Position numbers and translations under genes: made by a program. From positions 1 to 53,489 of the forward strand of contig DYOU01000008.1 of the NCBI GenBank assembly GCA_020720365.1: a stretch of DNA of 53,489 nt, given 5' to 3'. This document shows, in pieces, positions 1 through 53,489 of this stretch (the stretch's first letter is position 1; each line of letters opens with the position of its first letter). The DNA is from Candidatus Elulimicrobium sp. (GTDB lineage: Bacteria; Omnitrophota; Gorgyraeia; Zapsychrales; Fredricksoniimonadaceae). The notes beneath the pieces are model-generated. The model was not told the origin of the DNA. It did not search any database and saw only the letters and a program-made list of their open reading frames with translations.

Positions 1-1
1 C

Positions 2-55
2 CTCGGGACTGAAGAGTTGAAGAATCTTCCTAAAGAAGTGATCGGATTGATGTAA
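2..55 (+). CDS. C-terminal end of an unidentified protein truncated by the window edge (…LGTEELKNLPKEVIGLM*)
   Basis: Open frame from the window edge to TAA at 53-55; too short to identify. Confidence 0.3.
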   Translation, partial: LGTEELKNLPKEVIGLM

Positions 56-112
56 TAAAAGATCGAGCAGGACTTGACCTGTTTTCTAAATAAGTTTATA
101 TTAAAATTATCT

Positions 113-454
113 ATGACATTGTTCACCCTAAGAATATATTTTGCTTTAACGTTTGTGATACTGTTGTCCGGGTGCAGTATATATCGGATTGACTCCGAGG
201 ATACTACGCTTGATTTTTATCCGTCCAAAAGGTCTTTACAGGATGTTGGATATTTGGAAAAGATCGATAAACCCTTTGAAGTGGTTGGAATGGTGACGGT
301 ATCCGTAGAGAATGCCAAGTCGGTAGAGGAAGTTATTTTGAAGATGCGTCAGGAAGCGGCCGTACTTGGAGGCGATGCGGTGACTGGCGTGCGTTTTGTC
401 CCGGAAGGGTTGATCCGTAAACGTTATACAGGGAAAGTCGTGGTATTTAAATAA
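113..454 (+). CDS. Small predicted lipoprotein
   Basis: ORF 74..454; probable start at ATG 113 gives a signal peptide with lipobox LLSGC. Confidence 0.6.
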   Translation: MTLFTLRIYFALTFVILLSGCSIYRIDSEDTTLDFYPSKRSLQDVGYLEKIDKPFEVVGMVTVSVENAKSVEEVILKMRQEAAVLGGDAVTGVRFVPEGLIRKRYTGKVVVFK

Positions 455-1044
455 TGGTATTAATTGTTTTTATTTTGGTGATCGTTGCTGGGTTAGGTCT
501 CTTTGGATTTATTTTTTCTAAAGAGCTCAAGAATGGAGTTTTGGATGGTGGCAGGGCTTCTGAGGATCTAGAAAAAACTGGTGTGGTTAGCTCGAAGAAT
601 GGAGCAAAGAGTCTGAATAGATTAGCAGCAGACACGATTTATCGGGATGTTCCAACTGTTTCAGAACCTTTAACAGGAGGAATATTGAATGAAAGGTATT
701 CCAAACTTGAGCAATTGCTTGAAGAAAAAGATCGTTCTTTGCGAAAAGTTGAGGATGAGCTGGTCAATGAGCGTTCTCATCGGACGGAGTTTGAAGAATT
801 GAAGACGCTGCTTCAAACACAGTTGGATGAGTTAAAGCAACAAAACAAAAAATTGAAAGAAGAGTTGGCGGAGGAACGGCGTAAGGGGATGGAAAGCAGC
901 GCAGTTCAAGCGCCGTTAAAAGAACCGAGTGTATCTCCGGTGCCTTTGCCGAAGCTTGATCAGATCTTTGATCTGAAAGAACTGGCAGGCCCATCCATAC
1001 TGCCTTTGAATGATCAGGATGGCAATAAGAATAATGCGGGTTAA
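454..1044 (+). CDS. N-terminally membrane-anchored coiled-coil protein
   Basis: N-terminal hydrophobic helix followed by a long charged heptad-rich region ([32 protein letters not shown]…). Confidence 0.55.
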
Positions 1045-1057
1045 TAGAGGAGTGAGT

Positions 1058-1633
1058 ATGAGGGGTTTAAATATTTTTTTACTTTCAGTGGTCATGGTGG
1101 CAGCTTTAACAGCATCCGGCTGTGCTCAGTCGGAAAGAAAGGAAGGATCCGTTGTGAAAGAAAATATTGTATTGGAAACAAGTCAGGGTGAGATCGAATT
1201 GGCTCTATTTGATGATGCAGCGCCAAAAACATGTGAGAATTTCCGTAGCCTGGTGAAGAAGGGGTATTATAACGGCATTATTTTTCATCGTGTTATTGCG
1301 AATTTTATGATCCAGGGAGGCGATCCGACCGGGACTGGCCGTGGCGGAGAGAGTATTTGGGGCCGGCCTTTTGAAGATGAGTTTAGCTCGGAATTGAAGT
1401 TTAACCGTATGGGTATTCTGGCGATGGCGAATGCAGGCCCCAATACAAATGGCAGTCAGTTTTTCCTGACTTTGGCGCCGACGGCGTGGTTGAACGGAAA
1501 GCATACGATATTTGGAGAAGTTGTTAAAGGTTTAGATGTGATGCATAAGATTGAAGTGACCCCTAAAGGTCCTGGTGATCGTCCGAGCGAGGATCAGAAA
1601 ATTATTAAAGCGTATTTTAAGACGATGGAATAA
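1058..1633 (+). CDS. Peptidyl-prolyl cis-trans isomerase, cyclophilin type, predicted lipoprotein
   Basis: Cyclophilin motifs [22 protein letters not shown] and [11 protein letters not shown]; lipobox TASGC after start at ATG 1058. Confidence 0.9.
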
Positions 1634-1676
1634 ATAATCGTGGAAAACCGGGGGAGAACGTCGGGGGTAGGTTTCT

Positions 1677-2642
1677 TTATTTAATAATGCTGTTGGAATA
1701 TGTTGTTAGACGATCGATGGCGGTATCAAGGTCTTCAATTTTCATTAAATCCGTACGCAGATGGCTTATGTTCGGCATGCCTGTAATATAGCCGGCATAA
1801 TGTTTACGGAAAGCCACAACGGGTTTTCGGCATGTTTTGACCTTGCAGGATAATTTTAAATGTTCAATGCAAGTGGTGATCTTGTCTTGAATAGATGGAG
1901 CAGGCAGGAGTTTCCCTGTCTTCATATAATGTTTAGCTTGTTGAAATATCCAGGGGTTTGATACCGCTCCACGCCCGATCATGACGCCGTCACATCCGGT
2001 TTCGAACATCGTTTTTACGTCTTTAGGCGTGATAATATCTCCGTTGCCGATCAGCGGGATAGAGATCGATTTCTTGACTTTTTCAAGCCATGACCATTCG
2101 GCGAATCCCCGATGGGCTTGGGATCTTGTTCGGCAGTGAAGGGTCAGCATTTTCGCGCCTGAATCTTCGATCATTTTAGCCACATCCATAATAACGATGG
2201 AGTTGTCGTCCCAGCCGAGACGTGTTTTAACAGTGACGGGCAGCTTTGTACCACTCACAGTGGCGCGTACCACCGCTTCGAACAGTTTCAGGTCTTTCAG
2301 TAGTCCCGCGCCTTCCAGCCTGGCGACATGATTCTTGACCCAACAGCCGCAGTTAATATCAATAAAATCAGGGTTGAGTTGTTCGGCTACGGCTGCGGCT
2401 TCTTTGAGGGCTTCAGGTCTAGATCCGAAGAGTTGGATACCCACAGGCCTTTCTTCATCAAGAACCTCGATCTTCTTGAGTGCTTTGGGGATCTTGCGAA
2501 TGAGAGCTTCTGCCGCTGTGAATTCTGTGACAGTGATATCTGCCCCAAGGCGTTTACAGACAAGACGAAAGGCCAGGTCGGTAATGTCTTCCATGGGGGC
2601 GAGGACCAGAGGCTGATGAAGTCTGTGGGTGGCAATTTTCAT
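1677..2642 (-). CDS. dus: tRNA-dihydrouridine synthase (Dus family)
   Basis: Motifs PMEDITDLAFR, DINCGCWVK, TVKTRLGWDD, GDIITPKDV, GCDGVMIGRGAVSNPWIF. Confidence 0.9.
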   Translation of the reverse strand: MKIATHRLHQPLVLAPMEDITDLAFRLVCKRLGADITVTEFTAAEALIRKIPKALKKIEVLDEERPVGIQLFGSRPEALKEAAAVAEQLNPDFIDINCGCWVKNHVARLEGAGLLKDLKLFEAVVRATVSGTKLPVTVKTRLGWDDNSIVIMDVAKMIEDSGAKMLTLHCRTRSQAHRGFAEWSWLEKVKKSISIPLIGNGDIITPKDVKTMFETGCDGVMIGRGAVSNPWIFQQAKHYMKTGKLLPAPSIQDKITTCIEHLKLSCKVKTCRKPVVAFRKHYAGYITGMPNISHLRTDLMKIEDLDTAIDRLTTYSNSIIK

Positions 2643-2868
2643 AGGGAAGGATTATCTCAAAAAAATAAATAAATGCAATAACAGGTATTGTATCAGCCCT
2701 TAGGGGGCAATTTTTCCCCTTTGGCTTAACGATCGAACTTAAAGCCGCGATTAATCCATAGATTTTGTTGACCAGGCATAAAGATAAATGTAATGAATAT
2801 TGCTATAAGCTTATTGCTTTGTATAATTTTGATGATATTTTGCATTTGTATAGGGTATAATCCTGACT

Positions 2869-4341
2869 ATGTCATTTTCTTTCGAGGTTCTTTTATTAGG
2901 CTCTGCTTTTCTTATTCTGCTCAGCGTTATTGCCAGTAAGCTTTCTGACAAATTTGCTGTTCCTGCCCTTGGCTTCTTTATTTTGATCGGGATATTGGCA
3001 GGTGTAGAGGGGGTGGGTGGGGTATCCTTGCAGCAGTATGATCAGGTGCGGTCGTTAAGTATCCTGGCCCTGGTGATTATTATTTTCACGGGTGGCCTCG
3101 ATACAGACCTTAAAGAGATCAGGGTGGTCATGTGGCCGGGGATACTTCTATCAACGATAGGCGTGTTGTTGACGGCGGCCTTGATCGGGTTGTTTTCCAT
3201 GGTAGTCCTCAATTTCCCTTGGTGGGAGGGCGTTTTGCTTGGAGCTATTATTTCTTCTACGGACGCAGCGGCCATCTTCTGCGTCCTTCGCACAAAACAT
3301 GTGAGTTTAAAAGGCTCGCTTCGCCCTCTGTTGGAGTTTGAATCAAGCAGCAATGATCCGATGGCATTATTCCTAACCGTTATGGCGATCGGGATCCTTC
3401 AGGCGAAGATCGGCCCGATTGTGGCGTTCAAGATGTTTGTTATTCAGATGACGATGGGCGCTTTGCTGGGGTGGTTGATGGCTCGCGGGAGCCTGATCTT
3501 GATCAATAAGCTTAAGATCGAATCCGCAGGCCTTTATCCGGCATTGACCCTGGCGCTTGTTATTTTAACGTTCGCTGGGACAGAAATTGTGGGTGGGAGC
3601 GGCATCCTGGCGGCATATGTGATGGGGCTGCTGATGGGACGGCAGGAATTTCTTCATAAGAAGACGGTTAAACAGTTTTATGAAGGGTTAGCCTGGATCG
3701 TTCAGATCGTTATGTTCATTATGATGGGCATTATGGTACGCCCGTCAGAGATCCCCGCTCTTTTCGGGACTGGTTTGGCTTTGGCCGCTTTTTTGATGCT
3801 TGTGGCGCGGCCATTCAGTGTGATCCTTTCTCTTCTGCCGTTCAAAATGGGGTTTAAGAAGAAACTTTTTATTTCCTGGGTTGGATTGAGGGGGGCGGCT
3901 CCGATCATCCTGGCTACGTTCCCTTTGCTGGCGGGTTTACAGGGGGCAACAGAGATTTTCAATCTTGTATTTATTGTCGTTGTCGCGTCGATCGTTGTGC
4001 AAGCGGCATCGATCCCATTCGTTGCCAGGTTTCTGGATGTTGATGTGCCGGCGGGCCGGCGGAGGTCATCTCCTTTACAGTTCAACAAGACAGAAGGCAT
4101 TGATGCGAATTTGACGGAGTTGATCGTTCCTTATGACTCGGCCTGTGCAGGCAAGGCGATCCTTGACCTGAATGTGCCTTCGAAAAGCCTGATCGTTCTT
4201 ATTTCACGGGATGATCAATTCATTATTCCTAACGGAGCTACGATCGTTGATGGCGGTGATGTCCTGCTTGTTTTAGCCGAGGATAAGGATCTGGGTATTA
4301 TTCAGCAGCTATTGTTAAAACTAAATAAAGATAAGGTGTAA
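2869..4341 (+). CDS. Potassium/proton antiporter, CPA1 NhaP2/CvrA type, with C-terminal TrkA-C-like domain
   Basis: Polytopic protein with CPA1 motifs (GAIISSTDAAAIFCVLR, ESSSNDPMALFLT, SWVGLRGAAPIILATFP) and a soluble C-terminus (YDSACAGKAILDLNVPSKSLIVLISRDDQFIIPNG). Confidence 0.85.
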   Translation: MSFSFEVLLLGSAFLILLSVIASKLSDKFAVPALGFFILIGILAGVEGVGGVSLQQYDQVRSLSILALVIIIFTGGLDTDLKEIRVVMWPGILLSTIGVLLTAALIGLFSMVVLNFPWWEGVLLGAIISSTDAAAIFCVLRTKHVSLKGSLRPLLEFESSSNDPMALFLTVMAIGILQAKIGPIVAFKMFVIQMTMGALLGWLMARGSLILINKLKIESAGLYPALTLALVILTFAGTEIVGGSGILAAYVMGLLMGRQEFLHKKTVKQFYEGLAWIVQIVMFIMMGIMVRPSEIPALFGTGLALAAFLMLVARPFSVILSLLPFKMGFKKKLFISWVGLRGAAPIILATFPLLAGLQGATEIFNLVFIVVVASIVVQAASIPFVARFLDVDVPAGRRRSSPLQFNKTEGIDANLTELIVPYDSACAGKAILDLNVPSKSLIVLISRDDQFIIPNGATIVDGGDVLLVLAEDKDLGIIQQLLLKLNKDKV

Positions 4342-4344
4342 GCG

Positions 4345-5718
4345 ATGAACAGGGTTGGCTTCTTTATGGTTGGGTGGCTGGTGCTTTCTCTTGGCATGGC
4401 TTCATCAAGTAGCGCTGGGGTGATGATCCCTTTGACCGTGTTTACAGATAAAGACAAGGTTCTCATTATGGCGCCTCATCCAGATGATGAAGGGATCGCC
4501 ACGGGAGGGATCATTCAACAGGCGTTGAAGGCAGGCGCTGAGGTCAGGGTTGTTTTAATGACTAATGGCGAGAATAATGAGCTCTCCTTTATTGTGTATA
4601 AAAAGAGGCCCGTTCTTCGTTCTAAAGAAATTTTAGCGATGGGAGAGATGCGTTATAAGGAAAGTCTGGCGGCCACAGGGATCCTGGGGCTCAAGCCGCA
4701 GGATATTATAGCTTTAGGATATCCTGATTTTGGTACCATGGATATTTTGACCCAGTATTGGGGGCCGGTCAGGCGCCCGTTCAGGGCGATGCTTTCTCGT
4801 CAGAGGTATGTGCCGTATTCAGATGCACTGTCTTTTGGAGCACCCTATGTAGGGGAAAGTATCCTGAATGATCTTAAAACAGTTATTAAGGATTTTCAGC
4901 CGACAAAGATCTTTGTTTCACATCCTGCCGATACGAATCGGGATCATAGGGCTCTGTATTTGTTCACCAGGATCGCATTGTGGGACCTCGAGGATGAGAT
5001 CGTTGTGCCGGAAGTGCATCCCTACATTGTACATGTGGTGGGATGGCCTAAGCCGCGAGGGTACGAACCTTCATTGATCCTGTATGTTCCCGCGGACTTT
5101 GTGAATAGTGATATTCAATGGGAAACGGTTCCTTTGCAGGACTCGGAGATATTACGTAAGCATGAGGCGATCAAGCAGTATGTTTCACAGGTCAAGTACG
5201 CGCCTAACTATTTGGTGACTTTTGTCCGCAGCAATGAACTCTTTGGCGATTATCCTTCTATTCCTATTATTCGGCAAATGACATCTGTTCCCGCATGGCA
5301 GTGTGTTGGGAAAGACGATGGGGCTGCCGTGGGCAAGTTGAAGGGATATGCAGAAACCATTGCGTCGACCTCTTATGCGCGGCAGGGGAATAACTTTCTG
5401 GTGAAGCTCGTTCTTAAGAGGGCTATGGATAAAGATATGGGAGTTTCTGTTTTTTTGATGGGCTACAGAAGTGACATGCCTTTTGCGGAGATGCCCAAGT
5501 TAAATTTATTGGTAGGGATTGATGGTTTTCATATCAAGGATCGTAAGAAAAATATTGCTTCAAAAGAAGTGATGTTGACGTCTAATGACAGGGAGTTAAT
5601 TTTTACGGTTCCTTTGTCCCTATTGGGGCTGCCGGAACGGATATTAAGCTCGGCCAAGACGTCGCGGTATGATTTGACATTAGATGAGACAGCCTGGAGG
5701 GTGTTATTGATCAAATAG
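4345..5718 (+). CDS. PIG-L/LmbE family deacetylase with signal peptide
   Basis: Motif MAPHPDDEGIATGGIIQ; SHPADTNRDHRA. Confidence 0.85.
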   Translation: MNRVGFFMVGWLVLSLGMASSSSAGVMIPLTVFTDKDKVLIMAPHPDDEGIATGGIIQQALKAGAEVRVVLMTNGENNELSFIVYKKRPVLRSKEILAMGEMRYKESLAATGILGLKPQDIIALGYPDFGTMDILTQYWGPVRRPFRAMLSRQRYVPYSDALSFGAPYVGESILNDLKTVIKDFQPTKIFVSHPADTNRDHRALYLFTRIALWDLEDEIVVPEVHPYIVHVVGWPKPRGYEPSLILYVPADFVNSDIQWETVPLQDSEILRKHEAIKQYVSQVKYAPNYLVTFVRSNELFGDYPSIPIIRQMTSVPAWQCVGKDDGAAVGKLKGYAETIASTSYARQGNNFLVKLVLKRAMDKDMGVSVFLMGYRSDMPFAEMPKLNLLVGIDGFHIKDRKKNIASKEVMLTSNDRELIFTVPLSLLGLPERILSSAKTSRYDLTLDETAWRVLLIK

Positions 5719-5723
5719 GCCCT

Positions 5724-6362
5724 GTGGAGATCCGCCCCTATCGGTCTTTTGATCGGGAAGCGGTCAGGAGGATTGCCCTCGCGACGGCAATGATGGGCAG
5801 GCCGTCATCATTGTTCTTTAAGGGGGAGGATCTTTTTGCGGATGCCTTGACACAGTATTTTACTGATTATGAACCGGAGTCATCTTTTGTTGCAGTAGCT
5901 GATCAGGGTACGGTAGGCTATATTATTGGAGCAAGGGATACCCGTGTGATGGAGGCAAGGTCAAGGGAGAAATTGTTATTACCGTTGATAGGGAAGGCAT
6001 GGATGTCCGGGACATTATTATGTAAAAAGAACCTTCGTCTTCTGTCGCAGGTGATCCTTCCGGCGTTTTGTGGCCGCCTTGCAGTTCCGGATTTTTATGA
6101 GGGATATCCTGCCACTCTGCATATCAATCTTTTATCCGGGGTGCGCGGAGTGGGATTGGGAGGGAAGTTAATAGAAGCTTTTTTGAATTATTTACGCAGG
6201 ATGAATGTGGGCGGTGTACATATGGCGACAATGTCAGAGGCGGCAGGGCGATTCTTCGTCAGGCAGGGGTTTAGCCTGTTGTATCGTTCCAGTCGTCCGT
6301 ATTTTCATCATGTGATCGGGGAAGATGTCCCTTTGCTTATTTACGGGAAACGGCTCGTGTGA
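5724..6362 (+). CDS. GNAT family N-acetyltransferase
   Basis: GTG start; acetyl-CoA-binding-like LLSGVRGVGLGGKLIEAFL and C-terminal GVHMATMSEAAGRFFVRQGFSL. Confidence 0.75.
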   Translation: MEIRPYRSFDREAVRRIALATAMMGRPSSLFFKGEDLFADALTQYFTDYEPESSFVAVADQGTVGYIIGARDTRVMEARSREKLLLPLIGKAWMSGTLLCKKNLRLLSQVILPAFCGRLAVPDFYEGYPATLHINLLSGVRGVGLGGKLIEAFLNYLRRMNVGGVHMATMSEAAGRFFVRQGFSLLYRSSRPYFHHVIGEDVPLLIYGKRLV

Positions 6363-6400
6363 AACGAAAGCAGAGGGTTTTCGGGTGGAGATAGCAGTTT

Positions 6401-7261
6401 ATGCAGGATAATATTGAACGGTTCTTGAAGTATATGGAGATCGAAAAGAATTATTCTGCGCATACTTTATTGAATTATCGTCTGGACCTGGAAGATTTTT
6501 ATACTTTTCTGGGGCATGATAAGATGGCAGATGTAGATTATCCTGTCCTTCGGCGTTTCTTGGCAGAGCTTCGCGCTCGGGAGCTTAAGCCGCGCAGTGT
6601 GGCCCGGAAACTGTCGTCATTAAGGTCTTTTTTCAGGTATTTACAGCGTGAAGGTGCTATTCAGAAGAATCCGGCGGCGTTGCTTGTTACGCCGAAATTA
6701 AATAAAGTGCTACCTCATTTTCTGACGGAGGAAGAGGCGGTTCATCTGCTGGAGTCTCCGCAGGAGGATATCAGTGGTGAACTGAGGGATAAGGCCCTCT
6801 TTGAGACAATGTATTCTTCAGGGATCCGTGTCAGTGAGCTGGTCGGTCTAAGCGCGCAGGACATTGATTTTGAAGGGCATATGATCAAAGTGTTTGGTAA
6901 GGGAAAGAAGGAACGTATTGTTCCGATCGGTGAGAAAGCCATCGCCGCGATCAGGGGCTATCTTGCTGTTCGCAAGAAACCGGAGGATGCTGTTTTTTTG
7001 AACAGGTCCGGGACCCGGTTGTCCACGCGTAGTGTACGCAATAGTATCAATAAATATATTAAAAAAGCGGCGATCATGCAGAAAGTTCATCCACATATGT
7101 TTCGGCATTCGTTTGCCACCCATCTGCTGAATCATGGAGCGGACCTTCGTTCAGTACAGGAATTGTTGGGGCATGTTAATCTGTCAACAACGCAGATATA
7201 TACTCATTTGACGACCGAGAAGTTAAAAAGTATTTATGATAAGGCACATCCGAGGGCATAG
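6401..7261 (+). CDS. xer: Tyrosine recombinase XerC/XerD type
   Basis: N-terminal SAM-like domain plus catalytic residues in YSSGIRVSELVGL, HMFRHSFATHLLNHGADLRSVQELLGHVNLSTTQIYTHL. Confidence 0.92.
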   Translation: MQDNIERFLKYMEIEKNYSAHTLLNYRLDLEDFYTFLGHDKMADVDYPVLRRFLAELRARELKPRSVARKLSSLRSFFRYLQREGAIQKNPAALLVTPKLNKVLPHFLTEEEAVHLLESPQEDISGELRDKALFETMYSSGIRVSELVGLSAQDIDFEGHMIKVFGKGKKERIVPIGEKAIAAIRGYLAVRKKPEDAVFLNRSGTRLSTRSVRNSINKYIKKAAIMQKVHPHMFRHSFATHLLNHGADLRSVQELLGHVNLSTTQIYTHLTTEKLKSIYDKAHPRA

Positions 7262-7266
7262 ATCGT

Positions 7267-8529
7267 ATGGCTGTTGTATTTAATATTCTATTCAGTATTT
7301 ATTTCGTTCTCTATCTGCCTTTCTTGTTATTACGAGGGAAATGGCACATGGGTTTTTGTCAACGCTTCGGTTTTTTGCCGTCAGAGCTGGTGACGAAACT
7401 ATCTCAGGGGGAGAATATATGGCTGCATGCGGTGAGTGTAGGCGAAGTGGCCGCTATGGAAGGCGTGATCGATGCGTTACGCCGGAAATATCCTGAGCGC
7501 CGGATCGTTCTGACGGTAACAACGAAAGCAGGGTATTCATTCGCTCAAAGGAAGTGTCAGGGGCTGGCCGAAGTCGTCTGGTCTCCTTTGGATTTGAGCC
7601 CTACGGTGGATCGCTTTGTGCAGGTGATACGCCCTGTTATCTATATTGCGGCAGAAACAGAGCTTTGGCCGAACCTGTTTGCCCGATTATCCCGGGACAA
7701 GACGCCGATCATTGTGTTGAATGGGCGTATTTCGGATATTTCCTTTCCGCGTTATTCTGTTGTGAAAGGGGTGTTGAAAGGCACGTTACGGCGAGTGGCG
7801 TACTTTGGTATGCAGAGTGCTCTTGATGCGGAGCGTATTATTGAGCTTGGCGCCCTTAAAGATACGGTGAGAGTGCTCGGGAATGTAAAATTTGACAGTA
7901 TTATTGATGCTGGCTCTGCCGACCTTCGGGGAGAGGGCCTTGCGCGAGAGCATCTGCTGCTGGTCGCCGGGAGTACTCATCCGGGTGAGGAAGAGGTTAT
8001 GTTGGATATCTTCCAGTCTCTTAAGAGGAGTTCTCCCTTAATTCGGCTGGTTTTGGCGCCGAGGCATCCAGAGCGGAGCGCTCAGGTGGGAGAGTTGGTC
8101 CGGCAGGCGGGATTACGACCTGTTTTCTTCTCCAGGAACGGGAGGGTTACTGTTCAGGACGATGTGATGATCGTTGATACGATCGGATATCTGTTGCAAT
8201 TTTATTCAGCCGCATCGGTTGTATTTGTCGGAAAAAGCCTGACGGTACACGGAGGTCATAATATTATTGAACCGGCTATGTTCGCGAAACCGATCGTGGT
8301 CGGGCCGCATATGCAGAATTTCAAGGACATTGTCCAGGCTTTTCTTATGGAGCATGCCGTCATTCAGGTTGAAGATGCTTTAGGGTTAAAGACGGCTATT
8401 CAGCAGTTGCTGCAAAACGAGCCTCTTAGAAAAGATCTGGGGGATAAAGCAAGAATGGTTGTTCGCCGTAATCGCGGGGCAGTTGAACGGGCGGTCGGGA
8501 TGATTGAGGCTGTGTTAAAAGACAAATGA
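7267..8529 (+). CDS. waaA: 3-deoxy-D-manno-octulosonic acid (Kdo) transferase
   Basis: IWLHAVSVGEVAA, ETELWPNLF, LGNVKFD, GSTHPGEEE, LAPRHPERS, GGHNIIEPAMFAKPIVVGPHMQNF. Confidence 0.95.
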   Translation: MAVVFNILFSIYFVLYLPFLLLRGKWHMGFCQRFGFLPSELVTKLSQGENIWLHAVSVGEVAAMEGVIDALRRKYPERRIVLTVTTKAGYSFAQRKCQGLAEVVWSPLDLSPTVDRFVQVIRPVIYIAAETELWPNLFARLSRDKTPIIVLNGRISDISFPRYSVVKGVLKGTLRRVAYFGMQSALDAERIIELGALKDTVRVLGNVKFDSIIDAGSADLRGEGLAREHLLLVAGSTHPGEEEVMLDIFQSLKRSSPLIRLVLAPRHPERSAQVGELVRQAGLRPVFFSRNGRVTVQDDVMIVDTIGYLLQFYSAASVVFVGKSLTVHGGHNIIEPAMFAKPIVVGPHMQNFKDIVQAFLMEHAVIQVEDALGLKTAIQQLLQNEPLRKDLGDKARMVVRRNRGAVERAVGMIEAVLKDK

Positions 8530-9584
8530 AAAGAATTATTAATTATTTAACAGCTGTTGCATTGGATCGTGAACAAGGCCTTGGCGCTTTGTGTTTAAAG
8601 CCGATATTGTTTGTTCTATCCTTGATCTATCGGCTGGGAGTTGTGTTCATGCGCCGGTTGTATAGTGTGGGGCTTTTGCCATCTTTTCGGGCATCTGTTC
8701 CCGTCATTAGTATCGGAAATATTACTGCTGGAGGGACGGGTAAAACACCGTTTGTCGTTACGCTTTTTCGCTTGCTTAAAGCAGAAGGTTTTAATCCGAT
8801 GGTCTTAACGCGCGGATATATGGCTGGGCAGGGGGGCGTTAGCGATGAGGCCGAGATGCTGAAGGAGTTGATCGGGCCGATCGTTTTCGTCGGTGCGAAC
8901 AGGGTACGAATATTTCAAGAAGCTTTTGTTCAAGGGGGTTTCGATTGTGTTATTCTGGATGATGGTTTTCAACATTGGAGTTTTGTCAGGGATCTGGATA
9001 TTGTTCTTTTGGATAGCGAGGCCCCGTTCGGTAATGGATCATTGATCCCCTGTGGCATTCTTCGTGAACCTGCCGCAGCGTTGAGAAGGGCGGGTGTTAT
9101 CGTTCTGACGAGATCTGATCAGGTCAGCTCGGGGGCCCTTTCGCAGCTCAAGTCTCGAGTAAAGCAGATCAATCCTGCTGCGGTCGTGGGAGAGGGTATT
9201 CATGCATTCGCTAGCGCCTGGGATATAGACAGTGCTCAATTCTTCTCTGTTAAAGATAGCCCCGGGCCGGCAGGTGCTTTTTGCGCGATCGGGTCACCGG
9301 AAAGCTTTCAACGAACGCTCCTTGGGATGGGTGTGGAGATTAAATATTTTGAGGCTTTTGCAGATCATTACCGCTTCACGGCTATCGATGCACAGAGGAT
9401 CAGCCAGGAATGCCGGTTAAAAGATCTGAAGATTATTTTTATTACGCACAAGGATGCTGATAAAGTGAAGCTTGTTCGTAAGGCTTTTTCAGGGGTAAAG
9501 ATTGTCACTATTGGGATTGAGTTTCAATTAACTTATGGCAAGACTGACATCATTTCAAGCCTCCGCCGCCTGCGCTGTCCTTAA
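8526..9584 (+). CDS. lpxK: Tetraacyldisaccharide 4'-kinase
   Basis: VISIGNITAGGTGKTPFV (Walker A), LDDGFQHWSFVRDLDIVLLD, PCGILREP, ITHKDADK. Confidence 0.94.
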   Translation: MKRIINYLTAVALDREQGLGALCLKPILFVLSLIYRLGVVFMRRLYSVGLLPSFRASVPVISIGNITAGGTGKTPFVVTLFRLLKAEGFNPMVLTRGYMAGQGGVSDEAEMLKELIGPIVFVGANRVRIFQEAFVQGGFDCVILDDGFQHWSFVRDLDIVLLDSEAPFGNGSLIPCGILREPAAALRRAGVIVLTRSDQVSSGALSQLKSRVKQINPAAVVGEGIHAFASAWDIDSAQFFSVKDSPGPAGAFCAIGSPESFQRTLLGMGVEIKYFEAFADHYRFTAIDAQRISQECRLKDLKIIFITHKDADKVKLVRKAFSGVKIVTIGIEFQLTYGKTDIISSLRRLRCP

Positions 9585-11505
9585 GGTTTTGTCGGTGGTC
9601 TTCATGGTTCTTCCGTTAGGGCTCGCCCTGTGGCTTGGCCGTCGGCTGGGGGAAGCGGCTTATGGACTTAATCCTGGAGGCCGCCGCAAGGTGTATCAGC
9701 ATCTTCGTATTGCTTTTGGTCAGACCAGACCGGCAAGGCAGATCGATCAGCTGGTATGGGATATACATCGTTCCTATGGCCAAAACGTTGTTGAGATCGC
9801 ACGGCTTCCTTTAGTCGCAAGAAAAGGTTTTCAGGGGATCGTTGATATCGAAGGCCGGGAGTTTGTTGACGCTCTTTTAGCGAAAGGCCGCGGATTGATA
9901 TTTCTGTCGATTCATTCTGGAAATTGGGAGCTTTCGAATATGGTCGGAAGCCTGGTAGGGTATCCGTATAACATGGTTGCCAATTATCTCGAGCACGTTA
10001 ATCGTGTGGCAGATCTGCTGGATTCCTGGCGAATGAGTGGTGGGTGTAAGATCATTAATCCCGGGATCGGTGGCCGTGACATTATCAGGGCTCTTAAACG
10101 CAATGAGATCGTGACGCTTGTATCTGATCAGGGAGGAAGTGATGGCATGATGGTTCCCTTTTTCGGCCGGGAGGCGTCCATGTCAAATGGAGCTGTCAGG
10201 ATAGCCCTTAAATATGATGTGCCGCTTTGTTTGGTTGATATTCATCGTCTTTCTAATGGACGACATTGTTTAAAAGTGCTGCCATTTGAAATGAGCAAGA
10301 CGGTTGACACGGATGCCGATGTAAGACGTAATATGACGCGTATCGCGCAGCAGTTCCAGTTGTGGACCGAGCAACATCCGGCCGAGTATTTATGGTTTTA
10401 TAAGACATGGAAATATGCCCGTGACCGGCGTGTGATTATCCTGGACGATGGAAGGACGGGGCATTTGCGTCAGTCCCAGGCTTTGGCGCGCCAGGTTTCT
10501 TGTGTTATGGGTGAGCGGAACCTGGATCCGCGAGTGGATAGTGTGCGTGTGGAATGGCGCAGCGAATATGCCGCGGCTGTTTTGGGTTGGCTTACGTTTT
10601 TAAGGCCATTTATCGGAGGGTTGGGGTTGCGGGTTTTGCGGCTACTTTTGACGGATGAAAGTTATGCTCTCTTGAGTTCCTTTAAACCGGATGTTGTTAT
10701 TTCTTGTGGAGCAAAGAACTCCTGTTTGAATCGCTGGCTGGCGGCAGATAACGATGCGCGCAGCATTTGTGTCATGCGTCCTTTCGGACAGGACCTGGCG
10801 AATTACGACCTGGTGGTTATGCCCCGACATGACAGCAAGGGAATTGTATCATTGAATACTGTTTTAACAAAAGTAGCTCCTAATTTGATGGATAAAACGT
10901 ATCTTGAGGAAAATGTGCGTGGGTTAACGGCGAGGTTTTCTCATTTGAAGTTGCATAGCCGCCCCAGGATAGGGTTGTTGATCGGTGGCGATACGAAGGG
11001 GCTGGTATTGACGGAACAGCAGGTGCGGGTGGTGATCCATCAGTTGAAAGAGTCTGCGGAGAAGTTCAGCGCGGATATTCTTGTGACAACATCTCGCCGT
11101 ACAAGCAGTGATGTTGAAGCTCTGGTCATTCGTGAATTCAATCATTATTCGCGCACGGCATTGCTGATCCTGGCGAGCAAGAATAATGTACCGGAAGCTG
11201 TTGGCGGTATTCTTGGTTTATCGGATATTGTTATTGTATCCGGTGAGAGTATTTCCATGTTGTCAGAAGCGGCAACTTCAGGCAGGAAGACTGTTGTTTT
11301 TCCGGTGGATGGGCCGGACCGGACGCCTTTGAATAACAAGTATTCCCGTTTCGCAGAAATGCTTGGCGATGCTGGACATGTCGTGTGCGCACGGACGACG
11401 CGGGTGGCTGATGCTGTGGACAGGCTGCTTCGGGATAAAGTGAAGACAATTCCCATAGATGATAATGCGGTTATTTTGGAAGCCGTTAGAAAGATCATAC
11501 GATGA
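9535..11505 (+). CDS. Two-domain protein: lipid A acyltransferase (LpxL/HtrB family) fused to an ELM1-like (DUF1022) domain
   Basis: N-terminal half: LSIHSGNWELSNMVGS, LVSDQGGSDGMMVPFFGREASMSNGAVRIALK. C-terminal half: VIILDDGRTGHLRQSQALARQV, PDVVISCGAKN, RIGLLIGGDTKG, SESISMLSEAATSGRKTVVFP-like region. Confidence 0.82.
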   Translation: MARLTSFQASAACAVLKVLSVVFMVLPLGLALWLGRRLGEAAYGLNPGGRRKVYQHLRIAFGQTRPARQIDQLVWDIHRSYGQNVVEIARLPLVARKGFQGIVDIEGREFVDALLAKGRGLIFLSIHSGNWELSNMVGSLVGYPYNMVANYLEHVNRVADLLDSWRMSGGCKIINPGIGGRDIIRALKRNEIVTLVSDQGGSDGMMVPFFGREASMSNGAVRIALKYDVPLCLVDIHRLSNGRHCLKVLPFEMSKTVDTDADVRRNMTRIAQQFQLWTEQHPAEYLWFYKTWKYARDRRVIILDDGRTGHLRQSQALARQVSCVMGERNLDPRVDSVRVEWRSEYAAAVLGWLTFLRPFIGGLGLRVLRLLLTDESYALLSSFKPDVVISCGAKNSCLNRWLAADNDARSICVMRPFGQDLANYDLVVMPRHDSKGIVSLNTVLTKVAPNLMDKTYLEENVRGLTARFSHLKLHSRPRIGLLIGGDTKGLVLTEQQVRVVIHQLKESAEKFSADILVTTSRRTSSDVEALVIREFNHYSRTALLILASKNNVPEAVGGILGLSDIVIVSGESISMLSEAATSGRKTVVFPVDGPDRTPLNNKYSRFAEMLGDAGHVVCARTTRVADAVDRLLRDKVKTIPIDDNAVILEAVRKIIR

Positions 11506-13595
11506 AAATCTTACAGATACTCCCTGAAATGAATGTTGGCGGTGTGGAGAGGGGGACTCTCGATCTGGCTAAATATATTTCGGCTCATGGCCATCATTCC
11601 ATTGTTGTTTCAAATGGAGGGTCTCTTGTGCCTTCGCTTGAAGCCTCAGGGACTCGGCATTATACCCTTCCGGTGCATGAAAAGAACCTGTGGACGATGA
11701 TCGAATCTATGAAGTCTCTTGAAAAGATCATTCGAGATGAGAAAGTTGATATTGTTCACGCTCGGTCACGCGTACCGGCATGGATCGCTTTCTTTGCCTG
11801 TCGCAGAACGGGAGTTGATTTTGTTACCACGTGTCATGGGTATTATTCCCAGAATATTTTCAGCCATGTGATGGGCTGGGGGAAGCGCGTGATCGTTATT
11901 AGCGAGATCATTGGCAGGCATATGATCGACCATTTTGGTGTTCAGTCGGACAATATCAGGCTTATTCATCGGAGCGTGGACCTTGAGAAGTTCTCGTTTC
12001 GTCAGAGGCAGTCAGGCCTTTCTTCTTTTACGGTAACGATCGTAGGTCGTATCACTCCGCTTAAAGGGCATGTGTATTTCTTGAAGGCTATGGCAAAGGT
12101 CATTCGTCAATTTCCCTATGTGCGGGTACAGGTGATTGGCGATGCGCGCGCAGACAAGCAGGCTTATAAAGAAAATATCCTTTTGTTAACAAAACGGCTG
12201 GGGATACAGGACAAGGTTCATTTTATGGGGAATCGAAGGGATATCCCTCAGTTGTTGGCGGACAGTGATGCTTTGGTTCTTTCAACAATCACACAAGAAG
12301 CTTTTGGCCGCGTTATTATTGAAGCCCAGGCTATCGGCGTTCCTGTCGTGGCGACAAAGGTGGGAGGGGTTGTCGATATTGTAGAACATGAAAAGACGGG
12401 GTTATTAGTCCTGCCGAAAGATCCGGATGCGATCGCTTCAGCTGTTTTACGATTAATGAATGACAGAAAGCTGGGAGATGCGATGGCAATGGAAGCGCGT
12501 CGTCTGGTTGAGGGAAAATATACGCTGGATCAGATGGCGCTTAAAACATTAGCTGTGTATGATGAAGTCAAACATTCGCTTAATATCCTTGTGATCAAAT
12601 TAAGTGCTGTAGGCGATGTGATCCTGGTAACGGCTTCCCTTAAAGCCTTGAGAGACAAGTTCCCGCGGGCACATATTTGCTGTCTGGCCGGAAGGGAAAG
12701 TGCGGCCATTCTTCATCATTGTCCTTATATTAATGATGTTATTGTTTATGACCATAAGGGGAAGGACCGTGGCTTGATCGGTTTCTGGAAATTGCTTGTG
12801 CGGTTGCGTAAATTCCGTTTTGACAGGATCATTGATTTCCAGAATAATATGCGGACGCATATATTGGCTTTTTTGTGTATGCCGCGGGCCAGTTATGGAT
12901 ACAGGAATGACAAGCTTGGGCAGTTGCTGTCGCACGGTATCCCTGATGACCGGCCTGACCTTCCGTCGGTCGAGCATCAGTTTCGTGTTCTTAATGAGTT
13001 GGAGATTGTTTATGATGATACGGTCCGTCTTGAACTTTGGCCAAGGCCAGATGATGAGGCTTATGCCGGAGAGATCTTGCAGGGTGAATGGATTGAGCTT
13101 GGCCGTCATAAAGTTGTCGGGATCAATATTTCCGCTTCAGAGCGCTGGGGCACAAAAAATTGGCCGATGAGCACAATGGCTGAATTATGCGATCTGTTAG
13201 CGGCAGATAATATTCGCGTCATTATTACCGGGATGGAGAAAGACAAGGCGTTTGCCCGAGAACTGGCAGGGCGGATCAAATCAAAACCGTCTTTTATTAT
13301 TGGTAAAACAACAGTCCTGCAGTTGGCGGCTTTGATCAAGTGTTGTAATGTGTATTTAACCAGTGATTCGGCTCCACTTCATATTGCTGCGGCGATGGGT
13401 GTCCCTGTCGTGGCTCTTTTTGGGCCGACAGACCCCAAGCGGCATATCCCCCCGGCAGACAGGTTGGTGGTCATCAGAAAAGAAATGCCGTGTTCTCCGT
13501 GTTACAAGACCAAATGTAAATCAGACGCGCATTCGTGTATGAAGGGGATCACAGCCCAGGAAGTTTATTCTCAAATAAAGAAGCTGATGACATGA
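11502..13595 (+). CDS. Two-domain glycosyltransferase: GT4 fused to GT9 (heptosyltransferase-like)
   Basis: GT4 half: LPEMNVGGVERGTLDLA, ITPLKGHVYFLKA, EAFGRVIIEAQAIGVPVVATKVGG. GT9 half: NILVIKLSAVGDVILVTASLKALRDKFP, YLTSDSAPLHIAAAMGVPVVALFGPTDPKRHIPP. Confidence 0.88.
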   Translation: MKILQILPEMNVGGVERGTLDLAKYISAHGHHSIVVSNGGSLVPSLEASGTRHYTLPVHEKNLWTMIESMKSLEKIIRDEKVDIVHARSRVPAWIAFFACRRTGVDFVTTCHGYYSQNIFSHVMGWGKRVIVISEIIGRHMIDHFGVQSDNIRLIHRSVDLEKFSFRQRQSGLSSFTVTIVGRITPLKGHVYFLKAMAKVIRQFPYVRVQVIGDARADKQAYKENILLLTKRLGIQDKVHFMGNRRDIPQLLADSDALVLSTITQEAFGRVIIEAQAIGVPVVATKVGGVVDIVEHEKTGLLVLPKDPDAIASAVLRLMNDRKLGDAMAMEARRLVEGKYTLDQMALKTLAVYDEVKHSLNILVIKLSAVGDVILVTASLKALRDKFPRAHICCLAGRESAAILHHCPYINDVIVYDHKGKDRGLIGFWKLLVRLRKFRFDRIIDFQNNMRTHILAFLCMPRASYGYRNDKLGQLLSHGIPDDRPDLPSVEHQFRVLNELEIVYDDTVRLELWPRPDDEAYAGEILQGEWIELGRHKVVGINISASERWGTKNWPMSTMAELCDLLAADNIRVIITGMEKDKAFARELAGRIKSKPSFIIGKTTVLQLAALIKCCNVYLTSDSAPLHIAAAMGVPVVALFGPTDPKRHIPPADRLVVIRKEMPCSPCYKTKCKSDAHSCMKGITAQEVYSQIKKLMT

Positions 13596-14692
13596 GGGTC
13601 TTATTTCTAGCGAATCATTTGAATACCGGAGGTATTACGACGTATCTGATAACGTTAACCCGGTCATTTATCGGGCGGGGGCATTCAGTTTGGGTTGTTT
13701 CATCCGGAGGGAACATGGTTCCGGAGTTAGAGGCGACGGGAGCGCGGCATATTGATATGCCTTTACATGTGAAGTGTGAGGTGCATCCCGGTTTGTTTCT
13801 CATGATCCCCCGGTTGGTAGCATTGGTACGTACGGAAAAGATCGATATGATACATGCCCAGACGCGAGTTACTCAAATGTGTGCAGCTTTAGCGTCAGGG
13901 ATGAGCGCGGTGCCTTGTGTTTCGACCTGTCATGGTTTTTTTAGGCCACACTTAGGCCGTCGACTTATGCCTTTATGGGGAAAGAAGGTGATCGCGGTGA
14001 GCTCTCCCGTCAAAGAGCATTTAAGGAGTGATTTTCATTTGTCGCCGGATTCCGTGGCCCTGGTGATTAATGGCATTGATCTGAAAAAGTTCGTTCCATT
14101 AGGAATAGAGGCGCGCCGGCAGCTGCGAAGCCGGTGGGGATTAGCGAATGACCTTGTTCTGGGGATTGTGGCCCGGTTATCGGATGTCAAAGGGCATCAG
14201 TATTTGATCGATGCTATTCCGGCCGTGTTGGCCAGCCTGCCGGCCGTCAAATGTTTGATCTTTGGTGATGGCCCATTAAGGGACGAACTTAAAGAGAAGG
14301 TTCAGAAGAAAGGCCTGGAAGGGAAGATCTTGTTTTATCCGATTGTTGATCAGACGGCTGAAGTGCTTCCTCTGCTTGATGTTTTTGTGATGCCTTCGAT
14401 TCAGGAAGGATTGGGGCTCTCAGTGCTGGAAGCGGCGGCAATGGGGATCCCGTCGGTTGTAAGCCGTGTAGGGGGATTGCCGGATATCGTTCAAGAAGGG
14501 ATTACCGGAGCCCTGGTCGCGCCGCGAGACCCTGTGGCATTAGCCGCGGCATTGATCGCTCTGCTTTCTGATATTCCGCGAGCCATTTCAATGGGAGAGA
14601 AGGCGCGTGAATTTGTTCGCAGGCATTATTCAGCCGAGCGGATGGCTGACGAGACTTTGTCTGTTTACAGAGAAGTGGGGAATCTTCAATGA
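13592..14692 (+). CDS. Glycosyltransferase family 4
   Basis: NHLNTGGITTYLITL, VARLSDVKGHQYLIDA, EGLGLSVLEAAAMGIPSVVSRVGGLPDIV; likely start is ATG 13592 (MRVLFLANHL). Confidence 0.88.
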   Translation: MRVLFLANHLNTGGITTYLITLTRSFIGRGHSVWVVSSGGNMVPELEATGARHIDMPLHVKCEVHPGLFLMIPRLVALVRTEKIDMIHAQTRVTQMCAALASGMSAVPCVSTCHGFFRPHLGRRLMPLWGKKVIAVSSPVKEHLRSDFHLSPDSVALVINGIDLKKFVPLGIEARRQLRSRWGLANDLVLGIVARLSDVKGHQYLIDAIPAVLASLPAVKCLIFGDGPLRDELKEKVQKKGLEGKILFYPIVDQTAEVLPLLDVFVMPSIQEGLGLSVLEAAAMGIPSVVSRVGGLPDIVQEGITGALVAPRDPVALAAALIALLSDIPRAISMGEKAREFVRRHYSAERMADETLSVYREVGNLQ

Positions 14693-15690
14693 AAACCATT
14701 CTTGTGGTTTCAGTAAACTGGCTGGGAGATGTTGTTTTTTCGACACCGGTTTATAAGGCGCTTAAAGACAATTATCCCGGGTCGCGCATCACCGTGTTGG
14801 CGGTACCAAGGGTAGAAGATGTGCTTTCGTTATGCCCATATATTGATGAGGTCATTGTTTATGACGAGGATGGGTCTGATCGTCCTCTGGTTGAAAAGGT
14901 CCGCCTGGCGTCACAATTACGAAGAGGCCGGTTCGATGGAGTATTCTTTCTTCGGCCTTCGGTTTCCAGGGGATGGATAACCGCTCTTGCGGGAATTCCG
15001 GTCAGGGTTGGATTTAAAACAAAGAATGCTTTGGGATGTATTAATCGGCAGGTGAGTAATACAGGGTTGGAGGATCTTCATCGGGTGGATGTGTATTTAT
15101 CTGTGATTGAACGATTTGGTTTGGTTGTTCGGGATCGTTATTGCCGGTTGGTTGTTTCCGAAGATTCTTTGGCTTTAGCCGATCGTTTATTGAACGCTCG
15201 TGGCATTAAAGAGCGGGAATCTTTTTGTGTTGTCAATACTGGAGGTAATTGGGATTTGAAACAATGGCCGTGGGAACGTTTTGCGGAATTAACCCGTCGC
15301 CTTGTTCAGAAGAAAGGGATAAAGGTGGTTTTGAGTGGTTCGGGGCAGGATGTAGACAGAGTTGCCCGGATCGCGGCTTTATCAGGGGTGGAGCCTGTTG
15401 AACTGGCAGGTGTGACGAGCCTGGCTTCTGCGGCAGCGGTTTTTACCCGGTCACAATATATAATATCCGCAGATTCAGGTCCTTTGCATCTGGCGTCAGC
15501 ATTAGGGATCCGGACTATTGCTATCTTTGGCCCTACACGCCCTGAGATCACCGGCCCTCGAGGGCAGGGGCGGGCGGATGTTTTAATAAAGGATGTGGGG
15601 TGTAATAGAAAACCTTGTTATTATCTAGAGTGTCCGGAGAACCGGTGTATGAGATCAGTGGAGGTGGAGGATGTTATCAAGATTCTTTAA
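14689..15690 (+). CDS. waaF: Lipopolysaccharide heptosyltransferase (GT9, WaaF-like)
   Basis: NWLGDVVFSTPVYKALKDNYP, ISADSGPLHLASALGIRTIAIFGPTRPEITGP, GCNRKPCYYLECPENRCM. Confidence 0.85.
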   Translation: MKTILVVSVNWLGDVVFSTPVYKALKDNYPGSRITVLAVPRVEDVLSLCPYIDEVIVYDEDGSDRPLVEKVRLASQLRRGRFDGVFFLRPSVSRGWITALAGIPVRVGFKTKNALGCINRQVSNTGLEDLHRVDVYLSVIERFGLVVRDRYCRLVVSEDSLALADRLLNARGIKERESFCVVNTGGNWDLKQWPWERFAELTRRLVQKKGIKVVLSGSGQDVDRVARIAALSGVEPVELAGVTSLASAAAVFTRSQYIISADSGPLHLASALGIRTIAIFGPTRPEITGPRGQGRADVLIKDVGCNRKPCYYLECPENRCMRSVEVEDVIKIL

Positions 15691-16600
15691 GCCGTCCAAG
15701 ACAAGGACGATTCTGTTTATTTCTTTAAGCAATATTGGCGATGTTGTGCTTACATTCCCGGTCTTTGATGCTTTATGTGAGGCTTATCCTGACGCATTAT
15801 TCTCTGTGGTTGTGTCGGGGAAAGGCAAAGCGTTCTTTGAAGGGAATCAACGTGTAAAGAAAGTATATACCCTTGAGAAACAGGCTGGTATTCGGGCTAA
15901 AGTTCGCTGGTTAAAGGATCTGCGACGGGAGAAGTTTGATCTGGTGGTGGATATGCGCAATTCCATGTTGCCATTCCTGACGCGTTCGCATCGTCGGACA
16001 CATCCTGTTCTGGCTGGGGAGTCGGCAGGGCATATGAGGGAGAAGCATTTGCGGCGGTTACGCACCGTGTTAAAGAAAGCTCCTTTGCCTCGGGATCGGC
16101 ATGTTTTGTGCTGGACCAAAGGAGAAGTCAAACAAGCGATGGCTTTATTATTGGGGGTTAAGAATTTTGTTGTTGTGGCTCCAGGGGCGGCTGATGGGAA
16201 GAAACGCTGGACAGAAGAAGGGTTTACGGATGTGATCCGTTACTTAAGGCAGGGCTTCACGGGATCGGTTGTTGTGCTAGGAGATCGGAAAGATGCAAGG
16301 ATCGCGGCTCAGATCTTGAAGAATATACCAGGAGGTATTGTTAATCTTTGCGGTTTGACATCGTTAAAAGAATTATCTTATATTATCAGTCAAGCGCGTT
16401 TAGCTGTTGTGAACGACAGCGGGATCATGCATTTAGCCAGCTATTTTGATGTGCCGACTGTAGCACTCTTTGGCCCTACAGATCCGGGCCGTTATGGTCC
16501 TTGGGGTAAGAACGCGCGGATTGTGAGGAGTTTTTCAGGAAGAATGATCGATATTGAATCCAGGGAGGTTATAGCAGCGATTCATAAGGCATGGCCATGA
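15671..16600 (+). CDS. Glycosyltransferase family 9 protein
   Basis: SLSNIGDVVLTFPVFDALCEAYP; VVNDSGIMHLASYFDVPTVALFGPTDPGRYGPWG. Confidence 0.83.
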   Translation: MLSRFFKPSKTRTILFISLSNIGDVVLTFPVFDALCEAYPDALFSVVVSGKGKAFFEGNQRVKKVYTLEKQAGIRAKVRWLKDLRREKFDLVVDMRNSMLPFLTRSHRRTHPVLAGESAGHMREKHLRRLRTVLKKAPLPRDRHVLCWTKGEVKQAMALLLGVKNFVVVAPGAADGKKRWTEEGFTDVIRYLRQGFTGSVVVLGDRKDARIAAQILKNIPGGIVNLCGLTSLKELSYIISQARLAVVNDSGIMHLASYFDVPTVALFGPTDPGRYGPWGKNARIVRSFSGRMIDIESREVIAAIHKAWP

Positions 16601-17610
16601 TCCGGGCATTTAGAAATATTCTGATCGTTCGTACAGACCGGATGGGGGATATGATCCTTACGATTCCGGCGATGCGGGCAATAAAAAAGAAGTATCCTCA
16701 GGCACGCCTCTCTGTTTGGGTTAGCCCAACGACTCGGGATCTTGTGGATGGATTACCGTTCATTGATGAAGTCATTGTTGGCGATATCGGTTCAGGATGG
16801 GCGAAAGCCTGGGCGTTCATTGTGTCGTTAAGGCGCAAGCAGTTTGATCTGGTGATCATATATCATACGAAGCAGAAAACAAACTTGGCCTGTTGGCTGG
16901 CGGGTATTCCGGTACGGTTGGGTTATAAGAATAATAAATTAGGGTTTCTTCTCTCTCATCCGGTCAGGGACGAGCGTCATTTGGGGATCAAACATGAATT
17001 GGATTATTGCCTTGACTTGTTAAAGATGGTTGGAGTTGAGAAGGCAGATACCCGCCTGGAAGTGCCGTATCATGCCCAGGCAGAAGTGTGGGCAGATAAT
17101 TATGTGAAGCAGTTTTCGGGAGCAGGTCCTTTGGTCGCGCTCCATCCAGATGCCAGTTGTTCAACCCGGCATTGGCCGGTTGATTCGTTTGCAGTCCTGT
17201 CGCTGAAGCTTATACAGGAGTTGGATGCCAGGGTGGTTATTGTAGGGGGACCTACAACAACTCCTTTTGCAGGGCGTATCCCGGGGATTGATTTGACGGG
17301 CCAGTTTTCGCTTGCCCAGCTGGTTTCTTTTATCAAACGCTGTTCATTGTTGATTTCCAATGATTCAGGGCCTGTGCATATTGCCGCGGCTGTTGGGACT
17401 CCTGTTGTATCTTTATTTCTGCGCCGTCAGCCGGGGATCAATCCTGAACGCTGGCGGCCTTTAAGTGATAAAGCCATACTGATGCTTAATAAACCAGGGG
17501 AAGAGATCGTCATCGGACCTGATAATGAAATCCTGGGTGGCCGTTTTGATTCTATAACGCCGGAGGAAGTCTTTCTTTCTGCCAAGAAATTATTGAACAG
17601 ATGGCATTAG
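16591..17610 (+). CDS. Glycosyltransferase family 9 protein (heptosyltransferase-like)
   Basis: RTDRMGDMILTIPAMRAIKKKYP; LISNDSGPVHIAAAVGTPVVSLF. Confidence 0.85.
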   Translation: MAMIRAFRNILIVRTDRMGDMILTIPAMRAIKKKYPQARLSVWVSPTTRDLVDGLPFIDEVIVGDIGSGWAKAWAFIVSLRRKQFDLVIIYHTKQKTNLACWLAGIPVRLGYKNNKLGFLLSHPVRDERHLGIKHELDYCLDLLKMVGVEKADTRLEVPYHAQAEVWADNYVKQFSGAGPLVALHPDASCSTRHWPVDSFAVLSLKLIQELDARVVIVGGPTTTPFAGRIPGIDLTGQFSLAQLVSFIKRCSLLISNDSGPVHIAAAVGTPVVSLFLRRQPGINPERWRPLSDKAILMLNKPGEEIVIGPDNEILGGRFDSITPEEVFLSAKKLLNRWH

Positions 17611-17642
17611 TCTTTGTAGAGACTTAAAGAAAAGACTCTTGT

Positions 17643-17671
17643 TTGACAGCTATTTTGAACTGTGTTACGAT
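17643..17671 (+). promoter_or_regulatory. Candidate sigma70-type promoter upstream of the hldE/kds operon
   Basis: TTGACA (17643-17648), 17-nt spacer, TACGAT (17666-17671), 34 nt before the hldE ATG and following a 95-bp intergenic gap. Confidence 0.55.
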
Positions 17672-17705
17672 AATCCCTTCTTTAAACCTCTATAATATTT
17701 AATAT

Positions 17706-18731
17706 ATGAATAAATACGCTAAAACACTTTCGAATTTCAAGAATTGTCATATCCTTGTGGTCGGCGATCTTATTTTGGATCAATATATCAAAGGATCAGT
17801 TGATCGGATCTCGCCAGAAGCTCCTGTGCCGATCCTGCTTCAGAAGGAGATGTTTTATACACCTGGCGGAGCGGCCAATGTGGCTAATAATCTTAGTAGT
17901 CTTGGCGCAAAAGTAACAGTTGTTGGTCGTATTGGTGCGGATCTTGAAGGAGAGCTGCTTAAGAAGGTTCTTCAGGAAAGGCAGATTCGCATTGCCGGTA
18001 TTATGTCCGATACGCGTGTGCATACGATCCTCAAAACGCGTATTGTGGCGCATCAACAGCAGGTTGTGCGTATTGACAGGGAGAAGGTCGTTGATGATTC
18101 AGATGGCAGGTTTTATGACGATAAGGTGGCGCCATTTATTCATAAAAATTTTTCTGATATAGACGGAGTGATTATATCGGATTACGGGAAAGGTGTTGTT
18201 CAGCCTCCCTTGGTGAATGATCTGACAGCTTTAGCCCGTAAGGCTGGTATTCCTATTGTTGTTGATCCGAAAGTGGAGCATTTGAAATTTTATGGCCAGG
18301 TGACATCGATCACTCCTAATCGTAAAGAGGCGGAGAATGCCCTGAAAAGTTTAGAGCCGGATACCCGTAAGGCGTTCGGGATTCTTAAAACCAGTCTTGA
18401 TTCTTTGGATGCCCTGAAAAAGATCGGCGCAGGGCTTCTTGAGTATTTAGGGATTGACTCCTTGTTGATCACCCTGGGTGAAGACGGGATGTGTTTATTT
18501 GAAGCAGGGAAAGACCCCGTGCATATTCCGACGCGTGCGCAGGAGGTTTTTGACGTGTCAGGGGCAGGAGATACTGTTATTTCTGTTTTTACATTGGCCA
18601 TGGCGGCTGGTGCGAAGAAGAAAGAAGCGGCAGACATGGCGAATCATGCGGCTGGGATCGTAGTTGGAAAGATAGGCGCTGCCGCGGTTACCATGGATGA
18701 GCTCGTTCGATCTTTGAAGGAATATAAATGA
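17706..18731 (+). CDS. hldE: D-glycero-beta-D-manno-heptose-7-phosphate kinase (kinase half only, PfkB family)
   Basis: VVGDLILDQYIKGSVDRISPEAPVPI, PGGAANVANNLSSLGA, VSGAGDTVISVFTLA; no nucleotidyltransferase domain. Confidence 0.9.
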   Translation: MNKYAKTLSNFKNCHILVVGDLILDQYIKGSVDRISPEAPVPILLQKEMFYTPGGAANVANNLSSLGAKVTVVGRIGADLEGELLKKVLQERQIRIAGIMSDTRVHTILKTRIVAHQQQVVRIDREKVVDDSDGRFYDDKVAPFIHKNFSDIDGVIISDYGKGVVQPPLVNDLTALARKAGIPIVVDPKVEHLKFYGQVTSITPNRKEAENALKSLEPDTRKAFGILKTSLDSLDALKKIGAGLLEYLGIDSLLITLGEDGMCLFEAGKDPVHIPTRAQEVFDVSGAGDTVISVFTLAMAAGAKKKEAADMANHAAGIVVGKIGAAAVTMDELVRSLKEYK

Positions 18732-19468
18732 GTGCTGTTGGAGTTATTCCTGCCCGATTGTCTTCTACGCGGTTACCAGGCAAGATCCTTCTTGATATAG
18801 GTGGCAAGCCCATGCTTCAGCATGTTTGGGAACGTGCCCGGAAAGCCGTTAAGTTACAGGATGTTATTATTGCGTGTGATCATGAACAGATTTATGATAA
18901 AGCCCGGTCTTTTGGCGCTGAAGTGGTGATGACGCGTCAGGATCATCCTTCAGGTTCTGATCGTGTGGCCGAGGTTATGGCCTCCCGTTATTGTGATATT
19001 GTGGTGAATATCCAGGGGGATGAGCCGTTCATCGATCCTTTGCTGATCGACTCATTAGTAAAGTCTTTGGAGCTTGACCCCGCTCCTGTGATGGCCACGG
19101 TGATTCAGCGTTTTGAAAAGAAAGAAGATTTTTTTGACCCGAATGCTGTAAAAGTGGTTATTGATAAAAACAAGAACGCATTGTATTTCTCGCGTTCGCC
19201 TGTACCATATCATCGTGATGGGGGGATAATGGATGTATCTCGCTATTTCAAGCATTTAGGTATTTATGCCTATCGTCGGGAATTCTTGTTAACCTATTGC
19301 GTCTGGCCAAAATCATTTCTGGAGCAGGAAGAGGCGTTAGAGCAGCTAAGGGTTCTCGAGAACGGATATAAAATCAAGACAGTTGAGACGAATGCAGATT
19401 CGATCGGGGTGGATACGCCAGAGGATCTGATCAGAGCTAAAGGTTATTATGAAAAAACACGTTGTTGA
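18728..19468 (+). CDS. kdsB: CMP-Kdo synthetase
   Basis: VIPARLSSTRLPGKIL, DHPSGSDRVAEV, VNIQGDEPFIDP, ALYFSRSPVPY, KHLGIYAYRREFL. Confidence 0.95.
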   Translation: MSAVGVIPARLSSTRLPGKILLDIGGKPMLQHVWERARKAVKLQDVIIACDHEQIYDKARSFGAEVVMTRQDHPSGSDRVAEVMASRYCDIVVNIQGDEPFIDPLLIDSLVKSLELDPAPVMATVIQRFEKKEDFFDPNAVKVVIDKNKNALYFSRSPVPYHRDGGIMDVSRYFKHLGIYAYRREFLLTYCVWPKSFLEQEEALEQLRVLENGYKIKTVETNADSIGVDTPEDLIRAKGYYEKTRC

Positions 19469-20276
19469 CCTGAATGGTATCAAGATTGGCGGAGGGAATC
19501 GATTTGTCCTTATAGCGGGCCCTTGTGTGATCGAAAGCCGTAAGTCAACACTCAAGATGGCTGGAGATATCGTCAAGATTGCCAGGCGGCTTAAAATCCC
19601 GTATGTTTTTAAAGCGAGTTTTGATAAAGCTAATCGAACATCGGTGGATTCGTTTCGCGGACCGGGGCTCAGTGAGGGCATTGATATTTTACGCGAGGTG
19701 AAAGAGAAGTTTGGGGTGCCTGTTGTGAGTGATATTCATGACATCGGTCAGATAGACCAAGTTGTTAAAGTTCTTGATGTTCTTCAGATCCCGGCATTCT
19801 TGTGCCGTCAAACAGATCTTTTATTAGCCGCTGCGCAAACGGGAAAAGTTGTTAATGTTAAAAAGGGGCAGTTCCTTGCTCCTTGGGATATGCGTTCATT
19901 GGTTAAGAAGCTAGAAAGCACGGGCAATAAACGGATCCTGTTAACAGAGCGTGGGGTGAGTTTTGGATATAATAATTTAGTGACTGATTTTACTGCTTTT
20001 CAGATCATGAAAGACACTGGTTACCCGGTTGTTTACGATGTGACTCATAGTGTTCAGCAGCCAGGGGGATTAGGGGATAAGACTGGCGGTCGTAGTGAAT
20101 TTATTCCGATGCTGGCGCGTTGTGGTGTTGCGGCAGGGATAGACGCGGTATTCATGGAGACGCATACAGATCCATCAAAATCCCTTTCGGATGGCCCTAA
20201 TATGATCCCCATCTCGAAGTTGGAGGCATTGCTGGTTACTATGATCAGGATAGATAATCTTGTGAAAGGGCAATAA
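19449..20276 (+). CDS. kdsA: 3-deoxy-8-phosphooctulonate synthase
   Basis: IAGPCVIES, FKASFDKANRTS, GPGLSEGIDIL, PAFLCRQTDLL, LLTERGVSFGYNNLVTDF, DVTHSVQQPGG. Confidence 0.96.
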   Translation: MKKHVVDLNGIKIGGGNRFVLIAGPCVIESRKSTLKMAGDIVKIARRLKIPYVFKASFDKANRTSVDSFRGPGLSEGIDILREVKEKFGVPVVSDIHDIGQIDQVVKVLDVLQIPAFLCRQTDLLLAAAQTGKVVNVKKGQFLAPWDMRSLVKKLESTGNKRILLTERGVSFGYNNLVTDFTAFQIMKDTGYPVVYDVTHSVQQPGGLGDKTGGRSEFIPMLARCGVAAGIDAVFMETHTDPSKSLSDGPNMIPISKLEALLVTMIRIDNLVKGQ

Positions 20277-20277
20277 A

Positions 20278-21240
20278 ATGTCTTTAAAACGGGCTAAAGA
20301 AGTATTAGAGATCGAAGCTGCGGCGATCAGAAACCTCATTTCTCATTTAGATGATGATTTTACGCGGGCGGTTGATGTAATGGCAGCGTGTGAAGGACGG
20401 GTCATCGTGGCGGGTATGGGTAAAACGGGGATCGTCGCCAGGAAAATTTCTGCGACTTTATCTTCAACCGGAACACCTAGTATTTATATGCATAGCGCTG
20501 AAGCGGTTCATGGGGATCTAGGGCAGGTTACTCGGGAGGATGTTGTTATTGTTATTTCTTCTAGTGGTGAAACTGAGGAGACTGTTCGGCTGCTTCCGTT
20601 ACTTAAAAGAATTGGCTGTAAGACAGTGGCTATGACAGGAGGGGTGCATTCTTCTTTGGCCAAGCATTGTGATCTTGTGTTGAACGTGGGGGTGAAAAAG
20701 GAAGGATGTCCTTTGGGTTTGGCGCCGATGGCATCGACAACCGCGACGCTCGCGATGGGAGATGCCTTGGCCGCCTGTCTGGTGGACCGGAAAAATTTCA
20801 AACGCGAAGATTTCGCGTTCTTTCATCCCGGAGGGAATCTTGGCCGGCGCCTTTTATTGACGGTCGAGGATATTATGCGTCAGGGGAATAATTTTGCGCA
20901 AGTCTCCGAGACGGCATTGGTGAAAGATGTACTTTTGGCGATCACCCGGGCGCGCTGCGGTTCCGCCTGTGTGTTGGATAAGAAAAAGAAATTCATCGGT
21001 ATATTCACCGATGGCGATCTTCGTCGTCATCTTGAGGAAGATACCAGAGTCCTTCAGTGTAAGGTTGCTGAAGTAATGACACGGAATCCTTTAACGATCA
21101 GTAAGGACCGCCTGGCGGCAGAGGCTTTCGCACTGTTGATGTCGAAGAAGGTTGATGAGCTTCCGGTAGTAGATGAAAAAGGTATTTTGGTTGGGCTTTT
21201 GGATGTTCAGGATCTTTTAAAGGCAGGGTTGGCCCGATGA
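20278..21240 (+). CDS. kdsD: Arabinose-5-phosphate isomerase (SIS + CBS pair)
   Basis: VAGMGKTGIVARKISATLSSTGTPS, HPAEAxHGDLG-like HSAEAVHGDLG, SSSGETEE, APMASTTATLAMGDALA, FHPGGNLGRRLL, two CBS motifs. Confidence 0.95.
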   Translation: MSLKRAKEVLEIEAAAIRNLISHLDDDFTRAVDVMAACEGRVIVAGMGKTGIVARKISATLSSTGTPSIYMHSAEAVHGDLGQVTREDVVIVISSSGETEETVRLLPLLKRIGCKTVAMTGGVHSSLAKHCDLVLNVGVKKEGCPLGLAPMASTTATLAMGDALAACLVDRKNFKREDFAFFHPGGNLGRRLLLTVEDIMRQGNNFAQVSETALVKDVLLAITRARCGSACVLDKKKKFIGIFTDGDLRRHLEEDTRVLQCKVAEVMTRNPLTISKDRLAAEAFALLMSKKVDELPVVDEKGILVGLLDVQDLLKAGLAR

Positions 21241-21734
21241 TGAAAAAATTGAAGAATATTAAAGTTTTAGCAATGGATGTTGACGGCGTTCTAACGAATG
21301 GCCATATTGTTTACGATGGTTTGGGCCGCGAGCTTAAGTTTTTTGATGTTCAGGACGGTTGCGGCATTGCTCAGTTACGCAAGGCCGGACTGAAGACGGC
21401 TGTTATTTCAGCGCGTAGTTGCCGGGCGGTTAAAGCGCGTATGGCAGACCTTAAAATTGATGCGGTTTATTTGGATGCGTATCCTAAAACAGGCGCGTAT
21501 GAAGATGTTCTGAAGAAGTTTCATGTGGTTGATGCCGAGGTTTGTTTTATGGGTGATGATTTGCCTGATCTCCCGGTTTTAAAACGGACGGGTTTTGCCG
21601 TAGCGGTTCAGAATGCTTCAGCCGAAGTAAAGAAACAGGCTGATTATGTAACGAAGTGTAAGGGCGGCCAAGGTGCGGTTCGTGAGGTGGTTGAAAAAAT
21701 CTTGAAAGCCCAGGGGAAATGGATCGTGGAATGA
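21237..21734 (+). CDS. kdsC: Kdo-8-phosphate phosphatase (HAD family)
   Basis: LAMDVDGVLTNGHIVYDGLGRELKFFDVQDGCGI; FMGDDLPDLPVLKRTGFAVAVQNA. Confidence 0.93.
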   Translation: MMKKLKNIKVLAMDVDGVLTNGHIVYDGLGRELKFFDVQDGCGIAQLRKAGLKTAVISARSCRAVKARMADLKIDAVYLDAYPKTGAYEDVLKKFHVVDAEVCFMGDDLPDLPVLKRTGFAVAVQNASAEVKKQADYVTKCKGGQGAVREVVEKILKAQGKWIVE

Positions 21735-22564
21735 TGCTTAAGTTTCTTTTTCTTTGTCTGATCGTCCTTCTTCAACCGGCGCTTTACGCGCAAGGGGCTG
21801 AGGATATGTCTCAGCAGATTGAGGGGTTTAATCTTGAAGGCTATTCTGAAGATGGCAACAAGTCCTGGGACATTAAAGGCGATAAAGCGGACATCCTCGG
21901 GAATAATGTCGCCGTGACGAATGTGAATGCGAACTCCTATGGCCAGCAAGACATGAACCTTACGGCTAAACAAGGGACGATCAATAAAGAGACCGGAGAT
22001 GTCAGCCTGCAGCACAATGTCGTGATAACGGCAGAGCGGGGGTCTGTCATGAAAACAGATACTTTGGATTGGCAGCGTAATAAGGATTTGGTCAGTACGG
22101 AAGATCCTGTGACGATCGAAGATAAGTCAATGCGTGTTCAGGGTATTGGGATGGAAGCTCACCCAAGCCTAAAGGACGCGACATTAAAGAGTGATGTTAT
22201 GGCTGATATTCAGGCGGAAGGCAAGAATAATAAATCCAATCGTATTCAGATCACTTCAGATGGGCCTATGGAGCTTGATCAGACAGAGATGACGGCGGTC
22301 TTTACGGTTAATGTTGTGGCGACGGAACCATTAAGCGGCCGTCAGTTGAAAGCGGACCGTATGGTTGTTCTTTTTGATGAACAGACCAAGAAGATCAAAG
22401 AGATCACGTGTACCGGTAATGTGGAAGTCCAGCAGGGGAATAATATTACACGCTCCGAAGGACTTATTTATAAGGCGGACGAACAGAAGATGGTATTGAC
22501 GGGGCGGCCAAAACTACTTTTGGATCCGGGCGATAATAACGCTAAGAGTGCGTTCAAATTTTAA
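21719..22564 (+). CDS. LptC-like plus LptA-like fusion, LPS transport periplasmic protein
   Basis: Signal peptide, LptC-like repeat half (IEGFNLEGYSEDGNKSWDIKGDKADI…VSLQHNVVITAERG) followed by OstA/LptA-like half (RIQITSDGPMELDQTEMTAVFTVNVVATEPLSGRQLKADRMVV…LTGRPKLLL); directly upstream of lptB. Confidence 0.78.
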   Translation: MDRGMMLKFLFLCLIVLLQPALYAQGAEDMSQQIEGFNLEGYSEDGNKSWDIKGDKADILGNNVAVTNVNANSYGQQDMNLTAKQGTINKETGDVSLQHNVVITAERGSVMKTDTLDWQRNKDLVSTEDPVTIEDKSMRVQGIGMEAHPSLKDATLKSDVMADIQAEGKNNKSNRIQITSDGPMELDQTEMTAVFTVNVVATEPLSGRQLKADRMVVLFDEQTKKIKEITCTGNVEVQQGNNITRSEGLIYKADEQKMVLTGRPKLLLDPGDNNAKSAFKF

Positions 22565-22576
22565 CAGAAGATTATT

Positions 22577-23299
22577 ATGGATCTTTTAGAAGTTAAAGAT
22601 TTAGTTAAAGTTTATAATGGCCGTTGTGTGGTTAATGGCCTGGGCTTGACTGTAGGCCGGTCAGAGATCGTTGGCCTTCTGGGGCCAAATGGGGCAGGCA
22701 AAACGACATCATTTTATATGGCGGTGGGGATTGTCAAGCCTGATCGCGGCAGCATTTTCTTTGATCAGGAAGATATTACGCAGAAACCTATTCATGAACG
22801 TTGTCGTTTAGGAATGGGATATTTAGCCCAGGAACCTTCAATTTTCCGCAAGTTGACGGTGGAAGAAAATATTACGGCGGTACTGGAAACTTTGGATATC
22901 GGGGTGAGAGAGCGTCGGCGGCGCTTGGAATCTTTGTTGGAAGAGCTTAATATTTCGCATCTGGCCAGAAGTAAAGCGTATACCTTGTCCGGAGGAGAAC
23001 GCCGTCGATTGGAAATAACGCGCGCTCTTGTTACAAATCCATCGTTTCTTTTGTTGGATGAGCCGTTCTCCGGGATAGATCCTATTGTTGTCGCAGAAGC
23101 ACAGGAAATTATCAAAGACTTGAAAAAACGCGGTTTGGGCATATTATTAACCGATCATAATGTTCGGGAAACTCTTTCTATCGTCGATAGGGCTTATTTG
23201 GTGGCCGAAGGCCGAATTCTGATATCCGGGACAGCCCAGGACCTGATGAATGATGCTAAAGCAAGGAAAGTTTATTTAGGTGAGAAATTCACTATGTGA
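22577..23299 (+). CDS. lptB: LPS export ABC transporter ATPase
   Basis: LLGPNGAGKTTSFYMAVGIVKPDRG, MGYLAQEPSIFRKLTVEENI, TLSGGERRRLEITRAL, FLLLDEPFSGIDPI. Confidence 0.95.
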   Translation: MDLLEVKDLVKVYNGRCVVNGLGLTVGRSEIVGLLGPNGAGKTTSFYMAVGIVKPDRGSIFFDQEDITQKPIHERCRLGMGYLAQEPSIFRKLTVEENITAVLETLDIGVRERRRRLESLLEELNISHLARSKAYTLSGGERRRLEITRALVTNPSFLLLDEPFSGIDPIVVAEAQEIIKDLKKRGLGILLTDHNVRETLSIVDRAYLVAEGRILISGTAQDLMNDAKARKVYLGEKFTM

Positions 23300-23323
23300 A
23301 ATGAGAAAAAGGAGCCGTTCTGC

Positions 23324-24220
23324 ATGAAAGTATCTGTAAAGAAAATTGATGAGTTAAGAAGAGAAATGTCTTTTGTGGTCCCCAAGGAGCGGGTTGTTCA
23401 GAGGACGAATGAGGTGTTGGCTGAAATTACAAAGCATGCCAAGATCCCGGGTTTTCGTCCGGGTAAGGCTCCCAAGCATTTGGTAGAAGCGGCCCATGGG
23501 AAAACATCTAAAGAAGAAATGTTGAAGAATCTCATTCCGGAAGTTTATCAGGAAGGGTTGACAGCAGAAAAGCTGTTACCGATTGATTTCCCGATGATCG
23601 ATAAAGTTGAACTAAAAGAGGGTTCTTTGACTTTTCGTGCAACGATCGATCTGCGGCCTGAATTTGATGTGGATGGTTATACCCATATCAAGATCACAAA
23701 GAAATCTCCGGATGTAACCGAAGCAGAGCTTGATAAAACATTGGAATTCTTTAAAAAAGGCCGTGGGATGGAAGAGAACGCGGTTATTGACGATACTTTT
23801 GCCAAGAGTGTCGGTTTCCCTACTTTGGAAGAGTTCAAGAAGGCTTTAAAACGGAATTTGGAATTTGACAAGGAACGTCAAAACAGGGTCGATGTTGAGA
23901 ATCAGTTGATCGAACAACTTTTGACCAAATGTGATTTTCCTGTTCCTCAATCAATGGTTGATCGGCAGCTCCAGGGCCGTATTGATGAGTTCAAGGATCG
24001 GTTGAAGAAGTATGGGGCCAAGGAAGAGGCGATCGCCAAGAAACTTGAAGAGGCGATGAAGGAACTTCGGGATGCGGCCCAGAAGGATGTTAAGACGTTT
24101 TTGATCCTGCAGAAGATCGCGGAGAAGGAGAATATCTCTCCGGCGAAGAATGAGAATGTGACGATGAAAGTGATTGAGTTTCTTTTGAAAGAAGCACAAT
24201 GGGAGGAAGGCAAACAATGA
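23324..24220 (+). CDS. tig: Trigger factor-like protein lacking the FKBP PPIase domain
   Basis: N-terminal ribosome-binding signature [15 protein letters not shown]-terminal trigger factor domain ([25 protein letters not shown]…[14 protein letters not shown]); located upstream of clpP. Confidence 0.85.
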
Positions 24221-24825
24221 TCAGATCAAATTTGGTTCCTATGGTTGTTGAGAATACGGGGAACAGTGAGCGTGCATATGATATTTTTTCGCGATTGCTG
24301 AAAGAGCGTATTATCTTCCTCGGCGTTGCAATTGACGATGTTGTGGCCAATCTGGTGGTGGCTCAGCTTTTGTTTTTGCAATCGGAAGACCCGGATAAGG
24401 ACATCAGTATTTATATTAATTCTCCGGGAGGCTCAGTTACAGCCGGGCTTGCCATTTACGATACAATGCAATTTGTCAAACCGAAGGTTAGTACATATTG
24501 TATGGGGCAGGCCGCTAGTATGGGAGCTGTCCTTTTAACAGCAGGCGCTACGGGGAAAAGGTTTTCGCTTCCGAATGCGCGCATTATGATTCATCAGCCC
24601 TGGGGTGGGGCCGAAGGAACCGCCAGCGATATTTCAATTCAGGCTCAGGAGATCCTTCGGATGAAACATAATTTGTCCGCTATTATTGCCAAGCATTCCA
24701 ATCAACTTTTGGAAAAGGTTTTAAAGGATTCAGATCGGGATTTCTTTATGTCAGCCCAGGAAGCGAAAGATTACGGGTTAGTGGATCAAGTGATCGAAAC
24801 TTTACCTGTTGTTGTAAAATCATAA
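24217..24825 (+). CDS. clpP: ATP-dependent Clp protease proteolytic subunit
   Basis: [41 protein letters not shown]; likely start ATG 24217. Confidence 0.96.
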
Positions 24826-24849
24826 CTTATTCTCAGAAGGGCGGTTCTT

Positions 24850-25989
24850 ATGAAAAAAGGTTTATTACTGACTCCGGGGCCATCGAAAGTGCCCGTGGAA
24901 TTGTGTGAAGTGTTAGGAAGACCGATCATGCATCATCGGACTCCTCAGTTTCAGCAGATCTTGAAAGAGGTGACCGAGGGGTTGAAGCAGATCATTCATA
25001 CGACGAGTGATGTGTATCTACTGGCATCTTCAGGTACAGGTGCGATGGAGGCTGCTGTGGCGAATCTCGCGTCGCCAGGAGATAAAGTTATTACAATTGA
25101 ATATGGAAAGTTCGGAGAACGTTGGGCGTCGTTGGCCAAGTCATATAAATTAAATCCTGTTACGATCAAGATCGAGTGGGGTCGGACGATTACAGCAGAT
25201 GAGGTTAAAGCAGCATTGACGCAGCATCCGGATGCCAAGGCGATTTTTTTGACTCAATGTGAAACGTCCACGTCTGCTACACCTGATATGGCGGCGATCG
25301 GTGCTGTTGTAAAGAACACACCGGTTGCTTTGGTCGTGGATGCGGTGAGCGCTCTCGGGACTGAGCCAATGAAAATGGATGAATGGGGAGTGGATGTGGT
25401 GTGCTCTGGTTCACATAAAGGGCTGATGCTTCCGCCGGGTGTTGGGATTGTTGCGGTTAGTGCTAAAGCTATAGCCTTGATCGAAGCATCAGCCAATATT
25501 CGTTTTTATTTTGATCTGCGTAAATCACGCAAGGCTTTAGCTGATACGGATACACCATTTACACCAGCGATTAATATTGTGATTGCCTTGAATGAAGCAG
25601 TGAAGATGCTTCTGGCTGAAGGGATAGATCAAAAACAGGAATATTATTTGAAGATGGCAAAGGCTGTTTGGGCTGCTGTGGAAGCCATCGGGCTAAAAGT
25701 TTATGCTCAGCCTCAGTATCGCTCCAGAGGTTTAACGGCGATCCTTATTCCAGAGGTATTAAATCCGAAAAAGCTTGTAAAAACAATGCGTGATACGCAT
25801 GGGATCACAATGGCCGGTGGCCAGGGAGATCTCGATGGTAAGATTATCCGTATTGCGCATATGGGGGCAGTTGATGAGTATGATATTCTGACAGGTTTAT
25901 CGTGCCTGGAGAAAGTACTCAAAGCCGCCGGTCATCAATTTGAACTGGGTGCCAGTTTAGCTGCGGCGCAGAAAATATTTAACAGTTAA
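24850..25989 (+). CDS. Class V aminotransferase (serine/alanine-glyoxylate type)
   Basis: LTPGPSKVP, ASSGTGAMEAAVANL, VDAVSALGTEPMKMDEWGVDVVCSGSHKGLMLPPG. Confidence 0.92.
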   Translation: MKKGLLLTPGPSKVPVELCEVLGRPIMHHRTPQFQQILKEVTEGLKQIIHTTSDVYLLASSGTGAMEAAVANLASPGDKVITIEYGKFGERWASLAKSYKLNPVTIKIEWGRTITADEVKAALTQHPDAKAIFLTQCETSTSATPDMAAIGAVVKNTPVALVVDAVSALGTEPMKMDEWGVDVVCSGSHKGLMLPPGVGIVAVSAKAIALIEASANIRFYFDLRKSRKALADTDTPFTPAINIVIALNEAVKMLLAEGIDQKQEYYLKMAKAVWAAVEAIGLKVYAQPQYRSRGLTAILIPEVLNPKKLVKTMRDTHGITMAGGQGDLDGKIIRIAHMGAVDEYDILTGLSCLEKVLKAAGHQFELGASLAAAQKIFNS

Positions 25990-26000
25990 GGGAGAGTTTT

Positions 26001-27593
26001 ATGGCGAAGATCAGGATCCTTGTAAGTGATAAATTGGCAGAAGAAGGTATTAAGATTTTAAGAGATGTCGAATCTTTTGAAGTCGATACAAAATATGATC
26101 TGACTCCGGAGACGTTAAAGGCGGTCATTGGAGATTATGATGCCTTGGTTATTCGTTCAGGCACTCAGGTTTCAGAAGAGGTTATCCAGCAGGCACTGAA
26201 ATTAAAGGTTATTGGTCGTGCGGGTGTTGGTATGGACAATGTTGATCTTAAAGCCGCGACGAAAAAGGGTATTATTGCCATGAATACTCCGGGTGGCAAT
26301 ACAACATCTACGGCTGAACATGCGTTTAGTCTTATCATGGCGCTGGCACGAAATATTCCTCAGGCGCATGGTTCGATGAAGGCAGGGAAGTGGGAGCGCA
26401 ATAAATTTCAGGGGACTGAGCTGTATGGGAAAGTTCTGGGTGTTATTGGTCTGGGTCGTATTGGTTCAACTGTAGCCAAGTTTGCGCAGGGATTCGGGAT
26501 GACCATAAAGGCGTATGACCCCTTCCTCTCAGAAGAAATGGCGGCCAAGAGGGGTATTGTTATGGCCTCTTTTGATGATCTTGTTCAAAATTCAGACTTT
26601 ATTACTATTCATGTCCCTAAGACCGATGAGACAAAAGGCATGATCGGCGCCAGGCAGATCGAAATGATGAAGAAGTCCGTACGGTTAATCAATTGTGCGC
26701 GCGGAGGGATCATTGATGAAGCGGATCTGGCCAAGGCGCTAGAGTCGAAGCGTATCGCCGGAGCAGCTCTGGATGTGTATGATGATGAGCCGGTGAAGGC
26801 GGAGTGCCCATTCTTGAAATTGGATAATTGTGTGATGACCCCGCATTTAGGTGCTTCAACGGCTGAAGCCCAGGTGAATGTGGCGATAGAGATCGCTTAT
26901 TCGGTGCGAGACGCGTTATTGGGTCATGGTATTCGCAATGCGGCGAATTTCCCGTCATTAGATGAGGAATCGTATAAGACTTTGGAGCCTTACATTGATC
27001 TGGGTGACAAGCTAGGTAAGTTTGCCGGTCAGTTATTGAATGGCGGGATCAAGGCGATCAAGATCACCTATACCGGAATTTTGACCAAGTATAATGTGAT
27101 ACCGGTAACTATGGCGATAGCGCATGGTGTTTTGAAGCCGATCCTTGTGGATAATATCAATGCGATTAATTCTTTGGATATTGCCAAGGAACGTGGAATT
27201 GATATTCAGGAAATTCATTCCAATTCAGAAGGTGAGTTTGTTAATTGTATTATTCTTGAACTGATCACGGATAAAGAAACCTTGGTTGTATCCGGCACAT
27301 TATCATCCAACAAGAAACCGCGCATTGTCAAGGTGAACAATGTGTACGTGGAAGCAGTCCCTTCGGGAGATATCCTTTTTATCCGTAATAATGATGTGCC
27401 TGGGATTGTTGGAGCCGTAGGCATGGCGTTGGGGAATGCCAAGATCAATATTGCGTATATTACTTTTGGCCGGGAAAAGCAGGGGTCTACAGCTGTCAGT
27501 GTCGTGAATGTCGATGGCCCTGTACCTCAAGAAGTGATCGATGGTTTAAAGGGAACAAAAGGAATTCAGTTTGTCAAAATGCTCAAGATTTAA
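26001..27593 (+). CDS. serA: D-3-phosphoglycerate dehydrogenase
   Basis: GRAGVGMDNVD, MNTPGGNTTSTAEHAFSLIMALAR, GVIGLGRIGSTVAKFAQGFGM, INCARGGIIDEADL, C-terminal ACT domain. Confidence 0.96.
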   Translation: MAKIRILVSDKLAEEGIKILRDVESFEVDTKYDLTPETLKAVIGDYDALVIRSGTQVSEEVIQQALKLKVIGRAGVGMDNVDLKAATKKGIIAMNTPGGNTTSTAEHAFSLIMALARNIPQAHGSMKAGKWERNKFQGTELYGKVLGVIGLGRIGSTVAKFAQGFGMTIKAYDPFLSEEMAAKRGIVMASFDDLVQNSDFITIHVPKTDETKGMIGARQIEMMKKSVRLINCARGGIIDEADLAKALESKRIAGAALDVYDDEPVKAECPFLKLDNCVMTPHLGASTAEAQVNVAIEIAYSVRDALLGHGIRNAANFPSLDEESYKTLEPYIDLGDKLGKFAGQLLNGGIKAIKITYTGILTKYNVIPVTMAIAHGVLKPILVDNINAINSLDIAKERGIDIQEIHSNSEGEFVNCIILELITDKETLVVSGTLSSNKKPRIVKVNNVYVEAVPSGDILFIRNNDVPGIVGAVGMALGNAKINIAYITFGREKQGSTAVSVVNVDGPVPQEVIDGLKGTKGIQFVKMLKI

Positions 27594-27627
27594 TTCTTGA
27601 ATAAAAACTCTTTGTTGTTGAGGGATT

Positions 27628-28329
27628 ATGGATGATAACCAGTTAATGACGGCAGTATTAGGTGGAATGTCGGATTTGTTTTCAATGCCGCATACGGCTG
27701 TGGCAGCAGCTCTCACGGCCTTCTTACTGTTGTTTCGTCATGATGATTCTGTCAGGATGAAGGGGGTTCTGGGTTTCCTTTCAGCTCATTTTATTATGTC
27801 CGTTCTTTTAAGGGTGGGTGTTTTAAATGGGTTTCTATGGACGCAAGGATATTTCTATACCGTGGTAGTTCTGTATTCTTTAACAGGTCTGTTTTTCGTA
27901 TGTTTGGGAGGTTTTTGTTTCCTCTCATGGCATCGGGCTTATCAGTCAGGGCTAGGTAAATTCTGTTTTCCAAAGATAGCCGCTTTGGGCAGGAATTCGA
28001 GTAAAGAATCTTTTTGGACAGGGATTATTTTAGGTGTTTTTTATGCTGTCGGCAGTTTGAGTTCGCCAGTTAACGTTTCGATCATGGCACTGGCCAATGA
28101 AATATTCTTGCCGGGTCTTTTGTGGAGGACTGTAGGGCTCATGCTTATTTATGAGTCTGTATTGACGGTCTCTTTAGGGGTATTATTCTTTGCGGTGCAG
28201 TATCTTTTTAGAGTCATCAAAATTTCCAAAGGTTATCAGTATCGTTCAGTGATATTGATTATTCTGGCAGGTGTTTATTTGGCTTTAGGGATGGGATTCT
28301 TAGTAACTTTTATTCAACAATTGCTTTAG
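27628..28329 (+). CDS. Polytopic membrane protein of unknown function, possibly DsbD/CcdA-like
   Basis: About six hydrophobic segments; region TGIILGVFYAVGSLSSPVNVSIMALANEIFLPG vaguely resembles CcdA, without the usual Cys. Confidence 0.45.
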   Translation: MDDNQLMTAVLGGMSDLFSMPHTAVAAALTAFLLLFRHDDSVRMKGVLGFLSAHFIMSVLLRVGVLNGFLWTQGYFYTVVVLYSLTGLFFVCLGGFCFLSWHRAYQSGLGKFCFPKIAALGRNSSKESFWTGIILGVFYAVGSLSSPVNVSIMALANEIFLPGLLWRTVGLMLIYESVLTVSLGVLFFAVQYLFRVIKISKGYQYRSVILIILAGVYLALGMGFLVTFIQQLL

Positions 28330-28342
28330 AGAGAGGTAGGAG

Positions 28343-29614
28343 ATGAATATTGCGGTTGTCGGGGCCCAGTGGGGAGATGAAGGTAAAGGGAAGTTGATCG
28401 ATATCTTGTCAAAAGATGTTGATATCACTGTCCGTTATCAGGGGGGAAGTAATGCTGGGCATACAGTTATTGTTGGGAAAGAGCAATATGTTTTTCATTT
28501 GTTGCCCTCTGCGATCCTTCGTAAGGGGAAAGTGTGTGTGATAGGCAATGGGGTTGTGGTTGACCCTAAGGCATTACTTGAGGAGATCGATGGGCTTAAA
28601 AGTCGAGGCATTAAAGTTGCGCCGGAGCAATTAAAGATTGCTGTTAATAGTCATCTGGTTATGCCGTATCATCGAGTCCTTGATGGATTGCGCGAGACGA
28701 TGCGTGAGCATAAGATCGGGACTACTGGACGGGGCATCGGTCCGTGCTATGCCGATAAAGTGACTCGTTGCGGTATTCGCATGGTGGATTTGCTTAATCC
28801 TCGAGTGTTTAGTTCGAAACTAAAAGATAATTTGCGTGAAAAGAATGAATACTTTAAGAAAGTTTTTGGTCAGAAGGGGTTTCATTTTGATGAGATTTAT
28901 AATGAGTATATTGCTTATGCTCGTCGGCTTAAACCTTATGTATGTGATACCGCTTTATATGTGAATCAAGTGATCAATAAGGGGTCAACAGCCCTTTTTG
29001 AAGGAGCTCAGGGCGCGTTTCTGGACATCGATTTTGGGACGTACCCATATGTGACATCGTCCAATACTATTGTAGGCGGAGTATCGAGTGGTTGTGGTGT
29101 GGCCCCTACCAAAATAGACAAGATTGTGGCGGCAGTTAAGGCTTATACAACACGTGTCGGTGAGGGCCCATTTCCAACTGAATTTGATAAACGGATGGAT
29201 AATGAGATCAGGACTAAAGGCAAAGAATTTGGATCAACCACCGGACGTGCCCGCCGATGCGGATGGTTTGATAGTGTCCTTGTTCGTTATGCGGCGACGA
29301 TCGGCGGTTTTAATGAATTAGCTATAATGAAACTGGATGTCCTTGATGATTTAAGTTCGATCAGTCTTTGTACTGAATATCGCTATAAGGGAAAAGTGAT
29401 CAAGGATTTTCCCCATGATTATGAAGTTTTATGCAATGTCAAACCTGTTTATGAACAGATGCCTGGTTGGAAGAAGACGATCGGTGGTTTACGAGATTAC
29501 AAGAAGTTGCCGGTCGAGGCTCGTCGTTACATTGAACGAATTGAGACGCTGGTGGGTGTTCCGATCAAATATATTTCTATTGGATCAGAGCGTGATGAAA
29601 TTATTATCAGGTAG
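28343..29614 (+). CDS. purA: Adenylosuccinate synthetase
   Basis: VVGAQWGDEGKGKLIDIL, QGGSNAGHTV, GTTGRGIGPCYADK, FEGAQGAFLDIDFGTYPYVTSSNT. Confidence 0.97.
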   Translation: MNIAVVGAQWGDEGKGKLIDILSKDVDITVRYQGGSNAGHTVIVGKEQYVFHLLPSAILRKGKVCVIGNGVVVDPKALLEEIDGLKSRGIKVAPEQLKIAVNSHLVMPYHRVLDGLRETMREHKIGTTGRGIGPCYADKVTRCGIRMVDLLNPRVFSSKLKDNLREKNEYFKKVFGQKGFHFDEIYNEYIAYARRLKPYVCDTALYVNQVINKGSTALFEGAQGAFLDIDFGTYPYVTSSNTIVGGVSSGCGVAPTKIDKIVAAVKAYTTRVGEGPFPTEFDKRMDNEIRTKGKEFGSTTGRARRCGWFDSVLVRYAATIGGFNELAIMKLDVLDDLSSISLCTEYRYKGKVIKDFPHDYEVLCNVKPVYEQMPGWKKTIGGLRDYKKLPVEARRYIERIETLVGVPIKYISIGSERDEIIIR

Positions 29615-29644
29615 GACAATCGGTTAATGTCAAGGGGGTCGCAG

Positions 29645-30262
29645 ATGCTTCGTTTACATAGCTATATAACGGGGATTTTGATCGTTTTTCTTTTATTGGG
29701 GACAAGCGGGTGTACGGTTGTTTTTCAGAAAGGGCGCCGTGTGGATGTAGAAAAGATCTCGCGTTTGAAGAATGAGTTGGATGAGCTGGAACGTGCCAAA
29801 AAAGAATTGGAAGAGCGTCTTTCCCATGAGATCACAGATAAGCAGGTGAAGGTTGAGATGCTGGAAAAGGGTTTGGTGATCACCTTTGTGGCCGAAGTAT
29901 TGTTTGATTCAGGTAAAGCAGAGCTAAAGGCTGACGCATTGGAGAAGTTAGGAAAAGTTTCCAGTGTTATGCAAAGTGTAGTCCCTGATCTGAATATTGG
30001 CATAGAGGGGCATACGGATAATGAACCGATCAAACATTCGGGTTGGAAGTCAAATTGGGAACTTTCTTCGGTCAGGGCTTTGAGCGTTCTGCATTATTTG
30101 ATTGAAAAGAACGCCGTCCCTGAACGTTTGGCGGCGACTGGTTATGGTGAGTATCGTCCTGTCATGAGCAATGATAGTGAAGAGGGGCGTCAAAAAAATC
30201 GCCGGGTAGAAATTATTATTCTTCCTCGAGCCAGTAAGACAGATATGAATAACGATAGCTAA
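29645..30262 (+). CDS. OmpA-family peptidoglycan-associated lipoprotein
   Basis: Lipobox LGTSGC; OmpA-like IGIEGHTDNEPI…NWELSSVRALSVLHYLIEK…ATGYGEYRPV…NRRVEIII. Confidence 0.85.
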   Translation: MLRLHSYITGILIVFLLLGTSGCTVVFQKGRRVDVEKISRLKNELDELERAKKELEERLSHEITDKQVKVEMLEKGLVITFVAEVLFDSGKAELKADALEKLGKVSSVMQSVVPDLNIGIEGHTDNEPIKHSGWKSNWELSSVRALSVLHYLIEKNAVPERLAATGYGEYRPVMSNDSEEGRQKNRRVEIIILPRASKTDMNNDS

Positions 30263-30280
30263 CCTTAAGGTGTATTTAAA

Positions 30281-30781
30281 ATGAAATCGATTCTCTTTGT
30301 TTTCTTTATTGTTATTACGATCAGTATATTTCTGATTGTTCGTTATTATAAAGAAAATCAGGCGGTAACTCGGATTCTGGATCAGGAGCGTTATAGCCGC
30401 ATGATCGCAGAAGAAGAATTGCAAAAAGGCGACTATCGGATCAAGAAACTTGAGGCTGACCTTCAAACGACTCAGGTGAAGCTTTCCAAGATGCAGGAGT
30501 TTCTTGATCGTGAACGTGAGGAAAAGAATGGTATTAGGGGGGAATTGAATAAGCTTTCTGAAAAAAAAGACCATTTGGAAAAGAATTTGAGGAGTGCGTT
30601 GGATATGCAGGAGACTCTGCAAGTCAAGGCAGAGTCAGCGGCTAAAGCTGTGGTAGCAGCGAGGGCGGCAGCCCAGGAAGCGAATGAACTGCGTATAGCC
30701 AGGGAAGAACAGGAACGCAAAGAGAAAGCTGAAGCCGCTTTAATTGAGGCAGAGCAAAAGTTGGCGCCAGTGTCGAAATAG
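30281..30781 (+). CDS. Membrane-anchored coiled-coil protein
   Basis: N-terminal TM helix then heptad-rich charged sequence; C-terminal Ala-rich coil. Confidence 0.5.
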   Translation: MKSILFVFFIVITISIFLIVRYYKENQAVTRILDQERYSRMIAEEELQKGDYRIKKLEADLQTTQVKLSKMQEFLDREREEKNGIRGELNKLSEKKDHLEKNLRSALDMQETLQVKAESAAKAVVAARAAAQEANELRIAREEQERKEKAEAALIEAEQKLAPVSK

Positions 30782-30815
30782 GGTATGGGTTGATTTCTAA
30801 TAGTATTTTCTTTTA

Positions 30816-30872
30816 AACCCCTGTGCTGAGAGATATACTGGAGTACTTTCGAGCAAAAGGGGTTATTTTTTT
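30816..30872 (+). terminator. Candidate Rho-independent terminator/attenuator before uppS
   Basis: AACCCCT (30816-30822) pairs with AGGGGTT (30858-30864), with additional inner pairing GAGAG/CTTTC, followed by ATTTTTTT; 12 nt upstream of uppS ATG. Confidence 0.6.
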
Positions 30873-30884
30873 AATAGGATAGTT

Positions 30885-31604
30885 ATGAAGATTCCGCAGC
30901 ATATAGCAATTATTATGGATGGTAATGGCCGGTGGGCAAAGGTAAGAGGCCTTGTGCGCACCCAAGGTCATATTGAGGGCGTGAAGCGCGTGGATGAAAT
31001 TGTTGAGTTTGCGGCAAAACGAGGGATTAAGGTTTTGACACTATTTACATTTTCAACCGAGAATTGGACTCGTCCGGAAACGGAAGTCTCAATGCTGATG
31101 CAGACGCTGGTTTCCGTGTTATCTCAAAAGTTGAGGAAGTTACATGAAAATAATGTTCGTTTTCGCATGTCTGGCCGTCGGAAGGGTGCTCCCAAGAGTG
31201 TACTTGATGTGTTTGATAAGGCCGCTGAATATACAAAGAATAATACAGGATTGACGCTTAACATCGCCTTTAATTATGGAGGACGCCAGGAGATCCTGGA
31301 TGCGGTTCAATTGTTCGGTGCAGACTTGTTATCAGGTAAAGTTTCTCTAGAAGATCTGGATGACGCTAAATTCAGCGGATATTTGTATACGGCAGGGTTA
31401 TCGGACCCGGATCTTTTGATCCGAACATCAGGAGAGATGCGGATCAGTAATTTTCTTCTCTGGCAGTTGTCCTATGCCGAATTCTATTTTACATCAAAGT
31501 TTTGGCCTGAATTTACTACGGAGGAATTGGATAAGGCTATTGAGTCTTTTTCTGCCAGGGAGCGCCGCTTTGGAGATATTGCGATCCAAGGGAGGCCAGC
31601 GTGA
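30885..31604 (+). CDS. uppS: Undecaprenyl diphosphate synthase (isoprenyl transferase)
   Basis: HIAIIMDGNGRWAKVRG, LFTFSTENWTRPETEV, NIAFNYGGRQEILDA, PDLLIRTSGEMRISNFLLWQLSYAEFYF. Confidence 0.96.
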   Translation: MKIPQHIAIIMDGNGRWAKVRGLVRTQGHIEGVKRVDEIVEFAAKRGIKVLTLFTFSTENWTRPETEVSMLMQTLVSVLSQKLRKLHENNVRFRMSGRRKGAPKSVLDVFDKAAEYTKNNTGLTLNIAFNYGGRQEILDAVQLFGADLLSGKVSLEDLDDAKFSGYLYTAGLSDPDLLIRTSGEMRISNFLLWQLSYAEFYFTSKFWPEFTTEELDKAIESFSARERRFGDIAIQGRPA

Positions 31605-32422
31605 ATCCGATGCGTTTTGTAAGTGGTTCAGTTGCGATCTTTGTGGTGCTTCTGGCCTTTCTTAATCAGTGGGTTTTCATAGCGACGGTTTGCGGTATTA
31701 CCATAGGAGGGCTGTATGAATTCTTTTATATGATTAAAAAGAAGGATATTCCGATATACAGCTATACAGGGATCTTGATCGGTCTTTTAATCCCATTGTC
31801 AATTTTCTTTCGTTTCGAGCTGACGCGGAACTGGGAGCTTCTTTTTATTGTGTGTGCCTTTCTTCTTATATTAATGCTCCAATTCAACCGTCAGGATAAC
31901 CGCAATGCGATACTTGGTTTGTCGACAACGCTATTTGGAGTCCTTTATGTTTCCTGGTTCTTCAGTTTCTTAGTTAAGACGCGATTGCTTTTACCGGACA
32001 TGGAGGGCGCCAAGTTGGTAGCTTTTATTGTTTTGGTCACAAAAGCAGGGGATATCGGAGCGCTTTTTATTGGAACATGGATGGGGCGAAATCCTCTTTT
32101 GCCTAAAGTCAGCCCTAATAAATCGATTGAAGGGACCCTGGGAGGTATTCTTTTTAGTTCTTTAGTGGCGATAGCGTGTCAGTCCTGGCTTCCTCCATGG
32201 CCGCAATTCACACCTTTTTTTGTAGGATTAATGGGGGCATTCTTTGGTTGTCTCGGACAATTGGGAGATTTATCAGAATCATTGATAAAACGTGATTGTG
32301 AGGTGAAGGATTCCGGAAGTCTGTTGCCCGGGATCGGTGGGATACTGGATGTGATTGATAGTCTGCTTTTTTCAGTGCCTGCTTTCTATTTATATATGAG
32401 TTCATCGTTGAATGTTCGTTGA
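31601..32422 (+). CDS. cdsA: Phosphatidate cytidylyltransferase
   Basis: Polytopic; C-terminal signature SPNKSIEGTLGGILFSSL…LGQLGDLSESLIKRDCEVKDSGSLLPGIGGILDVIDSLLFSVP. Confidence 0.94.
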   Translation: MNPMRFVSGSVAIFVVLLAFLNQWVFIATVCGITIGGLYEFFYMIKKKDIPIYSYTGILIGLLIPLSIFFRFELTRNWELLFIVCAFLLILMLQFNRQDNRNAILGLSTTLFGVLYVSWFFSFLVKTRLLLPDMEGAKLVAFIVLVTKAGDIGALFIGTWMGRNPLLPKVSPNKSIEGTLGGILFSSLVAIACQSWLPPWPQFTPFFVGLMGAFFGCLGQLGDLSESLIKRDCEVKDSGSLLPGIGGILDVIDSLLFSVPAFYLYMSSSLNVR

Positions 32423-32425
32423 TAT

Positions 32426-33583
32426 ATGAAAAAAAAACGCGTTGCGGTACTTGGTTCAACGGGTTCGATTGGAATCAATACTTTAGATGTAATAAGTCGT
32501 TATCCTGACCGTTTTGAAGTTGTTTTACTGACGGCATTTAATAATGTTCAATTGTTAATGCAACAGGTTCGTCAGTTCAGGCCGGCCAAAGTCGCTCTTT
32601 CTCAGGTACATTTATCTTCATTGAAAGCGGAGTTTAAGGGGCGGATCAAGTTTTTCGATGTAGGTAAAGATCTGCCGGATCTGGTCGCAGAGCCATCTGT
32701 GGATATTGTTGTGCTAGCGATGTCAGGAGCTGCGGCATTGGATCCTTTTTTAAGTGCGGTGCGGGCCGGGAAGACGGTAGCGCCTGCCAATAAAGAAGCG
32801 CTTGTTATGGCGGGGGATATTATTTTGGCTGAAGCGCGCAAGAGCGGAGCAAAAATCATACCGGTGGATAGTGAGCAGAGTGCTATTTTTCAGTCTTTAG
32901 AGGGGCATCGCAGAGAGGATCTGAAATGTGTTCATTTGACAGCATCCGGAGGGGCTTTGTTGCGCCTTCCGAAATCACAACATGGTAGTTTGACGGTGGA
33001 AGATGTCCTGAAGCATCCCCGATGGAAGATGGGTGCAAAGATAACGGTTGATTCAGCTACGTTGATGAATAAAGGGTTTGAAGTGATAGAAGCGCAGAGG
33101 CTTTTTTCGTTGACCGTTGATCAGGTTAAAGTCGTTATTCATCCGGAGGCATTAATACATTCATTAGTGGAATATATCGATGGTTCCATGATCGCTCAGT
33201 TGAGTGTTACGGATATGCGTATTCCTATTCAGTATGCATTAACGTATCCGGACCGGTTATGCTCAGGATTGAATGGGATTGATCTTTGGAAATTAAAGCA
33301 GTTGAACTTTGCTGTACCGGATTTGCGTAAATTCCCCTCATTGGCGCTGGCATTTGAAGTGGCTCGTATCGGCGGCACTGCCCCGGCAGTATTAAATGCC
33401 GCGAATGAAGTGGCGGTGGAAGAATTTTTAGCCGGAAGGTTAGGATTCCTGAAAATTTACACATTGGTTGAACAGGTTGTTCTTTTACACAAGAGTGTGA
33501 GTCAACCTTCATTAAAAGATATAAAAGAGGCGGATGCCTGGGCGCGTGAGACGGCCGTTCGGCTCTTAAGAAAGGGAAAATGA
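32426..33583 (+). CDS. dxr: 1-deoxy-D-xylulose-5-phosphate reductoisomerase
   Basis: VLGSTGSIGINTLDVI, ANKEALVMAG, IPVDSEQSAIFQSL, LTASGGALL, MGAKITVDSATLMNKGFEVIEA. Confidence 0.97.
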   Translation: MKKKRVAVLGSTGSIGINTLDVISRYPDRFEVVLLTAFNNVQLLMQQVRQFRPAKVALSQVHLSSLKAEFKGRIKFFDVGKDLPDLVAEPSVDIVVLAMSGAAALDPFLSAVRAGKTVAPANKEALVMAGDIILAEARKSGAKIIPVDSEQSAIFQSLEGHRREDLKCVHLTASGGALLRLPKSQHGSLTVEDVLKHPRWKMGAKITVDSATLMNKGFEVIEAQRLFSLTVDQVKVVIHPEALIHSLVEYIDGSMIAQLSVTDMRIPIQYALTYPDRLCSGLNGIDLWKLKQLNFAVPDLRKFPSLALAFEVARIGGTAPAVLNAANEVAVEEFLAGRLGFLKIYTLVEQVVLLHKSVSQPSLKDIKEADAWARETAVRLLRKGK

Positions 33584-34692
33584 GTATTTTGCTTTTTATT
33601 GCTGTATTGAGTATTCTAATTGTCGTTCATGAAGCGGGGCATTTCTTAACGGCCAAAAAGATGGGCGTTAAAGTGGATGAGTTTGCTTTGGGTTTTGGCC
33701 CAAAACTTTTTTCCTGGGTGCATGGAGGTACAGAGTATCGTTTGTGTGCTATCCCGTTGGGTGGGTACGTTAAGATGGCAGGTGATGAGCGCGCACAGTG
33801 CAAGGGAAGCGCGGATGAATATTTCTCTAAGCCTTTGGGGCAGCGGGCGCTGATCGTTCTTATGGGGCCGGTTGTTAATTATGTGCTGGCTTATCTTTGT
33901 TTTGTTCTTGTATTTATGATCGGGTTCATTGATATGGAAGCTACACAGAAGCAGGTTCCCGCGGTGGTTGGGAAAGTAATCGTTGGTTCTCCGGCAGAAA
34001 AAGCCGGTCTGAAAGCATTGGATCATATTGAATCAGCTGATGGCCAGGTTTTTTCAAATTGGTCGGATATGCAGTCTTATGTGTCGGATGTGGAGGGCGA
34101 GCCTGTTGTCGTATCGTTTCTTCGGGATGGGCAGAGGATGTCTTTGACTTTAACACCTGAAATTCATCAGGCTAAGGATATTTTTGGACGAGAACATAAG
34201 GTGAGCCGTATTGGAATTCAGGCACAGCAACTTACAGACGCGGACAAATTAGTGGTCAAGAAATATGGTTTTAGAGCATCTTGGGGTAAGGGATGGGAAG
34301 AATTGATGACGATCACGACGCGTACGTATGGAGCCTTAGGGGATATTATAACCGGAAAGCGTTCAGCGAAAGAAGGCATGACCGGATTGATCGGGATATT
34401 CTTTATCATTAAGTTTGCGGCAAGTATCGGTATTTCCTTGTTATTACATGTGGTTGGGGTGATCAGTGCCAGCCTGGCGATCTTTAATCTGTTACCTGTT
34501 ATTCCTCTCGACGGTGGTCATCTGGCGTTTATTGGCCTCGAAAAACTTAGAGGAAAACCTCTTTCAGCTCAAGCGGAAGATATGATCGCAAAAGTTGGCT
34601 TTGGGTTAATTATTGCTTTGGCTGTTTTTGTTTTTTATCTTGATTTTGAACGGATCGGCCTCATTGATAAGGTTGTAACTTTTTTTAAATAA
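33580..34692 (+). CDS. rseP: Site-2 protease RseP-type with PDZ domain
   Basis: VVHEAGHFLTAKKMGVKVDEFALGFGPKL (HExxH), PDZ, NLLPVIPLDGGHL. Confidence 0.94.
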   Translation: MSILLFIAVLSILIVVHEAGHFLTAKKMGVKVDEFALGFGPKLFSWVHGGTEYRLCAIPLGGYVKMAGDERAQCKGSADEYFSKPLGQRALIVLMGPVVNYVLAYLCFVLVFMIGFIDMEATQKQVPAVVGKVIVGSPAEKAGLKALDHIESADGQVFSNWSDMQSYVSDVEGEPVVVSFLRDGQRMSLTLTPEIHQAKDIFGREHKVSRIGIQAQQLTDADKLVVKKYGFRASWGKGWEELMTITTRTYGALGDIITGKRSAKEGMTGLIGIFFIIKFAASIGISLLLHVVGVISASLAIFNLLPVIPLDGGHLAFIGLEKLRGKPLSAQAEDMIAKVGFGLIIALAVFVFYLDFERIGLIDKVVTFFK

Positions 34693-34713
34693 TATAATTT
34701 TAAAGGAGCTGGA

Positions 34714-35991
34714 ATGATAGACCCTTCTGTTTATGAGAATGTTAAAGCACGCTTGCACAGGCACCTGATTTCAAAGACAAATTTTATTCAAGAGAAAGAT
34801 GCTCTTAATGAGGATCAAATTAAGATCTGGGTGGACAATGCGATCACCGCTTTATGCCAGGAGAGTGATATCGTTATTACACTAGAAGACCGGGCCAGGT
34901 TGATCCGAGAAGTCTCAGGGTCTGCCAGCAACCTTGGTCCTATTCGGCCGCTGCTTGATGACAAGGATGTTTCCGAAATTATGGTGAACGGGTATCGTCA
35001 TGTTTACGCTCAAAAAGCCGGGAAGATGTATTTAACAGATATTAAATTTGATAATAATGTTCATTTAATGCACTCTATTCAAACGTTATTAACGACATCT
35101 GGAACGTCACGGCGTGTGGATAAGTCATCGCCTTATGTTGATTTTTCCCTCACAGATGGTTCTCGAGTCAATGTTCTTTTACCGCCCTGTTCGTTGAGTG
35201 GCCCGGTGATGACTATTCGTAAATTCTCCAGGGATATATCAACGCTTGAGAATCTGATCGAGCTGGGAATGTTAAATCGTTCTATGGCGGCATTTCTGGT
35301 TGCCGCTATGAAGGCAAAGCTTAACGTAGTTTTTTGCGGTCCGACAGGGTCAGGTAAAACAACCATTCTCAATGTGCTTTCGCAGCATATCCCTAATGAA
35401 GAACGGGTGATTACAATTGAAGATACTTCTGAACTTCATTTGTTGCAGGAGCATGTTGTTGCGTTGCAGTCAAAACCGTCCAATATTGAAGGAAAAGGTG
35501 CTGTTTCTATCAGGGATCTTTTTATTAATTCACTTCGCATGAGGCCTGATCGTATTATTGTCGGTGAGGTTAGAGGTGAAGAGATCCTTGATATGATCCA
35601 GTCCATTAGTTCAGGGCATTCAGGAATGCTGGCCATTATTCATGCTGATTCACCAGAAGAATGTTTCAGTCGTATGATCACTATGATGTTGATGTCCGGT
35701 ATTCGGCTTAATGGAGACCAGATCCGCCGGCAGATAGCGACTTCAGTGGATCTTATTGTGCATAGTGAATTATTCCTGGACGGGGTGCGCCGGGTGGCAA
35801 ATATTACAGATTTGCGCTACGATAAAGAAACAGATCGGGTAACATTGGAGGATATATTTAGTTTCAAACAAGAGCGAATTGATGATACCGGAAGAGTGCA
35901 GGGCGCCTGGATGATGAATCGCAAACTGCCTTCATTTGTCGACAAGTTTGTTAAAAGAAATGTGCGGTTACCGCAGGATTTTCTACAATAG
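34714..35991 (+). CDS. CpaF/TadA-type secretion ATPase, orphan
   Basis: RPLLDDKDVSEIMVNGYRHVYAQKAGKM, CGPTGSGKTTILNVLSQHIPNEERVITIEDTSELHL, LRMRPDRIIVGEVRGEEILDMIQSISSGHSGMLAIIHADSPEE. Confidence 0.9.
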   Translation: MIDPSVYENVKARLHRHLISKTNFIQEKDALNEDQIKIWVDNAITALCQESDIVITLEDRARLIREVSGSASNLGPIRPLLDDKDVSEIMVNGYRHVYAQKAGKMYLTDIKFDNNVHLMHSIQTLLTTSGTSRRVDKSSPYVDFSLTDGSRVNVLLPPCSLSGPVMTIRKFSRDISTLENLIELGMLNRSMAAFLVAAMKAKLNVVFCGPTGSGKTTILNVLSQHIPNEERVITIEDTSELHLLQEHVVALQSKPSNIEGKGAVSIRDLFINSLRMRPDRIIVGEVRGEEILDMIQSISSGHSGMLAIIHADSPEECFSRMITMMLMSGIRLNGDQIRRQIATSVDLIVHSELFLDGVRRVANITDLRYDKETDRVTLEDIFSFKQERIDDTGRVQGAWMMNRKLPSFVDKFVKRNVRLPQDFLQ

Positions 35992-36002
35992 AGAGGGTAC
36001 GG

Positions 36003-37190
36003 ATGTTGTGGTCTAAATATTTTATTCCAACGTTAAAAGAGGTCCCGGCTGGTACTGAGGCTGTCAGTCATCAGCTTTTATTGAGGGCAGGGCTCGTTCA
36101 TATGTTGACTTCCGGCGTGTATTCATATTTACCGTTGGGCTGGAAAGTACTCAAGCGGATCGAAATGATCATCCGTGAGGAGATGGATGCTGCGGGCGCT
36201 CATGAGCTGCTTATGCCGGCGATCCAGCCGATGGATCTTTGGCAGCAGACAGGCCGAGATAAGGCGTTGGAAGAAGTTATGATCCGATTCAAGAATAAGA
36301 AAGGCCAATCGATGTGCCTGGGGCCTACACATGAAGAGATCATTACCGACTTGGTAAAGTCTTTCGTGCAGTCATATCGTCAGCTTCCGGTGACTTTATA
36401 TCAGATCCAGGCCAAGTTTAGAGATGAGACGCGGCCTCGCTTTGGTGTTGTACGGGCTTGCGAATTCATTATGAAAGATGCGTATAGTTTTGACATAAAT
36501 ATAGAGGGACTGCAAAAAAATTATGACGCTATGTATGGTGCTTATTGCCGGATTTTTTCACGTTGTGGCTTAAAGCCGATCATTGCTGAGGCTGATACGG
36601 GAGCTATGGGAGGACGGGTTTCACATGAATTTCTTGTCCCGGCGGCTATTGGCGAAGATAAAGCAAAGGATGAGAGTGGAGTTGAGCGTCAATGTATTGA
36701 GGTGGGGCATATCTTTCAGCTAGGAACAAAATATTCTGAATCGTTAGGGGCTTTATTTCTGGATGAACAGGGAAAGCAGAATCCTATTATCATGGGTTGT
36801 TATGGTATTGGTGTGAGCCGTTTGATCGCTACGATTATTGAGGTCCATAATGATGAGAAGGGAATTTGCTGGCCGCAGGAGATTGCTCCTTTTACTATTG
36901 AGATCCTTCCCCTTCAAGTTAAAGATGAGGAGGTTATGCGGGTAGCGCGTTCTTATTATGATGAGTTGACAAAACGTCATATTGATGTTTTAATGGACGA
37001 CCGTGATGAAAGCGCCGGACGTAAGTTTAATGACGCAGACCTCATTGGCATTCCTTTCCGTATTACAATCGGCAAGCGCGGTCTGACGGAAGGAAACGTC
37101 GAGATCAAGATCCGCGCGTCCAACGCCGTTGAAGTCGTCTCCAGGGACAGTGCGCTTGAAAGGCTTTCCGCGTTGGTGGCAGGGGAATAG
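36003..37190 (+). CDS. proS: Prolyl-tRNA synthetase, short form lacking the INS editing domain
   Basis: HQLLLRAGLVHMLTSGVYSYLPLGWKVLKRIE, LGPTHEEIITDLVKSFVQSYRQLPVTLYQIQAKFRDETRPRFGVVRACEFIMKDAYSF, IEVGHIFQLGTKYSE, MGCYGIGVSRL. Confidence 0.93.
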   Translation: MLWSKYFIPTLKEVPAGTEAVSHQLLLRAGLVHMLTSGVYSYLPLGWKVLKRIEMIIREEMDAAGAHELLMPAIQPMDLWQQTGRDKALEEVMIRFKNKKGQSMCLGPTHEEIITDLVKSFVQSYRQLPVTLYQIQAKFRDETRPRFGVVRACEFIMKDAYSFDINIEGLQKNYDAMYGAYCRIFSRCGLKPIIAEADTGAMGGRVSHEFLVPAAIGEDKAKDESGVERQCIEVGHIFQLGTKYSESLGALFLDEQGKQNPIIMGCYGIGVSRLIATIIEVHNDEKGICWPQEIAPFTIEILPLQVKDEEVMRVARSYYDELTKRHIDVLMDDRDESAGRKFNDADLIGIPFRITIGKRGLTEGNVEIKIRASNAVEVVSRDSALERLSALVAGE

Positions 37191-37197
37191 GATATTT

Positions 37198-37662
37198 ATG
37201 ATGAACTCCGAGGCCCTGAAAGAGGGTATAAAGAAGATCGCTTTAGACTTGTGTAATACGTTGGGTTTGGAACTTGTTGAATTGAATCTGAAGATGCATC
37301 AGGGGACATTAAATATTGAGCTTCTTGTAGATCTGGCGGCGGGTGGCGTAGATATTGATGCTTGTACAAGAATGAACCGTTTGTTGGATAAAGAACTTTA
37401 TGAGGTTATGAAACTCGGGGATAATTATACCCTTGAAGTTTCATCGCCTGGTGCGGATAGGGCATTGACAGTGCCGGCAGATTTTCGTCGTTCTATGGGT
37501 AAGAATATTCGTTTGTTTCTGCGTGAACGTGTTCAAGGCAAGATGGAGATGGACGCCGTCATCCAAGGGGTTCAAGGTGATGAAATTGTTTTTAATACAA
37601 AATTAGGCGAAATGCGCTTGAAACAAGAGATGATCGATAGAGGAAAGCTTATATTATTTTAA
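37198..37662 (+). CDS. rimP: Ribosome maturation factor RimP
   Basis: YTLEVSSPGADRALTVPADFRRSMGKNIRLFLRE; upstream of nusA-infB; start likely ATG 37198. Confidence 0.88.
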   Translation: MMNSEALKEGIKKIALDLCNTLGLELVELNLKMHQGTLNIELLVDLAAGGVDIDACTRMNRLLDKELYEVMKLGDNYTLEVSSPGADRALTVPADFRRSMGKNIRLFLRERVQGKMEMDAVIQGVQGDEIVFNTKLGEMRLKQEMIDRGKLILF

Positions 37663-37751
37663 CAAGGAGACTTCAAACTTCAGCCAGTTCTTTTGATGGT
37701 TGGTTTTCTGAGGGTTTCAAAATTCTGTGATGAAAACTTGAGAGGAGAGTT

Positions 37752-38819
37752 ATGGATAGCGAATTGATGGGCATATTGGAACAGATCGAGCGTGATAAGG
37801 GAATTGCTAAAGAAGTCCTTATTCAAGCTGTCGAGGCGGCCGTTGTTTCAGCGGCCAGAAAAGTCTGGACGGTTGATAAAGAAGAGGACGTAACGGCAAA
37901 ATTTGACCCTAAGACAGGAAAAATTATTGCGTATGCCAATGGCCAGGAAATTCGCTCAAGTGAATTTGGACGTATTGCGGCTCAAACAGCGAAGCAGGTT
38001 GTTTTTCAGAAGATCCGTGAAGCTGAGAAAGATGTTGTTTATATGGAGTATAGCTCGAGGTTAGGGCAGATCATCAGCGGTAATGTATATCGTTTTGATC
38101 GTGGGAATGTGATCGTAGACCTGGGGAAGACAGAAGCTATTATTCCCCGGAGTGAGTTGTGCGGGAAGGAAGAATTTAAACAAGGGGATCGGGTTCGTGC
38201 GCTGATATTAGAAGTTCAACGGGAGTCAAGAGGGCCGCAGATTGTTCTCTCACGGGCGCATCCCAACTTTGTTAAGCGGTTATTTGAACTGGAAGTCCCT
38301 GAAATTTACGAAGGCATTATTGAGGTCAAAGCGATAGCGCGCGATGCCGGTGAGCGCACGAAGATATCCGTGTATTCCAAAGACGATAAAGTCGATTGTG
38401 TTGGTGCTTGCGTGGGTATGCGTGGATCCAGAGTAAAGAATATTGTAGCAGAGTTGCATGGAGAGAAGATTGATATTGTTCGTTATTCTTCGGATATCAA
38501 AGAATATATTCAAGCATCTTTGTCTCCGGCAGAAATTTCTCAGATGCAGTTGCTCTCACTGGACAAGAAAGCGAATATCATTGTTGCCGATGATCAGCTG
38601 TCTATAGCCATCGGCCGTTATGGCCAGAATGTCAGGTTAGCCAGCAAGCTGGTTGGCTGGGAGTTGGATATTTTCTCAGCTAAACAATGGGAAGAGAATC
38701 TTAAAGCTTCCTCTGAGGAGACGGAAGAAGTTCAGGAAGTTGTTGAAGAGGTAGAAGTTGTTGAAGATAATGCTCCAGTGGGAGATAAGGACGAATCTGC
38801 GACAGATGATGACAAGTAG
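37752..38819 (+). CDS. nusA: Transcription termination/antitermination factor NusA
   Basis: VVYMEYSSRLGQIISGNVYRFDRGNVIVDLGKTEAIIPRSEL (S1), DKVDCVGACVGMRGSRVKNIVAELHGEKIDIVRYSSDI (KH). Confidence 0.95.
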   Translation: MDSELMGILEQIERDKGIAKEVLIQAVEAAVVSAARKVWTVDKEEDVTAKFDPKTGKIIAYANGQEIRSSEFGRIAAQTAKQVVFQKIREAEKDVVYMEYSSRLGQIISGNVYRFDRGNVIVDLGKTEAIIPRSELCGKEEFKQGDRVRALILEVQRESRGPQIVLSRAHPNFVKRLFELEVPEIYEGIIEVKAIARDAGERTKISVYSKDDKVDCVGACVGMRGSRVKNIVAELHGEKIDIVRYSSDIKEYIQASLSPAEISQMQLLSLDKKANIIVADDQLSIAIGRYGQNVRLASKLVGWELDIFSAKQWEENLKASSEETEEVQEVVEEVEVVEDNAPVGDKDESATDDDK

Positions 38820-38873
38820 TCTTTTGAGTGCTGCGGGTGACTTTTGAGCAATGATAAAATATAAAGGCGGGCT

Positions 38874-41351
38874 ATGTTAGTAAGTGAATTAGCTAAGCAA
38901 TGCAATATTACAGAAGATGTCATTTTGACGACTCTAAAAGCGATCAAGTTACGTGCTAAAGGAGAGGCTCAGGATCTTAGCCCTGCTGTATTGATGGTGC
39001 TTAAAGGTGAACTTGAGGCGAAAGGTCTCATTCTTCAACAGGAAGTTGAGAAGAAGCCCGTTAAGAAGGCAGCTGTAAAGAAGGTAGTAGAACCGTTGGC
39101 TGTAAAAGTAACCCGTAAGAAGAAGGAACCTGAAGTTGTTAAGGAAGCTGTCAAAGAAAAGCCTGTTGTTGTTACAGTGAGAAAACTTTCAGATGTTCCT
39201 GTTAAAAAAATTGTTGAGGTTGCTGTTGTTGAGAAGGTAGAGGTTCATCCGGTAGAGCCAGTTGTTGTTCCCGAAGTTGTCCCGGTTGTTCAGAAGCCCG
39301 TCGGCCATACAGAAACAACAGAAGAACATACAATTGACGATCAAGGTCGGAGGATCATAAAGAAGGTTACCAAGACCATTGTTACTATTACGAAAAAGAA
39401 AGTTCAGCCAGAAGCCCCTGCGTTTGTATCAGTGCAGCCTTTGAAGAAACGGTCAACGCGTGAAGATCGCTCTACCGTTTCAGAAGTTCGTCCTGTTACA
39501 GAAGAATTCGGGATTCTTTCGGAAACGGGAGTTTCGTCTGATTTGCCTAAAATAGAGCCTTCGCTGGCACCTAAAGCAGAGGGGCCTTTAAAAGATGTTG
39601 ATATTAAATTACCGGTTACGGTAGGGGACCTTTCGTTCAAATTTCAGCAGAAAGTGAACGTGGTTTTAAAAGCCCTCATGGGGATGGGGGTCTTTGCTAA
39701 TATTAATCAGAATCTTGGTGAAGATATTGTCCGCAAACTTTGTCAGGAATTCGGTTTTAATCTGGTCGAGATCAAATCGCAGGAAGATCAATTAGTGGCA
39801 GATCATACAAAAGAACAAGAAGATCCTTCATTGCTTCAATCACGTGCTCCGGTGGTGACTTTTATGGGGCATGTTGATCATGGTAAGACGTCATTGCTGG
39901 ATGCGATCCGTAAAACAAAAATAGTAGATACAGAGCATGGCGGAATTACCCAGCATATTAGGGCATACTCTGTTTCTGTTCCGAAGGGTACAATTACATT
40001 TATGGATACTCCTGGCCATGCCGCTTTCACGGCGATGAGGTCAAGAGGGGCTCATATTACAGATATTGTTGTGGTTGTTATTGCTGCGAATGAAGGGATT
40101 ATGCCTCAAACAGAAGAGGCGATTGATCATGCGCGTGCCGCCGGTATGCCAATTGTGGTGGCATTGAATAAAATGGATCGGCAGGACGCAGATCCTGAAA
40201 TGGTTAAGAAACAGTTGATGGAACATGATCTCATGCCTGAAGAATGGGGCGGGAAGATTGTTGTTGTCCCTGTTTCAGCTCATACAGGTGAAGGTTTGGA
40301 TCATTTACTTGAAATGATCCTTCTTGAAGCTGAAATGCTGCAATTAAAAGCTAATCCGGACAAAAAAGCCGCCGGGATCGTTGTTGAAGCTCATATGAGT
40401 ACAGGGAAAGGGGCTTTAGCGACTTTCATTGTCCAGAGCGGTACTTTACGTGAAGGCGATATTGTTGTTGTTGGCCCTTACTGTTCCAAAGTCAAGGCTA
40501 TGTTTGATGATCATAAGCGCCAGGTGAAGGCGGCAGGTCCTTGTATGCCTGTTGAGGTTTTAGGGCTCTCGGGTGTTCCTGATGCAGGGGAGAGATTCTT
40601 TGTTATGGAAAATGAGAAGTCAGCTCGTGAAATAGCCGCAGTTCGTGAAGAAAAGATGAAGACGGATCGTTTAAGAGAAACGTCAAAGATTACTCTTGAA
40701 GCATTATTTGCTAAACATGAGGCGGGGCTGATCCGCGAGTTAAACGTTATTATTAAAGGTGACGTGCAGGGATCTGTAGGAGCATTGCGGACGGCTCTTG
40801 AGAAAATACCAAATGAGAGTAAAGAAGTCGCCATCAAGTTTATTCATTGTGGCGTAGGTGAGGTCAATCCTTCAGATATTATTCTTGCGCATGTATCGAA
40901 GGCGATCATTATCGCTTTTAATGTGAGTAAGAGTGCTACGGCTAATGATGAGCTTGAAAAGACTCCGGTAGAGGTTCGGCGGTATAACGTTATTTATGAT
41001 ATTGTTAATGATATCCGAGGTGCGTTGGAAGGAATGCTTAAGCCGGATACCAAGCGCCACTTTGTCGCACGGGCGGAAGTTCGTCAGGTTTTTAATTTAA
41101 CAAAGTCGGGGATCGTTGCGGGCTGTATGATGCTTAAAGGGCGTATGCGCGCACGAGCGACTGTGGATGTCTTACGTAATGGGGTTATTATTCATTCGGG
41201 AAAACTTGTAACATTAAAACGCTTTAAAGATGATGTTAAAGAAGTTGGAGAAGGTTTTGAGTGCGGTATGGCTGTAGATAGGTTTGATGGGTATCAGCCG
41301 GGCGATGTGATTGAGTCTTTTGAGATAGAGAATATCGCAAGGAAATTATGA
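38874..41351 (+). CDS. infB: Translation initiation factor IF-2
   Basis: APVVTFMGHVDHGKTSLLDAIR, FMDTPGHAAFTAMRSRGA, ALNKMDR; lysine/valine-rich N-terminal linker. Confidence 0.97.
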   Translation: MLVSELAKQCNITEDVILTTLKAIKLRAKGEAQDLSPAVLMVLKGELEAKGLILQQEVEKKPVKKAAVKKVVEPLAVKVTRKKKEPEVVKEAVKEKPVVVTVRKLSDVPVKKIVEVAVVEKVEVHPVEPVVVPEVVPVVQKPVGHTETTEEHTIDDQGRRIIKKVTKTIVTITKKKVQPEAPAFVSVQPLKKRSTREDRSTVSEVRPVTEEFGILSETGVSSDLPKIEPSLAPKAEGPLKDVDIKLPVTVGDLSFKFQQKVNVVLKALMGMGVFANINQNLGEDIVRKLCQEFGFNLVEIKSQEDQLVADHTKEQEDPSLLQSRAPVVTFMGHVDHGKTSLLDAIRKTKIVDTEHGGITQHIRAYSVSVPKGTITFMDTPGHAAFTAMRSRGAHITDIVVVVIAANEGIMPQTEEAIDHARAAGMPIVVALNKMDRQDADPEMVKKQLMEHDLMPEEWGGKIVVVPVSAHTGEGLDHLLEMILLEAEMLQLKANPDKKAAGIVVEAHMSTGKGALATFIVQSGTLREGDIVVVGPYCSKVKAMFDDHKRQVKAAGPCMPVEVLGLSGVPDAGERFFVMENEKSAREIAAVREEKMKTDRLRETSKITLEALFAKHEAGLIRELNVIIKGDVQGSVGALRTALEKIPNESKEVAIKFIHCGVGEVNPSDIILAHVSKAIIIAFNVSKSATANDELEKTPVEVRRYNVIYDIVNDIRGALEGMLKPDTKRHFVARAEVRQVFNLTKSGIVAGCMMLKGRMRARATVDVLRNGVIIHSGKLVTLKRFKDDVKEVGEGFECGMAVDRFDGYQPGDVIESFEIENIARKL

Positions 41352-42340
41352 ACAAGCGCGTTTTTAGCGGTATGCGCCCGACCGGCAAGCTTCATTTAGG
41401 GCATTTAGTCGGAGCTTTACATAATTGGGTCCGCCTGCAGGATTCGCATCAGTGTGTTTATTCCATTGTGGATTGGCACGCCTTGATGGGGGAGTATGAA
41501 TTTAGTGGTAATATCCGATCGTCTGTTTATGATATGGCGATCGATTGGATGGCTTGCGGGATTGATCCAGATCGTTCGATCGTCTTTATTCAGTCCGATG
41601 TCCCTGAACATCTTGAGTTGCAAATGTTTCTTTCTTGTTTAACTCCTCTGGGGTGGTTAGAGCGGAATCCGACCTATAAAGAGCAGCTGCGTGAGATCAC
41701 AACGCGGAATCTTCAGACGTATGCCTTTTTAGGTTATCCTGTTTTACAGGCTGCGGATATCCTTCTTTACAGGGCTGATGCCGTTCCGATCGGAGAAGAT
41801 CAGCTGCCTCATTTGGAACTGACACGAGAGATCTCTCGACGATTTAATTCATTGTATTCCGTTAATTTATTCAAAGATTGTGAAGCGATCCTGACGCAAA
41901 CACCGCGTCTTTTGGGAATGGACAATCGCAAGATGTCGAAGAGTTATGGCAATGCGATCAATCTTGCGGATACTCCGGAAGAGATACAGGTTAAAGTAAA
42001 GGCAATGGTCACCGATGCCAAGCGGCTACGGCTTAAGGATGTCGGTCATCCGGATGAGTGTAATGTTTTTAGTTATTACAAAGCATTTGTATCAGCCAAA
42101 GAGGTGGATGCCCGTTCCTGGTGTGAGAATGCCTTGAAAGGGTGTACGGACTGTAAAAGGATCCTTGCTGATGAGATCATTGAGTTCTTACGTCCTGTTC
42201 GCGACAAGAGACAAAAGTTAGAGAAAGATCCTGCCTATATTCATGAAGTCCTTCGAAAAGGCGCTGTTCGCGCCCGGGAGATTGCCGGTACCACAATGAC
42301 AGAAGTTCGTAAGGCTGTTTTTTCTGCTTCAAGAGCGTAA
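41348..42340 (+). CDS. trpS: Tryptophanyl-tRNA synthetase
   Basis: FSGMRPTGKLHLGHLVGAL, PVLQAADILLYRADAVPIGEDQLPHLELTREI, MSKSYGNAI. Confidence 0.96.
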   Translation: MNKRVFSGMRPTGKLHLGHLVGALHNWVRLQDSHQCVYSIVDWHALMGEYEFSGNIRSSVYDMAIDWMACGIDPDRSIVFIQSDVPEHLELQMFLSCLTPLGWLERNPTYKEQLREITTRNLQTYAFLGYPVLQAADILLYRADAVPIGEDQLPHLELTREISRRFNSLYSVNLFKDCEAILTQTPRLLGMDNRKMSKSYGNAINLADTPEEIQVKVKAMVTDAKRLRLKDVGHPDECNVFSYYKAFVSAKEVDARSWCENALKGCTDCKRILADEIIEFLRPVRDKRQKLEKDPAYIHEVLRKGAVRAREIAGTTMTEVRKAVFSASRA

Positions 42341-42374
42341 GTAGCTTTTTTTCCGTGCGTGGGGGCTTTATCAG

Positions 42375-43196
42375 ATGAGTTACAAATTCCAGCTAGAAAT
42401 GTTTGAAGGTCCGTTGGATCTTTTATTATATCTTATTCGTAAGAATGAGGTCAATATTTATGATATCCCTGTTACTCAAATAACAGAGCAGTATATGGAG
42501 TGCATCGAGATGATGAAGATGCTGGATCTTGATGGTATCGGTGAGTTTCTAGTGATGGCGGCAACGCTTTTGCAGATCAAGTCCAGAATGCTTTTACCGC
42601 AGGATCCCAATCAGATAGATGATTCTGAGGATCCTCGGGTAGAGTTGGTCCGGCGGTTGGAGGAATATCAAAGGATTAAAGAGGCGGCGGAAGAGCTTCG
42701 CCTGAGGGCAGAAAAAAGGTCAGATCTGTTCCCTCGCCGGATTGATGAGCAGGCGCTGGACGATCTTAAGAACGACTCCAAAGAAGTTTTTTTTGAAGCT
42801 AATTTATTTGATTTGATTACAGCTTTGACCGTGGCGCTTGCGAATAAGCCTGAGAAGGGTTCTTATGAGGTGGTACGAGAAGAGCATACAGTTGCAAGTA
42901 AGGTTCATACCATTCTGCATGTTCTTGTAGAGCGTCCACGGATCCTGCTGAATGAGCTTTTTGAGAATGCTTCAGATAAGATGGAAGTGATCGTTACATT
43001 TATGGCTGTGCTGGAACTGTGCAGGGTCAAGGAAGTGGTACTTGTGCAAAAACGTTTGTTTGCGGATATTGAATTAGTGCGGAACGCAGATAATATTATT
43101 GTTGTTCAGCCTTCGGTTGAACAGTCAACGTCTTCTGATAGTCATCGAGGGAGTCTTGTGTCACAACCAGAGGTTGAGACAGATGGAAGAACTTAA
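42375..43196 (+). CDS. scpA: Segregation and condensation protein A
   Basis: YKFQLEMFEGPLDLLLYLIRKNEVNIYDIPVTQITEQYME; MAATLLQIKSRMLLP. Confidence 0.93.
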   Translation: MSYKFQLEMFEGPLDLLLYLIRKNEVNIYDIPVTQITEQYMECIEMMKMLDLDGIGEFLVMAATLLQIKSRMLLPQDPNQIDDSEDPRVELVRRLEEYQRIKEAAEELRLRAEKRSDLFPRRIDEQALDDLKNDSKEVFFEANLFDLITALTVALANKPEKGSYEVVREEHTVASKVHTILHVLVERPRILLNELFENASDKMEVIVTFMAVLELCRVKEVVLVQKRLFADIELVRNADNIIVVQPSVEQSTSSDSHRGSLVSQPEVETDGRT

Positions 43197-44178
43197 AAGG
43201 ATCATTCTGGATCAGGAAACTGATGAAGATCGTGTAGCCGGTATTTCTTTACGCCCTTCTGATCTTGTTGATTTTGTTGGGCAGAAGGATCTTGTTGACA
43301 ATATTCGTGTGGCCGTTGAAGCTGCGCGTCACAGGAAAGAACCGTTAGAACATATCCTTTTTTCAGGCCCTCCAGGTTTAGGGAAGACCTCCCTTGCCCA
43401 TATTATTGCCCATGAAATGAAGGCCCGTATTACAGTGACTTCAGGGCCGGCGATCCAACGCGCTGGTGATTTTATTGGGATCTTGACGAATTTAGCGAGT
43501 GGGGATGTGCTTTTTATCGATGAGATCCATCGCCTGTCAAAAACAGTTGAGGAGTTTTTGTATCCGGCAATGGAAAATTACAAGATTGACTTTATTGTTG
43601 ATAAAGGTCCGTATGCAAAGACGATCAATTTTAATTTAAAGCCGTTTACGTTGATCGGAGCAACAACGCGCAGCGGTCTTTTAGCAACGCCCTTGCGGGA
43701 CAGGTTTGGCCTGGCGTATCATTTAGACTTTTATCCACCAGAAGAATTAGCGCGTATTATTGAGAATTCCGCGTTAAAGCTGTCGATTGATCTTGAAGAA
43801 GGCGTGTCTTTCGAGATCGCCCGCCGCGCTCGAGGGACACCTCGCATTGCGAATCGGCTGTTACGGAGAGTTCGAGATTTTGCGCAGGTAAAGACGGGCT
43901 ATTCCCGAATTACAGTAGCGATTGTCGTACAATCAATGGATTCGTTAAAGATTGATGTTGAGGGGTTAGATGATCTTGACCGACGGATTCTTTCATTAAT
44001 GATGAACAGTTATAACGGCGGTCCTGTTGGTATTGATGCATTGGCGGCAACGATGAATGAAGAAACCGATACTATTTGTGATGTTGTGGAACCCTATTTA
44101 CTTAAAACAGGGTTCTTACGCCGAACATCCCGTGGTCGTGAATTAACGGATAAAGCCAAGAAACATTTATGTTCTTAG
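43183..44178 (+). CDS. ruvB: Holliday junction branch migration DNA helicase RuvB
   Basis: LRPSDLVDFVGQKDLVDNI, LFSGPPGLGKTSLAHIIAHEM, LFIDEIHRLSKTVEEFLYPAMENY, IGATTRSGLLATPLRDRFG; start likely ATG 43183. Confidence 0.96.
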   Translation: MEELKRIILDQETDEDRVAGISLRPSDLVDFVGQKDLVDNIRVAVEAARHRKEPLEHILFSGPPGLGKTSLAHIIAHEMKARITVTSGPAIQRAGDFIGILTNLASGDVLFIDEIHRLSKTVEEFLYPAMENYKIDFIVDKGPYAKTINFNLKPFTLIGATTRSGLLATPLRDRFGLAYHLDFYPPEELARIIENSALKLSIDLEEGVSFEIARRARGTPRIANRLLRRVRDFAQVKTGYSRITVAIVVQSMDSLKIDVEGLDDLDRRILSLMMNSYNGGPVGIDALAATMNEETDTICDVVEPYLLKTGFLRRTSRGRELTDKAKKHLCS

Positions 44179-45338
44179 TGCCAACTCTTTCATTCCCTTT
44201 CAGGCTATTTACAGTCATTTGTTTAATGATCGTTTTTGTTTGTACTGATGCCTCGCTTGTGCGTGCAAAGTCGATCTTGATCAGGGTATCTGTTCTTAAA
44301 GATGTTGATCATTTCACTATTGCGGTAGATGGGCGGCATACAATTCTTGACTATAATACCGGAGAGAAAGTTGGTGTTGGTATTCGGCTCTTGCCGGCAA
44401 CGGTTTCTTTTAATAATGGGAAGATAAGGATTGGTGACAGGCTATACGATAATCCGCGATTGATCGTTGAGCCTCGTCGTGATGCGACTATACGGGTGAA
44501 TGATAAACATTTTCGCGGAATTATGGTCATTATTAACACAGGAGATTCTTTAACAGTTGTTAATTCGATAGAGATTGAACAGTATATTAAGGGAGTTCTT
44601 TATCATGAGGTTTCAGACAAGTGGCCTTTAGAGGCGATAAAAGCGCAGGCTGTTGCAACGCGTACGTATGCATTGTATTCCATTGAAACGTTTGCGGCCC
44701 GTGACTTTGATGTAACGAATGATGTGTATTCACAGGTTTATGGCGGGAAGACAGCAGAGCGTTATCAGACAAATTTGGCAGTCCAGAAAACAAAAGGTGA
44801 AGTCTTGACCTATAAAGGCAAGATATTCCCTGCTTTCTTTCATGCGAATTCAGGTGGGGTTACGGAGAGCGCTGCTGAATTATGGAATGTTGATATTGCA
44901 CCTCTCAAAGGAGGAGTGGAATCCATCTACTCAGTTAATGCACCTCATTATCGGTGGCGGAGGAATTATCGCTTGAAAGATATTCAAGATGTTCTTAATA
45001 AGCAGGGAGTGAAGGTTGGGCTTATCAAGAGTATTCGTGTTAAAGAATATAACGGGAGCGGAAGGGTTCGTTCACTTGAGGTCATTGATCGTGAGAATAA
45101 GATCTTTCAGGTTGAAGGAAAAGTATTTCGAGAAGCCTTGGGTCCAAATGTCTTAAAAAGTAACAAGTATAAAGTTGAGATGAAAGGATATTATGTTGAT
45201 CTGGTAGGGTATGGCTGGGGGCATGGTGTTGGGATGTGTCAGTGGGGTGCGTATAATATGTCCCGGATGAAGTTTTCCTATAAACAGATCTTGCAATTTT
45301 ATTATCCAGGCTCAAGTATAGAGTTACATAAAGATTGA
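44169..45338 (+). CDS. SpoIID/LytB domain-containing protein
   Basis: IEQYIKGVLYHEVSDKWPLEAIKAQAVATRTYAL, DVYSQVYGG, FHANSGGVTESAAELW, GYGWGHGVGMCQWGAYNMS. Confidence 0.9.
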   Translation: MFLVPTLSFPFRLFTVICLMIVFVCTDASLVRAKSILIRVSVLKDVDHFTIAVDGRHTILDYNTGEKVGVGIRLLPATVSFNNGKIRIGDRLYDNPRLIVEPRRDATIRVNDKHFRGIMVIINTGDSLTVVNSIEIEQYIKGVLYHEVSDKWPLEAIKAQAVATRTYALYSIETFAARDFDVTNDVYSQVYGGKTAERYQTNLAVQKTKGEVLTYKGKIFPAFFHANSGGVTESAAELWNVDIAPLKGGVESIYSVNAPHYRWRRNYRLKDIQDVLNKQGVKVGLIKSIRVKEYNGSGRVRSLEVIDRENKIFQVEGKVFREALGPNVLKSNKYKVEMKGYYVDLVGYGWGHGVGMCQWGAYNMSRMKFSYKQILQFYYPGSSIELHKD

Positions 45339-45362
45339 GATTGACATTCTAGGTAGGCAGGT

Positions 45363-45725
45363 TTACATGGCGCTTTTGGCGGCCATTGACATTATTTCAT
45401 GAGGATTTAGCGGTTTAATAATATATCCTGATGCTCCTTTTCGTACGGCTTCAATGGCTTCGTCTTCTTCGTTCTGATCTCCCAATGCAATAATAATGAG
45501 TGAAGGTTCTTGTTTACGCATGGCGGCAAAAATATTTTCGCCATCAGCATTAAGGCTGTTATTTGTTCCCATAAAGACAAGGGCAGGTTTCTTCTTTTCG
45601 CCGATCATCTTTAATGCGTGAGACGGCGATTCAAGGATGATGAGTGGATAAGTATTCGATAAGATCTTCTTTAATAGGTCTCTGCTGATCTCATTGGTAT
45701 CTGCAATAAGGATAGTTTTTGGCAT
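45363..45725 (-). CDS. Stand-alone receiver-like (REC) domain, apparent pseudo-receiver
   Basis: KTILIADTNEISRDLLKKIL…PALVFMGTNNSLNADGENIFAAMR…EDEAIEAVRKGASGYIIKPLNPHEI; phospho-acceptor Asp position appears to be Gly. Confidence 0.75.
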   Translation of the reverse strand: MPKTILIADTNEISRDLLKKILSNTYPLIILESPSHALKMIGEKKKPALVFMGTNNSLNADGENIFAAMRKQEPSLIIIALGDQNEEDEAIEAVRKGASGYIIKPLNPHEIMSMAAKSAM

Positions 45726-45726
45726 A

Positions 45727-46275
45727 TTAGAGGGTTACCGGTGTCAGGACTGAAAGAAATTTGACTGTTGTAGTATATGGATTTTCAAAATGATGCGGGA
45801 AAGACGCATTAAAATAGAGAGATGTGTGGGATGTAAGTTTTATAGATTGATCTTTAACGTGTGCGGTCAGGGATCCTTCAAGTATCCAAACGAAACGCTC
45901 GGAACCTGGCGGAAACTTTTCAATGCCGGAGATTCCTTTACCTTCTATCTTAATAAGGGTTGGCAGCATTCTTTTGCTGGTAGCTTGTCGAGACAGGATT
46001 TCACGGGACACTTTTTCATTAGGAGCTGAAATCGCTTCAATGTTTTCTTCTGATATGATAGGAATGGATTCATTCTCTTGCATGCCTTGATAAAGCTCGG
46101 ATATATCAAGACCGAGCGCTTTTGCGATCATAAAATGAGATTGCAATGTGCCGGTCATTTTCCCATTTTCAATACGTGAAAGAGTCGCGATCTGTACTCC
46201 ACTGTCTTGGGAGAGAGTCGTAAGAGAAATTTTCTTTAGTTTGCGAATCTTTTTGATTTGTATGCCAATATTCAT
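45727..46275 (-). CDS. XRE-family HTH regulator with C-terminal cupin domain
   Basis: HTH: IGIQIKKIRKLKKISLTTLSQDSGVQIATLSRIENGKM; cupin: PPGSERFVWILEGSLTAHVKDQSIKLTSHTSLYFNASFPHHFEN. ATG 46275 preceded by AAAGGAGG. Confidence 0.88.
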   Translation of the reverse strand: MNIGIQIKKIRKLKKISLTTLSQDSGVQIATLSRIENGKMTGTLQSHFMIAKALGLDISELYQGMQENESIPIISEENIEAISAPNEKVSREILSRQATSKRMLPTLIKIEGKGISGIEKFPPGSERFVWILEGSLTAHVKDQSIKLTSHTSLYFNASFPHHFENPYTTTVKFLSVLTPVTL

Positions 46276-46389
46276 AACATTCCTCCTTTGTATTATTCTA
46301 AATAATTTTAACACATCTTGAGGATTAATCAACAATTTGTCGACGAGTAAAAATTAGTTCATTATTATTGATTTTTAGTTAAAATATAT

Positions 46390-46418
46390 ATTGACATAAA
46401 ATCAAAATAGTTGTAAGA
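46390..46418 (+). promoter_or_regulatory. Candidate sigma70-type promoter for spoVG
   Basis: TTGACA (46390-46395), 17-nt spacer, TAAGAT (46413-46418), 44 nt before the spoVG ATG. Confidence 0.65.
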
Positions 46419-46462
46419 TATTCCCAGTCAAGTTGATAAAAAATCAAAAAGATGGGGGTTAT

Positions 46463-46729
46463 ATGTCATTAGAGTTTAAGGTTGCGAAAATGTTTTGTTT
46501 GCCTGATGCTGGTAGTTTGAAAGCGTTTGCAGATGTTACAGTGAATGATTCTTTGACGATCAAGGGATTGAGGGTGGTTGAAGGAAAGAAAGGTCTTTTT
46601 GTGACAATGCCTCGAGAGCAGGGAAAAGATAGTAAATGGTATGACCAGGTTTCTTGTACATCGACAGAGATATTTGATGATATTGCTACAAAAGTTCTTT
46701 CAGAGTATCAGTCCGTAGTTGTTGGTTAA
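46463..46729 (+). CDS. spoVG: SpoVG family protein
   Basis: Short SpoVG-type protein: LKAFADVTVNDSLTIKGLRVVEGKKGLFVTMPREQGKDSKWYDQVSC. Confidence 0.9.
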   Translation: MSLEFKVAKMFCLPDAGSLKAFADVTVNDSLTIKGLRVVEGKKGLFVTMPREQGKDSKWYDQVSCTSTEIFDDIATKVLSEYQSVVVG

Positions 46730-46834
46730 ACACGGATGTTTCAATAGAAAGATCGGCCTGGATTTCATGCCATTCACAGGTAATGGCAAAATGAGGGTTA
46801 AAGTATGATTTGTTCACATTGAATGTGTTGTTTC

Positions 46835-46971
46835 TTAAAAGAACTCGTTGAGAATTAATGACGGTGATTATTACATGTAAGCCTTTCTCGATCGGACGAG
46901 GGGGCTGGGGGGCGTGTTTTAAGATCATCAAACGGATAAATAAAAGCATTAATTCTCAAAAGTTCTTTTAA
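46835..46971. repeat. Long inverted repeat (stem-loop 1), about 25-nt arms with 86-nt spacer
   Basis: TTAAAAGAACTCGTTGAGAATTAATG (46835-46860) vs CATTAATTCTCAAAAGTTCTTTTAA (46947-46971); 24 paired positions with one CG/A interruption; spacer contains an inner helix 46880-46906 (AGCC/GGCT, CTCG/CGAG). Confidence 0.85.
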
Positions 46972-46973
46972 AC

Positions 46974-47040
46974 ATATCCTGACATTCTCTGAGGTGTTGA
47001 TTGGCTTGCCTCGAGAGAGGGCCTCAGAGTGTCAGGATAT
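46974..47040. repeat. Inverted repeat (stem-loop 2), 19 bp stem with 2-nt bulge
   Basis: ATATCCTGACATTCTCTGAGG (46974-46994) vs CCTCAGAGTGTCAGGATAT (47022-47040); apical CCTC-GAGA-GAGG mini-hairpin at 47009-47020. No T-tract follows on either strand. Confidence 0.88.
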
Positions 47041-47092
47041 AATAATTGAGTTGGTTTGATTATTAAGATTAATGGAATGTCAGGAGGGTATT

Positions 47093-47524
47093 ATGAATCG
47101 AAAAGGGTTTTCATTGATTGAATTAGCCATAGCATTGGGCTTAGTGGCGGTATTAGTGAGTGTTGTTACAGCTGGCGGAGGGATGATGGCTAAAAGCCGT
47201 ATTCATCGGGAAATGGTGGCTGTTGATACGATCAGGATCGCGGCCCAAAATTATTTATCATCAAGAAATTTAACGTATAACGGCATCAGTGTTGAGGTGC
47301 TTAAGGCGGCGGGATTGTTGCCCTCAAGCTTTGATCCGATCAAGTCTAATTCCTATGGAGGTGATTATAGCGTCAGAGTTAATGATGCGGATATGACTCG
47401 GGTTGATATTGTTCTTGCGAATATTCCGGATACAGCGGGAGAAGATCTTTCCAATACATTCAAGAATAAGGCGGAATTGATCTCATATGATAAATCGAGA
47501 CGGGTCTGGCAGGCTACCTTTTGA
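47093..47524 (+). CDS. Type IV prepilin-like protein, resembles a type IVb major pilin (PilS-like)
   Basis: Short leader MNRKG|FSLIELAIALGLVAVLVSVV; C-terminal region LKAAGLLPSSFDPIKSNSYGGDYSV…; SD AGGAGGG upstream of ATG 47093. Confidence 0.78.
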   Translation: MNRKGFSLIELAIALGLVAVLVSVVTAGGGMMAKSRIHREMVAVDTIRIAAQNYLSSRNLTYNGISVEVLKAAGLLPSSFDPIKSNSYGGDYSVRVNDADMTRVDIVLANIPDTAGEDLSNTFKNKAELISYDKSRRVWQATF

Positions 47525-47954
47525 TCGGCGAGGGTATACGTTATTTGAATGTGCTTTAGGTTTGTCGATCAGTGTTATTCTGGTTGTTCTTGTCGCTTGT
47601 TCCTTTAGAAGTTCTTTGGATGCAGCGCGTGCTTCTCGTGTATTGCTAGAGATGCGGTCGATTCTTCAGGCGGCAAGAAGTTATTATGATTCTAAGGGAG
47701 TATGGCCGGTCAATATGCTGGATGTTAAGAGTTTCTTGTTGAAAAGCCCGCTTGAGAATGCATGGGGGCATGTATATCAGTTATCCCCGCAGGGGATGCG
47801 GTTTCAAGTTGACACGGAAGTCCCGGATTCAATTTCTTTACCAGTGGGGGAATGGGGTATGGTTACCGAGAGTCGAATGGTGAACGGTAAAAGATGGCAG
47901 ATGAGTGTTCCTTTATCTTATGGTAGAGCGGCAAGGCTTAAATATGAAGAATAA
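47487..47954 (+). CDS. Minor prepilin-like protein
   Basis: Leader ending RRG|YTLFECALGLSISVILVVLVA; globular part ARSYYDSKGVWPVNMLDVKSFL…FQVDTEVPDS. Confidence 0.72.
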   Translation: MINRDGSGRLPFDRRGYTLFECALGLSISVILVVLVACSFRSSLDAARASRVLLEMRSILQAARSYYDSKGVWPVNMLDVKSFLLKSPLENAWGHVYQLSPQGMRFQVDTEVPDSISLPVGEWGMVTESRMVNGKRWQMSVPLSYGRAARLKYEE

Positions 47955-48852
47955 TGGTTTTACGCTTCTTGAATTGGCTATTGTTCTTTCTACGGCAGCG
48001 ATCATTTCAAGTGCTGTTGTGCCTTCTTTTGTACGAAATATGTATGTAGAGGCATCTAAGAAATCAGCTTTGGAAGTTTCTCAAATTCAAGAAGCTTCTC
48101 GGGCTTATTACGTAAAGAATAAAAAGTGGCCTCAGGCTGTCAGTCATCTACAAACAGACGGTTATCTTGATCCAGCCTGGCCAGGTCATAATCCCTTTGG
48201 AAAAGGTTATGGACTGGAACAGCAGGGATTGTCTTTATTAGTGAAGACAGAAGTTCCTGAAGAAGTAGCAGGTGTCATGATGGGTCTTTTACCAATGTCA
48301 TCACGAGATGGGGTCAACGTTGTTTCTAATATTCCGGTTCCAGGAGTTGAATCTGAGAATATTCCGTTGGGAGCTGTTCTTCCCTGGCCGAGTGGAGATA
48401 TCCCTGTTGGGTGGATGTTATGTGACGGTCGGTCAGTTTCACGAGTTGATCACGCGGGATTGTTTTCATTGATTGGAGAAAGTTATGGAGGGGGTGATGG
48501 GACCGCAACGTTTAATCTTCCGGATCTGCGTGGCCGTGTCGTCGCAGGGGTGGATGATATGGGAGGGAGTGCCGCAAATATAATACAGGGTCATTGGGCA
48601 CGGCAGCTTGGCGGAAAAGGCGGCGAGGCTGAGCATCAATTAACCATATCTGAGATGCCCAGCCATCAGCATTTCGGGTTTGGGGAAAATATTCCAGGAT
48701 GGGGTAATGGGACATTGGGTCCTAATAATCATCAGGGGCCGGACTCCGGGGATCATGATAATTATATGCTTGGGACAACACCCTCTGGTGGGGGTGATGC
48801 TCATAATATTATTCAACCAACATTGATGATGAATTGGATTATTAAAGGATAA
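47944..48852 (+). CDS. Prepilin fused to a C-terminal phage tail-collar domain; candidate pilus-tip adhesin (PilV-like architecture)
   Basis: N-terminus MKNNG|FTLLELAIVLSTAAIISSAVV (class III signal); C-terminus PLGAVLPWPSGDIPVGWMLCDGRSVSRVDHAGLFSLIGESYGGGDGTATFNLPDLRGRVVAGVDD…LGGKGGEAEHQLTISEMPSHQH…NIIQPTLMMNWIIKG is a full tail-collar signature. Confidence 0.9.
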   Translation: MKNNGFTLLELAIVLSTAAIISSAVVPSFVRNMYVEASKKSALEVSQIQEASRAYYVKNKKWPQAVSHLQTDGYLDPAWPGHNPFGKGYGLEQQGLSLLVKTEVPEEVAGVMMGLLPMSSRDGVNVVSNIPVPGVESENIPLGAVLPWPSGDIPVGWMLCDGRSVSRVDHAGLFSLIGESYGGGDGTATFNLPDLRGRVVAGVDDMGGSAANIIQGHWARQLGGKGGEAEHQLTISEMPSHQHFGFGENIPGWGNGTLGPNNHQGPDSGDHDNYMLGTTPSGGGDAHNIIQPTLMMNWIIKG

Positions 48853-48865
48853 GGGTATCAAGTGT

Positions 48866-49762
48866 ATGCGGTGGAATATAGTGGTTGCGGGTGGTTTATG
48901 TATATCGGCATTGAGCGCTTGGGGACATGCTGAAAGTTTGGCTGTTTTGGCGGGACGTGCGGATACGCATTGTATCGATGCCTCCTCGACAGGTCAGGTA
49001 TGCCGGAGAGCTTCACCTCCCTATGTTGGAATAAAAATGCGTTATTGGCAGCCGGTCTTGTTAGTTGAAACTGTCAAAAGACCGGGAGATACAGTTGTTA
49101 ATGAATTTAGATCTTATGTAGGGCAGTCATTACGACAAGCAGTGGCGGCGGCTATGCATGTTGAGCCTGAATTGGTAGATAGCGGGTCTTCAGGATCGAT
49201 CGACACAACATTTGTTCAGATGAATGATGTGCACGTATTCGGGTTTCCTTTTTCAGATATCTTTTCTGGTGGAGTTGAGCCGGTATGTGAAGGCCCTCCG
49301 GACTTTACCGGGATTGTAAGTTATTTAACTGAGTTGGATGCTGTTGAGTGGCGCACGATGAAGAATGAAAAGAATCATTGGGGGGCATTAATAACGAATA
49401 GAGTGATGCCGCGTTGTGATGGATCAGACCTATCGATCTCGGGGTTATGTATGGGAGTATGGGGAGCACTATATCCTCGTGGAGGATTTGTGAGTGGGTA
49501 TAGCCCAGCGGTAGGGTCAGCGGCAGCAGCGTTTCGTGCTGTTAGTATCGCGGCTGATCCAGTTATTTCATTGCATCGCCGGTTGATCCCGATTCAGTTT
49601 TCTCCGAATATCCTGTGGGACCGTATGCAAATGGTTTACCCTGGGAGAAGCGGATGTTTAGAGATAGGTGAAGACCCGCGTTATTGGGAAGATGGTAAAG
49701 TTTCCTCTGATGGAAAGTATGCATGGATATACTGGCGAAAAAAAGAGTGCTGTTTGTTTTAA
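48866..49762 (+). CDS. TraU-like protein resembling the TIGR03756 (PFL_4710-type) integrating conjugative element family
   Basis: MRYWQPVLLVETVKRPG, YLTELDAVEWRTMKNE, GVWGALYPRGGFVSG…SAAAAFRAVSIAADP, W..M…SGCLEIGED…SSDGKYAWIYWRKKECC match remembered family hallmarks; signal peptide present. Confidence 0.75.
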   Translation: MRWNIVVAGGLCISALSAWGHAESLAVLAGRADTHCIDASSTGQVCRRASPPYVGIKMRYWQPVLLVETVKRPGDTVVNEFRSYVGQSLRQAVAAAMHVEPELVDSGSSGSIDTTFVQMNDVHVFGFPFSDIFSGGVEPVCEGPPDFTGIVSYLTELDAVEWRTMKNEKNHWGALITNRVMPRCDGSDLSISGLCMGVWGALYPRGGFVSGYSPAVGSAAAAFRAVSIAADPVISLHRRLIPIQFSPNILWDRMQMVYPGRSGCLEIGEDPRYWEDGKVSSDGKYAWIYWRKKECCLF

Positions 49763-50076
49763 TTTGGGTATTCCATTTTGGGAGTATCAGGTCAGCCGCC
49801 GCCAATGAACGGTTGCCCTGGTATAGATTAGCAAAAATTGATTTCTTTGAGGGTATCTCTTCAGGTGAAGTGAAACAAACATCGTTTACAGCAGAAGAGT
49901 TATGGAGTGAAGTGAGTATATCGGCAGGAGGAGAGATCCGGGTGGCGTATCCCCCTTATCCGGTGGTGGAATTCCTTGATGCCCCGACTTTAGAAACGGG
50001 GAAGAGGTATTTAGAATGGAATGCGGTTCGTTTTGAGAAATTGCGGCAGGCTCAGGAAGTTTTGGAACAATTATAA
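49723..50076 (+). CDS. Small secreted protein, possibly related to the N-terminal part of TraF-type conjugation proteins
   Basis: Signal peptide; C-terminal PPYPVVEFLDAPTLETGKRYLEWNAVRFEKLRQAQEVLEQL resembles the pre-thioredoxin helical region of TraF-like proteins. Confidence 0.5.
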   Translation: MDILAKKRVLFVLIWVFHFGSIRSAAANERLPWYRLAKIDFFEGISSGEVKQTSFTAEELWSEVSISAGGEIRVAYPPYPVVEFLDAPTLETGKRYLEWNAVRFEKLRQAQEVLEQL

Positions 50077-50098
50077 ACAAGTTTAAAAGGAGATCCGG

Positions 50099-50539
50099 AT
50101 GTTCATAAAATTAACAATGATGATTATGCTGGTTTTGGGATGGGGTGCATCCATTTATGCACAAGAAGGTGCGGTGAATTTATCTGATGCCAGGGATCAG
50201 GTCAGGGAAGAACAACGCAGGGAAGGCGAGATACAGATGATGCGGTTAGAGTTGGAAAAACTTAAGATTGAACTTGAAACGCGTCAAACAAAGGCTTCTA
50301 TAGGGAATATTGGGGGAGTTTCGTCTTCAATGGATAGAACGATGCCTGTTGATATTGATGTGGAAAGCATTGTTTTGATGCCTTCAGAGGCTCGGGCTGT
50401 TATCAGGATAGATGGTGAGCGCCGGTCGATCAAAGAAAATGATACAGCAGGGATTTATCTAATCAAGAAGATAAATAGAGAGGATGTAATATTGATTGAT
50501 AATAAAGGCGTGGAACTAACTCTGAGTGTCAAACAATGA
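50099..50539 (+). CDS. PilP-like type IVb pilus biogenesis protein
   Basis: Signal peptide, coiled-coil, then HR/GspC-like beta domain VESIVLMPSEARAVIRIDGERRSIKENDTAGIYLIKKINREDVILIDNKGVELTLSV. Confidence 0.65.
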   Translation: MFIKLTMMIMLVLGWGASIYAQEGAVNLSDARDQVREEQRREGEIQMMRLELEKLKIELETRQTKASIGNIGGVSSSMDRTMPVDIDVESIVLMPSEARAVIRIDGERRSIKENDTAGIYLIKKINREDVILIDNKGVELTLSVKQ

Positions 50540-52077
50540 GTAATCAGTTTATTGGTACTTTGTTGATCAATACAGGGGCTTTGTTCAAGCAGGAGTTAGA
50601 GTATGCGCTTGCACTTCAAGTTGCTTCAGGTGGTCGTTCCAAGATTGGCACCATTCTGATTGAACAGGGGTTTTCAGAGAAAGAGTCTGTGGCGCGTTCT
50701 TTAGCCGTACAAGCTGGGTGGCCTTATTATTGTAAAGGCTACGATCCAGATCCAAGGATGGTGCGTGAACTGGGGTTGACGTTCATCCAGGAGAATCATA
50801 TTTTCCCTTTGATCGGACAGGATGTCCCTGCATTTGTTATGCCGGACAGCGATAATACAAGAGTAACAGATTTCTTGCGTTCACGGTTTGGGGGAGAGGT
50901 TAGGTTTTATATAGGTATTGAAGCTGAAATTCTTACAGCGATTTCATTGTTGAAGAAAGAATGTACGCCGAAAGCTGAAATTGAGGCAAGCGATGTTAAA
51001 TCTATATTGGCAGCAGCCATATTAAGGGGTGCGACTGATATTCATATTGAGCCGTCAGAAACAACGGTGGATATCCGGTTGCGGTTAGATGGTGTTTTAC
51101 AATTTTATCGATCTTTCCCAAGGTCGGAGTTATCACGGATTGTTAATATTTTCTTTAATCGTTCTGGTATTAGCGCAGGAGACTTTTTTCATTTTCATGA
51201 TGCCCGTTTTGAAGAGGATTATTCAGGGAATAAGATTGATGTGCGTTTATCGCATATACCTTCAATGAATGGTTCGTCGTTGGTGTTACGGTTGTTGAAC
51301 AAGTCCAGGAGTGCTTTCGGGTTAGCTGATTTGGGATACTCTGATGATAATCAGCGACAGCTGATGCAGGCAGTTAAACGTCCACATGGTCTTATTTTGT
51401 TTACGGGGCCGACAGGTTGCGGTAAAACAACCAGTTTATATTCTTTATTGGGTAATTTGAAAGGGTTGGGGGTCAAGGTTGTCACAGCTGAAGATCCGGT
51501 TGAGGTTCAGCTGCCTTTGGTCACTCAGGTCTCAGTTGATTTACGAAGGGAGCAGGATTTTCATCATGTTACCCGTGCTTTATTAAGACATGATCCAGAT
51601 ATTATATTGATTGGTGAAGTGCGTGATGAGAAGACCGCGCGTGAAGCGGTGCGAGCGGCAGTTACAGGGCATAGAGTTTTAGCCACACTTCATACGAATG
51701 ATGTTGTGAGTGCGATCCTCAGGCTTAATGATTTGGGAATTGATTATACTCAATTAAGTCATACATTAACGTGTATTGTTTCTCAACGGTTAGTTCGCAT
51801 CTTGTGTCCAAAGTGTAAGAAAAAGTCTGATAAGCCAAATGAATATATCCCGGTAGGATGTTCTGTATGTTATGGAGGTTTTAAAGGGCGTAAGGTTATT
51901 GCAGAGGTCATGTGTATTGGTCCTGAATACAGGATATTGATTGAGAAGGGTCTGATACAGGAGGTTTTTTCACAGTATATCTCGTGTAAAGAAGGGATAA
52001 CGATGAGGGAAAGCGCAGAATCGTTGATACGCAATGGGCAAATTTCACGATGTGAACTCGAAAGGATTTTAGGGTAA
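50536..52077 (+). CDS. GspE/PilB/PilQ-type secretion-pilus assembly ATPase
   Basis: ATDIHIEPSETTVDIRLRLDGVL, FTGPTGCGKTTSLYSLL, TAEDPVEVQLPLVTQV, LRHDPDIILIGEVRDEKTAREAVRAAVTGHRVLATLHTND, CPKC…CSVC zinc motif. Confidence 0.95.
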   Translation: MSNQFIGTLLINTGALFKQELEYALALQVASGGRSKIGTILIEQGFSEKESVARSLAVQAGWPYYCKGYDPDPRMVRELGLTFIQENHIFPLIGQDVPAFVMPDSDNTRVTDFLRSRFGGEVRFYIGIEAEILTAISLLKKECTPKAEIEASDVKSILAAAILRGATDIHIEPSETTVDIRLRLDGVLQFYRSFPRSELSRIVNIFFNRSGISAGDFFHFHDARFEEDYSGNKIDVRLSHIPSMNGSSLVLRLLNKSRSAFGLADLGYSDDNQRQLMQAVKRPHGLILFTGPTGCGKTTSLYSLLGNLKGLGVKVVTAEDPVEVQLPLVTQVSVDLRREQDFHHVTRALLRHDPDIILIGEVRDEKTAREAVRAAVTGHRVLATLHTNDVVSAILRLNDLGIDYTQLSHTLTCIVSQRLVRILCPKCKKKSDKPNEYIPVGCSVCYGGFKGRKVIAEVMCIGPEYRILIEKGLIQEVFSQYISCKEGITMRESAESLIRNGQISRCELERILG

Positions 52078-52079
52078 TT

Positions 52080-53096
52080 ATGTTAATGTTATCGATATTA
52101 TTTAAAGATATTTCAAATATGCTTTTATCAGGGATCACATTGGATCATGCCTTAAGAACATTAAGTGAAAGTGCTGTTGAAGCAGAGTCTCGAAAGATGT
52201 GCCAGTTGTCTTTGGCAGAACTGCAGAAAGGGCGGTCGTTTGGAGGGTCAATGGCAGTGTCTGGGCTTTTACCGAGGGAAGCGCTGTTAGCGATAGAAGC
52301 AGGAGAGATTGCGGGTGAATTATCGATGGTTTTGTTGATGTTAGGCGAATATTTCGAGCTGAGATCGGAAATGAAGAAGAAATTTCTTTCAGCATTGACA
52401 TATCCGATGATTGTTATGGGGATATTGTTGGTGGTTCTGTGTTATGTTGTTTTTGAGGTTATCCCTAAGGTTTCTGATTTATTACCTTCAGGGGCGATGG
52501 CATCTCCCATGACATTATCGCTTATGGCTGGAGCGGGTTTCTTGAAGGGCAATGTAACGGTCATTTGTTTTTTTATTACTTTACTTATTATAGGGGTGTT
52601 GGGTCTTTTACGATTTAATCCTGGTTTTTATAGGGAGATTCTTTCACGAATCCCTTTAGTGGGGCAGATCCTTAAAGAGAGAGAGTTATCATTGGGGTTC
52701 TTTGCTTTATATGTATTACAAAAAAGTGGGATCCCTCTATCGCTTGCTTTGCGCGAGGCGTCTAAGGTGGCAGGCGGACAGACACAGCGGCATATGGAAG
52801 GGTGTTCATTATATCTTATTGGAGGGTTAAGTTTATCAGAGGCCGTAAGGCGGAATAAATATTTTCCGCGCTTCACCGCTGATACGTTGCGTATCGGGGA
52901 AGAATCGGGACGCTTTGAAGAATATTTTGAACGACTTTATAGGATATTTTATCGTTCATTTCAGGCAAGAATGGAATATTTATCCGTTCTCATCAGGCCT
53001 GCACTGCTGATTATGGCATCCGGATTCATTGTTTTCATCGCGCTTGGATTCTTTCAGCCGTTATATGGGAGCCTTTCATTAATTGCCTCGCCATGA
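52080..53096 (+). CDS. GspF/PilC/PilR-type inner-membrane platform protein
   Basis: LFKDISNMLLSGITLDHALRTLSE, AIEAGEIAGELSMVLLMLGEYFELRSEMKKKFLSALTYPMIVM, TADTLRIGEESGRFEEYFERL. Confidence 0.92.
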   Translation: MLMLSILFKDISNMLLSGITLDHALRTLSESAVEAESRKMCQLSLAELQKGRSFGGSMAVSGLLPREALLAIEAGEIAGELSMVLLMLGEYFELRSEMKKKFLSALTYPMIVMGILLVVLCYVVFEVIPKVSDLLPSGAMASPMTLSLMAGAGFLKGNVTVICFFITLLIIGVLGLLRFNPGFYREILSRIPLVGQILKERELSLGFFALYVLQKSGIPLSLALREASKVAGGQTQRHMEGCSLYLIGGLSLSEAVRRNKYFPRFTADTLRIGEESGRFEEYFERLYRIFYRSFQARMEYLSVLIRPALLIMASGFIVFIALGFFQPLYGSLSLIASP

Positions 53097-53115
53097 TGAA
53101 TTAGATAGTTTGAGA

Positions 53116-53489
53116 CTATCCGACAGCAGAAGAGCCTTCTTCACCAGTACGGATGCGGATGCAACGAGAAAGTTCAGTGACAAAGATCTTCCCATCACCT
53201 ATTTTGCCTGTTCGTGCTCCCTTAATGATGGCATTGATCGTTTTATCCAGAAATTCTTCATTGACCGCAACATCAAGACGGACTTTTCTTAAAAGATTTC
53301 CGGTTTCTTTGACGCTTCGATAGAATTCGGTGATGCCTAATTGTCGGCCGTGCCCGAGGGCTTCCGAAACGGTGATCAGGTTAACTTCAGCTTTATAGAG
53401 TTCTTTTTTAACTTCATCAAGCCGGTGGGGTTGAATAATAGCTGTGATCAGTTCGCTTACAAGTCCCGCGACGCCATAGTTAATTTCCA
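53116..53489 (-). CDS. PII-like signal transduction domain (GlnB/GlnK family), 5' end beyond the window
   Basis: Reverse-strand frame reads EINYGVAGLVSELITAIIQPHRLDEVKKELYKAEVNLITVSEALGHGRQLGITEFYRSVKETGNLLRKVRLDVAVNEEFLDKTINAIIKGARTGKIGDGKIFVTELSRCIRIRTGEEGSSAVG*; PII signature ARTGKIGDGKIFV…IRIRTGE. Absent from the supplied ORF track. Confidence 0.88.
   Translation of the reverse strand, partial: EINYGVAGLVSELITAIIQPHRLDEVKKELYKAEVNLITVSEALGHGRQLGITEFYRSVKETGNLLRKVRLDVAVNEEFLDKTINAIIKGARTGKIGDGKIFVTELSRCIRIRTGEEGSSAVG

Follow-up and report, generated by a model that had tools for sequence, protein, structure and literature searches.

Why a bacterial prepilin should end in a phage tail-collar domain is the question raised by a gene of Candidatus Elulimicrobium sp., a member of the Omnitrophota. 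The stretch of DNA analysed here (53,489 nucleotides, hereafter the window) is an entire contig, DYOU01000008.1, of a MAG that is 86% complete. A preliminary description of this locus had reported a class III prepilin N-terminus and a pilin-like segment that run in one frame into a full collar domain, and its core observation, a prepilin fused to a phage tail-collar domain, is confirmed (Table 1). The leader reads MKNNG/FTLLELAIVL, with Gly at position -1 and Glu at position +5. Residues 1-25 comprise the leader and the hydrophobic segment, and the match to N_methyl in the Pfam scan (21.6 bits against a cut-off of 21.2) is marginal when taken alone. F6, L8, E10, P27, W79 and N83 of the stalk are invariant in an alignment of 20 rows. 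Collar (PF07484) is matched over its whole profile with an E-value of 1.3e-20 and a score well above the cut-off of 24, and Gp10_C gives a weak match below its cut-off at residues 197-296. The strong matches in PHROGs are tail proteins and cover the collar half; the phage match H1, which spans residues 12-301, is a podovirus collar gene. The leader, its Glu5 and an N_methyl match over the cut-off thus bear out the class III prepilin N-terminus, and an unbroken frame with both domains above their Pfam cut-offs bears out the fusion. A gene for the prepilin peptidase (PF01478) is present in the same genome, on contig C106. Judged from its sequence and predicted structure, the protein is a modular prepilin in which a class III leader precedes a type IV pilin domain that is joined by a short linker to a complete gp12-like collar.

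Table 1. Features of the collar pilin locus and of the related clusters; positions are those of the window unless another contig is named.
Feature	Position	Strand	Length or basis
pil1, PilS-like prepilin	47072..47524	+	N_methyl 25.6 bits, PilS (PF08805) 22.9 bits, both over cut-off
pil2, second divergent (minor) prepilin	47487..47954	+	weak GspG/prepilin matches
pil3-collar, modular prepilin (pilin stalk + phage tail-collar domain)	47944..48852	+	302 aa; from ATG at 47944 to the end of TAA at 48852
Pilin stalk, residues 1-138 (leader MKNNG, Glu5, long helix, beta-sheet)	47944..48357	+	AF2 model and alignment
Pfam Collar core, residues 143-200	48370..48543	+	73.6 bits; Foldseek to T4 gp12 receptor-binding domain 1ocy
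HxH motif H241-Q-H243, putative metal site on three-fold axis	48664..48672	+	alignment to gp12, conservation
Variable tip cassette, residues 244-280, class II (GENIPGW..GPNNHQGP..DNYMLGTT)	48673..48783	+	tip/stalk identity decoupled across relatives
TraU family protein, F-type T4SS pilus/mating component	48866..49762	+	PF06834, 83.3 bits
orf5, secreted, homologous to N-terminal half of V. archaeovorus TraF/TrbB-like protein	49723..50076	+	
orf6, small secreted PilP-like protein	50099..50539	+	homology to L027 protein
PilB/PilQ-type extension ATPase (T2SSE)	50536..52077	+	PF00437, 320.7 bits
PilC/PilR/GspF-type inner-membrane platform	52080..53096	+	PF00482, 123.3 bits
Pilus + F-type T4SS cluster, window's genome	G000:C106 (L152) 519-12235		
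Pilus + F-type T4SS cluster, V. archaeovorus	G397:C1 ~603-629 kb (L165, L156)		

A phage-type domain that is the sole collar in its genome might be put down to a misassembly, a prophage remnant or an in-frame accident. The distribution of the gene leaves this explanation practically no probability. Its best named relatives are in Omnitrophota MAGs and in Candidatus Velamenicoccus archaeovorus LiM, and among 55 relatives searched the prepilin-collar fusion is spread over many genera within the same family, with an identity of 38-62% for the close ones. A stalk-only profile recovered 22 stalk orthologs at E 2.5e-32 or better from 384 Omnitrophota genomes, with a gap from there down to paralogous pilins at 1e-23 as the boundary; a full or short collar forms the C-terminus in 18 of them and other domains in 4. 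The same pilin-plus-collar architecture, for which the preliminary description had suggested a search, was found in about 20 Omnitrophota genomes, including the complete genome of V. archaeovorus, whose collar pilin, at about 623.4-624.3 kb of NZ_CP019384.1, is of the short-collar form. Because so many independent assemblies, one of them complete, carry the same fusion, it is no assembly accident, and the neighbouring genes, read over 13.5 kb, include none of phage type. An apparent stalk match in Lucifera (L077) proved to be a plain collar protein and was discarded. In the MAG of Bacilli bacterium RGIG8886, two tandem prepilin-collar genes (L073, 5398-7510) with the N-terminus MKRGFTLIELLASIVVIAIIS have near-identical stalks and differing tips, and this architecture is of independent origin. 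A genome of the same order as the window's (L014, G036:C42) encodes a 595-aa collar protein without a pilin part, 48% identical in the collar, which may be a prophage fibre or donor type.

For the first ~130 residues, AF2 predicts a long helix and a beta-sheet with a pLDDT of about 80-93, and the best PDB matches of the full-protein model in Foldseek are C. difficile PilA1 pilins (probability 1.00), at an E-value that is weak (1e-2) because the remainder of this model is poor. The first run, on an alignment of 11 rows, gave the collar a pLDDT below 50; a collar-only alignment of 58 rows was used instead and gave a mean of 80.2. In the PDB, this collar model matches the phage tail-fibre tips of Pa223, cyanophage A-1(L) and T4 gp12, and its viral structure matches are collar and microcystin-dependent-type proteins. 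The match to the gp12 receptor-binding domain 1ocy has an E-value of 1.2e-4, a probability of 1.00 and a TM-score that is modest, in keeping with the comparison of a single chain from a knitted trimer. In a profile alignment, the HQH of the collar pilin falls on chain positions 196 and 198 of 1pdi, which we take to be residues 250-527 of T4 gp12; these positions are the zinc-binding His445 and His447. In gp12, a zinc ion lying on the three-fold axis is coordinated by these histidines of all three chains (PMC3004832). The earlier comparison of the motif with metal-binding tail-fibre motifs therefore stands, the metal role being putative. Both histidines are at least 90% conserved among 58 collars, and the HxH and the core are the most conserved parts. 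Since its HxH aligns with the gp12 zinc ligands, the collar pilin likely forms a homotrimer. It shares the collar core, the HxH zinc motif and the knitted tip fold with the T4 short tail fibre gp12 and MdpB-like phage collar proteins but differs from them in being mounted on a pilin stalk, encoded by the pilus operon of a cell, instead of on a baseplate. Collar domains occur in non-phage proteins too, and the domain alone therefore does not prove receptor binding.

Such a homotrimer would suit a pilus tip, as the homotrimer of Vibrio cholerae TcpB has been modelled on top of a T4b pilus (PMC9565799). TcpB and CofB are likewise large T4b minor pilins expected as homotrimers at the tip (PMC9565799; PMC8179133), but their C-terminal domains are unrelated to that of the collar pilin, which would trimerise via the collar fold and the HxH metal. 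The TcpB-type trimer also carries a secreted protein on the pilus (PMC9565799). Together with the conservation of HxH and core, this would fit a collar that is a structural cap only, trimerising the minor pilin and priming assembly or plugging the secretin, with no ligand on another cell. We consider a pure cap improbable, for it would not be expected to have its outermost 30-38 residues replaced between relatives as close as L116 and L117, nor its whole domain replaced.

Replacement on the conserved stalk takes place at three levels, namely whole domain, collar type and tip cassette. The exchangeable C-terminus that had been proposed for this protein is therefore found across relatives, in which the stalk is kept and carries a full collar, a short collar or an unrelated domain. 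The whole domain is replaced in L020-L022, L124 and L125, which have the same stalk and unrelated C-termini. These C-terminal domains are 100-120 aa long, have no significant Pfam match and lie in loci without TraU; they are possibly further receptor-binding modules. The collar type is replaced between L013 (full) and L019 (short), whose stalks are 64% and cores 36% identical. The tip cassette, defined as the 30-38 residues following EMPxHxH, varies independently of the stalk across relatives. For L116 and L117, identity is 86% over the stalk and 83% over the core but 27% over the tip, whereas for L005 and L019 it is 35% over the stalk, 33% over the core and 63% over the tip. Pairwise identities of stalk and core are correlated (Spearman 0.62), whereas those of stalk and tip are not (Spearman 0.11, p 0.17). 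The three tip classes need 4 changes on the stalk tree. The AU test rejects a tree in which class I arose only once (p 0.00016), although it is weakened by the fact that the class was named after the sequences were inspected. Class I is possibly the ancestral tip, repeatedly lost. None of the three classes was found in 122 collar-bearing viral loci, by which the pilins differ from phage collar proteins, or in 76 loci of non-Omnitrophota genomes, and a tip-only tblastn search against phages returned generic collar matches. On these grounds, recent import of tips from phages was rejected for the collections searched. As the classes are absent from the viral loci, exchange seems, within the collections searched, to occur among pilins.

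The preliminary description had likened the protein to PilV. Type IVb pili of TP114 and PAPI-1 carry PilV, the C-terminus of which recognises the recipient surface before the T4SS acts; in the cases worked out the ligand is LPS, and PilV adhesins sit in pilus clusters with a T4SS on conjugative plasmids and ICEs (PMC9045228; PMC5297154). Like PilV of R64, TP114 and PAPI-1, the collar pilin is a minor prepilin beside a PilS-type pilin in a T4b-like cluster linked to a conjugation-type T4SS, and like PilV it combines a conserved stalk with an exchangeable C-terminus (PMC9045228; PMC5297154). It differs from PilV in that its C-terminus is a gp12-like collar, that it has neither a shufflon nor invertible cassettes, and that it is chromosomal, with no relaxase found and with variation between species. 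The Pfam scan gave no match to Shufflon_N (PF04917) up to E 1. The genome, with its single collar, contains no silent C-terminal cassettes, a repeat search found no suitable sfx-like recombination-site repeats around the tip, and TraU begins no more than 14 bases behind the collar pilin. Shufflon or phase variation was rejected on the basis of the repeat search and the single collar, which point to evolutionary replacement, not switching. The likeness to PilV thus holds for the adjoining PilS-like pilin and the pilus cluster with an F-type T4SS, but not for Shufflon_N, silent cassettes or repeats. Similarly, the comparison of close relatives for allele switching revealed C-termini replaced between lineages but no programmed switching in the genome. 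By analogy, the best reading is that the collar pilin would be PilV-like in action, yet not PilV. Its outer parts, presumably those that set specificity, have been replaced from one lineage to another in the course of evolution.

The collar pilin lies among genes of a type IV pilus. pil1, which lies directly upstream in relatives too, is the probable major pilus subunit; pil2, whose position is also kept in relatives, shares 33% identity with the collar pilin's stalk. orf5 is 36% identical to a 243-aa protein of LiM, itself matching TIGR02740 (TraF-like) at 5e-7, and the 155-aa homolog of orf6 in L027 has a weak match to TIGR03021 (pilP, E 0.03). Genes for a response-regulator receiver and an XRE/cupin regulator (45363-46335, minus strand) are divergent from the pilus operon; both are kept in G002 and the XRE gene is seen in G003, and they are candidate regulators of the cluster. 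A CpaF/VirB11-type ATPase gene at 34714-35991 (plus strand) stands among housekeeping genes, without Tad or T4SS neighbours.

The cluster of the window's genus lies on two contigs, C164 and C106. C106 of the window's genome holds the other half, with the prepilin peptidase, TraL (PF07178), TraE (PF05309), TraB (PF03743), TraC, a protein in the TraK/VirB9 position, a TraV-like protein, an MshL/PilN-type secretin and a homolog of LiM TraH. In G010, G015, G091 and V. archaeovorus, pilus and tra genes are contiguous and arranged as TraG_N/VirB6, (TraD-like), VirB2-like, TraL, E, K, B, V, C, lipoprotein, secretin, Pil proteins, ATPase, platform, PilS-like, pilin 2, collar pilin, TraU, TraF-like and TraH; in some genomes a member is absent, escapes recognition or falls outside the stretch that was read. 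TraK is known only by its position and a weak VirB9/CagX match, TraV is over the cut-off only in G091, and TraH is over the cut-off in V. archaeovorus. The cluster has a component set homologous to that of F-type/ICE-type T4SS (TraL-E-K-B-V-C-U-H), with TraC scoring over 380 bits to TIGR02746 (382.6 bits on C106). It differs from these in that its components fall below NCBI equivalog cut-offs and are interspersed with the genes of a complete type IV pilus operon, the secretin among them. In V. archaeovorus, the collar pilin and TraU are separated by an inserted GNAT-type gene (L156, 12356-12868, minus strand), which probably belongs to a toxin-antitoxin pair; TraU is intact. A second, distant TraC homolog (26%) is encoded at G007:C5:38722-41163 and likewise in G333, G055, G069 and G149; it is a different F-type system in the phylum.

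Of the 21 testable collar loci, 19 have TraU directly behind the collar pilin, whereas none of the 5 loci whose stalk carries another C-terminus has it there. TraC orthologs are present in 15 of 18 collar genomes against 0 of 4 others (Fisher p 0.005, uncorrected for kinship). Because the collar orthologs L015 and L126 are without TraU, the T4SS linkage is not universal. The collar pilin might serve the T4P as a general adhesin, in twitching, in aggregation or on surfaces, the T4SS neighbourhood being historical and the two machines separate. The cluster's own secretin, ATPase, platform and pilins suffice for a stand-alone pilus, the five loci with unrelated C-termini and two collar loci lack TraU/TraC, and modular adhesin pilins without a T4SS are common (PMC8179133). 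We nevertheless regard a separate adhesin as unlikely, given that TraU directly follows the collar pilin in 19 of 21 collar loci and that TraC, B, E and L are placed among pilus genes in an order conserved across several genera.

If the two machines do work together, they might form a conjugation apparatus, in which the collar pilin would select recipients for the DNA of an integrated element or of the chromosome. The complete F-type Mpf set, the TraD/TraG-like coupling ATPase found in V. archaeovorus and G091, and the PilV precedents on plasmids and ICEs (PMC9045228; PMC5297154) would agree with this. However, the relaxase families TrwC (PF08751), TraI_2 (PF07514), Relaxase (PF03432) and MobA_MobL (PF03389) had no match in the 8-9 genomes searched, the search for a fifth, Mob_Pre (PF01076), being run without a positive control, and no coupling protein was found in the window's genus at the threshold used for V. 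archaeovorus and G091. The related genomes G000, G002 and G003 also have the same chromosomal flanks, with SpoIID-SpoVG upstream and GlnB (named by eye) adjoining the platform gene downstream, which makes conjugation a doubtful function. In G010 and G015, TatC (named by eye from its sequence) follows TraH. Since such housekeeping flanks are common to several species, the cluster appears to be resident in the chromosome and not to be a mobile element.

Sequence, models and the analogy with PilV suggest that the gene probably encodes a modular minor prepilin whose phage-type trimer at the pilus tip picks target cells for the linked T4SS. The prepilin peptidase would cleave the leader of the collar pilin, and the T2SSE ATPase and the PilC/GspF-like platform would insert its stalk into the PilS-type pilus. 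As the collar domain is bulky and probably trimeric, three copies would cap the tip in the manner proposed for TcpB/CofB trimers, with collar trimerisation and a metal ion holding them together. The loops of the tip would bind a surface molecule of another cell, most likely a glycan or LPS and possibly an S-layer or other envelope glycan. Given that pilus and F-type T4SS genes share one conserved cluster, contact through the pilus may select, and perhaps draw close, a cell for the T4SS to act on; the collar pilin would thus serve the machine of this cluster as PilV serves conjugative plasmids. Omnitrophota have been proposed to be mostly predators or parasites, and V. archaeovorus has been seen attaching to and preying on cells (PMC10066038). 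The window's bacterium is probably a predator, and the target of its pilus and T4SS would perhaps be a prey cell. On a more tentative reading, which is possible but which we do not expect to hold, the relaxase-free hybrid of pilus and F-type T4SS would be a device for contact-dependent delivery into prey, its range set by lineage-swapped phage-fibre tips.

That functional modules are grafted onto pilins is already known, with 264 architectures described (PMC8179133). The modular pilins PilB (vWA) and PilC (lectin) of Streptococcus sanguinis resemble the collar pilin in their C-terminal grafted binding module and predicted tip location (PMC8179133; PMC9934059), whereas the graft of the collar pilin is a phage receptor-binding domain and would be trimeric. 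The main texts of these two papers do not mention a collar domain, and our literature search found no paper joining collar domains with pilins. In its main text, the genome survey of Omnitrophota refers to type-4a and Tad pili but to neither T4SS nor conjugation (PMC10066038). As far as the literature searched goes, three things are new: the phage collar on an Omnitrophota pilin, a tip cassette decoupled from the stalk, and the hybrid cluster of pilus and T4SS genes. The collar pilin is a single, directly testable gene bearing on prey choice in Omnitrophota, a mostly uncultured group considered to include epibiotic predators; it is present in the predator V. archaeovorus too, and its collar module has known biochemistry. 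Cellular pili would here share with phage tails a type of receptor-binding tip that is interchangeable, and if the cluster were indeed a delivery machine, predatory or parasitic Omnitrophota would swap tips among lineages much as phages swap tail fibres.
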